Positions 1-64,000 of a DNA stretch of 64,000 nt are shown here, in pieces. The position numbers were made by a program, and so were the translations under genes. The stretch is from assembly GCA_950106755.1 (NCBI GenBank), contig OX467083.1:18843029-18907028 (forward strand), in the 5' to 3' direction. The number at the start of each line of letters is the position of its first letter. The stretch's first letter is position 1. The notes under the pieces are model-generated. The model had not been told where the DNA came from. It worked only from the letters and a program-made list of their open reading frames with translations, and did not search any database. This DNA comes from Climacium dendroides. Taxonomy: Eukaryota > Streptophyta > Bryopsida > Hypnales > Climaciaceae.

Positions 1-1853
1 CACTTCCCGCCTCACAACCCGCGCTCCCATCTCAGAAGATTGGTTGCTCATGATCACGGATGGGTTGCATTTGGGAAAGCTTTCAGCGTATAATCTCGCA
101 CGGGAGCAATGGCATTCCATTGGCCTCCCAGTCGACAGCAACAACAGGTTTCCATTCGCAGTCGCGGCCGATGGGAACTTCGTGTGTATGAGTGATCGGT
201 GTTACAGGAAATTCGGGACTTATGGAAGAGTGGCGGTGTGTGATCCCGTGTTGAAGCAGTGGCAGGAGCTCCCACCCTTGCGGAGCTGGGGAGTCATCCA
301 GGCAACCAATTTTTTTTGTATTTATAAAATGCAATATATATTTTGAGAAGGATTTGGCGATTTCATCCATTTTTCAAATATCTGTAGTGTTAAAAGAGAC
401 AGTGCAAAATCAGGTAAGATTCTGAAGAATTCGACCAAAAAAAAATGGCTGCTACATGCAGGGGATGGCTGTGGATCCTGTCACGCGCGCTGTGAAGATC
501 TTGGCGACGAACTTCTTGGATAGCGATGATGGGGCATATAAGCTGACTTGTGCGGAGCTTTATGATACCACGCGGAATGGAGCGAGGTGGAAGATGGTGC
601 TGCCACCGATGGCACTGCTTGCGGCGGATTGCGGATCGGTGTTCTGTAGAGCGCGGTTTGTGTTTTTGGCACCAGATTATAGTTTGTTTGCGTTTGATGT
701 TGGCAATGAGAGCTGGGTAAGGGTGCCCACTGGACCGCTCCCGGCGCCGCGACGGACTCTGGCGCAGGTAAGGCTCTGTTCTCACATGGTTTAGCAATAT
801 CTGACACCCAAGAACGATTTCTGAAATATGCGCAGCATGATGGAAAGTGTTTCACCATGTCTTGAAATTGTAGCTCAATTTCTGAACGAATTGGTTGGCA
901 TCTTCAATCGAAACCCATTGGGTTCACTTCCCACGTACATAACATTCTTGAACTTCAAGGCAGGGGACCATTTGCTTTCCAAATAGCTCCTTTCCGTTTA
1001 GAACATCTTGAATGCTTGCTGGCCCATGTATTGTGGACCCCTGGAACACAACTATATTCTTGTTCTCAGCGCTACTGTTGAAGGAAGGGACCCTGCTTCC
1101 CATTCAAGAATGTTATGTAATTTCACAATTTCTGTCCACCAAGAAAGGATTCTAAAATGTACACCAAACATTGGACAACATTCACATATCGATCTTGAAA
1201 ATTTCTCCACGAATTAGTTGCCATTTTCAAAACCCTAAACCCTACAACACGAGACATTGGACGTGAACTAGTCTCTCATTATGTAAGGTAAGTGAGAGAA
1301 TGTCACCCTGTGTATGTAATTGCAGGCGCACAAGAAACTGTTGGCATGCGACGACGCCATTTTCTTGTTCACCGTCGAGGTGGGGAGCGACGACCCGAGC
1401 AGTCGCGACCTGGTGGTGTGGGGTCTAACTCCTGTGATGGCGTGGGCGGAGGTCGCGAAGGCGCCTCCAGCGGTGAGTCGCCAGTTCTTCGATTTCGTCC
1501 ACGGCGACGGCGACGATTCTGGCCACAACAATCACAACAATGCGAATGCGACGACGACGACGGGGGCTTCGGAGTCGGTTTCAGGCGGGCACGGCGACGA
1601 GGATGCATACTCGCAGGATGCGAGCCATGGATACTCGTCGTTACATCATTGGACGGCGTCGGGGGAGACGCACAACGCCGTGTTCAAGGTGTGGACGGTG
1701 ACGGTCGGCAAGAAATCCATCTTCCTGAAGCACACACGCTTGCCGCAGCTCCTGTTGGTGGACCTTGCGCGGGACGGTGACGCGCGGTGGCGGTGGGTGC
1801 GGTGCCCGCACCATGTGCCGCGCGCCGCCAGGCCCTTCCGATTTGCCTTGTGA
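1..1853 (+). CDS. F-box/kelch-like protein, 3' part (three exons, 5' end outside window)
   Basis: Three exons join in phase: 1-301 (frame begins at base 2), 462-767 and 1326-1853, ending in TGA. The second intron is GT-AG (CAG|GTAAGG ... TGCAG|GCG). The first must use a GC donor (CAG|GCAACC) with a TGCAG acceptor to keep the frame. The protein shows kelch-like strands: 'AVCDPVLKQWQELPPL' near residue 80, 'AELYDTTRNGARWKMVLPPM' and 'LFAFDVGNESWVRVPTGPLP' in exon 2. The last exon has a low-complexity insert rich in Asp, His, Asn and Thr, then ends 'WVRCPHHVPRAARPFRFAL'. Plant F-box/kelch proteins usually bind SKP1 through the F-box and recruit targets to an SCF ubiquitin ligase. The F-box itself would lie upstream of base 1 and is not seen, so a kelch protein without an F-box cannot be excluded. 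Confidence 0.7.
936..1119. repeat. MITE-like inverted repeat in F-box/kelch intron 2
   Basis: The arms at 936-967 and about 1088-1119 are imperfect inverted repeats, both carrying TACATAACATTCTTGAA and a GGGACC-type inner end, with about 120 bases between them. Just outside lies a diverged direct repeat of about 30 bases (881-910 and 1204-1232, sharing the ACGAATT-GTTG-CAT-TTCAA pattern). The ends were not defined by a target-site duplication. This looks like a small non-autonomous element within the intron. Confidence 0.4.
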
Positions 1854-4800
1854 CGAGACGACGACGACAAAACATTCTTGAACTAAGAAACGGCCAAACT
1901 TTGAAGAAAGAAGAGACAAAAAGGGTTTCGGAATTCCACATGGAGGTGTGCAATATTTGCAATCGGGGAGCTATAATTGCTGGCATGATTATAGGGAGAA
2001 GTAAAGTACATGAAAAGTGGGGAATAAGTTTCTAACTTCTGGAAAACTAATTCTAACATTAAATAAACTTTTGGGTTGTTGTTAATTTAACAAGACAAAA
2101 CAATATAGTTTTTCCTTGGAATCACATGAAAGTGTAAACCAGATATGGAAGTTCACCAAAGTAATCATGATTATGGAATACTTGAAATTTGTTTTTCGAT
2201 TCTAATTCCACATGGAAGTCCACCCTAATTAAGGGTGACTTACATGCAACTAGACTTGGCCAAACCTTGCATAATAAATAAAAGACAAAAAAACTTTGCA
2301 ACTCTACATGGAAGTGTAGAATGGTTGTAGGAAGAAATTAGAGGGGAAGATTTCTAGATATTGAACTTGAACTATTTTAGAATTTGAACTTGAACTATTG
2401 GGTTGATTTATGTTTGATAACAAAGCAAGCTACTACTCAAATGTAGTTTTTCCCTACTTACACAAAAACAAAAACATCATGGAAATCAACAAAGGCATTT
2501 TCTACTTTGGGAAACTCAAATTTTTTTTGATTCCAAGACAACACATAAGTTTGCTCTAAATAGGTTGGATGCCCATCTTCAATGGTACTTCAAATGAAAA
2601 ATGTTGTACAATTTATAGCAAGAATTGAATTGAAGCATATAATACGATTCACAAGCTTATTGCCAAGTCCTACATTTTTCGAAAGGATTTCTTTAGCAAT
2701 GGAATTTCAACAACACTCCAAAAAGTTACACTTTCAACACCAACACTTCATTCTTGAATTATATATATGTTGTCTCTTTTTCTTCAATAGTTTTCCTAAT
2801 GTTTTATGATTTTCTATTTATGGCAAGACTTTCAATTCAATCGAGAATTCAATAAAACTATCCAATACAATCTATACTTGTAATACAAGGTTTTAAATTT
2901 TTAGAAAGGAATAAGTAGCAATGGGACTTTGCAATAATGCTCAAGAAAGTTATGCCATTGACCCCAAGTTAACATCTTTAACACTACACTCTTAAACTAA
3001 ATAGGTCGGATGTCCTTCAATGGTACTCCAAATGGTGTATACCATACAAATTATGATAGGGCTTCAGAATTGATTGAAGTATTCAATACAACCTATAATT
3101 TAAATACCTGGCTTTTTGGAAGGAGTATTATAGCAATGAATGTCAACTTCATTATATTGACAATATTCTACTACCTTGGTGCAAGTTTAGCATAGTTTGA
3201 ACCCAAAATCTATATAATTATGTCCTAATTTGTAGCGTGAAATTAGACTTTGTGAAGATATATGTCACAATTTTTGGTTGTAAGAATGTCACCAATTTAA
3301 CGAAATTGATGTTAATAGGACTTTGACAACAACACTCCAAAATAATATTCCACCATTTGAGAGTAAAGGAAGTTACATGATAGGGTGTATTACATTGATT
3401 ATAAAATGCATTCACATATAGGAAGTTATAGGTCTAGTAAAAAATAAAAATTAGAAATTTAATTTAATAGATATAATCTCAATTGTATATAAAAATGAAT
3501 ACAAACTTATATTTTTTCACTAGAGCACAATAATCTTAATACAAAAGCAATGCACATTAATTAATTAGTATAAACTATTTATCAAATTGATTGATTCAAA
3601 TCCTTTTTGGCACAAGTACAAATTACCACAAAGACTCAAACTAATATTATTAATTTCACATGGTATCCAATTGCTAGTTGTATCTAGACATCTTGTATTA
3701 CTAAAGATGTTGATGAAGGATAGTTGCTATTCATAAATCAAGAATTCTTCTTGTGTATGAGCTATAGAATTTAAGGTAGGTAAAGACTATTTTTTTATAT
3801 AGCACATGCAACATTGAATACAATTCTCTCCTAGAGAATAATTTAATAATTTAATATTAGAAAATAATTGGAGAATTAAATATCCTTATCTTTTAAGAAC
3901 ATTTGAGAAAGTTTGAAACGCCATATGGTACACACTAACACATTTATTTTATTTATATCACCTTTACATAGGCTTCACTTAAACAATATTGTAATATTGA
4001 ATTTTAACATGACAAAGGTGTTTTTCAAATCTCCTATTAGAATATTATCTAAATTTTAATTTAATATATTTTGTATTTTAATTTAATTTTAAAAAGTTCA
4101 TGTATTTTGAAGAGGATTGTGAAATATTTATTGATACATGAAAAATAAAAAAAATATCCAACTTAGATTCATTTTGTTGAATATATGACATTAAATAGTT
4201 GGAATTTGCATTCTACAAGGGTGACAAATCCAATGCTAATTTGTAAAACGAAATTCATTGTTACATATAGTAATTATTCAAAAAAAAAATTCAATAAACA
4301 AAATGTCATTAATGAAATGTAAAGTCTTGAATTGCTAATGAATATTGTGTTATATTATAAAATATACCAATATAGTTTTAAAAATGCTCTTATAACTCCA
4401 TTTTATCCCATTCCATATTAATAAGCTCTACTATAGAATAATTGGGTTGATTTAGATAGAGTAATAGAATTGAAAATATATTTTTTTATGTGAATTTTTA
4501 AAATTCAAAGTCTAAAATGCAAAAATTCAACAAAGAAATAACACAAAATCTTTAGCTCTATGTTTTAGAATTAGTCTTAAAATCTTCATATTTATTTAGG
4601 AATTTTAGTTATTTTCATAGATGATTCTTCAAAATCTGAATTATGAATATTATAGATTATAATATTTGCAAAATTAATAATAAAAATATATTTAAAAACA
4701 TAAAAAAACTTGTTTATGGCATAGATGTAAGTGCTATAAAGATAAAATTCCAAATTTTGCGTTGTAAAATCTAAATGATTACAAACATCAATTATAAGTT

Positions 4801-6656
4801 TATTAAATATTTTATGACATCCACTAAAATTATTTTTATGTAATTTGTTTGTTTTCAATTTTTTCTCAAGTTTGTTTCTAAAAATCTTTTTATTGATTTT
4901 ATGATGACCTTTAAAACCTATGTTTTGAATGGATGACAAATTAATGTGATTTTTTTCTTTTTTATATTAAAAATTATTATCTAAAATATTATTGTCAATC
5001 ATACATGTAAAATACTATATTACAATTTTTATATATCTTATATTATAAAATGCATTAAAATAATATAACATATTTTATTTTATAAAATATATATTATTTT
5101 GTGAATATATTATAGAATACAACTATGTTTGTTAGTAAGAATAGAGCATCATAGATCTCATGTTATAATTATAATAAGATTTAACATGGTTATGTTTGAT
5201 TTTATCATCAATTCATTCAAATAAATATTACTATATGATATTACCATTGCATATATTTACATGGAAATATAATTGAATAAAAATTGATCACAAACTTGGT
5301 CAAGCTTTTTTAATAAGAATAGTTGTTTTCAAGTACAAAAATGAATGGATTTTGCCATTGCAATGAATGTTCATAGCAATATAATACACAATGTACTGTA
5401 CTACCAATATATACATAACGTACATTGCTACCAATACATACATAATATATTTCAATACCCATATACATGTTTTAACAAATTTAAATACCAATTCGTACAT
5501 TATATACTTCAAAACCTCAATAAACTCATCTACCCAAGCTTTCCATTTTTTGCTTCTAACAACCAATGATAGCATAAAATGTTGACTTTGTTCAACAAGA
5601 AGGAGAATAATTTCAACCAAAGCCCACTGAGAATAAATTATTTGTGTCTATAGTTCAACTACCTAGGCCAGGAGGTGGACAAGGGCTTCTTTGATTTCTT
5701 CTCCTTCAAAAATAGTCCTTACACTGTTACACATATTGTTTTTCAGACTTGCCATCGTAATTGTTTCATAATTTTGTATAAATTATATGAATCACAATAT
5801 GCACATATCACTGATATTAGCCCCAACCCCCCATTTTTTTTTTTAAATCTTCTTTTTAAAAATCTTTTCTGCTTTTTATGAACCAAGCGGACATCAAATT
5901 CCGTTGAAAGAAAGAATTTCACACCGAACTGTTTGCTGAGGAAGTGAGGAGATTGTAAGCATTGTTCATCTTTTAGGTCTTGGAACTGTTCGCAGTTTGA
6001 AAAACATGGACACATAAATCTTGGGAGCTCAAGAGATACAGCACCAATTTTTCTGATATGGAATGAAATTGAGAAGATATGAGCTTTGAAAATCATCCTT
6101 AAGTTATATTGTAACAAGTGAGACCTCCATGTACAATTCCAAATCTTTCAAATTCACACAACTTCACGTATGCATATAAAGTTCAGATGTTCATATTTAC
6201 ATTGGAGCATAATTACAAGGTAGTGACATTTAATAAAGTAGAGTAGCACTGATTGAGAATACATCTCAGTTAGCGTACACCATATTAAACTGCTTCCCGA
6301 CTTCAAGTAACAACCTACCCATCCTGACAATCGCCGATTTTTCGTGGAGAAAAACACAATTTAGAGAGGAGAATTATATACAACAATGTACGTACGGAAT
6401 ATAGAGTAGGTATACATCTTTCATCCGGAGATGCCTTGGCATTCGACTTATTAGGGTTGGACGCTGAAGTTGGGCGTTAATTGAGGCCTCACAAAATAGA
6501 AGTCGATCTAATGAGAATAAAAGAGCCCATGCTTATTACACAATAATGTACAAGTGCCGTAGCTTCACTTTGTCAACGATGACGACAACGCGGCCTTCGA
6601 AGACAATAGAAATCACAGCACCATATATATGACTTAGCCTGCATATCAACTTTATC
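1854..6656. other. AT-rich intergenic DNA, no gene recognised
   Basis: This stretch holds only short ORFs without recognisable domains, many A/T runs and decayed repeats. The minus-strand ORF at 4592-4939 is rich in Lys, Asn and Ile, as random AT-rich DNA would give, and was not accepted. It contains the diverged repeat listed at 2551-3370. The last several hundred bases should include the 3' UTR and poly(A) site of the OPT gene, which ends at 6657. Confidence 0.6.
2551..3370. repeat. diverged tandem repeat
   Basis: Similar phrases recur with drift. AAATAGGTTGGATG followed by TTCAATGGTACT-CAAATG occurs near 2558-2598 and again near 2999-3034. A segment 'GAAAGGA ... TAGCAATGG-A-TTT-AACAA-A-CTC' occurs near 2680-2725, 2904-2945, 3118-3140 and in part near 3316-3345. 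The spacing is irregular (roughly 220-440 bases). This is probably an old tandem or nested duplication of an AT-rich sequence. Confidence 0.4.
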
Positions 6657-9600
6657 TCAGAATGCGGGGCACCCATCTTTAAACACTCCAGGACGTGTAG
6701 GGCAGGTTGCTAGATTGCATCCATCAACGCTGGAACCCCACCATGAGATATTCTTGTCTTCTACTTGAAGGGAGAAGTATAGTAGCACTCCCATAAATGC
6801 CAGCCCAGCATCCAGAGCCGCGGAGAGGACGTAATTGTAGCGTTGCCACCACATTTTGCGGTATCTGAACACAACAAAGTTGAAAATGAAGCCAACCGAG
6901 AACCAGGCAATGTAGTTCACAGCCGTAGCTGGGGGCATGTTCCCGGTTGCCCCGATAAGAATTGGGGTGTAAACATATAAAGGCCATTTCTTATCCGGGA
7001 ACGTCTTGTGTAATATCCAGAATGGAACTGGCGCTAAGGCTCCAATAAGGAAAAACCAGTTGATAGACTTGTAGATTCCAAGACTTCCAAACATACGCTT
7101 GGGCCCGATGAGACCCCATATCACTGATGCGTCAAAGAACACGGTATCACCAGGGCATGTCCATGGGCTGTTGGGCGGAAGTGCGTCAGAATTACAAATG
7201 TCTGGGATGGTTGTCAATAACCACCATGCCGTGCTGAGATTCACAACCGCAGCAATCACTGTTCCCAGTAACTGCATGAATAACAACAGAACACAATGTT
7301 CAATTAATTCGCAATGCAATTGCCAAAATAAGGTACGTGCACAAGTGGTTCTCCCTTCAAAAACAAGGACAGGCCTAGATTTACGCTTTATTCAGCTGAA
7401 ATATCTTTGGCATTTTAATGGAAATTTCCAATTTAATGGAAACGCATTTAACAGATCCATCGTCAACAGTATCCCACAAAGTTTCTGGCTCTTCACTCAT
7501 ATGACTGCTAAAGGATCGAATTAAATTAATCATTAGGTGAATCTAGCTCTGAAACATTGTGCAGCAAGTTCTAAAGTCCCTTCCAGTGCGACATTCATTT
7601 AGCTAGCTATTGCTAAACGGGTACCACCTGCAATGAACGCACGTTGAGTTCGGTCACACCCATACCAACCTGTAACCCAATAAAGAGTTTTTTATCTGGT
7701 AAAAATAGGCGGAGACTGAATGACTGATAGCACAGTATTATAAAGAGTCAAATGGAAAATAGATATCAAAGCTTGAATGTTACCTGAGCGCTGAACATAG
7801 CTCGTGGAGGAATTTTCATGTAATGCCCCAGTTTAAAGTCAGAAAGGAAATAGACAGCTTGAGTCATACTGATGTATCCATAAGTCTTGAAGCACACATT
7901 TGCTACTGGTCTGCCGGGATATATATACCCGATCAAGTACTCTGTGATAATATTGAGTCCCGGTGTCTGCAAAAAAAGTTGTTATGTTGGTAAATAATAT
8001 TTACCTAGTCTCAACAGCAGCTTTGCAGATAAACTTTCCGACGTTTCATGAGAAGTAGAAGTGCCGTCTCCACTTGCTAACGGCATTCAGTAACAAACGT
8101 AATGAACACGAACGTACGCTAGCTCACTAGTACTGTTCCATATACTAAGATACTATTCCTCATCTTCCACAACGAGACGCTGTCAGGATTGAGGAAGAAC
8201 TTTCAGAACGATATGGAGAGAAGGTTTGGTACCTGATTAGTAATGGCAGTGATCACCCCTATTGGAAGAGTAAAAAATAGTGCCATTCCACAGGCAAGTA
8301 GCACTCCCCACCATCGCAACTGCAGCTGGTCATTGTAAAATTCACAGGCCGCCACAGAGATCAAGATCATGACTGCCAGAATGCTGAGAAACCAGAATTG
8401 GGGAACTTCTTTATAACTTTTCATCAACCGAGTGTGCACATCGGGTTTATCGTTTATGCTTGACTTGGCCCGCTTCCATATATCCCTGCATATTCAAGAC
8501 AACGTCCCATCAAATGCGATTCTATATCCAGCACGAGTATTTCATTTACCAAATTTCGATGTCAATTACGATTTGACAAAAGAATCTCCACCCTTCCTCC
8601 AATTTCCACAACCAGAAGATAGAATCGAGATGCAAAGAACTGTTGCTGGAAGGATGACGTCATTGAAGCAGAGTAGCCTCTGCTTGAGAGTGAGCCTAGC
8701 AAATCCGTAATATAATAACAAGCAATAAATATTTGTCTGGTCGATACTTCCACAAAGGTACAAACAATAATTACGAAAGAAACCAATAAAAGACAAGGGA
8801 GTGACGAAGTCTTGTACCTGCCATGAAAGAGGACAACGTGGGATAAGGTAGCTGCAAGGGCAGCAAACCCAACTCCATAGGTTAAGGCGAAGAATGTGCT
8901 GAGATGCAGTTGCCCATATTTTTCATAGGCCTTCTCATCTAGTCGGAAGTTTGAATCTATAACTTGGTCGACTTTATAACGTGAACCATTGGCTGTAAAA
9001 AAATGGCTTGAAAATATTGGAAAAGATTTTGCATTGTACACATCTTTGAAGTATGCAAGTGGTGTGATCACATACATAACCAGAAGGAATCCGGCAAATA
9101 TGTTGGCTATGGCATAGAATGGTGTGGCAAGTGGACTCCCAAGATATGAAGAAACAGACGCCCAATCCAAAGAAAATGCACCAACACCTAGGCCGCTCAT
9201 TCCTGATCCGATTTGATGAGCCATTACAGAATGCGGCCACGCCCAGCAAACCCATGAAAGTGATGTTAACATGCCAAATAGGTACCCGGGAATAGCATAG
9301 TAACCGAAGCTGCAGGTCAACGCTACGACGAAGAACTGTATGCGTGTAACTCCCCCCTTCCGTCGAACATCTTTCTCATGCAAAGTCCTGAATCCAACAA
9401 AAAAGAAATGAGTGAATACAGTATATTGTTGTACGTTTATCATGACGCAATTGCAAGCTCTTCCTCTCTCTGTAAGCGCACATAAGTAGATCTACTGGCA
9501 AGTATTGACAAAAATGAATGGTCTATCCAAAATCCACTGACGAAGAAACAGTTGGCCAGTCACCAAGTATCCACCTACTTATTAGAAGATTTCTTCATCG

Positions 9601-10696
9601 CCTATATTCTATTTTAAAAGTACTGTACGTTTGTTGCCCTTGCGTACAAATGTCCTTTTATTGTATTGTTCTAGGCCGAGCCAAACGAATTACCTAAAAA
9701 GAGATACTTGGACCAGATTTGCAGGCCACCACATTTGAGCTGGTTTCACCAGATACTCTCGAAATATGCCTGCCCACCCGTATCCGATCATCTGCAAAGT
9801 CGATCATGATTCAAACGAATTCATGTCAACCTTCAATATATCATCGCGCTAAGAGATAGATAGATAGATCGTACAAAGTTATGAAATGCAGACCTTCCAT
9901 ACTCGAAATTAAAACCAAAATGAATGAGTAGACAAGAGTTTTCATTAGCATTTGGATATATTAGCACTACAGAAATCCAAAACGTCCATGTTCCCATTTC
10001 CATAGTGCAAACTATGGATTTTCATAGCTTGAATATAGATTTTTGCCATCTATAGATTCAAGATGTGAAATTGGGTCCATATATGGGCTTCGTGGATTTT
10101 ACAGAGCAATTACACGAATGATCAAGAAAACACCCAAGTGATCGAACGTACGGTGCCCGACGATACGTGATAGGTCATACCTGGGTGGTAATGGTGATCA
10201 ACAATCCTACAAAGAATGTTAATTTCTTCTTGTAGAATGCTTTCACGATGGTTACAATACCAATAGCATACGCTCCCCCAGCGCCCGAATTTGCGAAAAT
10301 AGTAATAAGAACATGCTCCTTCACGTTGAAAGGTCCAGGATTCATGGTCCATTTCCAATTGGTAAAAGGAACTTTGTAATATGTAGTTGGTAACGTTGCC
10401 GCCATGAGGCGTCCCAATGGCAACGCTGCAATTTGAGCCGAGACTGAGCTGATAGTGAGAGGTTCAGTCCGGTAGGAAAAAAACTGGTTGAGGAACGCAA
10501 GCACGGTACATGAGATAATACCCAGTACCCACATCCGAAACGTATACACCGGAATCGACGGGTCATCAACAGTGGACACCGTGAGGGCCACCTGCTCAAT
10601 AGGAGATTGATCCGGAACAGCTTCTTCTCCATCTAGACTTATCAGTTTTTGCTCATTGCTTGCATAATCAGATTTTCCTGCACCACCAACATCCAT
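6657..10696 (-). CDS. OPT: oligopeptide transporter (OPT family, plant PT clade), complete
   Basis: Six exons: 10696-10181, 9791-9694, 9387-8818, 8485-8233, 7966-7784 and 7271-6657. All introns are GT-AG and all phases agree, giving 744 residues, a normal length for plant OPTs. Family marks are clear: 'STVDDPSIP' near residue 41, the NPG motif at 119-121 (WTMNPGPF), '[21 protein letters not shown]' across exon 2, '[18 protein letters not shown]' in exon 3, and the KIPPR motif near 530. There are many hydrophobic membrane segments. OPT proteins are proton-coupled carriers of small peptides, glutathione or metal chelates, mostly at the plasma membrane. The substrate cannot be read from sequence. 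The start is the first ATG of an acidic N-terminus typical of the family. No break was seen, so this is probably an active host gene. Confidence 0.95.
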
Positions 10697-11473
10697 AAGA
10701 AAAATTCATTGAAATATAGCTGGCACTCGATCGAGGCGCTTGAAGTAAAATAGGACAACTTCAAATAAAAGCAAGACAAAACAGAAGAACTCGACAAACG
10801 ATGATCTTGCTAAATTGCTGTTAGAGAGACCTTATCCTCCAACAAACTAGAGCCGCTAAAAAAGGTTTCATCAGGTGACGAGGCGTCGCCTCTATACAAC
10901 AAGACAAGTTCGGCAAGTTCGCCGGTGAAGCGGTATTCCTGACCCGATGGCTTTATTTATGTGATCTCTAATACGCATAACATCAATATCAATTACAGTA
11001 ACCGGATGTTTATAAAGTCGGTGTAGCAACATTATTTTCAAACGCATTTCAACAGGCACACATCATCGCCATCAACCTCTTGACCTGCCTACTGGCTAAT
11101 CCAAATTTCCACTAACAATGACGTGCATAAAGATCGGCCAGAGCAAAAGGCCGGGAGGTCGGACAGTTGTGGGTAGTAGCGAGACCATTGGGAACTTGTT
11201 GTGACCGTTACGTGAGCGGTTGAATGAAAATAATGTATTTCATAACCCGAACCAGAAGTTGTCATCTGATGTAAGGCCATGGAGGGTTAGGCGCTCCATG
11301 ACGCTGGATGAAGCCTCAACCTAAGCTTAGTTTTCTATGATCATCTGTGGCACATGCCAAGTTGCAGAGGATGGAAAAGGCACGACAAGTGGTGCAACTT
11401 CCAAGACAGTTCTTGAGATACGAACCTTGGCCCTTCCTCCATACATAAGTTACAACCTATTAATCCCTCAAGC
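10697..11473. other. OPT upstream region and intergenic DNA
   Basis: This stretch lies 5' of the OPT start codon and should hold its 5' UTR and promoter. No convincing TATA box was fixed. Short ORFs at 11089-11280 (-) and 11337-11567 (+) show no domain and were not accepted. Confidence 0.4.
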
Positions 11474-12085
11474 TCAAACACAACAGAAGTTGTGCCTCTC
11501 TTTTCTCTTCTCCTTACCACCTCTCTTGGACTTGCTACGTCTCGCATTCTGCGTAAACCTAAATTAATACCACAGGAAACTCATATTCAGTTCCCGGTGT
11601 TAAAATTCCCGGTGAGTCCCACTTTTCCCTGTGTGTCGTACACTGGGAACGCCGGGAAAACACCGGGGAAAGTGGGACTCACCGGGAATTTTAACACCGG
11701 GAACTGACTATGAGACCCCTGTGTACGCAAGACCCAACTGAAGAGGCGTACGTGAATCAATGGATGCCTTACCTTGGGATTACCCCTTCACGTCGAAATC
11801 GAAGCTATGGACTACAGTTCTGAAGCTTCTAGAGGGGGTGCGGGGACAAGATAATTGCATTGAAAAGAAAGGAGAGTTGAATGCAATGAACCTTGGAAGC
11901 TTTTCTCAGAGACGCGATCGAGGAGCGGGGTTGCGAAAGAAGGATCAGGGAAGACCCCTACCTTTACGTTTCACCTGAGTCTCATCTTGTTGGTTACCGT
12001 CGTGCTCCAGATTGCTCTTCTTCTCTGCTGCGTGCTGTGCAGAGGAATCCAGGCCCGGAGCGGCGTCATCCGTCTGCGGAGCCAT
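11474..12085 (-). CDS. possible small acidic/basic protein (two exons, 61 aa)
   Basis: An ATG at 12085 opens a 37-codon exon (12085-11975) ending CAG|GTGAAA. A TTTACGCAG acceptor then leads in phase to 11548-11474, ending TGA. The N-terminal half is acidic and polar (starting MAPQTDDAAPGLDSSAQ) and the C-terminal half is strongly basic (KSKRGGKEKRKERH), ending in FCCV. No family is recognised; the basic part resembles a nuclear-localisation or nucleic-acid-binding tail. A CT-rich stretch typical of a plant 5' UTR lies upstream on the same strand at about 13540-13386. A possible acceptor (GGGTTGACAG) just 5' of the coding exon, near 12150, could join them. The foldback element at 11580-11714 lies in the intron. 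Support is splice logic and composition only, so it may be a chance model or a non-coding transcript. Confidence 0.3.
11580..11714. repeat. foldback MITE with about 50-bp arms
   Basis: The left arm (11580-11629) and right arm (11665-11714) are near-perfect inverted repeats around a 35-base centre. The arms contain CAGTTCCCGGTGTTAAAATT and its complement, then GGTGAGTCCCAC. The RNA would fold into a long hairpin. It is clearly a non-autonomous foldback element; the superfamily is uncertain because no target-site duplication was fixed. It is independent of the GGATCC palindromes at 44-58 kb. Confidence 0.75.
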
Positions 12086-13954
12086 GGCGTTTGGTCGTCT
12101 GCCGCCTCGAACAAAGCGGAGTCCCTGTCGCCAAAGCTCACTAAATAACTGTCAACCCCAATCCTATACCTCACCCCAGCCACGTCCTCAGGCTGCTTCT
12201 ATACCTCTCCTACTTGTGGCCCTCCACGGACCTTCATGTCCTCTACAGGCAAGCCACTGCCCGAATAAGTACCCCTCCTCTCCAAAATCATCATTCGCAT
12301 TCCAACACTCTTAATGCTGATCTCCCTTAACTTAGTGCTTGGTTTCTACCGACAACGTCTCAAACAGCACAACACGCTGCATTACTCTAGATCGACTTGT
12401 CTACCTGGACATTGTTCAAAGCTGCGGCCCGGCTACCTCAAGGCTATGGTGCAGGATCTAAGACAGTAAAACTCGCTCGCGCAGAAAGGAAAAAGATTGA
12501 CAGAAGCATGAGAAACAGAGCCCCCGTGAGTTTGGAAAAGCAGGACCTACAGTTTGAGGCACTTCAGGTCTTCAGCAGCTCACCTGTAAGATTCTCGATC
12601 ACTCGTGACCAGACATACAGCCCAAACTGATGATGAGAGGCTGTAGGTTGTTGAGGTTGCAGCAGAAGTTCATTAAATTCCCCGCGGAAATCTACGACTT
12701 TTGTAATCAAGCATTACCTTTCATTTGTCAGAAGAAAATAATTCAAAAGCAACAGAATGTAGCAGAGCTCCAATATTCTCCACAAAAATTTAAAAATTAA
12801 AACAACTAAAAATTAAAACTAGATTCACTGTAGGTACTCAGACGCCCGCGAAAGCAAGCGGACAGGCCGACTCCCAACTATTTCCTCCCTCCATCTCTCG
12901 CGCACCTCAATCATACAAAATTAACGTACTTCAAGGTCAGCATGCAGATCCTAAAGATCCTTCAGTCGAAAACGTACAATCACCGCAAAGTCCATAACTA
13001 CATCATGAAGGAAAAAATAGAACGCAGAACCTTAGCTATTCCTCAATCAGACCGAATACGAATCCATCATCGCTTCTATCGGAATTCGACTAAAAAAGCA
13101 CGAAATAAGAAATGCGCCAATTGAAACAAACTCTCGCACTAACGTAACAAAGAAAATTACTAAAAGCAAACTACAACTCACATCGGCACATGCATGCAAA
13201 AGAAGCAGGGGAAAACAAGCGACGGGAAATCCAATGCGGCAATGCGACGCTTGCAGGTAGTTAATTAGCAATGCAATGCCAAAACTTAACGCTACGGCAT
13301 CATGCATGAAGGAGCATTCAGCAAATGGCACTGACATGAAAATTCATGAACATGGAAACAAAAAAGAATAGACAAATGGATACCGAGTGCCGGAGAGCTC
13401 CGGAGGAGAGAGACAGAGATAGACAGAGAGCACGAATGCCGATGGCGGAAGTAGGGAGGGGAAATAGGGGAGACGGCGAGGGAAATTAGGGTTCGGGGCG
13501 GGAGAAACAAGAAATTAGTGCAGGTGTTACCGACGAGATTAGGAAGGCACGGAAAGTAGAGACCCGAAAGCCAAATTAATGGGCCAAATTAATTGAAAGG
13601 CAATTATTGAACATTGTGTTCAAGACTTCAAGCAAATTATTTTTGTTTTTTTACTTTTGTGGTTTTTTTATGACAAAAACAACAACCAAAGTTTTGTATT
13701 TCAATCTAAATAAATCCTCTCTAATATAAATATAAATATCATTGATGGGATTAATTACTTCGATTTCATTAATATTGTCACAAAAAAGAATCTATATTTT
13801 AAAGATTCTATTGTTGTAAAGGATGAATGAAAAGATATTTGATTGAAACATTGGCTTGAAATTTTTTGTTCATCATCCAAAGTATGGATGTTAACCCTAG
13901 AAGACCAAGATGCATTTTTCGGCAACATAAACATAGAAACTTTGAAGAGTGGAC
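12086..13954. other. intergenic DNA with a possible minus-strand 5' UTR near 13.4-13.5 kb
   Basis: No coding region is convincing here. From 13386 to 13540 the complement is CT-rich, with CCCTAATTTCCC and repeated CTCTGTCT, a composition common in plant 5' UTRs, followed by a possible donor (CTCG|GTATCC). It could be the first exon of the small minus-strand gene ending at 11474, or a non-coding RNA. The rest is ordinary mixed-composition sequence. Confidence 0.3.
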
Positions 13955-14008
13955 ATAACATTCAGTAGCAGATAACATTCAGTAGCAGATAACATTCAGT
14001 AGCAGATA
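13955..14008. repeat. 17-bp tandem repeat, three copies
   Basis: ATAACATTCAGTAGCAG is repeated three times without change (13955, 13972, 13989) and followed by a three-base start of a fourth copy. It is a perfect minisatellite-like array, probably recent slippage. Confidence 0.9.
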
Positions 14009-14033
14009 GAGGAGTCTGCCTTCCCTCTGACAA

Positions 14034-14101
14034 AATGGTGTGGAATATTCGGCATCATTTCGTCCGCTAGATGATATGGTGCCAAATATTCCACACCATT
14101 C
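14034..14101. repeat. short imperfect hairpin
   Basis: AATGGTGTGGAATATT near 14034 is matched by its complement AATATTCCACACCATT ending near 14100. The inner part (GGCATCATTT against AGATGATATGGTGCC) pairs less perfectly, leaving a small loop near 14065. It could be a tiny MITE or a foldback RNA such as a microRNA precursor; no evidence of processing can be seen. Confidence 0.5.
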
Positions 14102-16958
14102 AATAGCTACATGGCCAGATGTCGAAAAATGTTAGACTATGAGAGATAAAAGCAATGAAACAATTAATGAGGGCTTAGCTGACTCTAATTAAATTAGCTT
14201 TGATAGTTGGCGCCACCACTTCATGTGATGAAATTCTTAGAAGAGAAGAAAGGCAGCCTCTGCTTTAGCTTTAGATTTGTATATTTAAGGCTGAAATTTC
14301 AATAAAAGATGGGGATAAGGAATATCTTTCATTTGCACTAAATTTCATGACATTTGAAGATATGAGTCAAAAGTTATGCCCTAATATGTTATTTTTTTTT
14401 ATAAATGGAAAATCTGGGTAGATTAAATAAATCACTTTTTTTAGAAACAAAAATTTGAAATTGGCTCTCTAAAGTTATATATACTTGGAAAGCTTTGAAT
14501 CATTCCATTTTGATCAATGAGTCAAAAGTTATGAGGAGTTTTAGTTTGCAAGCAGTTATGGATCTTTTACTCTAAAATAAATTTTGAAATTCTTTATTTT
14601 ACTCAATTTTCAATATTTAAAAAATAAATAAATCATAGGATTTAGATTGTTTATTACGACATTGCAACCATTGGAATTGGCATTTTTCAATATCATAACA
14701 AAATTCTTAACAATTTTATAATTTGAATCATTCTCTATTTCTTTCTACATATTATTTTTTTCCTATATATTGTACAATTCCAAATGATTTACAAAATTTT
14801 AAGCATGTAGCCAACTTGCCTTGAAGAATGAATCCAAAGAAGCACTACCATTTTGGACATTTTTTCATACCAATGTGACCTTGTGAAGTGTAGCTGCCCA
14901 ATTTTTCACAAGGACAAAAAAAGGGGTTTTGTCACTTCAAACTCTAACATTTGGCAATCTACATAGTGAATATTTTTGAATTTTTTTCAAATGTTCTCAA
15001 GTGAGTGTATTACATGATCCTATGGTTATATGTGTATAAAAATAATAATTTTCTAAAATTTGGTACTTATATTAAAAGTGACAATTTTAGAGCACTTTTG
15101 GTGACAAAATAGTCATGGTCCTTAAAGGATTAATGGGCTTAAACAATTAATTTATAATGTAATATCTTGACCCTTGATGGTCGTAAGTTGAGGAATTTTG
15201 AAAGTACATTGTTGTCAAAGGATTGTAAATAAAAATCAAGGATAAATTCTTAAATTTTACATTAATTGTAATGTTCTATAAAAAGTGTTTAAAGATCATA
15301 TTATGAAAAAATTCCTTGATGAATTTTGATCCATTGTCTTAGCACTTCATACTTTTGTGTTGTTATTTGTCACCAAATATTGTATTGCAAAGTTAACTTT
15401 CCAAGGATCATATTATTGTCTATTTATAAAATTTTATAACCTTTTAAAAGATTAAAATTGACTTCAAAAGTCCACAATTTCTATAGGTAGGAGATGGAAG
15501 CTTACAAGACAAGTTAAGTTAATTTGGGTATCTAAAAGGTAAGTCTCTTGATGTTTTTTTGTCAATTCCTTCAAGAGTATTTTTTCTCAAGAATAGAAAG
15601 TTCCTTTAAAAAATTTTAAGCTTAGGAGAAAGATTACAATTAGGTCCATTAGAAAAAATCTAGACTATCTAGAAAGTTGTTTGACTATACCAATAGTGCA
15701 AATACAACAAATAGTGAAAATTTAAAAATAATAAAAAAAATTGTGTACCACAAGATTGCCTCAGTTACCACATCAAATTTTAATTTTTCAAAGAAATCAT
15801 ATATTTGCACTTTTGGCAAAAGTCAAACAACCTTCTAAAGAGTTCAAGATTTTTCCAAATGTCCAAGGGACATAAACTTGTGGGATAAATTAGATATGAA
15901 TACTTCAAAGATAAGTCTCTTGAAGACTTTTCAACACTTTTTTAACCCTTAAATGTCGATGGGGATGTTTAGCATTTGATAGATGACAATGGAATCCTTC
16001 TAGTAGGACAGAAGTGTGACTGTTCATCCTCTGAATTTTGTTGTCAAAAGGGGAGGTTTCCTATAGTAGTTTGACTTCCAATAAGTGCTTTTGCAATTTT
16101 GTTAGTGATTCACATAGTAATCAAAGGGGTGATTTCCATGCTTATTAGAATGTACTTTAAGAATTAAAAGATTTTAGCGGAATTGGAGTAGTGAAGGGAC
16201 AAATATTAGTGAGTGACTAGGACAGACTTTCAACAAATCTTTAGTCTATGACTAAAAGAATCATTATGATTTTCTACTAAGTAACTAGAATAAGTTTTTG
16301 GTGGTAGTTTGCCATTCTCTAGGCCCTAGCTTGAGCTTTTTCCAAGACCTTTGAAAATTTTTCAAGGAACTTTTCATTGTTGTAGAATAATGAAAAGTTC
16401 ATTAAAAACCTTCTAGCAATTTAAGAGACCTTGTAGTTCCTTGAAACCTTCCTCCAAAAATCATAAAGTACTATCAATGACACTATAAGACTTATCAAAT
16501 ATTGTTCTTAGCAAACCTTCATTAACCACTTGAAAGTAGTTTAAGACCTTTTCTCTACTTTAACTTCATTTAATATTTGCCACACATGGAACCTTCTTTC
16601 ATTGCACTAGCAATGTGCAAATCCCCAAATTTGGTTGTTGAAAAGATTTAACACACTTTCATCCTCAAAAACAATGAAAATTAGATACAAGACAACTACT
16701 TAAGATTACTTAAACTTTCATTATAAAATGTGAGTCATTGAAATCACTAACTCTAAAAGAGGTGAATTGTAATTTTTAATTATTTTACTTTCTATTTACA
16801 GCCCTATTGAAAAGTATTATTGTATATTTCAATTCAGTTTGTATGGCCCTATTGTATGCCTTGATTTTTTTTCCAATGTCTTGTTGTAGATTTGTGTATT
16901 ATATAAAAACATATTATAATATATTTTATTGGATAGCTTCAAGGTGACGTCGTTTCGA
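14102..16958. other. AT-rich intergenic DNA, no gene recognised
   Basis: No ORF of note. The phrase GTCAAAAGTTATG appears near 14367 and 14518 and belongs to the same motif family as the array at 17.98-18.58 kb, which suggests decayed copies of one repeat. Several short self-complementary patches (for example near 16370-16400) look like AT-rich chance structure. Confidence 0.5.
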
Positions 16959-16969
16959 TATATATATAA
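16959..16969 (+). promoter_or_regulatory. TATA box
   Basis: A run of alternating TA ends in TATATAAGAGG about 45 bases before the start of the open frame at 17015. The position and form fit a plant core promoter for the 17141 gene. Confidence 0.5.
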
Positions 16970-17140
16970 GAGGACGGTTTGCCTTAGAGCTTCATTGTTT
17001 TTCAATAGTGGATTTTGTTTCCTACTTTAGAGTTAGAATGTCAAACTGGAGGGGGGTTTTCTGAGTTTCAAGATGAAGAGCCTCAACCAGAAGTTGAATT
17101 CGAGCTTTCCTTGTCACAACTACCGGAGCAGACCCTTTTG

Positions 17141-17497
17141 ATGCGAGATTTTGCATTGCCACTTAGGCATCCTCGAGATGAAGCTGGGCCTTCTCGACCG
17201 CCGAAACAACCTCGCATAGAGCGGCGATGGCACGGAAATCTTGATTCCGATGCTCGTGTTTTGGTGATCTTGCTCCAAGTTGGGTGTGTTGAGCCGGGCA
17301 CTCGGGAAGTGACATTCGAGGCGAGTTATGAGGGCAAAAACATTGATCAGTACTATTGTATGGTTTGGCCGGTGGAGGGTAGTCGTGGCCACCAATGTTG
17401 GTTGGAAAGTCCAGTCAACCCATTGATGAAAGCCGAGCGTGCAAATTATGTTGCTGCCACCATCAAACGCATTCTCAATTTTCTGCAAATGGAATGA
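17141..17497 (+). CDS. unrecognised protein, about 118 aa
   Basis: The frame is open from 17015, but its first in-frame ATG is at 17141 (LLMRDFALPLRHP). It ends TGA at 17497. An out-of-frame ATG at 17039 opens only a few codons, so it would act as a short upstream ORF. The protein has a Pro/Arg-rich stretch (GPSRPPKQPRIERRWHG), then a more ordered part with Cys and Trp residues (YYCMVWPVEGSRGHQCWLE), and ends ILNFLQME. Composition is richer in C and G than the flanks and a TATA box lies upstream, both of which favour real coding. Long repeat-rich sequence follows, so it may be the ORF of a non-autonomous retroelement. No family was recognised. Confidence 0.45.
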   Translation: MRDFALPLRHPRDEAGPSRPPKQPRIERRWHGNLDSDARVLVILLQVGCVEPGTREVTFEASYEGKNIDQYYCMVWPVEGSRGHQCWLESPVNPLMKAERANYVAATIKRILNFLQME

Positions 17498-17979
17498 AGC
17501 TTTGATTGAAACTCTAGTTTTTTACCTCTAGTGAGCATTTATTGAATGTTAGTTTTTACTTTGAGTATTTTATTGAAATCAGTGTGTGATTATTAATGTA
17601 GAATGAAAAATTAGTGACAATATTTAGTTTGGAGTTTGGAGTTAAGAGAGAGTGTGAATGGGGATTTAGTTTGGAATCTTAGGTGGGGTCTTGGTAGGGG
17701 CATGGGCTGATGTGCTCCACCCTTCACTTGAGATGGGGAGGAAAAGAGGGAAAAGATGCTTAGTTGGGGGAGAAAGGAAGGGAAGTGTGTGTATGTGTTT
17801 TGGGAGGTTTATTGGCCGAATTTCGAGTAGATGTAGCTCATGGAGCATAAACAATTGAGTAATGAAAATTTGGCACAACATTCCTTGTATTGAGAGCTTT
17901 TCAAAGAGTATTTGTAAGTTGAATTTGGAGTTGGGAGTAAAAAGTTATGAAAGTTTGAAATTGTGAAGACCCAAGGATC

Positions 17980-18580
17980 TCCATTGAGATGTCAGAGGCT
18001 TCAACAAGCTATAACTTTTGGAGTACTTACTAATTTGACTTGATATTTGAAAGGTGTATTGTCCTTGTTTATGTCTTTCTAAAAAGATATGATATTTGTC
18101 GTTTGGAGTGTTTATCAAAAAGTTATGAGGTGACAAAGTCTGGAGTGGAGATTGAACTTGAAGGAAAAAGGCCGTAACTTCAACGCCTACAACTTTTGGT
18201 CAGTTTCTTTGATGGAATTGAAACTTTGATATGTTTTAGATTATCATTTTAGTTTTTCAAATTGTGTTTATTTATACAAATTGGAGTTGTAATGCAAAAG
18301 TTATGAAGTATCAAAGGTTAAGTAGATTTCTACCTTCTTGTTTGAGAAGGCCAAGACTCTACCTCTCATAACTTTTGGACAGTATCTTAGATTATTGTGA
18401 TATTTTCACAACTTATAGATAGTAGTGAGAGCTTTTCAAATTGCTCTCAAACATAGTATTTCAATCTTATAATCAAAAGTTATTGAGGTTTAAAGAGGTA
18501 GTGTTTGGTTAGTAAGGAAGAAGAAGACTTCTATTTTTCCCTTTAATAACTTTTGGACAGTATCTTAGAATAGTTTCAAA
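17980..18580. repeat. degenerate array of alternating AACTTTTGG / CAAAAGTTAT motifs
   Basis: Motifs of the form ATAACTTTTGGACAGTATCT (near 18005, 18190, 18368 and 18545) alternate with CAAAAAGTTATGA-type motifs (near 18118, 18295 and 18475), at a period of about 180 bases. Each unit thus contains an inverted pair. Related motifs occur near 14.4-14.5 kb. It lies downstream of the 17141 ORF and may be part of the same element. Confidence 0.5.
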
Positions 18581-21500
18581 TTTTGTGAGTGATTAGATTG
18601 TACTGTTAGCTTTCTAAATTGCTAAAGCACTTAGCATTTGAGTTCCTAGAGCATCTGTGACACTAGATCAAAGTTTGCAGCTTGCTTGGGACTTAGTTTT
18701 TTTTAGTTTTTGTTGGAGTTTCTTCAAGTTTGTGAGTGAAAGAAGTTTTCAAGACTCAAGATTGAAGATTTGAAACTCAAAGTGGAAGAAGGTTGAAGAT
18801 TTGTGTGTTGTGGCTTGTGGCTTGTTTTTCCTAGCCGGTTTTGGAGGCTCGTTGTGAATTTCTTGTTTTCCCAACCTGTTTTGGGGCTAGTTGTTATTTA
18901 AATTTTGCATTGTAAACTTGGTTGCGGGCTATGGAGTCATTCTTATGACAATATTAGCCCCATTTTATGTTTGTGGCGACGAAGTGGGATTGATCAACCA
19001 CATGATCGATCTTCTATGTTGTTCCTATTGGTGAAAGGCGCTTCCTGGTCACCGTAGGTTTAAAGTTTAGGAGCCAATTTCCGGACGGTCAACTCGTGGT
19101 TTGGCCGTCCCGTTTTACCCGTCCGAAGACTTGTTTCTTATTACACACCTTTACCCTTGGCCCTATAGAACCACTACAGGATAGGCCAACAGAAGATCAA
19201 GTGAAGATTCAAGTTTTGAAGATTGAAGACCAAAGACTCAAGATAAGAAGATTTGACAAAACCCATAGCAAAACTATTCCCAGTCGCAACTAGAATCTTC
19301 GCGATTTCCCGAAGCAAACTCTCTCAACACGACACCGCATGTTAAATTTGATCCAATGACAAATGGTACTTTAAATTTGGATCATTATGGCACCCTTAAG
19401 TCTCCTATATGTTTGAGGAGCTATAAAATTGTCATATATTATATTTATATAGTGCCATATTTGAGCATGATATATTTTAGATGTTAAACTTATATCCAAA
19501 ATAAAAGATGTTAATTATTGTCAATCAAATTGGTGTTTGTCTTGCCATATTGTAGTATAAAATCCATATTCTAGGAGCCAAATATGTTATTGATTAAAAT
19601 GACCATTATAATCATTCGAGGATCAATTAGAAGGCAATCAAATTTATGATCTCATCTTTAAATTTTTCCAATTTGTACCTAGTTTTTGTGTCCCATTTGA
19701 CCTACTTAACAAATTATTCTATTATATTGGAGATTATTATCTTGTTAGGTGTAACATTAATCCCTAAAGGACTAAGGAACCCACTTTTGTTTTTTGAGCA
19801 TTCATACAAGCTTTATTGGCTTTAAAATTTGAAATTCTTGCATGAATTTTTTAGGATGCATGCCAATCATTCTAATCTACATGTAAAGCTTTGCTTCACA
19901 TCATACCAATAAATATTGAAAAATCCCATTTCAAAGTTTTTATTTGATTTTTCTATGTACAAACATGTAGTTTTAAATGTATTTCAAGAAAAATTGAATT
20001 CATTTATTTGATTGTATAGATTGATGTTTATACAAAAACATTTGAACTATTCAATTTCAAATAATGAGATGAAAATTATGAGGATTATTGTTTTGCAAGC
20101 AATGAAGGTAGAAAAACATATAAAGTCATTTTTTGAACTCAATTTTAAAAAGTTTTAAATAAACTAAAGCAAAAACACAAAATATGTGGTACTTAACAGG
20201 ACATTAATTTACAATTCCCAATTTCTTGTCAACAATATTAGCTACTTTGGTTTTTCTTTCATCTAGTACCACCTTTTATTTTATAATTTTTTTAAAGATG
20301 AATATAAAAGCTTTTTTGGTTAATTTTTTTTTTGTGTAACTATTCTCAATCCATTGTTCAACATATTGACAACAATGTACAAGTTGTAGGATGCACATTT
20401 TATTATAAAACATTAAAATACAAAACTTCATCTTTAGAAAGTATTGAAAAAAACTATTTTTTGAAATTTAAGCAAATTGGACTTGCAATGGGTGGAGATT
20501 TTTACTTTGAAATATATGAAGGAAATACTTGAAATTTTAACTAAAGAATCCTACAATTGCATTTGTTAAAGAGTAAATATGAATGAAGAGTTTAGCCTTA
20601 CTTTAATTACGAGTGATTGTGGGCCACAAAACATCAAAGCCCTTTACCTTTAGGGATTAATAATTCCAATGCTTCCGTATTATTTCAATAGGATAATCAT
20701 TGCTTTGGGCCACAAGATAATTAGATCTTAAAGTAACCTTTTAAGAGCTAATTAGCTTTCAAGGGAAGCTAAACTCTTTGAAACAATTTTCAAGAAATTT
20801 TATGTAGGAAAAAAATGGAATTCGCACCAAACCTAAGTCATTTCATATTTTTGTACCTTTGTAAAATTAGTTAGGAATTTTTGTAGCTGAAACGCAATGA
20901 TCACAAAAAGTGACCACTTCTTGAAATGTACATTGTTGGTACATTGAAGAAAGAAAAATGTACCTCTTTGCTAGTGACTACTTTTTAGAGCATAGTTATT
21001 TTTAGAGTAGACTACCTTACCCTCAAAAGTTTCTTCGTGGACATGTAGTGATTGGCTGTAGACTTAGGCTCCAACCTTGTAAAGTTATGTGCAAGCTCGT
21101 ATGCAAGTTCATCTACATTTTCTATTCAATTATCAATCACTGTAAGCGGTGGGTACACCCTAAATCACATTTTGCCTAAAAACCACCATTATCACTCTTT
21201 ATACATCTCCAAAATAATGTGTACATACACACACTATAAGTATCCATTGTTTTTGGAGACAAGGTCTATAACGTCTTGCATATATTATTTCTGACCAAAA
21301 TGTAGTCACCATTGACGTCACCAAAAATTTGTTATAATTGGTATGATGAAAACATGCTGAAATTTGGTAAAACACTTGTAATTTGAGCATATTCTCTTCT
21401 AACATCTTGAAAAACATGGTTTGCAAGGTTGAAAAGACAATGCCACATGGATGTGCATGGCATTTAAGTGCGTCCATATTCGATTTCCATGCCACCATAT

Positions 21501-21665
21501 GGCACCTATAGTCAACAAAGGCCGTGCCACTATTACAGTGTTCAACTTGTTTGTTGGAACATTGATAGTGACGATTGAGCTACTTTCTTTAAACGTGAGC
21601 TCTGATATTGTTGTGACAACTCATACTTTTGATTTTTTTTCGTTTACCTTTTGAGTGGAACGGAA
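18581..21665. other. intergenic / possible retroelement tail, no gene recognised
   Basis: 18.9-19.3 kb is less AT-rich and may be the 3' end of the unit carrying the 17141 ORF. The ORF at 19096-19293 has no domain. From 19.3 kb to 21.66 kb the sequence is AT-rich with short ORFs only (20332-20532, 21052-21294), none accepted. Confidence 0.4.
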
Positions 21666-21894
21666 ACTAGAAACAGGTATCCGGATCCATCTAAAGGGAG
21701 GGAGATAAATCAAAAATAGTCACAAGAGAACCTTACGGAACTAATTCGATTCTAGGTAAAAGCGGACCGGATTGGATTTCCAACTGGAATGGAATTCCAA
21801 CCGGATTCTCCTTGACCGGATTGGAGAGAACCGGATGACAAGGACCGGACTGGATGTCCAACCTGTCATAATGACCAGTCCAGGGCGTTAGGAC

Positions 21895-21902
21895 TATATA
21901 AG
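21895..21902 (+). promoter_or_regulatory. TATA box
   Basis: TATATAAG lies about 210 bases upstream of the ATG at 22113, so transcription would start near 21925 with a leader of about 185 bases. The leader contains repeated GAG-rich words and no ATG was noted before the likely start except one near 22098. Confidence 0.55.
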
Positions 21903-22112
21903 GCCTGACCCTGCCCATTTTCAGGTCTCTGGTTTTCACGTGTTGTTGTTTCCTGTCTTAGTGCCTGAGCTTTTCCGTTTACGGCGGTGAGGAGTGGAGA
22001 GTACGAGAAAGCCCGGTAGTGAGTGAGAGGTGTAAGACGGAGAGATCACCTCCGAGCGCGAGTAGGTGAGACTTGAGCGCGAGCGGATACGGAACAATGA
22101 TAGGCTGAGAGT

Positions 22113-23870
22113 ATGAGCGCGCAAGGAGGTTGGTTTGTAGGTGGAGCAGAAGACCAGAGTGTGAGCGCTCCCTTGTTAGGTCAGCAGAGAGTGAATCCGA
22201 GTAGGGCCGCCCTCATGCCGCGGCTGAACCGGAAGAGACCAGGCTCTAGCACCCCACCCCGGAGTGAAGTGAAGTTGAGGAAAGTGGTTCTGATCATGTC
22301 GACCAAGGAACCGGAACAGGGAGAACTCAGGGATGACTTAGCATCCATGGGTTGTCAGGGATTAGCCTTGAAACCTTGGGGTTTCAAGGATGAGAAGATG
22401 ATTAGGGAGCTTCTGGGTGGCGTATCGAACGAGTTCGATAACACCCTGAGAGGGAATCCGGTTCAGTGGACCGAGGATTTGTGGCGAGCCGTCTACGGAT
22501 TCTGGACGGGAGGACTCGGGCTTGCCAGCTGGAAGGATGATTACATCCAGGGCAAGTTCGGGAGTGTCGTGAATCCGAAGGATGGCTACGCGGTAGAGGA
22601 CTATATCGATGACCGGGAGCGTCGCCTGCTGCAGTTCCTTGTTCTGGTCTTGCATCCGGAAAAGCCGACCAGGGTAACCATCACCCTGGGTAACACAATC
22701 TTCGGAGCGCTGTGCGGAAACCGAAAAGTAAACTCGGGCTGGATCTTCTTCGATTTGGTGTCCCAGCTTACTACAAGAATGGAAAAAAGTAGGGCTACTC
22801 CACTGTGCCCTTACGTGTACCACCTCTACCTGCAACAGGAATTGCTGACGGAAGTGGAGATGAAGGTTTGGAAGGCCCAGGAGCGGACCATGAAGTATGG
22901 TGAATCCGAGTCCGACCAGGAAGCGGATTCCGGGAACGAAACCGAGGAAGAGGAGGAAGAGGAGGAACCGCAGTTCACCTCTAAGAGGCAGAAGACCACG
23001 CCGACCCGGAATCAAAGAACGCCTCCGGTTCAACCCCGGCCGCGCAAAGAGGAGGCTCCAACCGGACTGGATATGCCATCCGGATCGGGAACCGGAGATC
23101 CGTTCGACGAGTTGGTTGGGATCCTCTGCGGAATCCGGACGGATTGGGAAATCAAGAAGCGGACGATCGGGGAGATCGCGCAATTGATTGGAGCGGAACC
23201 GGACAATCAGCTACCACTCCGGGTAGTTGAGAGTGTCATCAATCCGGATGAGCTCCGGAAGATGAAGGCGGAAAGCAAGCGACAGCATGATGAGGTTGAC
23301 ACCCTCAAAGCCGAGCCTTTCACCTTACTCGAGAACGCCACTGTGACAAGGGAGATGGCGGAGGAAATGAAGAAGCTGGTCGCGGAGGTGAAGGACGTGC
23401 TCGGAGGACTCGGTGCCGCGATCACCAAGACGCGCCTGTTCGAAGAGGAGGTGCACAAGGAAAAGAAAATATCCGGATCAAGGGTGGTGCACATCCTCAC
23501 CGATTTTGAGGAGCAGATGGAGAAGCTCCTGTCCAAGGCACAGGAGTCAACGGACTGGATCGTGGAGAGCAGCCAGAAGTTGACAAAGATTCCGGTCCGG
23601 CTCTTTGAACTTTCACTTCCGGACTTGTTTCCGGAAGAGGCAGCTCAAGAACCGGGGAAGGACAAGACGCTCCAGTCAAGCAGGGCACATAAGAAGACGC
23701 CCTCGACCGGACCGCAGCCGATCGATTTAGATTCCCCGGAAACTAATGAAGATCGCTCGGCTCCACCTCCGGATGGGGAACGGAACCGGAATCTAACTGA
23801 AGTGTTCGAGCAGTTAGAAAGACCTGACGAGAGTCCTACCATCGGATCTCGAGTATACGAGGCAGAATAG
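22113..23870 (+). CDS. unrecognised coiled-coil protein of plant transposon type, 585 aa
   Basis: An intact ORF from ATG to TAG. Residues about 60-245 form a conserved globular part shared with the ORF at 34962 (KDGYAV ... RERR-L-F, then NTIFGAL-G-RKV). An acidic stretch follows at about 265-290 (runs of Glu). Residues about 340-500 are helical and rich in Glu, Lys and Leu, likely a coiled coil, and the tail is Pro/Ser-rich and polar. Domain order resembles gag-like or 'putative plant transposon protein' ORFs, but no nucleocapsid zinc knuckle, protease or polymerase is present, so function is unknown. Codon use is much richer in C and G than the flanks. A long minus-strand ORF (22362-23183) is its shadow. 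An alternative start is the Met near residue 63 (MSTKEPEQ), where similarity to the second copy begins. Confidence 0.75.
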   Translation: MSAQGGWFVGGAEDQSVSAPLLGQQRVNPSRAALMPRLNRKRPGSSTPPRSEVKLRKVVLIMSTKEPEQGELRDDLASMGCQGLALKPWGFKDEKMIRELLGGVSNEFDNTLRGNPVQWTEDLWRAVYGFWTGGLGLASWKDDYIQGKFGSVVNPKDGYAVEDYIDDRERRLLQFLVLVLHPEKPTRVTITLGNTIFGALCGNRKVNSGWIFFDLVSQLTTRMEKSRATPLCPYVYHLYLQQELLTEVEMKVWKAQERTMKYGESESDQEADSGNETEEEEEEEEPQFTSKRQKTTPTRNQRTPPVQPRPRKEEAPTGLDMPSGSGTGDPFDELVGILCGIRTDWEIKKRTIGEIAQLIGAEPDNQLPLRVVESVINPDELRKMKAESKRQHDEVDTLKAEPFTLLENATVTREMAEEMKKLVAEVKDVLGGLGAAITKTRLFEEEVHKEKKISGSRVVHILTDFEEQMEKLLSKAQESTDWIVESSQKLTKIPVRLFELSLPDLFPEEAAQEPGKDKTLQSSRAHKKTPSTGPQPIDLDSPETNEDRSAPPPDGERNRNLTEVFEQLERPDESPTIGSRVYEAE

Positions 23871-25040
23871 GAAGTGTTGTAGAAGTAGGAGTTATAAAGC
23901 AGGAACCGGATTGATAGAGTATGAACCGGAATAGAATCCGGTTAGGATAAGGTAGAACCGGATTGTCAACGCCTTCAGAGGCGGAAATCGTGTATTCACT
24001 TTTTGCTTTTTGCTTTTTGTATATAAAACAATCTCTGAGCTGGAGACTAGGAGAGTTCTTTTGGCATTTCTTTGCGTACTTTCCATTGATCCGGCTTTGT
24101 GTTTTTTTCCCGAGTATTGGCAGGAGTACACGGAGTTAGAGTAAAGGGGTATGTACGGGTGTGTTGGTAGAGTTTTCCCTTTGATGTGTCTTTCCGGTTC
24201 TAAGTACATATGAGTGGATCATGACGAGTTAGGAGTGGATTCCAGATCCTCAGCATTTGCAGAAGCTTTGCATTCCGGGTAAGAAAGCCATTGATTAGGC
24301 TAGGCGGATAGGGAGGGATTCCTTAGCTGCGCTAGAACTCCTGGGTGGGAAATCCGGTTGAGTATCCTGACTCCTATGAAGTCTTGCCACCGTTGTTGGT
24401 AAACGGAAAAGCTTGGTAGAGGTTGGAACGGAAGAGTGCACTTGTAGCCACCTAACTTCATACGGAACGGATTCAGCATCAAGGTCGTTGTAGTATGAGA
24501 GAATCGTACGGGAGGTCTTTGTGTAACCTGTGATCCGGATTGCTGTGAAGGACCAAACCGGATTCGGGTTAATTAGGGGATTAGCAGATAGGAGAGTGGG
24601 TCTTCAACCACTATAAGTCACGGAAGGAGTGGTGGGCCTACCACTTTCAAAAGCAAGCGGCGAACCCTCTAATGGTAAAACAGAGGCAAAACTAAACCGG
24701 GTACGAAAGGGTAGACCAAAACGGATCCGCCCAGGAGAACACTTAGGACCGGAAGTTGCAGGGTCCTGAGTTGGAAAGTTAGTCAATAAACCGGAAAACT
24801 AGTGAAACCGGAATTAGGATAAAATCTGGTCGTAGTCTTCTGGTTGGTTTTGGATGTTCCGGTTTTCAGAGGTAGAACCGGAAATTCGAATCTAAGGGTT
24901 AATTGGGTTTAGCTCCTTGTTAGGGTTAGCTACTTCACAGGATCTCGTGGGTTCGATCTTTAGGGTCATTTTGTTATGCTCTAGAGTGATTTTTGTGAGT
25001 ATAATAGAGAAATTGCTTACTCTGTGCTGCGACAATTGTT

Positions 25041-28000
25041 TAGTTCTTCCTTAGTGCTTCCTCAGTTTGGCCAAACAAGTAGTGGACGGAATGAAACGTC
25101 TCCTATAGATGTCAAAGCATTCATAAGAATGATATCCTAGTAATACATAACTTCATATTCCATATCATCCATTATCGCATATGTTGCATTGAACGTTAGC
25201 TGCAATAAGATATTGACTTGTTTTTGGGATTCCTGTAATGTCATGGTGAAAATGTTGCATGTTGTAGCTTATTCCTGCATGTTAGAAATGACTATCTAAG
25301 ACATGGAAGCTTTATGGAGACATACATAACCTAAAATAGAGAAGAACTTTGAGTTTGACCTTGACGTTCAAAGTATTGTCATCATTGAAGAGAATGATGT
25401 AGAAAACAATATGAAGAGGATTTCATTGTAGACAATAGTTTGTGTCATGGAGCATAGACATGCATGGAAGCAAAGGTCTTATAAAACATATTCAGTTAAT
25501 CATGGCAAATGCAATGTACCAAATAGTGTGCACCTCCTATTGTGTCGAACATGCATGAAGACGGACAATTGAGGTCATTGTTTGAATGATACATGCAGTC
25601 ATGTTCCTCTTAATTGATAAAAGTGATAAACATAGAATAATGTTTTTTTCCTAAAGCTTCTCAATCCTGAAGTGACAATGCCCATGAAAATGTCTCTTGC
25701 ATGGAGCATTGTACTGAACGTACAATGCTATGACTATATGTGCCAATTCAAACATTACATGCTTTATAATTGCATTCTAGGTTATCAGTGATAGTGGCAT
25801 TCTATATCATAGGAAACAATAGTATGATGCAATGCATTGACATTAGACAACATAATAGACATAAGTTTCAATGACAAGAGAGATGTACTTAATGAATAGC
25901 AAATTGTGCTATTCTTACAAATTTATATTGACTTCATTGGAATGTTGACATGAATATTTACAACCTTCCACATGCTTTTTGAACTACAAACTATATGTAC
26001 CTTCATTCACATTGCCAATGACAATGTATTTGTCTACAATTGTCAAATGACCTTGAAAAGGAACATTTGAAGTGTACAACAATTGTAGTAGTACACCTAT
26101 GCTTTTGCAATTCATCAAAAGTTTCTGTCCGAAAAACAGCAACAAAATATTTTTAATACTAGTAGTACATAATTGTAATACATTATACATTAATTTTTGA
26201 AGACATATATATTTCATAGAATCAAATGAATTTATTGCAAAATTACATGCTTCTCATCATGTGGGGACGTGGGATACATGTACTATGATTTATTCAAATT
26301 TTGAATGTTTTCAGTGTGTCTATGGATGATACAAATAAGACAAATATGAGGGCATTGTGGACATGGATAGCCAATACATACACAAGACCTGCACTAATGT
26401 CTTGAATTCACATACACTTACACCAAATTTAGAGTACTGGTGTCTTATCCCACGCTTTCTTTCCCACTGGAAATAGTAGAATCCTTTGCAAATCGCATCT
26501 GTATATCACATGAATATATTCTCTTGTTGTTGAACTTGTGGCAAGTGTAAGCAATTCAATTTGTATAATTGTACAAGCTCTCCAATGCTTGGAATAGATT
26601 TGTATAATTGTACAAGCTATGAAACTACTTCATGAAAAATTCAAAATATTCACAAATGAGTAATGACATTGACAGTAAGAATGCAAATCTATAGTGGAAC
26701 ATTCACAAATGACAATGATAGTGACAATGCAATTCTATAATGATTGATGTATAAAAACCTATTTTATCCATTTCTTCCTTGACTGATTCGAAAGTCACTT
26801 GTAAACCATGCAATTTTCAATGTCGTCAAACAACAACCACTTTTCTTATTGAGAAATTGCAACTAATCCTCACATTATTGTGACGGTGCTGTCCAATTGA
26901 ATTACAATCCCTACAATACAAAGCAAATTTCAGTTAAGTAAATGTCAACTTCATGCCATTACTAATCGGCATGCAATGTGCTTTCTACTTGTCCTACTCT
27001 TCAAGAGTGCCTCATCTTTTATAGAAGCATTGCTCATTTTACATCATTGTGCATGTTTGAGCCAAATTGTCTATGCAGAAAGTGACTGCTAGAACAAAGC
27101 GTGGAACTCTTCAATGGTGAACAATAATTAATATATGTCAATGCACCACTACGGGCAATGTGCATAAGGTAGTAAGCAATTAGTATTTTTACTATGTTAT
27201 AATGAACACTTACCTCAAACATGCTCTTGTACATGCATAGCTCATAACAAAAATGTATCATGGATTTGCACTTCTTCTTCTTCATATGAAAGATCATGTC
27301 TAATATGAATAGAACTTCTTGCTTCTAGCATTCAAATACAAAAAAACTTTAGCAAATTCTTGCAATGCTAAGTTGACATTCATAGCTCATACAAAAGAGC
27401 ATGAAATAATACAAAATCTTACTACTTCATTGATCATAATGAATAAATGTAGAATGGAAGTGCCATACCAGATTCCTAAACCCTTTACTTGACCGTTATC
27501 CACAATCTTTCCATTGTTTTTGTAGAAGAGAGAAGCATTCACTTGAGCCCTCTATTCTTTGTCAATCTTTTATTGAAGTGGAATTTGCATCCATTGAATC
27601 CTTTTCAAGTGTTGCATGTAGTAATCTTTTTAAATCATAATGCACATGCAGTCCAAAAAACGTTTTCCATATTAGTTGCCATCCTGACAGATGTTTCAAG
27701 AACCTATAAAAAAGAAAACAAATATATACTACTAATTAAAAGTGAAATCAATTCTACTATTACTTTATAAGTACAAATGCTATGAAGAGAAGATGTACAA
27801 CATTTAGTAGGTTCACTAACAAGCGGGACCAACAAAAATTACACCTTCACAACTTCCCCAACCAACTTCTGACCTTACAAGTGGGTTAATATTTAAGCAA
27901 ATACAATATCTTTAGGCTGATTGCACAACATGACCAATTTTGTGTACAACATTCGGTATTTCACTTCTACACTTTTCAATAACATACCAAAGATAACATA

Positions 28001-31000
28001 ATAGTAGAATGAACCAATTCTCTGCCTCAATCTTCTTCTTCAATGTTAATAGTTTGTTCTTGAAACAGAATTTCATGACTCTTTAAAAAATAAATACCTT
28101 AAAGGTAAAGAAGAGTTCATCCATCTAGTAAACCATATTGCAAGAATGCAAAGACATCACAGGTACATGTTTCCGAAACCAAACTAAATTGAAGTTAGTA
28201 AAATTTTGGCAATCATTACCTACAAATTATAGAGAAGTGCAAGTTTGTAAAGATAGACTATAACATTTAGAATGCAATTGTTATGATTCTTTTTTTTATT
28301 CTCTTTATTATTACAATATTCCATCCATGATTTAGCATCATAGCATTATCACTCGCCTAGTAAAAAAAAAAATAAATTGATGAGTCGTTCAAGTTGTTGT
28401 GTCAAACAAGCATGTTTTAGTCTATGACTATAAAGGATGTAGCTTTGTCTTCTTACATCTTTTGCAACCACTTGAGGCAATCACAAGTGTGTAGACAAAT
28501 GTTCCCTATGTTATGGCTATTTGGAAAACATAGACAACAAACATTGTTGAACTTCTTCATGATACAACACTACAAGTGAAGAACAAAAACATCTTGCATA
28601 ATGTTTTGCAAGCACAAGATTGAGTAAGAGTATAGTTCTCACATTCTAAAGCATGGGAATTGAAGCGTTGTAAAAATTTGGCAGCTCTTGAAACAAGGAC
28701 TAAGATGCTAGTCAATAACAATGTAACCTGCACAAAACACAACGATTATTTCATGCTTCAATATTCCCAAGAGTACAAGAAACTAGGACTACCTTGTATA
28801 TGACGATGGAAAATGTCAGTAGTCCATACTAAATCAGGAATCCACCATACATAGGACAATAAATGTTTTATCATTTTGAACACATTCTTTGCATGCCTTA
28901 GTCTGTGAACCTATTCTTGTAGTACCATCTTTACATATGCATGGCCATTTGAATACAAATAATCTTCTCAAAGTATCCATAACATTTGAGTCTAAGAAAA
29001 ATCACCATTACTCCATTACAATGGAAATTGTATTGATGCCTTCAAAGAATATGAGCTTGTCCTCTACTATTATATTTGTTCATTAAAAAAATCTCAAGGT
29101 TCAGTAATTGCTCTTCTTGTATCATTTCCATCCAACTGAAATAGTCCATCACTGTTGGAAGTACTAAAAAAAAATTGGTTTAGTAGAAACAAGTGGTATA
29201 TCTTCATGTCGAAGTCATTTGAAAACTAAAGATCCAATCAACAACCTTTGTTGTACTACAAAACATCTTTGCATACCCATATTCATCATCATTTGTTGAA
29301 TATGTAGATCCTTTTCAAATGCAAGTGTAGCATGGGTTCCCACATGCAACAATCACAAATATGACCAAGACTAGAGACTGATTTATAATAGAAGACTTTT
29401 TTAAATTGAACTTCAGGACTTAGTTAGTGATTTTGAAGTCTTTAATGTCATTCCTCAAAATATGCTTCAAAGATGACTTAGTCAAAGGCATAACCATTAT
29501 AGTGTAAGACATCCTTCATTGTCAAATAAATGAACATTTTTATTTCAATTGAATGACATGTTCTTTCTACTATTGAAGGGAAGCCTAAGATTATTTAAAC
29601 GATGATTTCAGCATCAATCACTCAAGGCTTTGAAAATCAAAAGCACTGTGCAACTACACAATATTATAGTTGACATGACACACTTGTACATGTTTCATAC
29701 TTGAATGCATTAGAAGAGTTCTAAGACAATATGCGCCATTTGTTGCTAATTTATAGTAAGCACCAGAACTTGCACCGACGAATTTCATATCTTTAGGCAA
29801 GGCAAACAAAAATTGTAAATCTAATGAAAATGGCTTATTGTACCCTTTATATTATGCAAGAGTTCAACTATTCAAAAGATCTCCTCATACCCTCTATTCT
29901 TCAAGTTTTACGCTTGAATAAAAACATCTTGATAAAATAATATTGCCAAACTACACCTTATCATCATTGTTGCAATAAGCACACAATACTCTTCACTCTC
30001 TCTTCACAAACACTTTACTATCAATAATTATGGAGAATTGAAAAAAATTCATATAATTCCTATTGTTAGACAAGCATTTTGTCAGTATAAAAATTGAAAT
30101 TCATTCAATTTAATTCACCAAAAACTAAACTAAAATAACCAAGAGAATATAACCTTGATCATGGGACACATGAAGCTTGACGCTACAAGATAGTCTCTTG
30201 TTGGAAAGCACTACCCAACACCACTGCACCACTAATCTGACAATGAATTCAATAGAATTAGTAAAGTGTTCATTTTAGCAAATGTTTTTTTCGTCATGGA
30301 TGGCATGAAATGTCTTTATATAAATTGAGCAAATTTCAGCCAATTTTGAAATCACTACTTAGCATTGTCTCCTATTCTCATGACAAGGAAGCGCTTTTCG
30401 AACTTCTAAAGTTCTCCATGTAAACATGGTACTTGCAACCATAATGATTGTCTCTTTCTATGTAGTACTCTTGCTCTATTTGTCTGAGGAATTCTTCACT
30501 CACTTCAAACAAAACTCTATGAAGAACAAATGAAATATGTAAGGAGAAGTCTAATATGTAAACAAGAAATTAGAAACCAAATAGATAGTACACTAGCAAT
30601 TGTATAGTACACAACTAACATCATTATTCTTAATGAGTGTGGAATGTAACTGCATGCTCAAAGCATAGAAAAGCAATGTCTAGCTATATTTGCACAATCT
30701 ATATTGAAGTGCCTTTATGAACCACATGATAACTATGTTTCTATTTTTAGGCAAATTTCATACCACCTAACCATTTATATAAACAACATCACAGTTGCAT
30801 TAGCATTGCAGCTCAGAAATAAACAACTAGAAAAAATAAGTTTGCAATTTCAAACTGTGTACATTATTGTGCTCCATGTCATAAGTGCGTGTACATTCTT
30901 TAATACTCTTATATTTCCATTGAGAATTCAATTGAGGTTCATTTGGAAACTGTAGGCAATACATAGGTTTTTCTAAGAACACGGGCTCATGAAGGTAGCT

Positions 31001-34000
31001 TCCAAAAACTAAAATTTCATAAATTTATGCTTCTATCTTAAAGTTGTAGTTGGAATGCATGAGCTAAATTTTCTCAATGTCTCTACATTGTTTTCCTTAT
31101 AAAAGATTGCAAATTATACATTTACAATATTAACAAACTACAAGCTTCCTATTGAGAGGTAGCAAGGTAAATAAAACCTTTGCATCCAATAGCTATATGC
31201 AACAAGATCCTGCCATATTTCAATATAAACATTAAAGCCACAACCTTCATTTGGGGCCTTCGTTGGCACTCCAAAAATCCTTTTACAAGAAGTTCAAACA
31301 CAAAATTATTGTATATGCACTTTTAGTATCCTAGATTTTACTAATCTTCTAACAAACTAATGCTCAGATTCTTCATTTCCTCAAAGTTATTACTGGAATT
31401 CAAGTTTTTTTCAACTACTCGTTCTTTCAATGATGACCTCACAATATGCAAACAAAAAATTGTATGGCACCTTCCATGGCTTCTAATGTATATAACAATG
31501 AATGACATGCACTTCTTCATGGTTGCCTAATGACAATAGTATAGAGTCTCTATCATTATATTTAGATAAAGAATTTTATTTTGTTGTACCTATATGTGTC
31601 ATGCATTGATGAAGATAGTTTTTGACTACTTGGAAAGTAAAAAAAATGAAAACATTACTTAGAATACTATTATACGTACTAAGTACGAGGCATGTGGGCC
31701 AACAGAAAAGACTAGTTGCTCCTTGAAAATGAATCTTTTTGGAACCATGTATACATGAAGCTTGGGTGGAACACAAAGTTTCCATTCAATGTACTATAGG
31801 TACATTTCATGAAAATTGCTGACATGAGTTTAAGTTAAATCTCCACTCTTTAGGTCCATTTATCAATAGACTATTTTTTTTGTCTTGCAAATGAGAAGAT
31901 CATTGAATTCAGATGCATTTCTTTATCAAAATGGGCCACAACTATGTTTGATATATACAACATATACACCAAACAAGAATCTTTCCTATGAAAAAAAAGC
32001 TCATTTGATGGAAACAAACAACTTTGAACTATGCAACTAACCTTTTGATGTTTTCGAGTTCAAAAGTCCTTCTAGATACAGCTCATGATCAGAGGTCATA
32101 TTCTTCATGCATGCATGCTCCTCCATGCCAAGGTAGAATGTGCGTTACTCAAAAATTCCGTTTGCACAACATTAGTGCAAGTGGACATGAGTTGTAAGGC
32201 TTTCAACCAATTTCCTATACTGGAATTGGATGGTAAAGTAAATACATTTTTAAAAGAATTGAACTGAGAATCAGATTGTTGTCTCCAAGATCCAACAAGT
32301 CAATATGATTCAGAAATGTGAATTACCCCTTTTCGTAGTCTTCCATCTCATGAAACAAACATTATCATGCATTCAGGGCTTTCTTTCAAATTTTCTCATT
32401 ATAAACCTCAATCCACAAATTCATATTATATCCATATATTAATCCAATTTAAAACATTCATATCTATCCAATAGACATACAATTTAGTAGTACTTGGTTC
32501 AGCATTGTCCCAGCTTTTTCCCAAAAAACTTAAATTCAATAACAGTTCAATGTATAGTCATAGAGATATCCATTGTCATACATTTAGTGCTATGCACATA
32601 CCATTAACAACTTCAACTCATCTTCAACCGAAAAAAGAACTCACAATATCATGAGCAACAAATACAGTCAATTTTGTGGATTTCCTTATCAACTTCTAGG
32701 ATACAACTATGTCCTTGCACAATGACATGTAATGGATTGGTTGGTCTTGTAAAATCTGGTTCATATTTTTGTGCGCCTCAGAGGTTGCCATTCTCGGATA
32801 TACATGACTATCAAGTAGCTCATTCATATATTCGTAGTACTACAACTATCATAACCTCGACTACACTATAGGATATTTTATAGAACACCTCATTATAGAA
32901 GTTTTTAGTATCTACAATCCTAATTGAAGAGCACATATTACATAAATTTTTGGGCTATACTTTAGTACTTTCAAATGAACTTTTACATTGCAAATGTAAC
33001 AACTTATTATTTTGAATGGTTTAGGAAAGTTACTTGCCATCCTGACCATTTTGCTTTGAGTCCGCCAATATCTTGGAATGCGTCATGTGAGGCACTTCAT
33101 CGGATGATGAAATACTGTGTACCTCTACTATTTGTTTCTTTTTTGGTGGTGGTGTAGGCAACCTCGGTGTCCCTCTACCTTTTACAGATCACGAGAGATG
33201 TCCGTCTTCCTGTTGCTTTGAGTGTAGTTCAATAGCCGGACGCATGTACAAGCCTTCATGATGTTGCATGTGGCGGTTTTTCCTTTCAGTGCTAGCATGT
33301 AGACTGTGTTGCTATGGAGAGAACTACTGCTTTACTTGATTACCACAAGATAGAGGCATCCTGATGCAAGTTATAGGTCAGATGCTGAAGGACAAAGCTT
33401 CATTCTACAAACAATAGTGGAGGGGATTCTTTCAATACCAGGTACAATGAATTGCCATAAATTACAAAATGTAAGTTCAAGAGTTTAAGTGCAGAGTTAG
33501 AAAATGACTTCAAGTAACTAGAATTTCAGAAGACTTTCATTTGACAATACAAGGCCTCTATAGAAATACAAAGCTCAAATTATATGTTGGAAGTTGTGGA
33601 AATATAGTAAGTTCACAATGACTATGCAAGCAAGAGCTATCAACACATCTTGCCAAAACATCTAGGTAGTTACTACCAGCTACTATGTAAGTAATTCCGA
33701 AACCAACGTCAATGCAAAAACAATTCTGCACTTACAAAGCAAGAAGTAGCACTTCGCTTCTCCAATATATGTCACCAAAAACAAGAGGAAATTAAATGGA
33801 AATAAGGTGGCGAAGTACTCACCACTTCGCTCTATTATATAGCATCTACAAATGCAAGAGTAAGGCTCCATGGCCATGGACACCCCTATGAAAATGAACC
33901 TAAAGTCACGACATAAATTGTTGAAGCTGCACAAAGGAGACGTATTGGCAAATCAAGTACCAAACAATATAGATGGCGGTAGCATTGAAGGTTGCGTGCA

Positions 34001-34500
34001 TAGAATCAAAACATAGGTATAGGGTGAAAGCAAATGGTTTAGGACGCAATTAACTTGATTTGAACTTGTTTTTTTTTGGGCGGCTGAGCTGGGCAGAGAG
34101 GGCCTTGTTGAGCTTTCTTTTTGTAGTTCACAAAGGCAAGCGCTACAGCATGTTGGCTGCTTTGATGCACATGACTTTGTATGTTGCTTTTTCGCATCAT
34201 TCTCTTTATCAAGTGCAATCTACAAGAGCAAATTCGTAAACACTCCAACTACAGTACCAGTGATGGCAAAGTCTTACACTGATACGTGAACTACAACCTC
34301 TTTCATCTGTAAGACTAAATCTTATGCACTACTGTCGTAGACCAAAATGAGAGGATGAAGATGGTTATATAGAATATATAAGTAAGGAGTGGACATTGGT
34401 AAAAAATTTTGATTTGCAAGATGGAAAACTAATTATATTACCAATATTAACCCTACCTCACTATTGGATTAGTAGTAGATAGATAATTTGGTTAAGAAAG
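25041..34500. other. gene-poor AT-rich stretch of about 9.4 kb
   Basis: No long ORF and no recognisable domain on either strand. The words ACATTG, CAATG and TTGACAATG are unusually common. Two weak exon-like pieces were seen on the minus strand. One spans 28557-28720 behind a TTTGTGCAG acceptor (VTLLLTSILVLVSRAAK). The other spans about 34215-34020 behind CTTGTAG, with Cys-rich phrases (PTCCSACLCEL). Neither can be joined to a convincing gene. The stretch may be decayed mobile DNA. Confidence 0.4.
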
Positions 34501-34529
34501 ATATTGTAAGATTCCTATTTTCCTAAAGA

Positions 34530-37500
34530 TCCGGAATCGGATCTGCATCCGAGGAACGGAACAGGGGTCGAAAAATATACCGGGGCCGGAAGCAAACACA
34601 TCCGCACGCTACCGGAAGATTATCGAGACGGGAAGAGGAAATCCCGGATCCAACGGTAATTCCATACATCACGGAGGACCGTTTTAACGGCTAGTTTCCT
34701 CCGCGATGATTGCGGAAACGGCTACTTTCCCAACGGTTGTGACTGCTAGGAAGGGATACGCAGGGGTTTGGTTCCTCAAACCTCATTGTGTCTTTGTGGT
34801 TTGGGAACGCTCTTAGAGCAAGGTCTGCCTTTAGAGGTGTGAGAGGATTGGGTGATCTTACTTTCCGGATCCTGTCGTAGAGAGGAGGAGGATTGATCGG
34901 GAGCTGTGGCAAGAAAAGGCAGGAGGTTTGAGTGGTGAGTGTTTTGGAGAGTTCTGCAACCATGGTGAAGGCGGAAGCAAGCGGGTCATTTTCTTTCAAG
35001 ATCAAGAGCATCTGTCCAGTGATTCCGAAGGATGACGGAGAGCGGAAGCAACTGGAGGAGGATCTGGGCCAACTCGGGTATGCGGGATTCCTCTGTCGAC
35101 CATGGAGCTTGAAGAGCGAGGAAATGATCCAAGAGCTGATGAAGGAGCAATCGAACGAATGGATCAAGACCGTCCGAGCTCTGCCCGGAAGGTGGACTGT
35201 GGACATCTGGAAGAGGGTCTACGACTTTCCTCGACCTGGAGAGGGGATGGCTTCGCGGGTATACAAGTTCGCAGAAGGTAAATTCTCTAATCCTCCTCAC
35301 CCTAAGGATGGCTACGCAGTAGCAGATTGCAAGGTGGCAAGAGAGAGGAGGATGTTAGAATTTGTAGTACCGATCCTGTATCCGAAACGGCCAAACCGGG
35401 TCATGGTAACTTGGGCCAATACGATCTTCGGAGCGTTGAGTGGGGAAAGGAAAGTGTTTTGGAGAGGAATAGTGAAAGATCTGGTAGGGAAGATGGTGAA
35501 CGCCCTAGGAAACGCAAAGGCCACCCCCATTGGGCCATTCCTCTTTCACTTGTATGACTTCCTAGGTACTCTGAAAACTTCAGAGAAGACCATGTATAAG
35601 GCCACAGCCACCCTAGTGAAACTTAATCTTACTCCACCCCGAGAGGAAGAAGAAGAAGACTAGAAGAGAGAAAGGAGGGACCAGATGAGGGATCTGAGAG
35701 GGGATCCTCAGAGAGAAGGAAGGAGCCTTCCGAAAGGAGGACAGAGGCTGAGAGGGTTTCAGTCTCTTCTAAGAAGGGATCCAGAGAGAAGAGGAAAGTC
35801 TCGCCGGAACCGGAAGTTCTGGGAGAGGATACTTTGGGGAGGATCATTTCGGACTTAGGGAGAGTCCGAGAGGAGCTTAACACAGAGAGAGGAGCAGTGA
35901 GGGATGTATGTGGACTACTTGGAGGGATCAATGTGTCAGAGCTCGCGGAGAAAGTAGAAGGGTTGATCCGGGATAGTGAAAACCGGAAGTGGGAGACCCG
36001 CATCAAGGAGTTGACTGAGAGGAATGCGGATCTCCAGCGGCAAATTGAGAAGGGTGAGGAAAAGAAGAGAGAGGTGGAACGGCTTACCTCAGAGTTTAAG
36101 GGGGCCATTAGGAGAGTTGGGGCCTTTGTTTCCAACACTGTGGATGTTGTAAACAAAGCCAAACTCTATGATGAGGGAATCCATGAGGCAGGACTGGAAG
36201 CCACAGGTAAGGCTGTCTTAGTTTTGGTAGAGTATTCTGAGGAGATGGAGAGGTTCATGTTTGAAGTCCGAGATGTTCTTCACCAAGCAGAACTGTTTTC
36301 GGAATCCGGAATAAAGAGGAAGGATGAAGAGATGGAGCCAACCAAAAAGGATGCGCCCACAAAGACTCCAACAAAGACGCCAGCCAAGCGGGAAAGGCAG
36401 GAGGATGAGTTGACACCAACCTCTAAGGGTATGGAGGGGAGGAAAAAAGGATCAGTGCACAGATCCGGATCAAAGGATCAAATCCGGAAGTCGGAATCCG
36501 ACTTAGACACACCACAGAGTAAAGGCTCTCAACCCTCACTCGCCAAGAAAATTGTGAAGAAGGTTACTCTCGTCAGAGGAAGAGACGTGCCTCTAAGGAG
36601 TCAACAATCCGTGGAGGACGAGTCTCCAAGCCAATCCGAGTGGGAGGAAAGTCGGTCGAGATCCGGAGAAGAGGATTCGGAAGACACCGGATCAGAAGAG
36701 GAATCAGAACCTGAGCAAATCTCACCAACAAAGTTCAAAGGGAGAACCTCAACACCGTCTAAGGGAAAGCCGCCCTTGAGTGGGAAACCGTCAGCCAGTA
36801 GGAAACAACCAACTAGGAAGGGGGCAACAAAGTTAGAAGAACCTTCTCCAAAGAAGGCTAGGAAATAGATAGGAAAGTTGTTAGGAAGTTTCTGGGAAGC
36901 GACCCTAGCATGGTCAGCCAAAAATTCAAGTTTTTGATAGGTAGGAAGTAGCTTGGGAGGTGCTTTTCAGGTGCATGCACTTGGGCTGCACTTTCCGGAT
37001 TTTTAGGATCTGAGATCCACATTTTGCGGATCGGATGGGGTTGGTAGGATAGTCAACTTAGAAGGATAAGGAATGACACCTGTGATTCTCCTGTCCTTTA
37101 GTTTTATTCTTTGGGACCTTTGGGGTTCCCTGGAGTGTGTATTTAGGGGGCTGAAGTTAGTTTGAAGCCCGGGGGTGTTTTCTTATTTGTGTTTTTCATA
37201 CACTTTGCGAATTGATTTCAGATTTCCACTTCATAAGTGCTGGCCTGAAAAGGCTAAGTTCTGTGTTGGTATGCCGTGCAATGCTAGAACCATTGTTTAG
37301 TGCGAGTAGCTGGTTTGCAGGTGTGGAGGAAGACAAGTAGCCCCCGGATTCTGTCCAAGATCTGATTTTGAGAGCTTTGAGGATTTGGTTAAGGAAAACT
37401 TTGTGTACTGAGAGGGTATTTTAGTTGCTGAAGTTCCTTGGGAGTCTTCTGAGTAGGATAGCCATTCTTAGGTTGGGTGAATTCTTCAGGAGGGAGAACG

Positions 37501-38100
37501 AATGCTAGCCGACGTCTGATGAGGTCCTGCTGGATCCGGAAGAGAAGAACAGGAAGGTAGTTAGGATCTCTCAGTTATCGGGTGCCGGATCACGCTCTTG
37601 GGGTCCTGTCTGGATAGGTCTGTCGTTGTAGTACTGGGAGGATAATAGGGGTTTCCTGAGTGACCTGCTAGTCTGGATCAACATCCGGATTAGTTGTGAG
37701 GAAGTAACTATTTCCTATTTCTTTTTGGTATTTGTTGTTGTTATTCTAAGTGGATCTCCATTTCACTCTAAACACGTTTGAAGGGTAGAGGTAAAACTAA
37801 CATTTTGTGAGTTATTGCAATTGGATAGAAATCCTCTTTCCGGTTCCGCATCCGTCTAAGTCGATCCGGATAGGGAGGGGTAGAGGATTATGACCATTCT
37901 CCTTGTTTGATTACTGGTGATAGACTTGGAGTGGATGTAAGGGAATCAGAACATGGAGAAGAGAGGGTATTGAGAGAGAGTTTCATGTTGCAAATATTTA
38001 GATCTGGTTTTGCTTGGGTTTGGTGTTTTCCAAATCTTGTTCCGGATATCTTGAGGAAACTAACGTTGAAATCCTGTGGGAACGATACACGAGTCATCTA
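34530..38100 (+). mobile_element. CCGGA-rich retroelement-like unit, copy 2
   Basis: The same composition signature as the unit at 21.7-25.0 kb (many CCGGA / CCGGAT words) covers an upstream region, a broken ORF (34962-36868) and about 1.2 kb of trailing sequence. The end is marked by a short hairpin at 38101. A phrase near 38076 (TGTGGGAACGATACACGAG) occupies a place like that of GTGGGTTCGATC in copy 1. The two copies lie 9.5 kb apart, same orientation, and are well diverged, so they are not a recent duplication. No reverse transcriptase or integrase was found and boundaries are approximate. Confidence 0.45.
34962..36868 (+). pseudogene. second member of the 585-aa protein family, frameshifted
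   Basis: The first frame runs from ATG 34962 to TAG 35661. It matches residues about 60-245 of the 22113 protein, including HPKDGYAV and NTIFGALSGERKV. The second frame is open from the acidic GA-rich stretch at about 35640 through 36868 (TAG). It matches the helical C-terminal half (SDLGRVREELN, then VDVVNKAKLYDEGIHEAGL) and ends in a Ser/Thr/Lys-rich tail. A single reading-frame change in the GAA/GAG run near 35640-35660 separates them, at the place where the first copy has its Glu run and stays open. It could be a true frameshift mutation, an assembly or sequencing slip in a GA repeat, or, less likely, programmed frameshifting. Function unknown. Confidence 0.6.
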
Positions 38101-38126
38101 AGGTGTTTTACATCAATTTAACACCT
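38101..38126. repeat. short hairpin at the edge of copy 2
   Basis: AGGTGTT at 38101 and AACACCT at 38120 form a 7-base stem with a 12-base AT-rich loop. It coincides with the change from CCGGA-rich to AT-rich sequence, so it may mark the element end; chance is also possible. Confidence 0.35.
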
Positions 38127-41052
38127 AAGGGTAGGATTTGTGCTTCCTTGTGCTATGACAACTACACGTTGTATGAATTTTAAATTCCACTATTGTGAAC
38201 TAATTGTGGCCAATGGATCATCTAAAGTTAGGGTTTCTTATAGTACCACTCTCATATACTTGACAATTACTACATTCTGTTAGTTCTACTACTGAACGCT
38301 ACATGGACATTTTCATCCTATGGTAGCATCACTCAATACACATTTTTTTATTTAACAATGATGTCCAGTTCCACATCATAGTAAACATGTCAGAGTTATG
38401 AACTTATGAAACATATGTACATGATGTCCATGTGCAAGGCAACATGAAGTAAATTGCATTCTCTAGAAGCACAAGAAGGATTGATTATACATAGCAATAA
38501 TATTCTTTGTTCTCTAGACATGCATATTATTTCCCTTATTATTGATAAACAATACTAGTCATATAGACTCATGAATCCAGAATTGCAATTGCAGCTTCTT
38601 AGGAAAGGATTGTTTGTAAGTACGTCTTCAAATTGTTACTAGGATACTATCCTCGAGAGATTAGGAACTTTATGTAGCACATGCTTGTATTGGTATACAG
38701 CATAGGCAACTTGGAATATGCAAATATGAATCACTCATTGCACATTTGTATTTATCATGTTAAGGAGTCATATATGTCATTGTTTCTATATTGAATTTGC
38801 TTTGTAGCCTGGGTAGGCAACTACTGTCATAATAAAACTTATTTATGAAAACTTCAAATGCATAATAAGCTATTTTAAGTGTTTATGATTTTAAAATAAA
38901 AACTTTGATGTGAAGGTGCTTTAAAAGACAAATTCAATGATGTAACATTTAATAAATATAAAAATATATAATATAAGTTATAGAGAATCATAAGCAAATC
39001 ATAAGTCAAATCATAAATATAGGTGTGCTCGTCCAGAGGCTAGGTCATAATTTTAAAATAATTAATAATTATAAAATAAAATAAAATAACATTTATTTTA
39101 TTATTTTGATGGATGTGGATGTTTTAATGTATGAGATGATAATAAGTAGACTAGTTGTGTCTGTAGCCAATTCTGGAAAGTTGCGTCAGAAGGCATTTAT
39201 AGTGTAGGGTTGCCAATGTATGTAGTTTGAGAAGGTATAATGGTTTATTAAAAAGTCGTTTGTTTTGCCGCTTGAAGTTTTGCCGCACAGTGAAGTTTTG
39301 AAACCCTACACTTGATTTGCCACCTGCCCGCCTCCTCTCTTACAGCTCGTTTGTTTTCCAAAGTTTTGCAAGCGTATAGTCTCTTTCCAATCGGTACAAC
39401 AGTTTTCTTCGAAAAAATTTGCGTGTGCATCGTGGCTGCTGCTACCGCTCGTAGAGGCTGCATTAGGTTCCTGAGAACGACGACATTGGAGCTACGTTGT
39501 GGAGGACGGGTGTCTTGCACATCGCCATCGACTGTGGAGCTTCACGGGAGGAGGCTCTTTCGCGCTGTTGAAGACAAGCGTTTTTTGTTGAACAACGTGG
39601 CAGCTGATTGAAGGTGAGATGTCATATTAGATGCAACAAGTCGGGAATGCAATGGAGTTGACATCGAGTGAGTGCTAGTTGCAAAGAGTTTTGTGCAGAA
39701 TCGAGTATGTCTATATCGAGTAGAATGAAGGTGCCACCTTTCTTTTTAAAGTACCGGTCATCCTAACATTTGTTCGTACGTACTGGCCTCTCTTGAAACA
39801 CTGATTTTTGAATTAAGCAGAATTAGGAGCATGCCATTAACTCGTGCAACAGAAAGTGTTCGGTCCCTCAGCACTATTTGTTCAAACTGGGGTAATGAGT
39901 GACGGTAGGAAGGGTGTTAGAAGTCAATGAATGTCGGTTCATTTTTAATTAATATGCACTCAGGCTTGATAGAACCATTCTGAACACCAAGTGCCAATAG
40001 ACAAACATTTGGGATGTGAAAAATCTCGTGGTGATATGTTCCTATTTCGCTTCATTATTCTTTGCAGTTCATTAGGATCCGCTGAAAATGTCATTCAATC
40101 TTGGTGTGGTTGAGCTAGCTGGACATATCGTAACTTGGGTTCATCGCATTGTTGTGTGGCTTCTATGTTCTCCCTTCCATTTCTGTAAAGCACTCGGGAT
40201 ATGGAATGATCACACATTTTGTGAAGGTATCTGAAGTCCATTTTTAAGCTGACTTGTTCTGAGGAGTGTACAGTGCCTCGAGAACTCCTCATCGTCTGTG
40301 CTCGCCATCTCGTTGTTTCATCACATCGTTCCAAAGTCAGTCAGTAGCCGTGTAGCGTGTTGGGTGCTGTCCAAGGCGGATCGGAGAAAGGCATTGTGAT
40401 CAATTATTGTGATCCACAAAGGCATCGTGATTGACAAAGGCATCGTGACCTTATTGATTAAGGTGGATTTGGCCTGGCTAGCTTTCATTTCATGTGGATT
40501 TTATTTTCCAATTCTCGATCAACCAGTGATCAAAAAGGGAGGACAACTTCAATTCCATGCTGCCAAACAGGACGTACAAATCGAGGCTTGTGACGTGAAT
40601 ACTGACCCCAACACCAAATCACTCGATCCTACAGTACGTACGTGGTGCTAGTAGCTGCTGCAGCGTTGACGAATCGAGTTGATCTGTAAGTTCTATTTTG
40701 CCACCGTCAATTGCTTCGAAATCTAAGTTACTACAACTGAGAGAAACTTCTGAAGCATCACTCACAAGTTCTAGAAAATGAAGATTTGGGATCTGAATGT
40801 ATAAGTTTGCATATTATTCCTGAAGATTTTATGTGCACTTAACTATCGATTCAAGAGTTTGCTGGCCCTGTAATCTATTGTTGTAGATGTAGCTATGGAA
40901 ATGACAGCATACAATATTTTTTGTCTGTTTTTAAAGCAAATATTAGATATTTCAATTACTTGTAAATCAATCAAATAAGCATTTTAGAATGATTTTTATT
41001 ATATGAAATGGTTGTAATTATTGTTGTATCTTTGATGAGAATCAATAGAAGA
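38127..41052. other. intergenic DNA, no gene recognised
   Basis: 38.1-39.2 kb is AT-rich and empty. 39.24-39.65 kb has higher GC, repeated GAAGTTTTGCCGC words and an ORF at 39312-39611 without a domain. It could be a 5' exon or leader of the zinc-finger relic at 41.3 kb, but no splice path was established. Near 40387-40450 a short phrase (CAAAGGCATCGTGA) is repeated about three times. Confidence 0.4.
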
Positions 41053-41190
41053 TTCTAAATTCTCTTAGAATGCATTTTTTTGGACTTTGTATGATTAAAT
41101 TAGAACTTTTCAAAGTGTTGAACATCTAAATTCTCTTAAAAGGCATTTTGGACTTTGTATGATTAAATCAGAACTTTTCATAGTATTGAA
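41053..41190. repeat. tandem duplication of about 70 bp
   Basis: The block beginning TCTAAATTCTCTTAGAATGC and continuing through GGACTTTGTATGATTAAAT and AGAACTTTTCA is present twice (about 41053-41122 and 41124-41190), with a few changes. It is a simple local duplication. Confidence 0.75.
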
Positions 41191-41337
41191 AATAGGTGTA
41201 TCCATAACCAACCTTACTCTCTCATGAACAAATGTTTTGTTTTGTGTGGAGTTTAATTTTAGAGCCTTCTGTGATTACTTGTGAAGGGGTGCAGTCATCT
41301 AGGCAGGAGTTTAAGAATATTTGGGATCAAATTTCAG

Positions 41338-41799
41338 TTGCAAGCTATGGAGCTTACTTGGACAAAGTGTGCACGCATGGACGGAGGCATTTCTTATGGC
41401 TGTTAAGAGTTTGAACCCTTTGAATCTGATCCTATGCTTTGTGACTATTGTAAATGCCATCGTCATTTCCATATGGTTGTTGGAACATTGCCTTATGAAC
41501 ATGGCTGCTGTAAAAGTAATGTCCTTGATTTTTGTCAATGTTTCTTACCATCTGCAGAAAATGCCAAAAAATGTGGTTGTTGTGGTTGTCATAAAAAATT
41601 TCATGAGAAAACTAGTAAGAACAAAAATCCAACAGAGAGTATTAGAGAGAAGTGTGAAGTAGTTGATGAGAGAAGATCACTTCTTCCTCTTGGAAGTGAG
41701 GATCAAATTTTAGATCCTTCTCCTAAAAGAACCAAATTTGATGAGAGAGGAGTGAAATCCAAGGTTGCTATTGTGCGAGCCTGGAGCAGGAGCCTGTGA
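41338..41799 (+). pseudogene. relic with two ZF-HD/MIF-type zinc-finger motifs
   Basis: Behind a possible acceptor (AAATTTCAG at 41337) one frame reads from ATG 41347 to TGA 41799, broken by TAA at 41404-41406. It has two copies of a Cys/His pattern: GGISYGC-stop-EFEPF then CDYCKCHRHFH, and YEHGCCKSNVLDFCQCFLPS then CGCCGCHKKFH. C-x2-C-x-C-H-x2-F-H preceded by GC-EF-P is the hallmark of the zinc-finger homeodomain (ZF-HD) dimerisation motif, also found alone in MINI ZINC FINGER proteins. The tail is polar and no homeodomain follows. The stop lies inside the first motif, so either it is a pseudogene or the coding exon begins later (TTAAG|AGTTTG is a possible acceptor). Two such motifs in one protein would be unusual. 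Confidence 0.5.
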
Positions 41800-44645
41800 G
41801 CCTATGAGCGGGAAGTTTTTTTGATGAGAAAACTTGTGGAAAAATTTGTATATGATAGGGGGAAGTTGTGATTAACCCATGACCGTGGACTTGGAGTCAA
41901 CCGAGGTTCTATGACCGTGGATGTCATTCATAATTATATGTATGTAAGTTAAGGGTCATTTGTGGACTCTTAGAGGCACTACCACTATTGTAGAGAACAT
42001 TTTTCACATAAATAAGAATTAATTTGTTGTCACACATGAAGTGGTCTAAGAATGGGAAGGAAAATGAATGAGCCCAAGATCTAGCATCTTCTTTTTATCA
42101 ACTATTGATTGTTTACCATTGAAGATCATTTTTCTTTACTTCATTTCTCATGTACATTGAATATCAAACGAGAAGCACAATGCCTGCAGCTTGTAGCCAT
42201 AAAACACACAAAATCAAATCAACATAGAAATCAATACACATAATTCAACTCATAAGATACGTCAATCTTATGAGTCTAAGTGGCAGTGGAGTTGGCCATA
42301 GAAACCTCACTCAAGGATGACTCTAGAGTCTCCTCACCTTCAGAAGCTGAAACGTCTAGAAAATGAACTACGTTTGCAGCATACTTGGGTTTGGAAGGCT
42401 TAGGCTCTCTACAACCATGTCGTTCATACTGTGATGCCATCTTCTCGGCATACACTGGAAGATCGTAAGACTTCTCGAGACTCAAAATAAGTCTTCTGAT
42501 CTTCTTCACACAATGTTCATCCATCACTCCTTTGTTCCTTCAAAAACAAACAATGCAACGTTAGTCATATTGATTTATGAAATGCAATACTTGTTGAATA
42601 CAAAAATCTACATGTCTTCCAAAAGTGAAACTTACTTACTAGGTCTAATGTTGCGTGTAAACACCATTGGTTCCACGTGCACGGCATCCAGATCAAGAGT
42701 GGCAAAAACTTCTGCCGGAGCTTGTGTCATTTCTTGCACTGGAGCGGCTTTTTTCATTGGCAAGAGAACCCCCTTGAAGATATTCTCCTCCTCCTCCAAA
42801 GCCACAATATGCCGTCCAGTGCCACGACATGCAAGAATCGATGCACCTATAGTACAACCATGCGAGCATTAGAAGTTCACAGATTTTACATACACACAAA
42901 CATTTTAATTTAGGACTCTCATTTCAAAGTATTAAATCACCTGTAGCAGTGGTGCAGTCCAAAACTACATCTTCTTCATCCGAGCAACCTTCGATGAAAA
43001 ATTGTAGGAACCTTGCATCTTTCTCTCGCGGCCCGCGCCAAGGCTTTTTTGATTCCTTGTTGACTAACATTGTCTCCTCGGTGATATAATTGATGACCAT
43101 GTCCTTCCTCTGAAGATTCCACTTTGCTTTCGTCATGGCCTCAGTCTGCCTGAATGTGAAGGCTGATTTTTTTTTCTCACCCAAATCCTTCACAAAAAGG
43201 GTGACTCCGAACTTCACAGTCTGCAAAAAGGCAAAAAATGGTTTAGTGCAAGGGAGAATGCCGCTAAACCAATTGACATGTGCACTATACATTTAGAAAA
43301 ACTTACCGTCTGACTAGGTGTAATACCCGACACTAGGTCCAATTGGTTGAATGCCAACCACTCTTTCTTCATCACCAACTTCTTGAAGACGCTCTTCAGT
43401 CCCGCAAACATATGCCGCGATTGAAGGCTGTATGAGTGAAATACAAGAACGCAGCCATTGTCTTGTAAGCTCTCCTCGGCGAAGTGAAATGCATTTTGCA
43501 TTCCCGCACACGTTGGGTCCGAGTTCCATGCCGGAACATGCTTTTCAAAGATGAGTGGTACGGGCAGGTTCTCTTGGCAATCAAAAATAATAAGATCCAC
43601 CAAAGGCTCTTGGCTCACCCTGCCGTTCAATGAACGAGGTTTTCCTGCATTTGCCTACAATCCAGTGATTGTACATGTTATTAGAAGATAAAAAATGAAA
43701 CTATTTGTTCATCAAGAAATCCTATGAAGTTACAAACTGAACTTCATGTTGCCACACACCTTTCGAATGAAGTCCATGACCTCAATATAAGAATTAGGTG
43801 GTGAACTCTCCAAATTGTCCATGATATCAACAATGGATACATTCAAGATTAGTTCCTCCAACTTGACGTCGTCATCATCTAATATAACCACCTGCGTGCC
43901 TTGTGTCACCATATCCTCCGTCCACTCGGCAAGCACAACCTTCCTCTTCATCCCACTCTGACTTCCCTGCACCAACTTCGAGCTCTGATCGACCGCTGAT
44001 GATGTAGGAACGACGATATCACCATCATCTTTTTTCTTCCCCTTTGCCTTTGCTTTCTCCTCCTTCTCCTTCTGCTTTTCCTTTTCCTTCTCTTCTATCT
44101 TTGCCAAACGCTCTGCCTCCTTTTTTTGCTTGTTATCTAAAGCAATTTGTAGACGATCCGCTTTCTTCTTGTCAGTGTTGTTCCTCCTTTCAATTGCCTT
44201 GCTCCTTTGATCTTCGGTGAGGCCCGCAAACTCATCGACATCCATGTCCACCGCTCCAATGTCCTTCAAGGAATCGCGGAGTTGTACCTCCGATGGATGC
44301 GTGTACGATATTGGGCAATCAATGTACCATCCACCACCATTTAGATGGGCCGTGGTAAATGTTTTGAGCTGATTTGCCGTGTACATGCAACTTGCGGAAT
44401 TGCGATCTAAGAAGACCGAAAGGAATGGAGGAAGGTCTGCCCTCTGGATGGCTCCTTTTCCTTCCAGTTCAAACTTGAAGTAGCTGCATCATGATAAACA
44501 AAGAATGGTAAGCACGAATTGTAAAAATCAAATTAGATAGAAGAAGAATTTCAATCTCATGTACATGTGCTTCAAAGCAACATTTCTTATGTCTCAAGAA
44601 ATAGAAGATCAAAAAATTAAATTGTAGACCTTTCAAAGGACAGAA

Positions 44646-44728
44646 ATGGAGGTCCCCCAACTACTTCTAGAGCATGCCTCGGATCTGAAGCATGTTCTAC
44701 AGGTAGCCTAAGGACCCCCTATTTTTTT
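44646..44728. repeat. diverged GGATCC-family palindrome in methyltransferase intron 8
   Basis: GGAGGTCCCCC at the left and GGACCCCCTATTTTT at the right surround a core GCCTCGGATCTGAAGC. The arms are only partly complementary now. Layout and core match the 162-bp-unit palindromes at 48.6-49.2 kb. Confidence 0.6.
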
Positions 44729-47700
44729 CCCTTCGTTCATCTCTAATAGGTTTCCTGCTTCAACAATGTATTTTTAGCCAAATGACAAGAGATTTTTAAT
44801 TCAAATAGTCACTTCCAAATGAATATTTTTTTATCCAGTTGAAGACATACCGATAAAGGACCCTCTTCACTGCCTGTTGGGACCCCTCATAAGTGTTGAA
44901 GTTGTCGCTTTTCTTGAAGTACTTAGCTCCTCTAAGATGAGCCAAGAACCCATGATCCCAAATTTTCCTCCTCCACCCTTCCAAGTATTCCGGTAAGGTT
45001 TCTAGTTGAAGCAGAACGTTCATATTGATGATGATGTTGTCTTGCTTGACAATTTCCTCGAAGTATTGTATAACTGCATCTTCAATCTGTAGAAAGAGAT
45101 GCCAAAACCAAAATCATATGATATGCACTGCCTTCCAAGAATTCTAATTTCTCAATATCCTAGTGAATATGAACTATGATGGCTTTCAAGTTGAATTACA
45201 TGAATAGGTAATCACTTACCCCTGCGTACCAAACACAACGGTTCAAGAAAGGACCAAGTAGTGTCTCTGACACTGGCCTAGGCGAAAAACGTCTAGCATC
45301 ATGTGATGGTGTAGAGGAGTTCCACCACTTCAGGAATTTGATCTTGTGATCTGCCGTGGTATTGCAAGTGGCCACCATTTGGAGCTTCTCTAGAGTCATC
45401 TCCGGAACCTCATTGGAACTCCAATGTTTCTCAATCTGGTCAACAAAAGGAAAGCAGAGGATGTTAGATTCTGAGGTTTGCATGACATCAATAGATTCAG
45501 TTTATGATGTAGGTCATGAAATCACCTCATCTAGAAAACCTTGCTTGTTAGCTGGATTCGCCACCACAACCAACTTAGACATTTTGACGTTGAGTTTACT
45601 GGTCTTCTCATGAGCTCCGGATTTCATGGCATGCGCCAGTTCCTCAGGAGTTCTGTCATCCTCCGGTGTCATCTCATTGTACCTCCGCCCTGCTGCATCT
45701 GCTGACTGGGCAATTTCTTGCTGCAAAGGTGTGACAAAAAAGAATTACACATATATGATTGTATAATAAAATGGTACAGACAAATACAATAGAAACGAAG
45801 GGAGAAGCATTCACAAAGATTCTTACCCTGAAAACAAACGACGTGAAGACTTGTAGTGGCATAGAATACTAAGTCTTTTTAGCTTTGTATGCCCCACACA
45901 GTCGGAGCTCCGATGGCCTGAGCATCTCTTTGAACCGCTCAATAGTAAGGAGACCATATTTTTGAACCCTGTATAACGTGTGCACCAAATTGGTCTTCAT
46001 GTGTGAGTCTTCCGTGGACCTGATATGCACAAAAGCGATTTCAGTTATTATTGTACCCACAAACTGCAACATACCACAAACTATAAGAACAACCTAACTT
46101 GGGGGCTGAAGTGAGCGGCAACAGTCAAATACTACATGCAATCAACTGATAGGGTGCCTAAAAAACATTTGAGATAAGTAGTATAATTTGTCCTTTAATG
46201 CTCCAGGGTCCTAAAATACCATTCTATGTCTTCTAACAACTATAGGGTATGTAATAATAGCGTTGTATTAAGTGTGTCTATTTTTAAAAAGAAAATGTAG
46301 ACCTTTGAGAAGGTAAATCCATAAAACATAAACAATTTGAATATGAAGAAATGCATGTTATAGAGTTGACAAAGAAAATGTTCACTTAGTGTTACGCAAC
46401 ATACAAATAAATTTTCCAAGAAAGGATGTGAAGAAAATAAATGATAATGTTGAGTTAACAACAATGGATAACATATGGAATTTGAACATAAATAAATGGA
46501 TGTCACAGAGTGCCCCCCCCTGAGAAATCAACTGAGGCATTAGAATTCCAAAGAGGGAGATTACACACTTACTTGTTAATGTCATGCATGACATGCATGA
46601 CTAGCTCGGTCTTGCCCTTGGTATCTAGTACAATGGAATCCACTGCGTAATGCCACTCCTCGTCTTTCGAGTGTTTTTTGGTAATGTAACTCATCCACGA
46701 GATGAGTCTATGATTACCATCACAAACATAGAACTTAATGTTCTTCAAAAACCTCAGCTCGGGTTTGGAATCGACACTAGCATTGAAGGCATCATTTTTT
46801 GCCTTCCACAATGGATCCCACTTCTCTATCTCCTCTTCTGTGAACTGTGAGCTTTCTCCAGCCTCATCTGTAGTGGTGACGTAGAAAACTGCCGCTCCTT
46901 CTCTGTATCCCTTGCTGAACTCATGCTCTAGGAAATCAAGATCACACGAGAGGGTAGGCCTCACCATGGGCATGGGAACCATTCGGCAAAGTGGAATTTG
47001 GAGTTGAAAGAGGTGAAGTGGCTTCATCCTCAACGAAGCAATGGTATTCACAGAGTCTACCTTGTGATATTGTCGGAGATCGTCTTCCAACAAGTCTTTG
47101 TCATCAGCCCTCAATAGGTCATCGAGAACGTCCTCCTCCATTGCGTCTCTCTCTTCTTCACCTTCATCTTCACCTGCAATGGGTGGTTGCACTGAATCAT
47201 CGGTGTTCGGCGTTTCCAAAATAGTCTCCTCGTGCCACAGGTTTGTAGGAGTCCCATCCATCTGCGAGGTTCAACCATGAAATTGAGCAATAGCCCTGGA
47301 CTCTCATCAATGGATCCCTGGACTCTCATCAAATTCCCCTAGAAACTAAAGTATACTAGGATTTTGTAAAAAATTATTGCATGAGAAATGACGCAGCAGA
47401 GGCAAAAGATTTAGAATCAAAGGACATGCATTGTATAAGAAACGCTCACAAGCGATGTGCCTTTAAAGGAAATCCAATACAATGGGATCACTCAATGTCC
47501 ACATCTTCCTCTGAGTCAGAGCTCAGATGGATGATGACAATTTCTTCTAAACCTTGGAACGAACTACGTGCACAATCGCGGATCTCCTCCATCGGTGGCC
47601 CGTCAATGGTGATGGACCCCTGCGTCTTCGAGGAATACTCCATGGCCGAACTCTCGGGAGACATACACTACAGCGGGCGGTTTCTAGCCATCTCAAGTAT

Positions 47701-48587
47701 AACTTGAAGACGTCTACGTTTCTGTGCGGGCATAAAGTGGCGTGCATATCTCGGTGCTCGGGTGTCACTCACCCGACTGAGTTTAGAACTCTCAAAGGCA
47801 TCCACAGCGTGATCAGCTGTGTCCATGACATCATCAAAACTTACCAAGTCCTCATTATGAACTTGATCCTCCTCAGTGTCTTTGTCTTCATCAGAATCGT
47901 GAAGAACCTCTAGAGTCTCCTTCAGTGGTGTGAGAGCCTGAGATGGTCCTGCCTCATGGATGCCCGTGACGTGAGGAGGTACCAAGGTCGATGAAGAGAC
48001 ATTTTGGCCACGTCTAACCTTCTGTGGATTGCAACATTTTTGAAGTTAGAAATGCATGCTCAAAATCATCTAATGCCACATAGTGCTTGAGGAGATCTAC
48101 AAATGAAAGTACATTTTTAAAGTCCAAAAGAATTAAAAGAGTTCCACCAACGCACGTAGAGACGTACATGGTTTTGGACATAGAAGGTACAGTGCAATCG
48201 ATCCAATCAATTTCTTTATGCTTTCTAAACAATGATAAGGAACATAAATCATAGTAAGAGTATCAAAGATTACCAAACACTGTAAGGACCAACAAGATCA
48301 TCATACATCAGAGGAATCACGAGGACCACCCAAACCACTAAGAATAAGCACAGTTACCAAACACTGTAAATAGAAACATCAGGATCACTGAATACAGAAC
48401 GAATTACCAGGATTTAGGAAACTCCTCTACAATCCAAGAGATTTTATTACATCCTGACCATTATTAGGATCTCTAAACACTATCACACTTAGAACAAAAA
48501 CAAATTATTTCAAGAAAAAGAAGAATCAAAGTACACCTTTCAAGGCTAAGGAGCATCACAGATAATCATAATAATTTAAATTCATTG

Positions 48588-49161
48588 AAAATAAGGGGGT
48601 CCTAGTGAGTGCCTCCAACCAAGCCTCGGATCCGAGGCTTCTTTGGTGGCACTCACTAGGACCCCCTTATTTTTGAAATAAGATAAATCCGATGGCATGT
48701 TCCAAAACTAATCAATGACAAAATATAGTATGATTTTCACAATTTCTATGAAATAAGGGGGTCCCCGTGAGTGCCACCAAACAAGCCTCAGATCCGAGGC
48801 TTGTTTGGTGGCACTCACGGGGACCCCCTAATTTTTGAAATAGGATTAAACCTAAGGCATGGTCCACAAGTAATAAAAGGCTAAAGTAAGCATGACCCAT
48901 ACGATTCCTAGAAAATAAGGGGGTCCCCGTGAGTGCCACCAAACAAGCCTCGGATCCGAGGCTTGTTTGGTGGCACTTACAGGGACCCCCTCATTTTTGA
49001 AATAAGATTAAACCTAAGGCATGGTCTACAAGTAATAAAAGGCTAAAGTAAGCATGACCCATACGATTCCTAGAAAATAAGGGGGTCCCAATGAGTGCCA
49101 CCAAACAAGCCTCGGATCCGAGGCTTGTTTGGTGGCACTGTCGGGGACCCCTTTGTTTTTG
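48588..49161. repeat. four 162-bp tandem units, each with a palindrome of about 84-90 bp centred on GGATCC
   Basis: Palindromes span 48588-48673, 48751-48834, 48912-48997 and 49072-49161. Their centres fall at 48630.5, 48792.5, 48954.5 and 49116.5, exactly 162 bases apart. Each reads AATAAGGGGGTCC, GAGTGCCACCAAACAAGCCT, then the core CTCGGATCCGAG and the complement back out to GGACCCCCTTATTTT. The spacers share GGCATGGTCCACAAGTAATA-type sequence. The arms are almost perfectly complementary and the units differ at few positions, so the array is young or kept uniform. The core holds GATC and a BamHI-type site. It lies in the long intron 2 of the ParB-methyltransferase gene. Confidence 0.95.
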
Positions 49162-49725
49162 AAATAAGAATAATCCTAAGGCAAAGTCCAAAGCTAAGCA
49201 CCGTCAAAGCATATACTTTCAACATCGCCAAACACTGTAGAAATCAACAATCACTAAGCACAATATACTAAATGGATCAAGAAAATGACCAATCACTATA
49301 AAGATCAATAGGATCACCAAACACTACATGAATCTTAAGAATCACCAAACCCTATAAGGATAAGTGAGATCACCAAATAGCAAAGAAATCTTGATGATAA
49401 CCATCAATCCCAAGAATTCACCGGACACAGGGCACTTATCACCGGTCACCATCCACCGGAAACCGGCTTAGAAGGTTTACTCTTCCAAAACTTCAATACT
49501 GCTTTAATCCACATTCCCAAAACTACAAGACTGCTTATGATCTGGAGCACCCATTCATTCCTAAAACATTTTTGGCATTCAGATCCAATGAATGTTGAGC
49601 ACTGGTTAAGTACTCAATAACAAACTCGGTGGAATAGGGGCATTTTGGTTTACAAAGAATATGTATTCTTGACTCAGAATCTAGGAAATTTCAAAATTCT
49701 TTCCAATTGTATCTAATTTTAGTGG

Positions 49726-50268
49726 GTCCCCAGGAGGGCCTCTGATTGTGCCTCGATCCGAGGGTGAATTCTTCCAACTGAGGTGGACCCCAAACAATCA
49801 ATATGTTCGCCCATGCGACGTCACAAAAACTGGACAAATCCAAAAACCTGGATCTGAGGGTGGTCTCTTCCGACCCAGGGGGACCCCCGAGAATCAGAGG
49901 AAGCGCCTTCGAGATGTCACAGAAGCAGGATACAAGATGAAAAGACACCGACAAAAAAAGTTTGAAATGGTGAATATTTAAAGATTCATTGCGAATGCTT
50001 GGCTTTCACAACTGCAGGGATGCTTGGCATTTGAGAATGCCTTCAAGATTCTACTCCCCAGGAGTTGGAGATGATAGTGTTCGAGTGCAGCTTCAACTGC
50101 CCAACACCAACTCTGCATCTCCAAAATCTAAGAATTCTAAACCATTGATCCAGTTCGGCCTATCAAGAAAGCGGAACTTCGAAAAAAAATTTCAAATTGA
50201 GGGGGTCCCCACAGAAGCCATTGACTGTGCCTCGGATCCGAGGGTGGTCTCCTCGAACCCAGGGGGAC
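49726..50268. repeat. GGATCC-family repeat units left of the CACTA element
   Basis: At least three diverged units carry GGGTCCCC, then CCTCGGATCCGAGGG or near variants, then AACCCAGGGGGACC (cores near 49758, 49850 and 50240). From about 49879 the sequence GACCCCCGAGAATCAGAGG begins a unit of about 390 bases that recurs on the other side of the CACTA insertion at 51795. So the CACTA element interrupts a tandem array. Confidence 0.75.
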
Positions 50269-51794
50269 CACTAGAAGAAAAAAGGGGGTTCTGCGACTAC
50301 GCTACGCAACTGGTTTTTCAGTTGCATCGGACATTTGCGACTGAATTGCAACTAGTGATAATTTGGAATTTTGTAGTCGCAGTGGACACTCTAGAATCTA
50401 GAAAACGTTTGTAGCAATACACCTTGTCTGTGACTCATTTGCAACTTGTTTGCAACTTGTAAATTTGTAGATTATTAAAACATTAGTCTTGATGATTTGT
50501 AGATTTCAAAATTTCAAATCTACCTTTTTCTAGATTTTAGGATTTCAAATCCACCTTTTTGTAGATTTTAGGATTTTAAATCTACTTTTTTTCTAGATTT
50601 CTAAATTTCAGATCTACTTTTTTCAAGATTTTAGAATTTCAAATCTACCTTTTTCTAGATTTCAGAACTTTTGAACTACCTTCTTCCTAGATTTCAAAAA
50701 TTCAAAAATTGGTATTTAATAGATTTCATTAGTTTAGGAAATTTTACAATTTTATAGATTTTAAAATTTCTTAATTTCCAATTTTTTTTAAATTTCTATT
50801 GGTTGTAGAATTTTGTATTCTATAGAATTCTAAATATTGTAGAAATCTACAAACTGTAGAAATCTTAGAATTCTACCAACACAATTCATTGCATAAGACA
50901 ACAATAGCTTACAAGTCTTATATGTCCAACTTTAAGGTACTCTTGACAATAGATATGGGACAACTGAGATACTAAAAAATGATTAAGAAGCAACTAAGAT
51001 ATTGAAAAACAACTAAGAAACAACTAATGTATGACTTAACAATGACTAGGAAGCAACTAAGACAACTAATGTATGACTTAAAAGTGACTAGGAAACAACT
51101 AATTTTACTACTACAAAACTCAATTTTTAGTAGATAAGTGAAACAAATCTATACAATCAAGTCAACAAAATAGCTAAATTTTCTAAGAGTGTAAAATGAC
51201 TAAAAACCAAATGGGCAATTTCATTAAAATGGAGACATTCCATTATTTGGCACTTTTAACAGTTTAGATTGTGCAATCTGAAATCTATATCCATCCTAGA
51301 TTTCTAAAATCTATGAAAGTCCTAGATATCTAAAATCTAGATTTTTACTAATTTTTTAAAATCCCGTAGTCTAAAATCTATATCAGTCCTAGATTTTTGA
51401 AATCTATAAATGTTCTAGATGTACATAATCTATATTAGTCTTAGATGTCATTTTGCAATTGAAACCCCGCAGATTGAAAAATTGCACAGAGAAATATAGA
51501 ATGCTACCATTTTAATGAAATTTGCTATACAACTAAAGTACAACTAGAAAGCAACTAGGAAACGACTAGAAAATGACTAAGAAATAACTTTGGTCATTTT
51601 ATAGTTGCAATTTTTCTCTAGTTGTTTCCTAGTCATTTTTACAACTATAGATTGACTGCTTTGCGACAAAAACAATAATATAAAACAATTAAATTAAATT
51701 TGGTGCAAATAGAGAGGATTTCAGTCGCAGGATAGTTGTATAGGACACTAGTCGCAGAACGTCCGGTTGTGGCGGACACGTTTTTCTTCTAGTG
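50269..51794. mobile_element. non-autonomous CACTA (En/Spm) transposon, 1,526 bp
   Basis: The element starts CACTAGAAGAAAAA and ends with the exact complement TTTTTCTTCTAGTG. It is flanked by GAC on both sides (50266-50268 and 51795-51797), the 3-bp target duplication expected of CACTA elements. Sub-terminal zones carry short GCGAC / GTCGC words (GTTCTGCGACTAC at the left, GTCGCAGAACGTCC at the right), as in the transposase-binding regions of this superfamily. The inside has no transposase ORF. It is AT-rich, with a repeated AAATCTACCTTTTTCTAGAT phrase (50490-50720) and repeated AACTAGGAAACAACTA-type words (50930-51130, 51535-51620). It is a deletion derivative or MITE-like member needing a transposase from elsewhere. 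Confidence 0.92.
50490..50720. repeat. short AT-rich tandem repeat inside the CACTA element
   Basis: The phrase ATTTCAAATCTACCTTTTTC with TAGATTTTAGG recurs about six times with small changes and a period of about 35-40 bases. It lies wholly within the CACTA element and probably arose by slippage. Confidence 0.7.
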
Positions 51795-52200
51795 GACCCC
51801 CGAGAATCAGAGGAAGCGCCTTCGAGATATCACAAAAGTAGGATACAAGATGAAAAGACACCGACCAAAAAAATAGGAAATGGTGAATATTTAAAGATTC
51901 ATTGCGAATGCTTGGCTTTCACAACTGCAGGGATGCTTGGCATTTGAGAATGCCTTCAAGATTCTACTCGCCAGGAGTTGAAGATGATAGCGTCCAAGTG
52001 CAGCTTCAACTGCCCAACACTGACTTCGTATTTACAAATTTACAAATTCTAAACCAACAATCCAGTTCAGCTTGTGAAGTAGGTGGAACTTTTAAAAAAA
52101 AATTTCAAATTGAGGGGTCCCCACGGGAGCCACTAACTGTGCCTCAGATCCAAGGGTGGTCTCCTCGAACCCAGAGGGGCCTCCGAGAATCAGAAGAAGC
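51795..52200. repeat. GGATCC-family repeat unit right of the CACTA element
   Basis: From GACCCCCGAGAATCAGAGG this block repeats 49879-50268 nearly base for base, including ATTCATTGCGAATGCTTGGC and the AACCCAGGGG end. It then begins another unit (CCTCCGAGAATCAG). The copy contains a changed core (CTCAGATCCAAGG). The ORFs at 49989 and 51902 start identically only because they sit in this repeat and are not genes. Confidence 0.85.
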
Positions 52201-54311
52201 GCCTTCTAAATGTCAACAGGGCTGGACAAAACGAGAAGATGACACCGAGCAAGGAAACCAGTGAAGGTTGACCCAGAGAGAATTGGGAAGGCGAGAGATG
52301 CAAGAATTGATAGAGTACCTTAGCAATTCTTGTCTCCATCGGAGGAACAACCACTTCTTCTGGAACTTCGCCCGACCGACTCCGAGTGGTCCTTGTCGTC
52401 TCCCGCAGCTGCCCAAAACGTGCACAAGCAAATCAAAGGACAAAATGTGAAGATGCTGTGAGGTTTGTAAGTTCCTATGGCCACTGAATTCGCAACGAAG
52501 AAAGTACAGCGCACCATGTTGCATGCACCGCAACTTGAGCATGGGAATTCCAATTTTAGAAACAAGGCCGATTTTGGAAATTCTCCGCGGCTGCGGATAG
52601 GGTTTTCCACCATCACCTCCGGATCACCAGGCCCGTCGTGCGAGTGGAGATATATCACCTCCGAGGGAATTTGAAATTCCAAATCAAATGAGCCGCGATT
52701 CAGATCAAATGACCCTACAGTTCTTGTTCCAGAAATTCACAAGAATAGTAGGGAATCTTCAAATTAAAAAAAAATAGTCCTACGGGGACGCCGCGGTGCA
52801 CTAAGGTCACCGGACATTCAAAAGTACAATGCATAGAGAGCATTTCCATTTGCATCGCTGCAAGAATTTTGAAAAAACAAAAAATCCATCCCCTCTTGCA
52901 TTTGTGGATAAGGCCCACATCTGGAACCGTGGATTAGTCTTGGGAATCAATGGTCCAGATTAAATTTGGATCCATCGTAGGTGGCATAGCTTGAGATGTT
53001 GCCACGTGGTCTCTGAAGACGGGTTGAAGTCTTAGAAGAAGTCACGAAGAGATGTTTTTCAAATCCTAAGCGATTTGGAAATTGCAATATAATATAAGCA
53101 ATTGGAATGAAAAATAGCCCCTTTTGTCTATTTGAAGGAGACATTTATTTTATTCACCCCTAAATGCCTAAGGCACCCTAAAGATGTTTGTCCCAGACCA
53201 AAAGCGTGAGGGGTTATCATTGTCTTCAATAAAACAAAGTTTTTTCATTTTGATGTCTGACAATGAAGGTGTTGAAAGAGCTTCTTTCCTAAACCAATGT
53301 TGAGTCTGTAAATCTGAAGGAATACTTTCATTATTACAAATGAATCAAATGTTTCTTTTTATAAATCCTATCAGTCACCACAATTTTTTTGAAATTTGAA
53401 AATCAATGTTCTCTAGGATTGGAGGTGACATGAAGAACTACGTATAGTGCTAGCACATTGAAATGCGCTTTCATTGAAGTTATTGTTGTATGAAAAGCTG
53501 TGAAATTCACTGTACATAGTACCATCAAGTTGATGGAGTGCAACTGCTCTTATAAAAGGATAGAAAATTTGACCAAATTCACACTTCAATATTTGACACT
53601 TTCACTGATTTACTTAGGGGCTAACTAAGATTTTGAAAGCATAACTCTATTCACGAAGAAAAGAAGTTCTCAAACTTTAACATCTATTTGCTTTATTACA
53701 AGTATGCGAAGACAATGTGCAACCAGTATTTCCTGTGAAAATGGTAGTATCCTCCTGCTAACTGTTCTACCAAACCATCTCAAAATACAGGACTTCACTT
53801 ACAAACAAACTGAGAGGGTTTTAATGAATAGAAGGTTCTTAGATAGACGTGTCTTCCAATCCACATATTCCTACTACGTATACACTAATACAGTTACAAT
53901 GACGTACTAGAGCTTGCCACAGAAATCTTCTATCTTTTGGCGTTCCTGCTAAACCACGAAGAGGGAAGAAAAAAGGGATACTAAATGAGTACTCTGAAAG
54001 CTTCGTACCATGGCGTCCGCTGTCTGTTTGCCACGTTGGAAACTTGGATTTTCTAAGAACACCTCTAGCACTGCCTCAACATCGACAGCATGCACATCCT
54101 CCTCACGAGCAGTACTCCCACCTTCATATCGAAGAACTCTCCGCAAATCCGTGGGTGCCGATTCGGCAGTCTTTGGCACCGCTCTCCCTCCTCTCGTCAT
54201 TCTGGATCGCCTCAGTGCCTTGGATGATGAAAAATATATGGAACCTCGTCTCCTTCCTCTCTTTCTAGGTCTCAAACTAATGAACTCCTTCACTGAGTTG
54301 TCTACAAGCAT

Positions 54312-55408
54312 GAAGGGAGCTCAAATAGCCTATTCATCAACGCTCTCAACTACAACACCAACACTGAAAGCCAAACCATTTGAATGAAGACAAAGAATAC
54401 AACTGGTGGTCCTTATATTCTACAGTATGCTTGCGCGCGCCGTCACATCCTCATTTAATAAGACTAATACAAATGGCAAGAGGATGCATAAGTCGGCGCA
54501 TGGCAGGTTCCTTAATGTGCCCACTATTTGAAATCTACAAGTACACTGACAATGGTGGCGGAGCCTACATTGAAGATGATGCCGCCAATCCAAAATGACG
54601 AGTAAGCTATTCAAGAGGGGTATAATTCCTTATGCATAGGCTTCAATACTCGCACATGCCAAAGCTTGAGCACAATCCTGTGCATTAAAAAACAAAATAT
54701 AGTAGATCGTCAGAGTTCTGATTCTAAGTTTTTCTTAATGAGAATAGGACTTCCAGACTTCGCATGTTTCTCTTAGAAATATGAACTGCTAGTAATGAAT
54801 AGTCTAATTGACTGTTCAACTAATTACTAATGCAATTTTCTAAGTTCACTTATTGGATTCTGAGATGAGGAGTTCTCTTTGCTTTTCATTTTCTATTTTG
54901 ATGTATATTGGAGATACTGAAAGAAATTAGAGTAGAGTAGTGGTAAAGTGTGATCACATGGAATAGACTTTTGAGAATTTGTTTATACCTACGGATGACA
55001 AGGACATTCTGCGTGTGCCTTTGTAATGAGCATTCATTTTAATTGAGAAGAGAAATCCTTAAAATATTTAGTTATTAATCACACTCAAACCCTACGGATT
55101 CGTTAGGATATAATTAATTGATTTTTAAGGAAGCTTCACTAGGTTTAACAGTCACGTAGTTTTCCGAATTTGATGTACATGGAAGACATTATTGCTTTTT
55201 GGCAATTGCCATAAAATGGCAGTAAATGTCTTCGGAAGAAGAATACGGCTCAATTATTTGGTTCAACCCTGAGTCTGTAAGACTACCCTAGGCGAACCAA
55301 AAAAGAATCTTAATCATTCAAAAGCCAGAGCTCAATTGTTGTGTACCTCTTCTCCTTGCTTGCATTTGGATTTTCGGCATTCTTTGAGTGCCTCTTCCAG
55401 TTGCAACA
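54312..55408. promoter_or_regulatory. divergent intergenic region between ParB-methyltransferase and MULE genes
   Basis: The two genes point away from each other with about 1.1 kb between the likely start codons, so this must hold both promoters and 5' UTRs if both are read. No strong TATA box was fixed on either side. The ORF at 54380-54598 has no domain and was not accepted. An AT-rich part (54.75-55.15 kb) lies in the middle. Confidence 0.4.
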
Positions 55409-58400
55409 ATGGCGTCGATGAGAGTTGATGGTTATGACATTCCTCTGGTATTCCCGGTTGGTGATGATGGGCACGCTAGAGTCCCTTGTCACCTTCTACA
55501 CGTTCGATTCAAATTTGTAGAGTCCTCCATCTATGTCGAGGAAGAAAAAAGGTCGGAATCAGGTGAAGTGCTTCAGTCTATTCCGGTAGTGAAGTCGGCG
55601 GAGGATGGAACGTATTGTTGGTTTCTTACTCCTGGGAATTACAGAGCGTATGGACTTCCATTGTCCATGCTAGGTGCATCAACAGAAATCCAAAGTCGAC
55701 AGTTAGATAATTCTACAGTTGATATGCCATGTAGTCCTCCTGCCCTGTCACCTACCCCAAGTAGAGAAGCTCTACGAGTCCCACACATGCCTCCAATACT
55801 TCCTGATGTGAAAGTGGAGAGATTAGATCCAATTATAGAGTTGTCTACCGAATCTGAAGGAGAGTCTCCCAATGTCATTGCTCGAAAGCGAAGTGGTTCT
55901 GTCCAGATTGCATCTGGAGAAACAGGCATTGGAAAATCACTGTCTAGTACCCCGTCAAGAAGTCTCTCTAATTTGTCACCATCACTACCTCCAATACAAA
56001 CACATGTACTAGCAAAAGCAAGCATCATGGAGTGTCTGAAAAGACTTGCCAGTATGCATCGCTCTCGAAATGAATTGTCAACAATGGATCTGAGCACTGT
56101 GAAGCACCAAAGGGTTCCATTTCTCCCACTTGTATACGACGGGGATGTCATCTTCGAATTGCCTCCTTGTGGACTATCTTCATCTTCAACGGGGGCCAAG
56201 CACTTGGAAGGAATGGACAAGCGCTACGATGGACATCCGTGGTGCAAGCTCATGACCACAAACATCCACAACTCCGACAACCTCAAATTTCGTAAGTCCT
56301 ACTGTGCTGGCCATCTCGTTTGTGAGAATGCCAATTGTCAGTATTTGAAAAGAGCTTCACGGCAAAATGAAACTGAGTGGAGTGGCTACACTGTGTTTCC
56401 TTTCACTATTGGCGGGTGTCCCCCAAAAGAGTCTAGCCTAGTTTGCAAGGTTTGCAAGATGCCACCAACATATTTTGGCACATGCAAGGCTAGGATATAC
56501 TTTGCGTATACTGAGAATCCAGAAATGAGTAGGGCTGCTATTCACCTTGGAGAGCATGGCCACCCTGTTGCTAGAGGTATGTACAGAGATTCTACTCAAG
56601 TGATTTGAGGACTGATCGCGGAGCAAGTGGCCAAAACACCCACAGCCACAAACTCCGCAATAACTCTCTCTGCTAGTAAAGACTTTCTCGGAAACTATCT
56701 ATTTCACAATGGAGAGGGGGAGAAGAAGATGTTGAAAGCAGAGGAAATGGAAGAGGTCATGGATCGCTTCCAATATTTGAGTAGTCCAAGTATTCGCAAC
56801 GTCATCTCTTCTTTCCGTTCTAACAACCACGGAGGGATAATCGACAACATAATGACCATGAAGAGAGAATCGAAGTTTGAGTTCATACATGACAGCGTCT
56901 TCCCAGGTCAAGGCAAGGAAAAGGTATACATTTTCAAGATGCTTACAGAAGGACCCGGAAGTGGAGTGGACCTTGTGAGGCGGATGCAGCCAACAGGGGA
57001 CCTGCAAAATGTGTGGTTGATGTTTGACCACGTGAAGCGTGTGAAGGACTGGACCACAACGGCCTGCCACGTCTATGATACGGAGTACAAGAAGGTGATG
57101 ACTATTGCAATGTGCGATATGCAATCCGAAGATACGAAAGTTCAAGTACAATTTTGGCGGAGTTTGAATGCTGTCATGCATCGCCATGGAGTGGCTAACC
57201 CTAACTTTAAGGGATTTATGGCAGATAGCGCCATGGCCAACTGGAATGCGGTCCACATTGTGTATGGTAGTGGCTCCGCCAATGATGAAATGGAGAATCG
57301 CGAGAGGACATGTTTGTTGCATTGGAGTATCTCTCTTCACAAACATACGCAAAAGTACATCAAGGAAGCATTCCAACAGCAACATATTACTTTGTGTAAA
57401 CAATACAAAGATTCGGAGAACATGGACCAAGCGGAGGTCCACTACCTCGCAATACAGTCTTGGTGGTTGTCCTCTGGAGCTGCTGTAGAAAAAGGTGTAC
57501 ATCACCTAGACCACTGGCTAGCTTTTTGGCATTTCCGATACCGTCAATGGGGAGGCTTCATGGACATGGTGAGTGAATTGTGAATTTTAATTTGTACAAG
57601 GGCTAAAGGTTTTGAAGTTCATTTTGTTATAGAAAAGTAAGAGAACTCTACATTCTTGATAGGATTTTAATTTAGTCTTTAATTTTTATTAAAATTTTGG
57701 AATATTTTCCTCCAGACTACCGAAATTGAGGGGTCCTCCAAACACCATAGAAACATGTCTCGGATCCGACTGACGTTTTGGAGGTGTCATCATGACCCCG
57801 TCATTTTTGTTAAAAGTAATGAAAATTTGAGTTCTGGTAATAGCAAATGCTTAATATTTTTTTAATAAGAAGGCCGCATTGGAAGAAATAACTTCATTAT
57901 GTCTACAGCCATAATTATATTCCTACCCATACGAGTAATTACAAGGGTGTCACCTTTTGGAATTACACAAGCAACCAAGATACACTGTAAGGAATTTGCA
58001 AGTTCCCACAATTCTACATATGAATTACTAACTCTCTGATTATCTTGCGTGGAATTTGTAGAAATTAAACTTGGAGGAGATGTTGGACTTGCCATCATGC
58101 AATTTATCTGAAACGGTGCATAACAAGTGGCTACAAATGTCTGGAAAGTGAGGAAACAACTTATTTGACGCCACATGTGATGATAGTATCCGGGCTTGGA
58201 TGCAAATGACAAACTACCGGGCATACTTGAAGGGATATGCATCAGAATCAGGGCCATCAAAGGGGGAACTGAGGTTGAGAGCTGCTAGGAGAAGTAGAGA
58301 TCCCAAAAAAATTGCAGAAGCACTGAACACATTGCCTGGAGTAGAGGGTGTGGGAACTAGAGTGCCACACTTGGAAGGAGAAGAAATTTTTGGGAGCACT

Positions 58401-59450
58401 AAGAGGAAATTGGACGTGCCCATTGGTGATGCAGGAGACTCCCATAGACCGGACAAGATCAACTTTTCTCAACCCCGCGTGAGAACGAGGTCCACCACAA
58501 GTGCCTCTCAATCTTTTGAAGACAAGGATAAACAATCTCACCCAAATACTTCTCGACATGTTGTGGTGGCGTTTGAAAGCGATTGCGACACATCTAGATG
58601 GCACATTGCTAGAATCAGCCACAAATCCAACGCAAGATGCCAAGCCCAACAACATAGATCAAACATCAAGTGCACTAGCAAGATTGCAAAAGGGAAGAAG
58701 GGTACTCCAGCTCCTACTTACCGCGGTCGGAAAGAAGAGTACGGGAGTAAGCGAGAGGTGGTGGCTGATTTTTGGTTTTGTTGGGATGACATCGAACGAT
58801 GCGTGAAAGGAACAAAGCGGAAGTGGGTTCTTGATTGGCCGGAGGTGCCGGAGGTTTGGCCTGTCCTGTCTGGAACGAACTTAAGCCGAGAGGAGACATT
58901 GTTGCTATAGCATGCAGGATTTCGCCTCCAAGAACGCCCAGTCTTGTCACCACGTCGTTTGTTCAACATGTCAAAGATTTTTAGTCCTATTTTGTATGAC
59001 CACCCTTTACCAAAGAACTCGGACATGTATCCAACAGTGAAGAACAGCAGGGCCATTCGAAGGATTGCAAATGCACCTACTGCCGAACAGCGGAACAAGT
59101 GGGAAAGTGCAGGTAATGTTACAGGGCAAATTGTAGGAGTAACACTGCTCCCTCTTCCAGGCCTTGGTGCAATTGTGGAGTTAGAGACAGGGCCTGACTC
59201 CAACAGAAATGCATATCGAGTTACAATGGGCCAATTTCCCACGTGCACATGCCTAGATTTCGTAAATATGGTAGTGTCCGCCATTGGAGGTCGGCAACAA
59301 TACGTCAATTGCAAGCACTTGTACTACTTGTACAGGTACTTTTGCAAGATGGATGTCAACAAAGACAAATTCATTCATGCACCAAGTTATAGCTTCAATG
59401 AGTTGAAAGAACTCCTAGTACGAGCTGGAATGATCACACTTCCAGAATAG
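55409..59450 (+). pseudogene. MULE-type transposase gene with GCM/FLYWCH-like and SWIM zinc fingers, three in-frame stops
   Basis: Two exons, 55409-57568 (720 codons, donor ATG|GTGAGT) and 58062-59450 (acceptor TTTGTAG), same phase; full length would be about 1,182 residues. Residues about 276-385 form a GCM/FLYWCH-like zinc-binding region (HPWCKLM, CAGHLVCENANC, LVCKVCKMPP, GEHGHPV). The DDE region follows, with IAMCDMQSED near 569 and GFMADSAMANWNAV near 602, then RTCLLHWSISLHKHT. Exon 2 opens with a conserved stretch (LPSCNLSETVHNKWLQ). A SWIM finger ends the protein near 1115-1140 (CTCLDF ... NCKHLYYLY; C-x-C ... C-x-H). This order is typical of Mutator-like transposases. Stops interrupt the frame at 56606 (TGA), 58149 (TGA) and 58908 (TAG), with conserved sequence continuing after each. 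Terminal inverted repeats were not found. Confidence 0.85.
57725..57810. repeat. diverged GGATCC-family palindrome in the MULE gene intron
   Basis: GAGGGGTCCTCC at the left and GACCCCGTCATTTTT at the right surround the core GTCTCGGATCCGAC. Arms are partly complementary (CCAAAC against GTTTTGG). It lies inside the only intron of the MULE gene and is the rightmost family member seen. Confidence 0.7.
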
Positions 59451-60282
59451 CCATGTCCACAATTTGCAATGTATTTCAATTGTAATGCGCTCATTTTGTA
59501 TATGACAATTGAAATGATTTGATGCATTGTTTTTCCCAGAAAGAGTGACAAGACCAATGTTCCAGGGTTTGTATTCATGTGTTCCACAACACATATTTTG
59601 AGGTCACTTTTCAGTCTTCACTTGTCCCATAACAATAGGCATTTCAAAATGAATCACTATATAAGCTGTCACGTTCTTGAAATAGTCATAGCTAGAGGAC
59701 CGCTAGGCGAGCTCTGATTGGCCGTAATTGTATGGCATATTATATTCCCAACGGTTCTCTAGCTTTTTGTTCAGGATTGATTATGTCATGTGTACTTTGT
59801 ATTTAAGCAACTCCATATTTGGGCGAGGAAATGGTAAGTGCTGGAGTTGCCTACAAATTAAAATTAGTGGATGAATTTGTGTTCACTGGTGGTGCTTGAC
59901 TTCCACAACCTTTAGGGAAAAAAATATGGTGAGTGATAGCATTGCCCCCCCCCCCCATTAAAATTAGTGGATGAATTTGTGTTCACCGGTGGTGCTTGAC
60001 TTCCACAACCTCTAGGAAAAAAATATGGTGAGTGATGGAATTCACCCCCCAATGTCCAATAAATTTTCATCTAATCCACGGTTATAGGGTACACGGTAAT
60101 AGGTCAGAAATTCGACATTTCTCCTCTTTTTTTACAAAAAAATTGGAGAAAAAAAATTTGGGAGTACAAATTTCCATTTTTGGGGGTTTGGGGGCTCCAT
60201 GCTCACAAGCTCCACGCTCCCGCTCGCACGCTAGCGTCGTTGGAGTGAAATCTGATTTTTTGGGTCAAAATCTCTAGACTCT
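59451..60282. other. MULE 3' flank and spacer
   Basis: No gene. It holds the tandem duplication at 59858-60048 with a 12-base C run. A terminal inverted repeat of the MULE element would be expected near here, but none could be matched. Confidence 0.4.
59858..60048. repeat. tandem duplication of about 95 bp with a C run
   Basis: Two copies of a block running from ATTAAAATTAGTGGATG through GGTGCTTGACTTCCACAACC to ATATGGTGAGTGAT are joined at a run of 12 C (59945-59956). The second copy has a few changes and ends in a shorter C run. The poly-C junction is a likely source of slippage. Confidence 0.85.
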
Positions 60283-63200
60283 ATGTGTATTAGATCTTCT
60301 ACTAATGTTTCTACTAGTCAGAAATGTATCATTCCTCCAAGATTGCAAAAAAATTGGGAGAAATTGCAAGTTTCATGTCCATTTGATCAATTTGGGGAGT
60401 ATTATCCAACATTGAGTCAGAAAAGGAAGAAAAAAGGTTTGTGGGTGATTTATTGTGTTCCTTGTGATAAGGAATTTTCTCCTCAAACATGTGATAATCT
60501 TCAAAAAATTTCTAACCATTTGAAACCCAAAGGTGGATCAGAAAAGAGTGTACATGAGATTGCTCTTCTTTCAAAAAGTAAAGCCCAAAAGGCTGTTGAA
60601 GATCAAGCTTTAAAGGAGGCTACAACAATTGAGAAGAGGAAGTCTCGGATACAAAAGCATAGCCAAGAAGGTATATTCTTTGAATTTTGTCATTTTGTGT
60701 AGGAGTCTGATTTATTTATTAATGTAAATTATGTATTCAACATCTCATTTTGAATTAATGAATATGTTTGTATGTACATTAATTAATTATTCCATATTTC
60801 AAGGCACTAAACTCTTTTTTACTACAGGAGTTGAGATGTTGGACAATTTTTCTTGGAAGTGCAAGCTCTGTGATTATGAAGGAAAATTTGGAATTGTGGA
60901 TACCATCAGGCAGCACATTAATGGTGGACAGCATTCTCGAGCCAAGAGAACAAGCAGTTCAAGTCGATCAAATCAATCCAGCATTGAATCATGGATGTCA
61001 AAGGGACTTGCAGCTGGTAAGGCACAATATCCCCCATCTTATGTACCTTGTATTATTGATGTTCCTAAATCAGATGTGGTTGCTTATTGTAAGAAAATTA
61101 TGTGTCATGGTTTTTATGAGAATGACATTAAAATTGGAGATATTAATTATAATATTTCATCCTTAAAATATGATTTGCATAATGGAAAGGAATGGTACAT
61201 TGATTCAAATTATAAAAACTGTTTTATGAATAAAAATAAAGAAGTAATTGAAATAAAAGGAACCTTTAGGCATGTGAATTGTACATTTTTTTCATGTGAC
61301 AAATGTTCCTTAATTCCTAATATTCCAGACTTTTGAAAACAAGTGATGAGGCTGAAATCATCAACACAAATCCGTGGAGAGGAGTTGCACTCAAGTGAAT
61401 CTTGAATACCTGCAAAGGAATGAATTAATAAATTCATGTAGAGAATGGAAAAACAGATATGATTTACAACTTGATCAAATTTTCTTTTTTAAAATTGCAC
61501 TTACTAGAACACTCATGAGTAAAAATTACTTGTCTACAAAATTGAGCTCTATTATTAAAGAAGGAGAATTACTTGAGATAGCTGAATTGTTTCTTCGTGT
61601 ATCAAATATAGGTGTCTTTGAAGAGAGAAAAAACTTGTACTATTTTCTAATTGATATTACCAAGAATTTTTTGAGCATTCACAAAAGTAATGGAAGAGGA
61701 AATGGAAAGACATACCACCCTAGTACTTTGCAAATGTATGAAGTCTTAGCTAATATTGGAGGTTCTTCAATCCATTCTTTCATGAGTAAAAATTTGTGTG
61801 GACCAGTTATAAATACTACAACTGCTGATTTCAGAAAACATGGTTTTATTTATGTTATAGGCATTCATGAAAAATCTTTTGAATACATAGCTTCTATTCT
61901 TGAAACTTGTAAAAAAGAATTAAATGTAGTTGGTCCAATACCAATAGAATGTAGTGAAGATGAAACTAAAACAATCCCATTGGCAACATGGAATCGAAAA
62001 TTAGATCATATAGATGGATTTTGTGGTCTGAAATCTACCTCTACAAATTTAAAACATGTATGTGAATTTGATCCTAAACCATCAGCAGCCACATTTGATT
62101 CAATAAAAATAGCTTTTGAAAATTATGAAATTGGGACTATGTGTCGTGTTCTCATTTGTAATCCACTTTTAAAAGGCATGCCTAGATTAGCTTATAGTAT
62201 TTTAACAACATGTAATAAATTTGATTCTCAAGCTGTAGAAACACAATGGAATAGAATTAGGATCCTTCATAAAAAATGCATTGAACCTGTCATTGGTCCA
62301 TTGATTGGACATGGGTCTGATGGAGACAGTAGACGACGCAAACTGATGTTAGAGAGTGTATCAAGGGAAACCTACGGAATTCAGTCTCCTTCTTTTCTTA
62401 TGAAATCTGAAATGATTAATAACCACCCTATGATTATGACTCAAGATCCACCTCATGTAGGAAAAAAGTTAAGAAATCCTCTTCTATCTAGCACACAAAA
62501 TCTCTTTTGGGGTAAATACTTGGCTCACAAAAATCATTTGTTGTTAGTATTTGAAGTTTTTTTTAAAGAAGAGCATGGCTTGTTGAAAGAAGACATTAAT
62601 GTAAAAGACAAACAAAACTTTCCAACTGTACAACGTTTAGCTTTTCCTAAGGTGAGGGCATGTTTGGAATGCCTTGATAAAGGGATAATGTATTCTGGTA
62701 AGTATTTGCAAGAGGATGTTAGAGGTACTATTCTTCATTTAGAAGTAATCTGGTCTTTTTTTGAAATTTTTTATGGCAAACAATCTTTGCTTGAAAAGAT
62801 TAAATTGGCATCATTTGTTGTTCACATTTTGTATTTAGGTAGTGCTTACATTCGTTATAATGGATTTGGACACTACTTGAAAAATAATTGGATGAGTAAA
62901 GAATGTATGATAGATTGTATTATAGCATGCCATGCAAGTGTGTGTTACATCATGATGATGAGAGATTTTTTTCCACATCTTCCTGTTCAATTAAATAGAG
63001 TTGGATCTGATTGTTGTGGTCAGCAAGTTCTAAACAAACACAATTTTTCTGTTGGTGAAATTGTTGAACGTACTTCACATATTGCTAGGGTAGAGAAGAT
63101 TAAACATGAAAAAAATGGTCCTTTATTTGTTAATCCACGACGTCGAAAAAACTTGTGGTTAGAAGGAAATTCATGTATTACTAATTCAGTTGTTGATTTT

Positions 63201-63605
63201 TTGGATTATAGTTTTGTGACAAGTGCTAACCTTGAAGAAGCATGGAAAGATGAATTTTTATTGGCAAAGGACAAGGCAAAGCATGTTGAAATGGAAGAGG
63301 TGTTGCAATCTAATGGTAAGTGGGACAATCCTTGGGCCTCTTCTTTTAAAGCTTTTATCCAAGATATTACTACTTTGGCTGATGAAGAAGTTGAAGTTGA
63401 AGAAAATCATGAATCTTTAGAAAATGTTGTAGTAGATCATAATGTGTCTTTGATAAATGAAATTGAAAACAATGTTAGGTCTACAATACTTAATGTGGAA
63501 CAAGAATTCAGAATTGATGAATGTGATGTTGATAGGAATAAAATCAATTCATTTATAGATGTCCCAAATAAAGGATTAGTATATAAAATGAGAGTTATTT
63601 CATAA
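60283..63605 (+). pseudogene. transposase-like gene with two N-terminal zinc fingers, superfamily uncertain, interrupted
   Basis: Exon 1 (60283-60670, donor AAG|GTATAT) has a finger-like pattern (VIYCVPCDKEF ... ISNHLKPKGGSEKSVH). Exon 2 starts at 60828 (acceptor CTACAG, phase agrees) with a second finger (CKLCDYEGKF ... IRQHINGGQHSRAK) of BED/C2H2 type. TGA at 61334-61336 and a frame change near 61395 break it. The long frame then runs to 63605. It holds GHGSDGDSRRRKLML (near 62310) and MTQDPPHVGKKLRNP (near 62445), two Asp-bearing motifs spaced as in DDE transposases. A conserved region NRVGSDCCGQQVL follows near 63000; the third acidic residue is not obvious. P/Kolobok-like elements show a comparable layout, but the assignment is uncertain. 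The codon third positions are very AT-rich. Confidence 0.6.
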
Positions 63606-64000
63606 ATGAATCTTCATGGACCTAATAAACTTCCTCTTGATAGACTAAGACGTATCCAACATGTCCATATTAAGAATAATTTTTCTTTAGGAAGTAGCAA
63701 CACTAAAGAAGAATGGAGCTGATAAGATGGTGGCAAGCATACAAAAGAATGGAGCTGATAGGATGGTGATGAAGACTAGATCAGGGCGGATTGCAACAAA
63801 ATTTCAATTTGTACAATCATAATCATTTTTACTTATACACATAGTACTTTGTAAATTTGTCTACAAACTTTGGAAGAAAATTTATGTTAATCATATAATA
63901 TAGGTGGTTTGAAATGGTAGTTTTAACTACCAACTGAATGTATATTTTTTTCTTTTAAATATAATATTTTATTTCAAAATTTGATTTATTATATTATGTC
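63606..64000. other. 3' flank of the last transposase-like gene
   Basis: No independent gene. The phrase AAAGAATGGAGCTGATA-GATGGTG occurs twice (63706-63730 and 63743-63768), a short direct repeat. The window ends in AT-rich DNA before any element end could be seen. Confidence 0.4.

Follow-up and report, generated by a model that had tools for sequence, protein, structure and literature searches.

A survey of the ParB fold describes it as a versatile module for NTP binding, often fused to methyltransferases in phages, and gives sulfiredoxin as its most common eukaryotic representative; the word 'plant' occurs 0 times in the survey's main text (PMC12704722). Some plant transposons encode accessory proteins of another kind, namely the VANC proteins of Arabidopsis VANDAL elements, which are described as binding their own fast-diverging tandem repeats and undoing silencing (PMC10398659). 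Neither fold is new, nor is their fusion in phages, and accessory genes of plant DNA transposons have been described before. What is apparently new, within the open-licence literature searched, is a spliced plant-transposon gene that combines both folds with a widely altered active site, and none of the open-licence PMC papers among the matches listed describes a plant transposon with a ParB gene, alone or joined to a methyltransferase.

Such a gene lies in the window, a 64,000-nucleotide stretch of DNA from the moss Climacium dendroides. The preliminary description had placed a fused ParB-methyltransferase-like gene at 42276..48021; the gene is indeed there, interrupted in the window copy by an in-frame TAG, but the mobile element that carries it is far larger, spanning 41760-60242 (Table 1).

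Table 1. Features of the transposon copy, numbered from the first nucleotide of the window.
Feature	Position	Strand	Remarks
Whole transposon copy (W)	41760..60242	.	18,483 bp; BLAST homology, termini by eye
Target-site duplication GAGTGAAATC, copy 1	41750..41759	.	sequence reading
Target-site duplication GAGTGAAATC, copy 2	60243..60252	.	sequence reading
Inverted end CAAGGTTGCTATTGTGCGAGCC	starts 41760	+	terminus set by eye
Inverted end CAACGACGCTAGCGTGCGAGC	reads from 60242	-	terminus set by eye
Possible upstream exon	47845..48021	-	phase 0 on both sides; sequence reading
Exon 1, acidic N-terminus and ParB/Srx-like domain	46573..47261	-	689 nt; P-motif DGNHR within 46733-46692
Exon 2	45827..46019	-	193 nt; in-frame TAG at 45871-45869
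Exon 3	45526..45720	-	195 nt
Exon 4	45220..45435	-	216 nt
Exon 5	44851..45086	-	236 nt
Exon 6, Lys/Glu-rich linker	43760..44483	-	724 nt
Exon 7, methyltransferase motif IV region	43307..43654	-	348 nt; FDCQENL (43585-43565) replaces a DPPY-type motif
Exon 8	42941..43220	-	280 nt; PWRGPREK (motif X position), SAM-loop motif VVLDCTTAT
Exon 9, end of methyltransferase fold	42636..42846	-	211 nt; GASILACRGTGRHIVALE
Exon 10 and stop codon	42276..42537	-	262 nt including stop
Four 84-86-bp near-perfect palindromes in 162-bp tandem units	48588..49159	.	1.3-1.9 kb 5' of exon 1
Transposase-like gene with four open stretches, transcribed divergently	55388..59447	+	GCM1/WRKY-like and SWIM-like Cys/His patterns by eye

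A decayed member of a large transposon family

That the gene resides in mobile DNA, as first proposed, is borne out by inverted ends, by 10-bp target-site duplications, and by the at least 151 genome matches of its exon 1, a lower bound obtained with 150 of 1024 first-look candidates scored. Three copies besides W were taken in full, namely A (contig C10), B (C1) and C (C37). BLAST homology of W runs from 41760 to 60220 against A and from 41755 to 60232 against B, with 48252-52803 unmatched in A, and the duplications are perfect in W and B and alike at 8/10 positions in A (A and B read by eye). Mutator-like DNA transposons have target-site duplications of about 8-11 bp, and here a long duplication (10 bp) accompanies short, related terminal inverted repeats. 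This multicopy plant DNA transposon may well be of Mutator-like type, judging from its 10-bp duplication, its inverted ends and a transposase read by eye.

The transposase-like gene, which is conserved in A, B and C, shows, by eye, two Asp regions, a SWIM-like CxC...NCxH pattern and GCM1-like Cys/His residues; the three of its open stretches that were scanned gave no Pfam match at E 0.1. It carries in-frame stops at 56606-56608 and 58908-58910 and, because stops interrupt both this gene and the ParB-methyltransferase-like gene, W is a decayed member of a large transposon family.

Several other features of the window were noted in passing. An open reading frame at 41407-41796 (+) encodes a ZF-HD dimerisation domain (above cut-off in Pfam, E 2.1e-6), in keeping with a plant origin of the DNA, and runs into the transposon end at 41760; the element seems to have inserted in or beside a ZF-HD-like gene. 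Within the stretch that lacks a match in copy A lie 390-bp direct repeats (49881-50269 and 51794-52181), 88% alike and 1.9 kb apart, perhaps a small nested LTR-type insertion. Outside the element, long open reading frames at 22104-23867 and 34932-36865 (+) have common segments (NTIFGAL...RKV) and charged tails and likely represent another repeated element family, 22104-23867 and 34932-35660 being without a Pfam match at E 0.1; open frames at 6660-10705 (-) resemble, by eye, an oligopeptide-transporter-type plant membrane protein.

A predicted spliced gene with two folds

Ten exons between 47261 and 42276 on the minus strand join in one frame to encode a predicted protein of 1117 amino acids, with GT-AG borders in 9/9 introns, and all ten align in each of copies A, B and C. 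Computation on the sequence shows a single predicted spliced gene that unites ParB-like and methyltransferase-like parts, in agreement with the preliminary description. Since the ten exons are shared among these copies with low dN/dS, the gene is beyond chance. Exon 1 opens at a splice acceptor and could be joined in phase 0 to the candidate upstream exon, which has an acceptor AG before 48021 and a phase-0 donor, GTAAGT, from 47844; by its splice signals, this exon is plausibly part of the gene.

The N-terminal part has, by computation, a ParB/Srx-like fold, recovered in a three-dimensional test against the superfamily. The ParB/sulfiredoxin-type G-x-HR core that had been claimed is present as DGNHR within FYVCDGNHRLISWM, a G-x-[HR]-R type P-motif with its conserved Arg; N-H-R is invariant in 7/7 rows of alignment A3, and copy C, with DRNHR, has another residue in place of the Gly. 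The predicted ParBc/Srx relationship stands at the level of fold but not of profile, as the W protein has no match to Pfam ParBc (PF02195) at E 1. ParBc is also absent from the best 25 of 29 Pfam families found with the 77 members of alignment A5, and the weak matches among those 25 include DUF1015 (9 members, best 0.002) and DndB (2 members, best 0.032). Foldseek with the ParB-like part returned 0/75 rows at E 0.001, the best being 0.08, and neither single-sequence searches nor profile searches of the PDB gave a ParB match. A search of IMG/VR with exon 1 found no relative, and in phage tblastn the ParB part had a single, unconvincing match (E 7). The top match of the ParB-part searches, KMP-11 (Pfam E 0.001), was taken as chance, though its E value is as good as that of DUF1015.

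The C-terminal part is predicted by computation to adopt a permuted beta-class methyltransferase fold, a Rossmann fold with motif IV preceding motif I, in a structure model of a database relative (mean pLDDT 60.6). As with the first domain, the fold was recovered, whereas the N6_N4 methyltransferase profile PF01555 scored 23.4 bits (E 6.5e-5) on the W protein, below the Pfam curated cut-off of 26.7; a precomputed PF01555 assignment exists for a moss relative (P0121). The order first described, a catalytic-type motif followed by a SAM-binding-type motif, holds, but the catalytic motif itself does not. FDCQENL, identical in W, A, B and C, aligns with motif IV without PP[YFW], and the SAM loop reads TTATG; an intron interrupts its motif VVLDCTTAT|GAS (42968-42941, resuming at 42846 on the minus strand).

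Is this protein an active modification module, one that uses SAM to methylate DNA or another substrate, so that element DNA is marked or shielded by 4mC or 6mA? In favour of this, active N4C and N6A enzymes have the same fold, among them the eukaryotic bdelloid N4CMT; the motif IV Asp is retained in nearly all matched relatives; some relatives keep a GxG SAM loop (NAGVG or TAGTG); and the second motif position is also variable (DLPY, DILY) in phage genes annotated as DNA methyltransferases. The aromatic residue of motif IV normally stacks on the flipped base. At this position Glu stands in 82/83 relatives and Asp in the other, counted over the 83 of 120 listed relatives that matched the pattern (the remaining 37, some of them fragments, did not); the motif now reads D-x-x-E (DCQE, DIPE, DVPE). 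With the canonical [DNS]PP[YFW] in 0/120 of the database relatives listed, and the first Gly of the SAM loop missing in the window lineage, an active modification module is quite unlikely.

Copies, lineages and selection

Copy A is 95% identical to W in DNA, and protein identity to W is 96% for A, 78% for B and 64% for C. Every full copy is interrupted (one stop each in W and A, two each in B and C; stop-free copies 0/4), copies A, B and C having Trp where W has its TAG. Whole-protein dN/dS is 0.27 for W-A, 0.117 for W-B and 0.110 for A-B, and 0.10 for W-C, where dS (2.6) is saturated. Within the protein, the W-B ratio falls to 0.045 for the ParB-like part, against 0.152 for exons 7-9. The little-diverged W-A pair has 0.10 for the ParB-like part, while exons 7-9 and exons 2-5 reach 0.60 and 0.67, by which recent copies may be decaying. 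The ancestors of the four copies were under selection for protein function.

More distant copies retain the same association. PF01555 has 56 weak places across the genome, 0 of them above cut-off, and a ParB-like exon lies upstream on the same strand at 5/5 places fetched. Three of these five loci belong to lineage D and the others to lineages E and F, all three lineages being diverged, with exon 1 identities of about 49% (D), 36% (E) and 37% (F); the motif IV region of F was not recovered. Fragments of host genes tend to be picked up by Mutator-like elements (PMC6446971), and the gene might be such a passenger, captured from the host and functionless for the element. Retention of both domains in all lineages read, and purifying selection along element lineages, make this most unlikely. 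Both domains being under selection across lineages, the protein therefore serves something, most simply the element.

One service could be to transposition itself, with the ParB-fold domain nicking DNA or bridging the element ends together with the transposase and playing no role in silencing. Consistent with such a co-factor, a transposase homologue is linked to the gene in 6/7 copies or lineages (W, A, B, C, E and F), lying upstream of it in E and F; in lineage D none was seen within about 11 kb upstream. Plant Mutator-like elements that lack a ParB-methyltransferase-like protein transpose nonetheless. PMC5512222 cites a ParB-methylase of Bacillus cereus in which the ParB domain nicks DNA non-specifically; on balance a co-factor role is rather unlikely, if less so than active methylation. 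In lineage E, retrotransposon reverse transcriptase/integrase-like frames, probably a nested insertion, lie between the transposase-like and ParB-like genes (L045+L042, joined coordinates 6388-9467).

Relatives and origin

Searching with the protein at full length gave no match, perhaps because the Lys/Glu-rich linker swamped the search, and an alignment-based search recovered 564 proteins, of which the 120 listed underlie the counts given here; the one named relative among the matches listed is Ceratodon purpureus KC19_5G032000. No prokaryotic protein with both domains was found in sequence searches, including phage tblastn. A phage gene annotated 'chromosome partitioning protein' (L051) was considered as a ParB-methyltransferase fusion and rejected, the neighbour queried being a different methyltransferase; phage matches of this type, among those listed, chiefly carry methyltransferase-type labels besides 'chromosome partitioning protein'. 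Because fusions of ParB and N6_N4 domains are described as frequent in phages (PMC12704722), a bacterial or phage origin is plausible. The earlier suggestion of a bacterial or phage-derived modification module is plausible as to its source and unsupported as to its activity, given the motif IV and SAM-loop changes described above.

A proposed role in targeting and silencing

The gene model, both folds, their fusion, the element and purifying selection have been demonstrated by computation. On this footing the transposon would encode a second, accessory protein, with an N-terminal ParB/Srx fold and a C-terminal methyltransferase fold whose catalytic motif is D-x-x-E. We infer that the ParB-fold part binds DNA and a nucleotide, perhaps in the form of a clamp that loads onto repeats in the element's non-coding middle, and the methyltransferase fold would serve as a DNA- and possibly SAM-binding module and not as an ordinary N4/N6 methylase. 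Acting on other members of its family or on the copy that encodes it, in trans or in cis, the protein would most likely counter silencing or otherwise license copies, as VANC does for VANDAL elements. To this reading, a targeted accessory or anti-silencing factor of the transposon, we assign a probability of roughly one half.

The tandem palindromes upstream, a candidate cis site, make targeted binding attractive, if unproven. Part of the palindrome unit is found by BLAST in 27/29 other close copies, and a near-perfect palindrome stands above threshold at the same place in only 9/29. In copy B the palindrome has the same ends as in W (GGGGGTCC and GGACCCCC) and a different inside; copies A and C lack a near-perfect palindrome at that place at the threshold used, and A, B and C have other direct repeats upstream. 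A repeat related to these palindromes also occurs in intron 5 (44620-44740).

A more specific version, in which a whole class of plant transposons has its own ParB-type clamp, gated by NTP and fused to a methyltransferase fold that has become a reader of DNA or of a mark, and in which this protein loads on palindromic parS-like repeats and keeps the element from host silencing, is unlikely as it stands; if true, a bacterial DNA-segregation and modification device would have been reused as a eukaryotic anti-silencing machine.

Comparison with known systems

A spliced, multicopy, selected eukaryotic protein that pairs ParB and methyltransferase folds in a DNA transposon would represent a new use of the ParB fold, and opens to direct test the question whether NTP-switched clamps and modules derived from amino-methyltransferases are employed by plant transposons against host silencing. 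The phage and prophage fusions of ParB-CTPase-fold and N6_N4 domains (PMC12704722) likewise bring both folds together in one protein of mobile DNA, but the moss gene is spliced and eukaryotic, has a long middle region between the folds, and has D-x-x-E in place of a DPPY-type motif IV. With the beta-class DNA amino-methyltransferases CcrM, M.MboIIA, M.PvuII, M1.HpyAVI and bdelloid N4CMT it has in common the fold and the order of motif IV then I, over about 190-225 residues; it differs in that its catalytic motif is replaced and its SAM loop is altered in the window lineage. Like VANC of Arabidopsis VANDAL elements (PMC10398659), it is the product of an accessory gene of a DNA transposon with fast-diverging, non-coding tandem repeats; unlike VANC, it has ParB and methyltransferase folds, and the likeness drawn here is one of element organisation.
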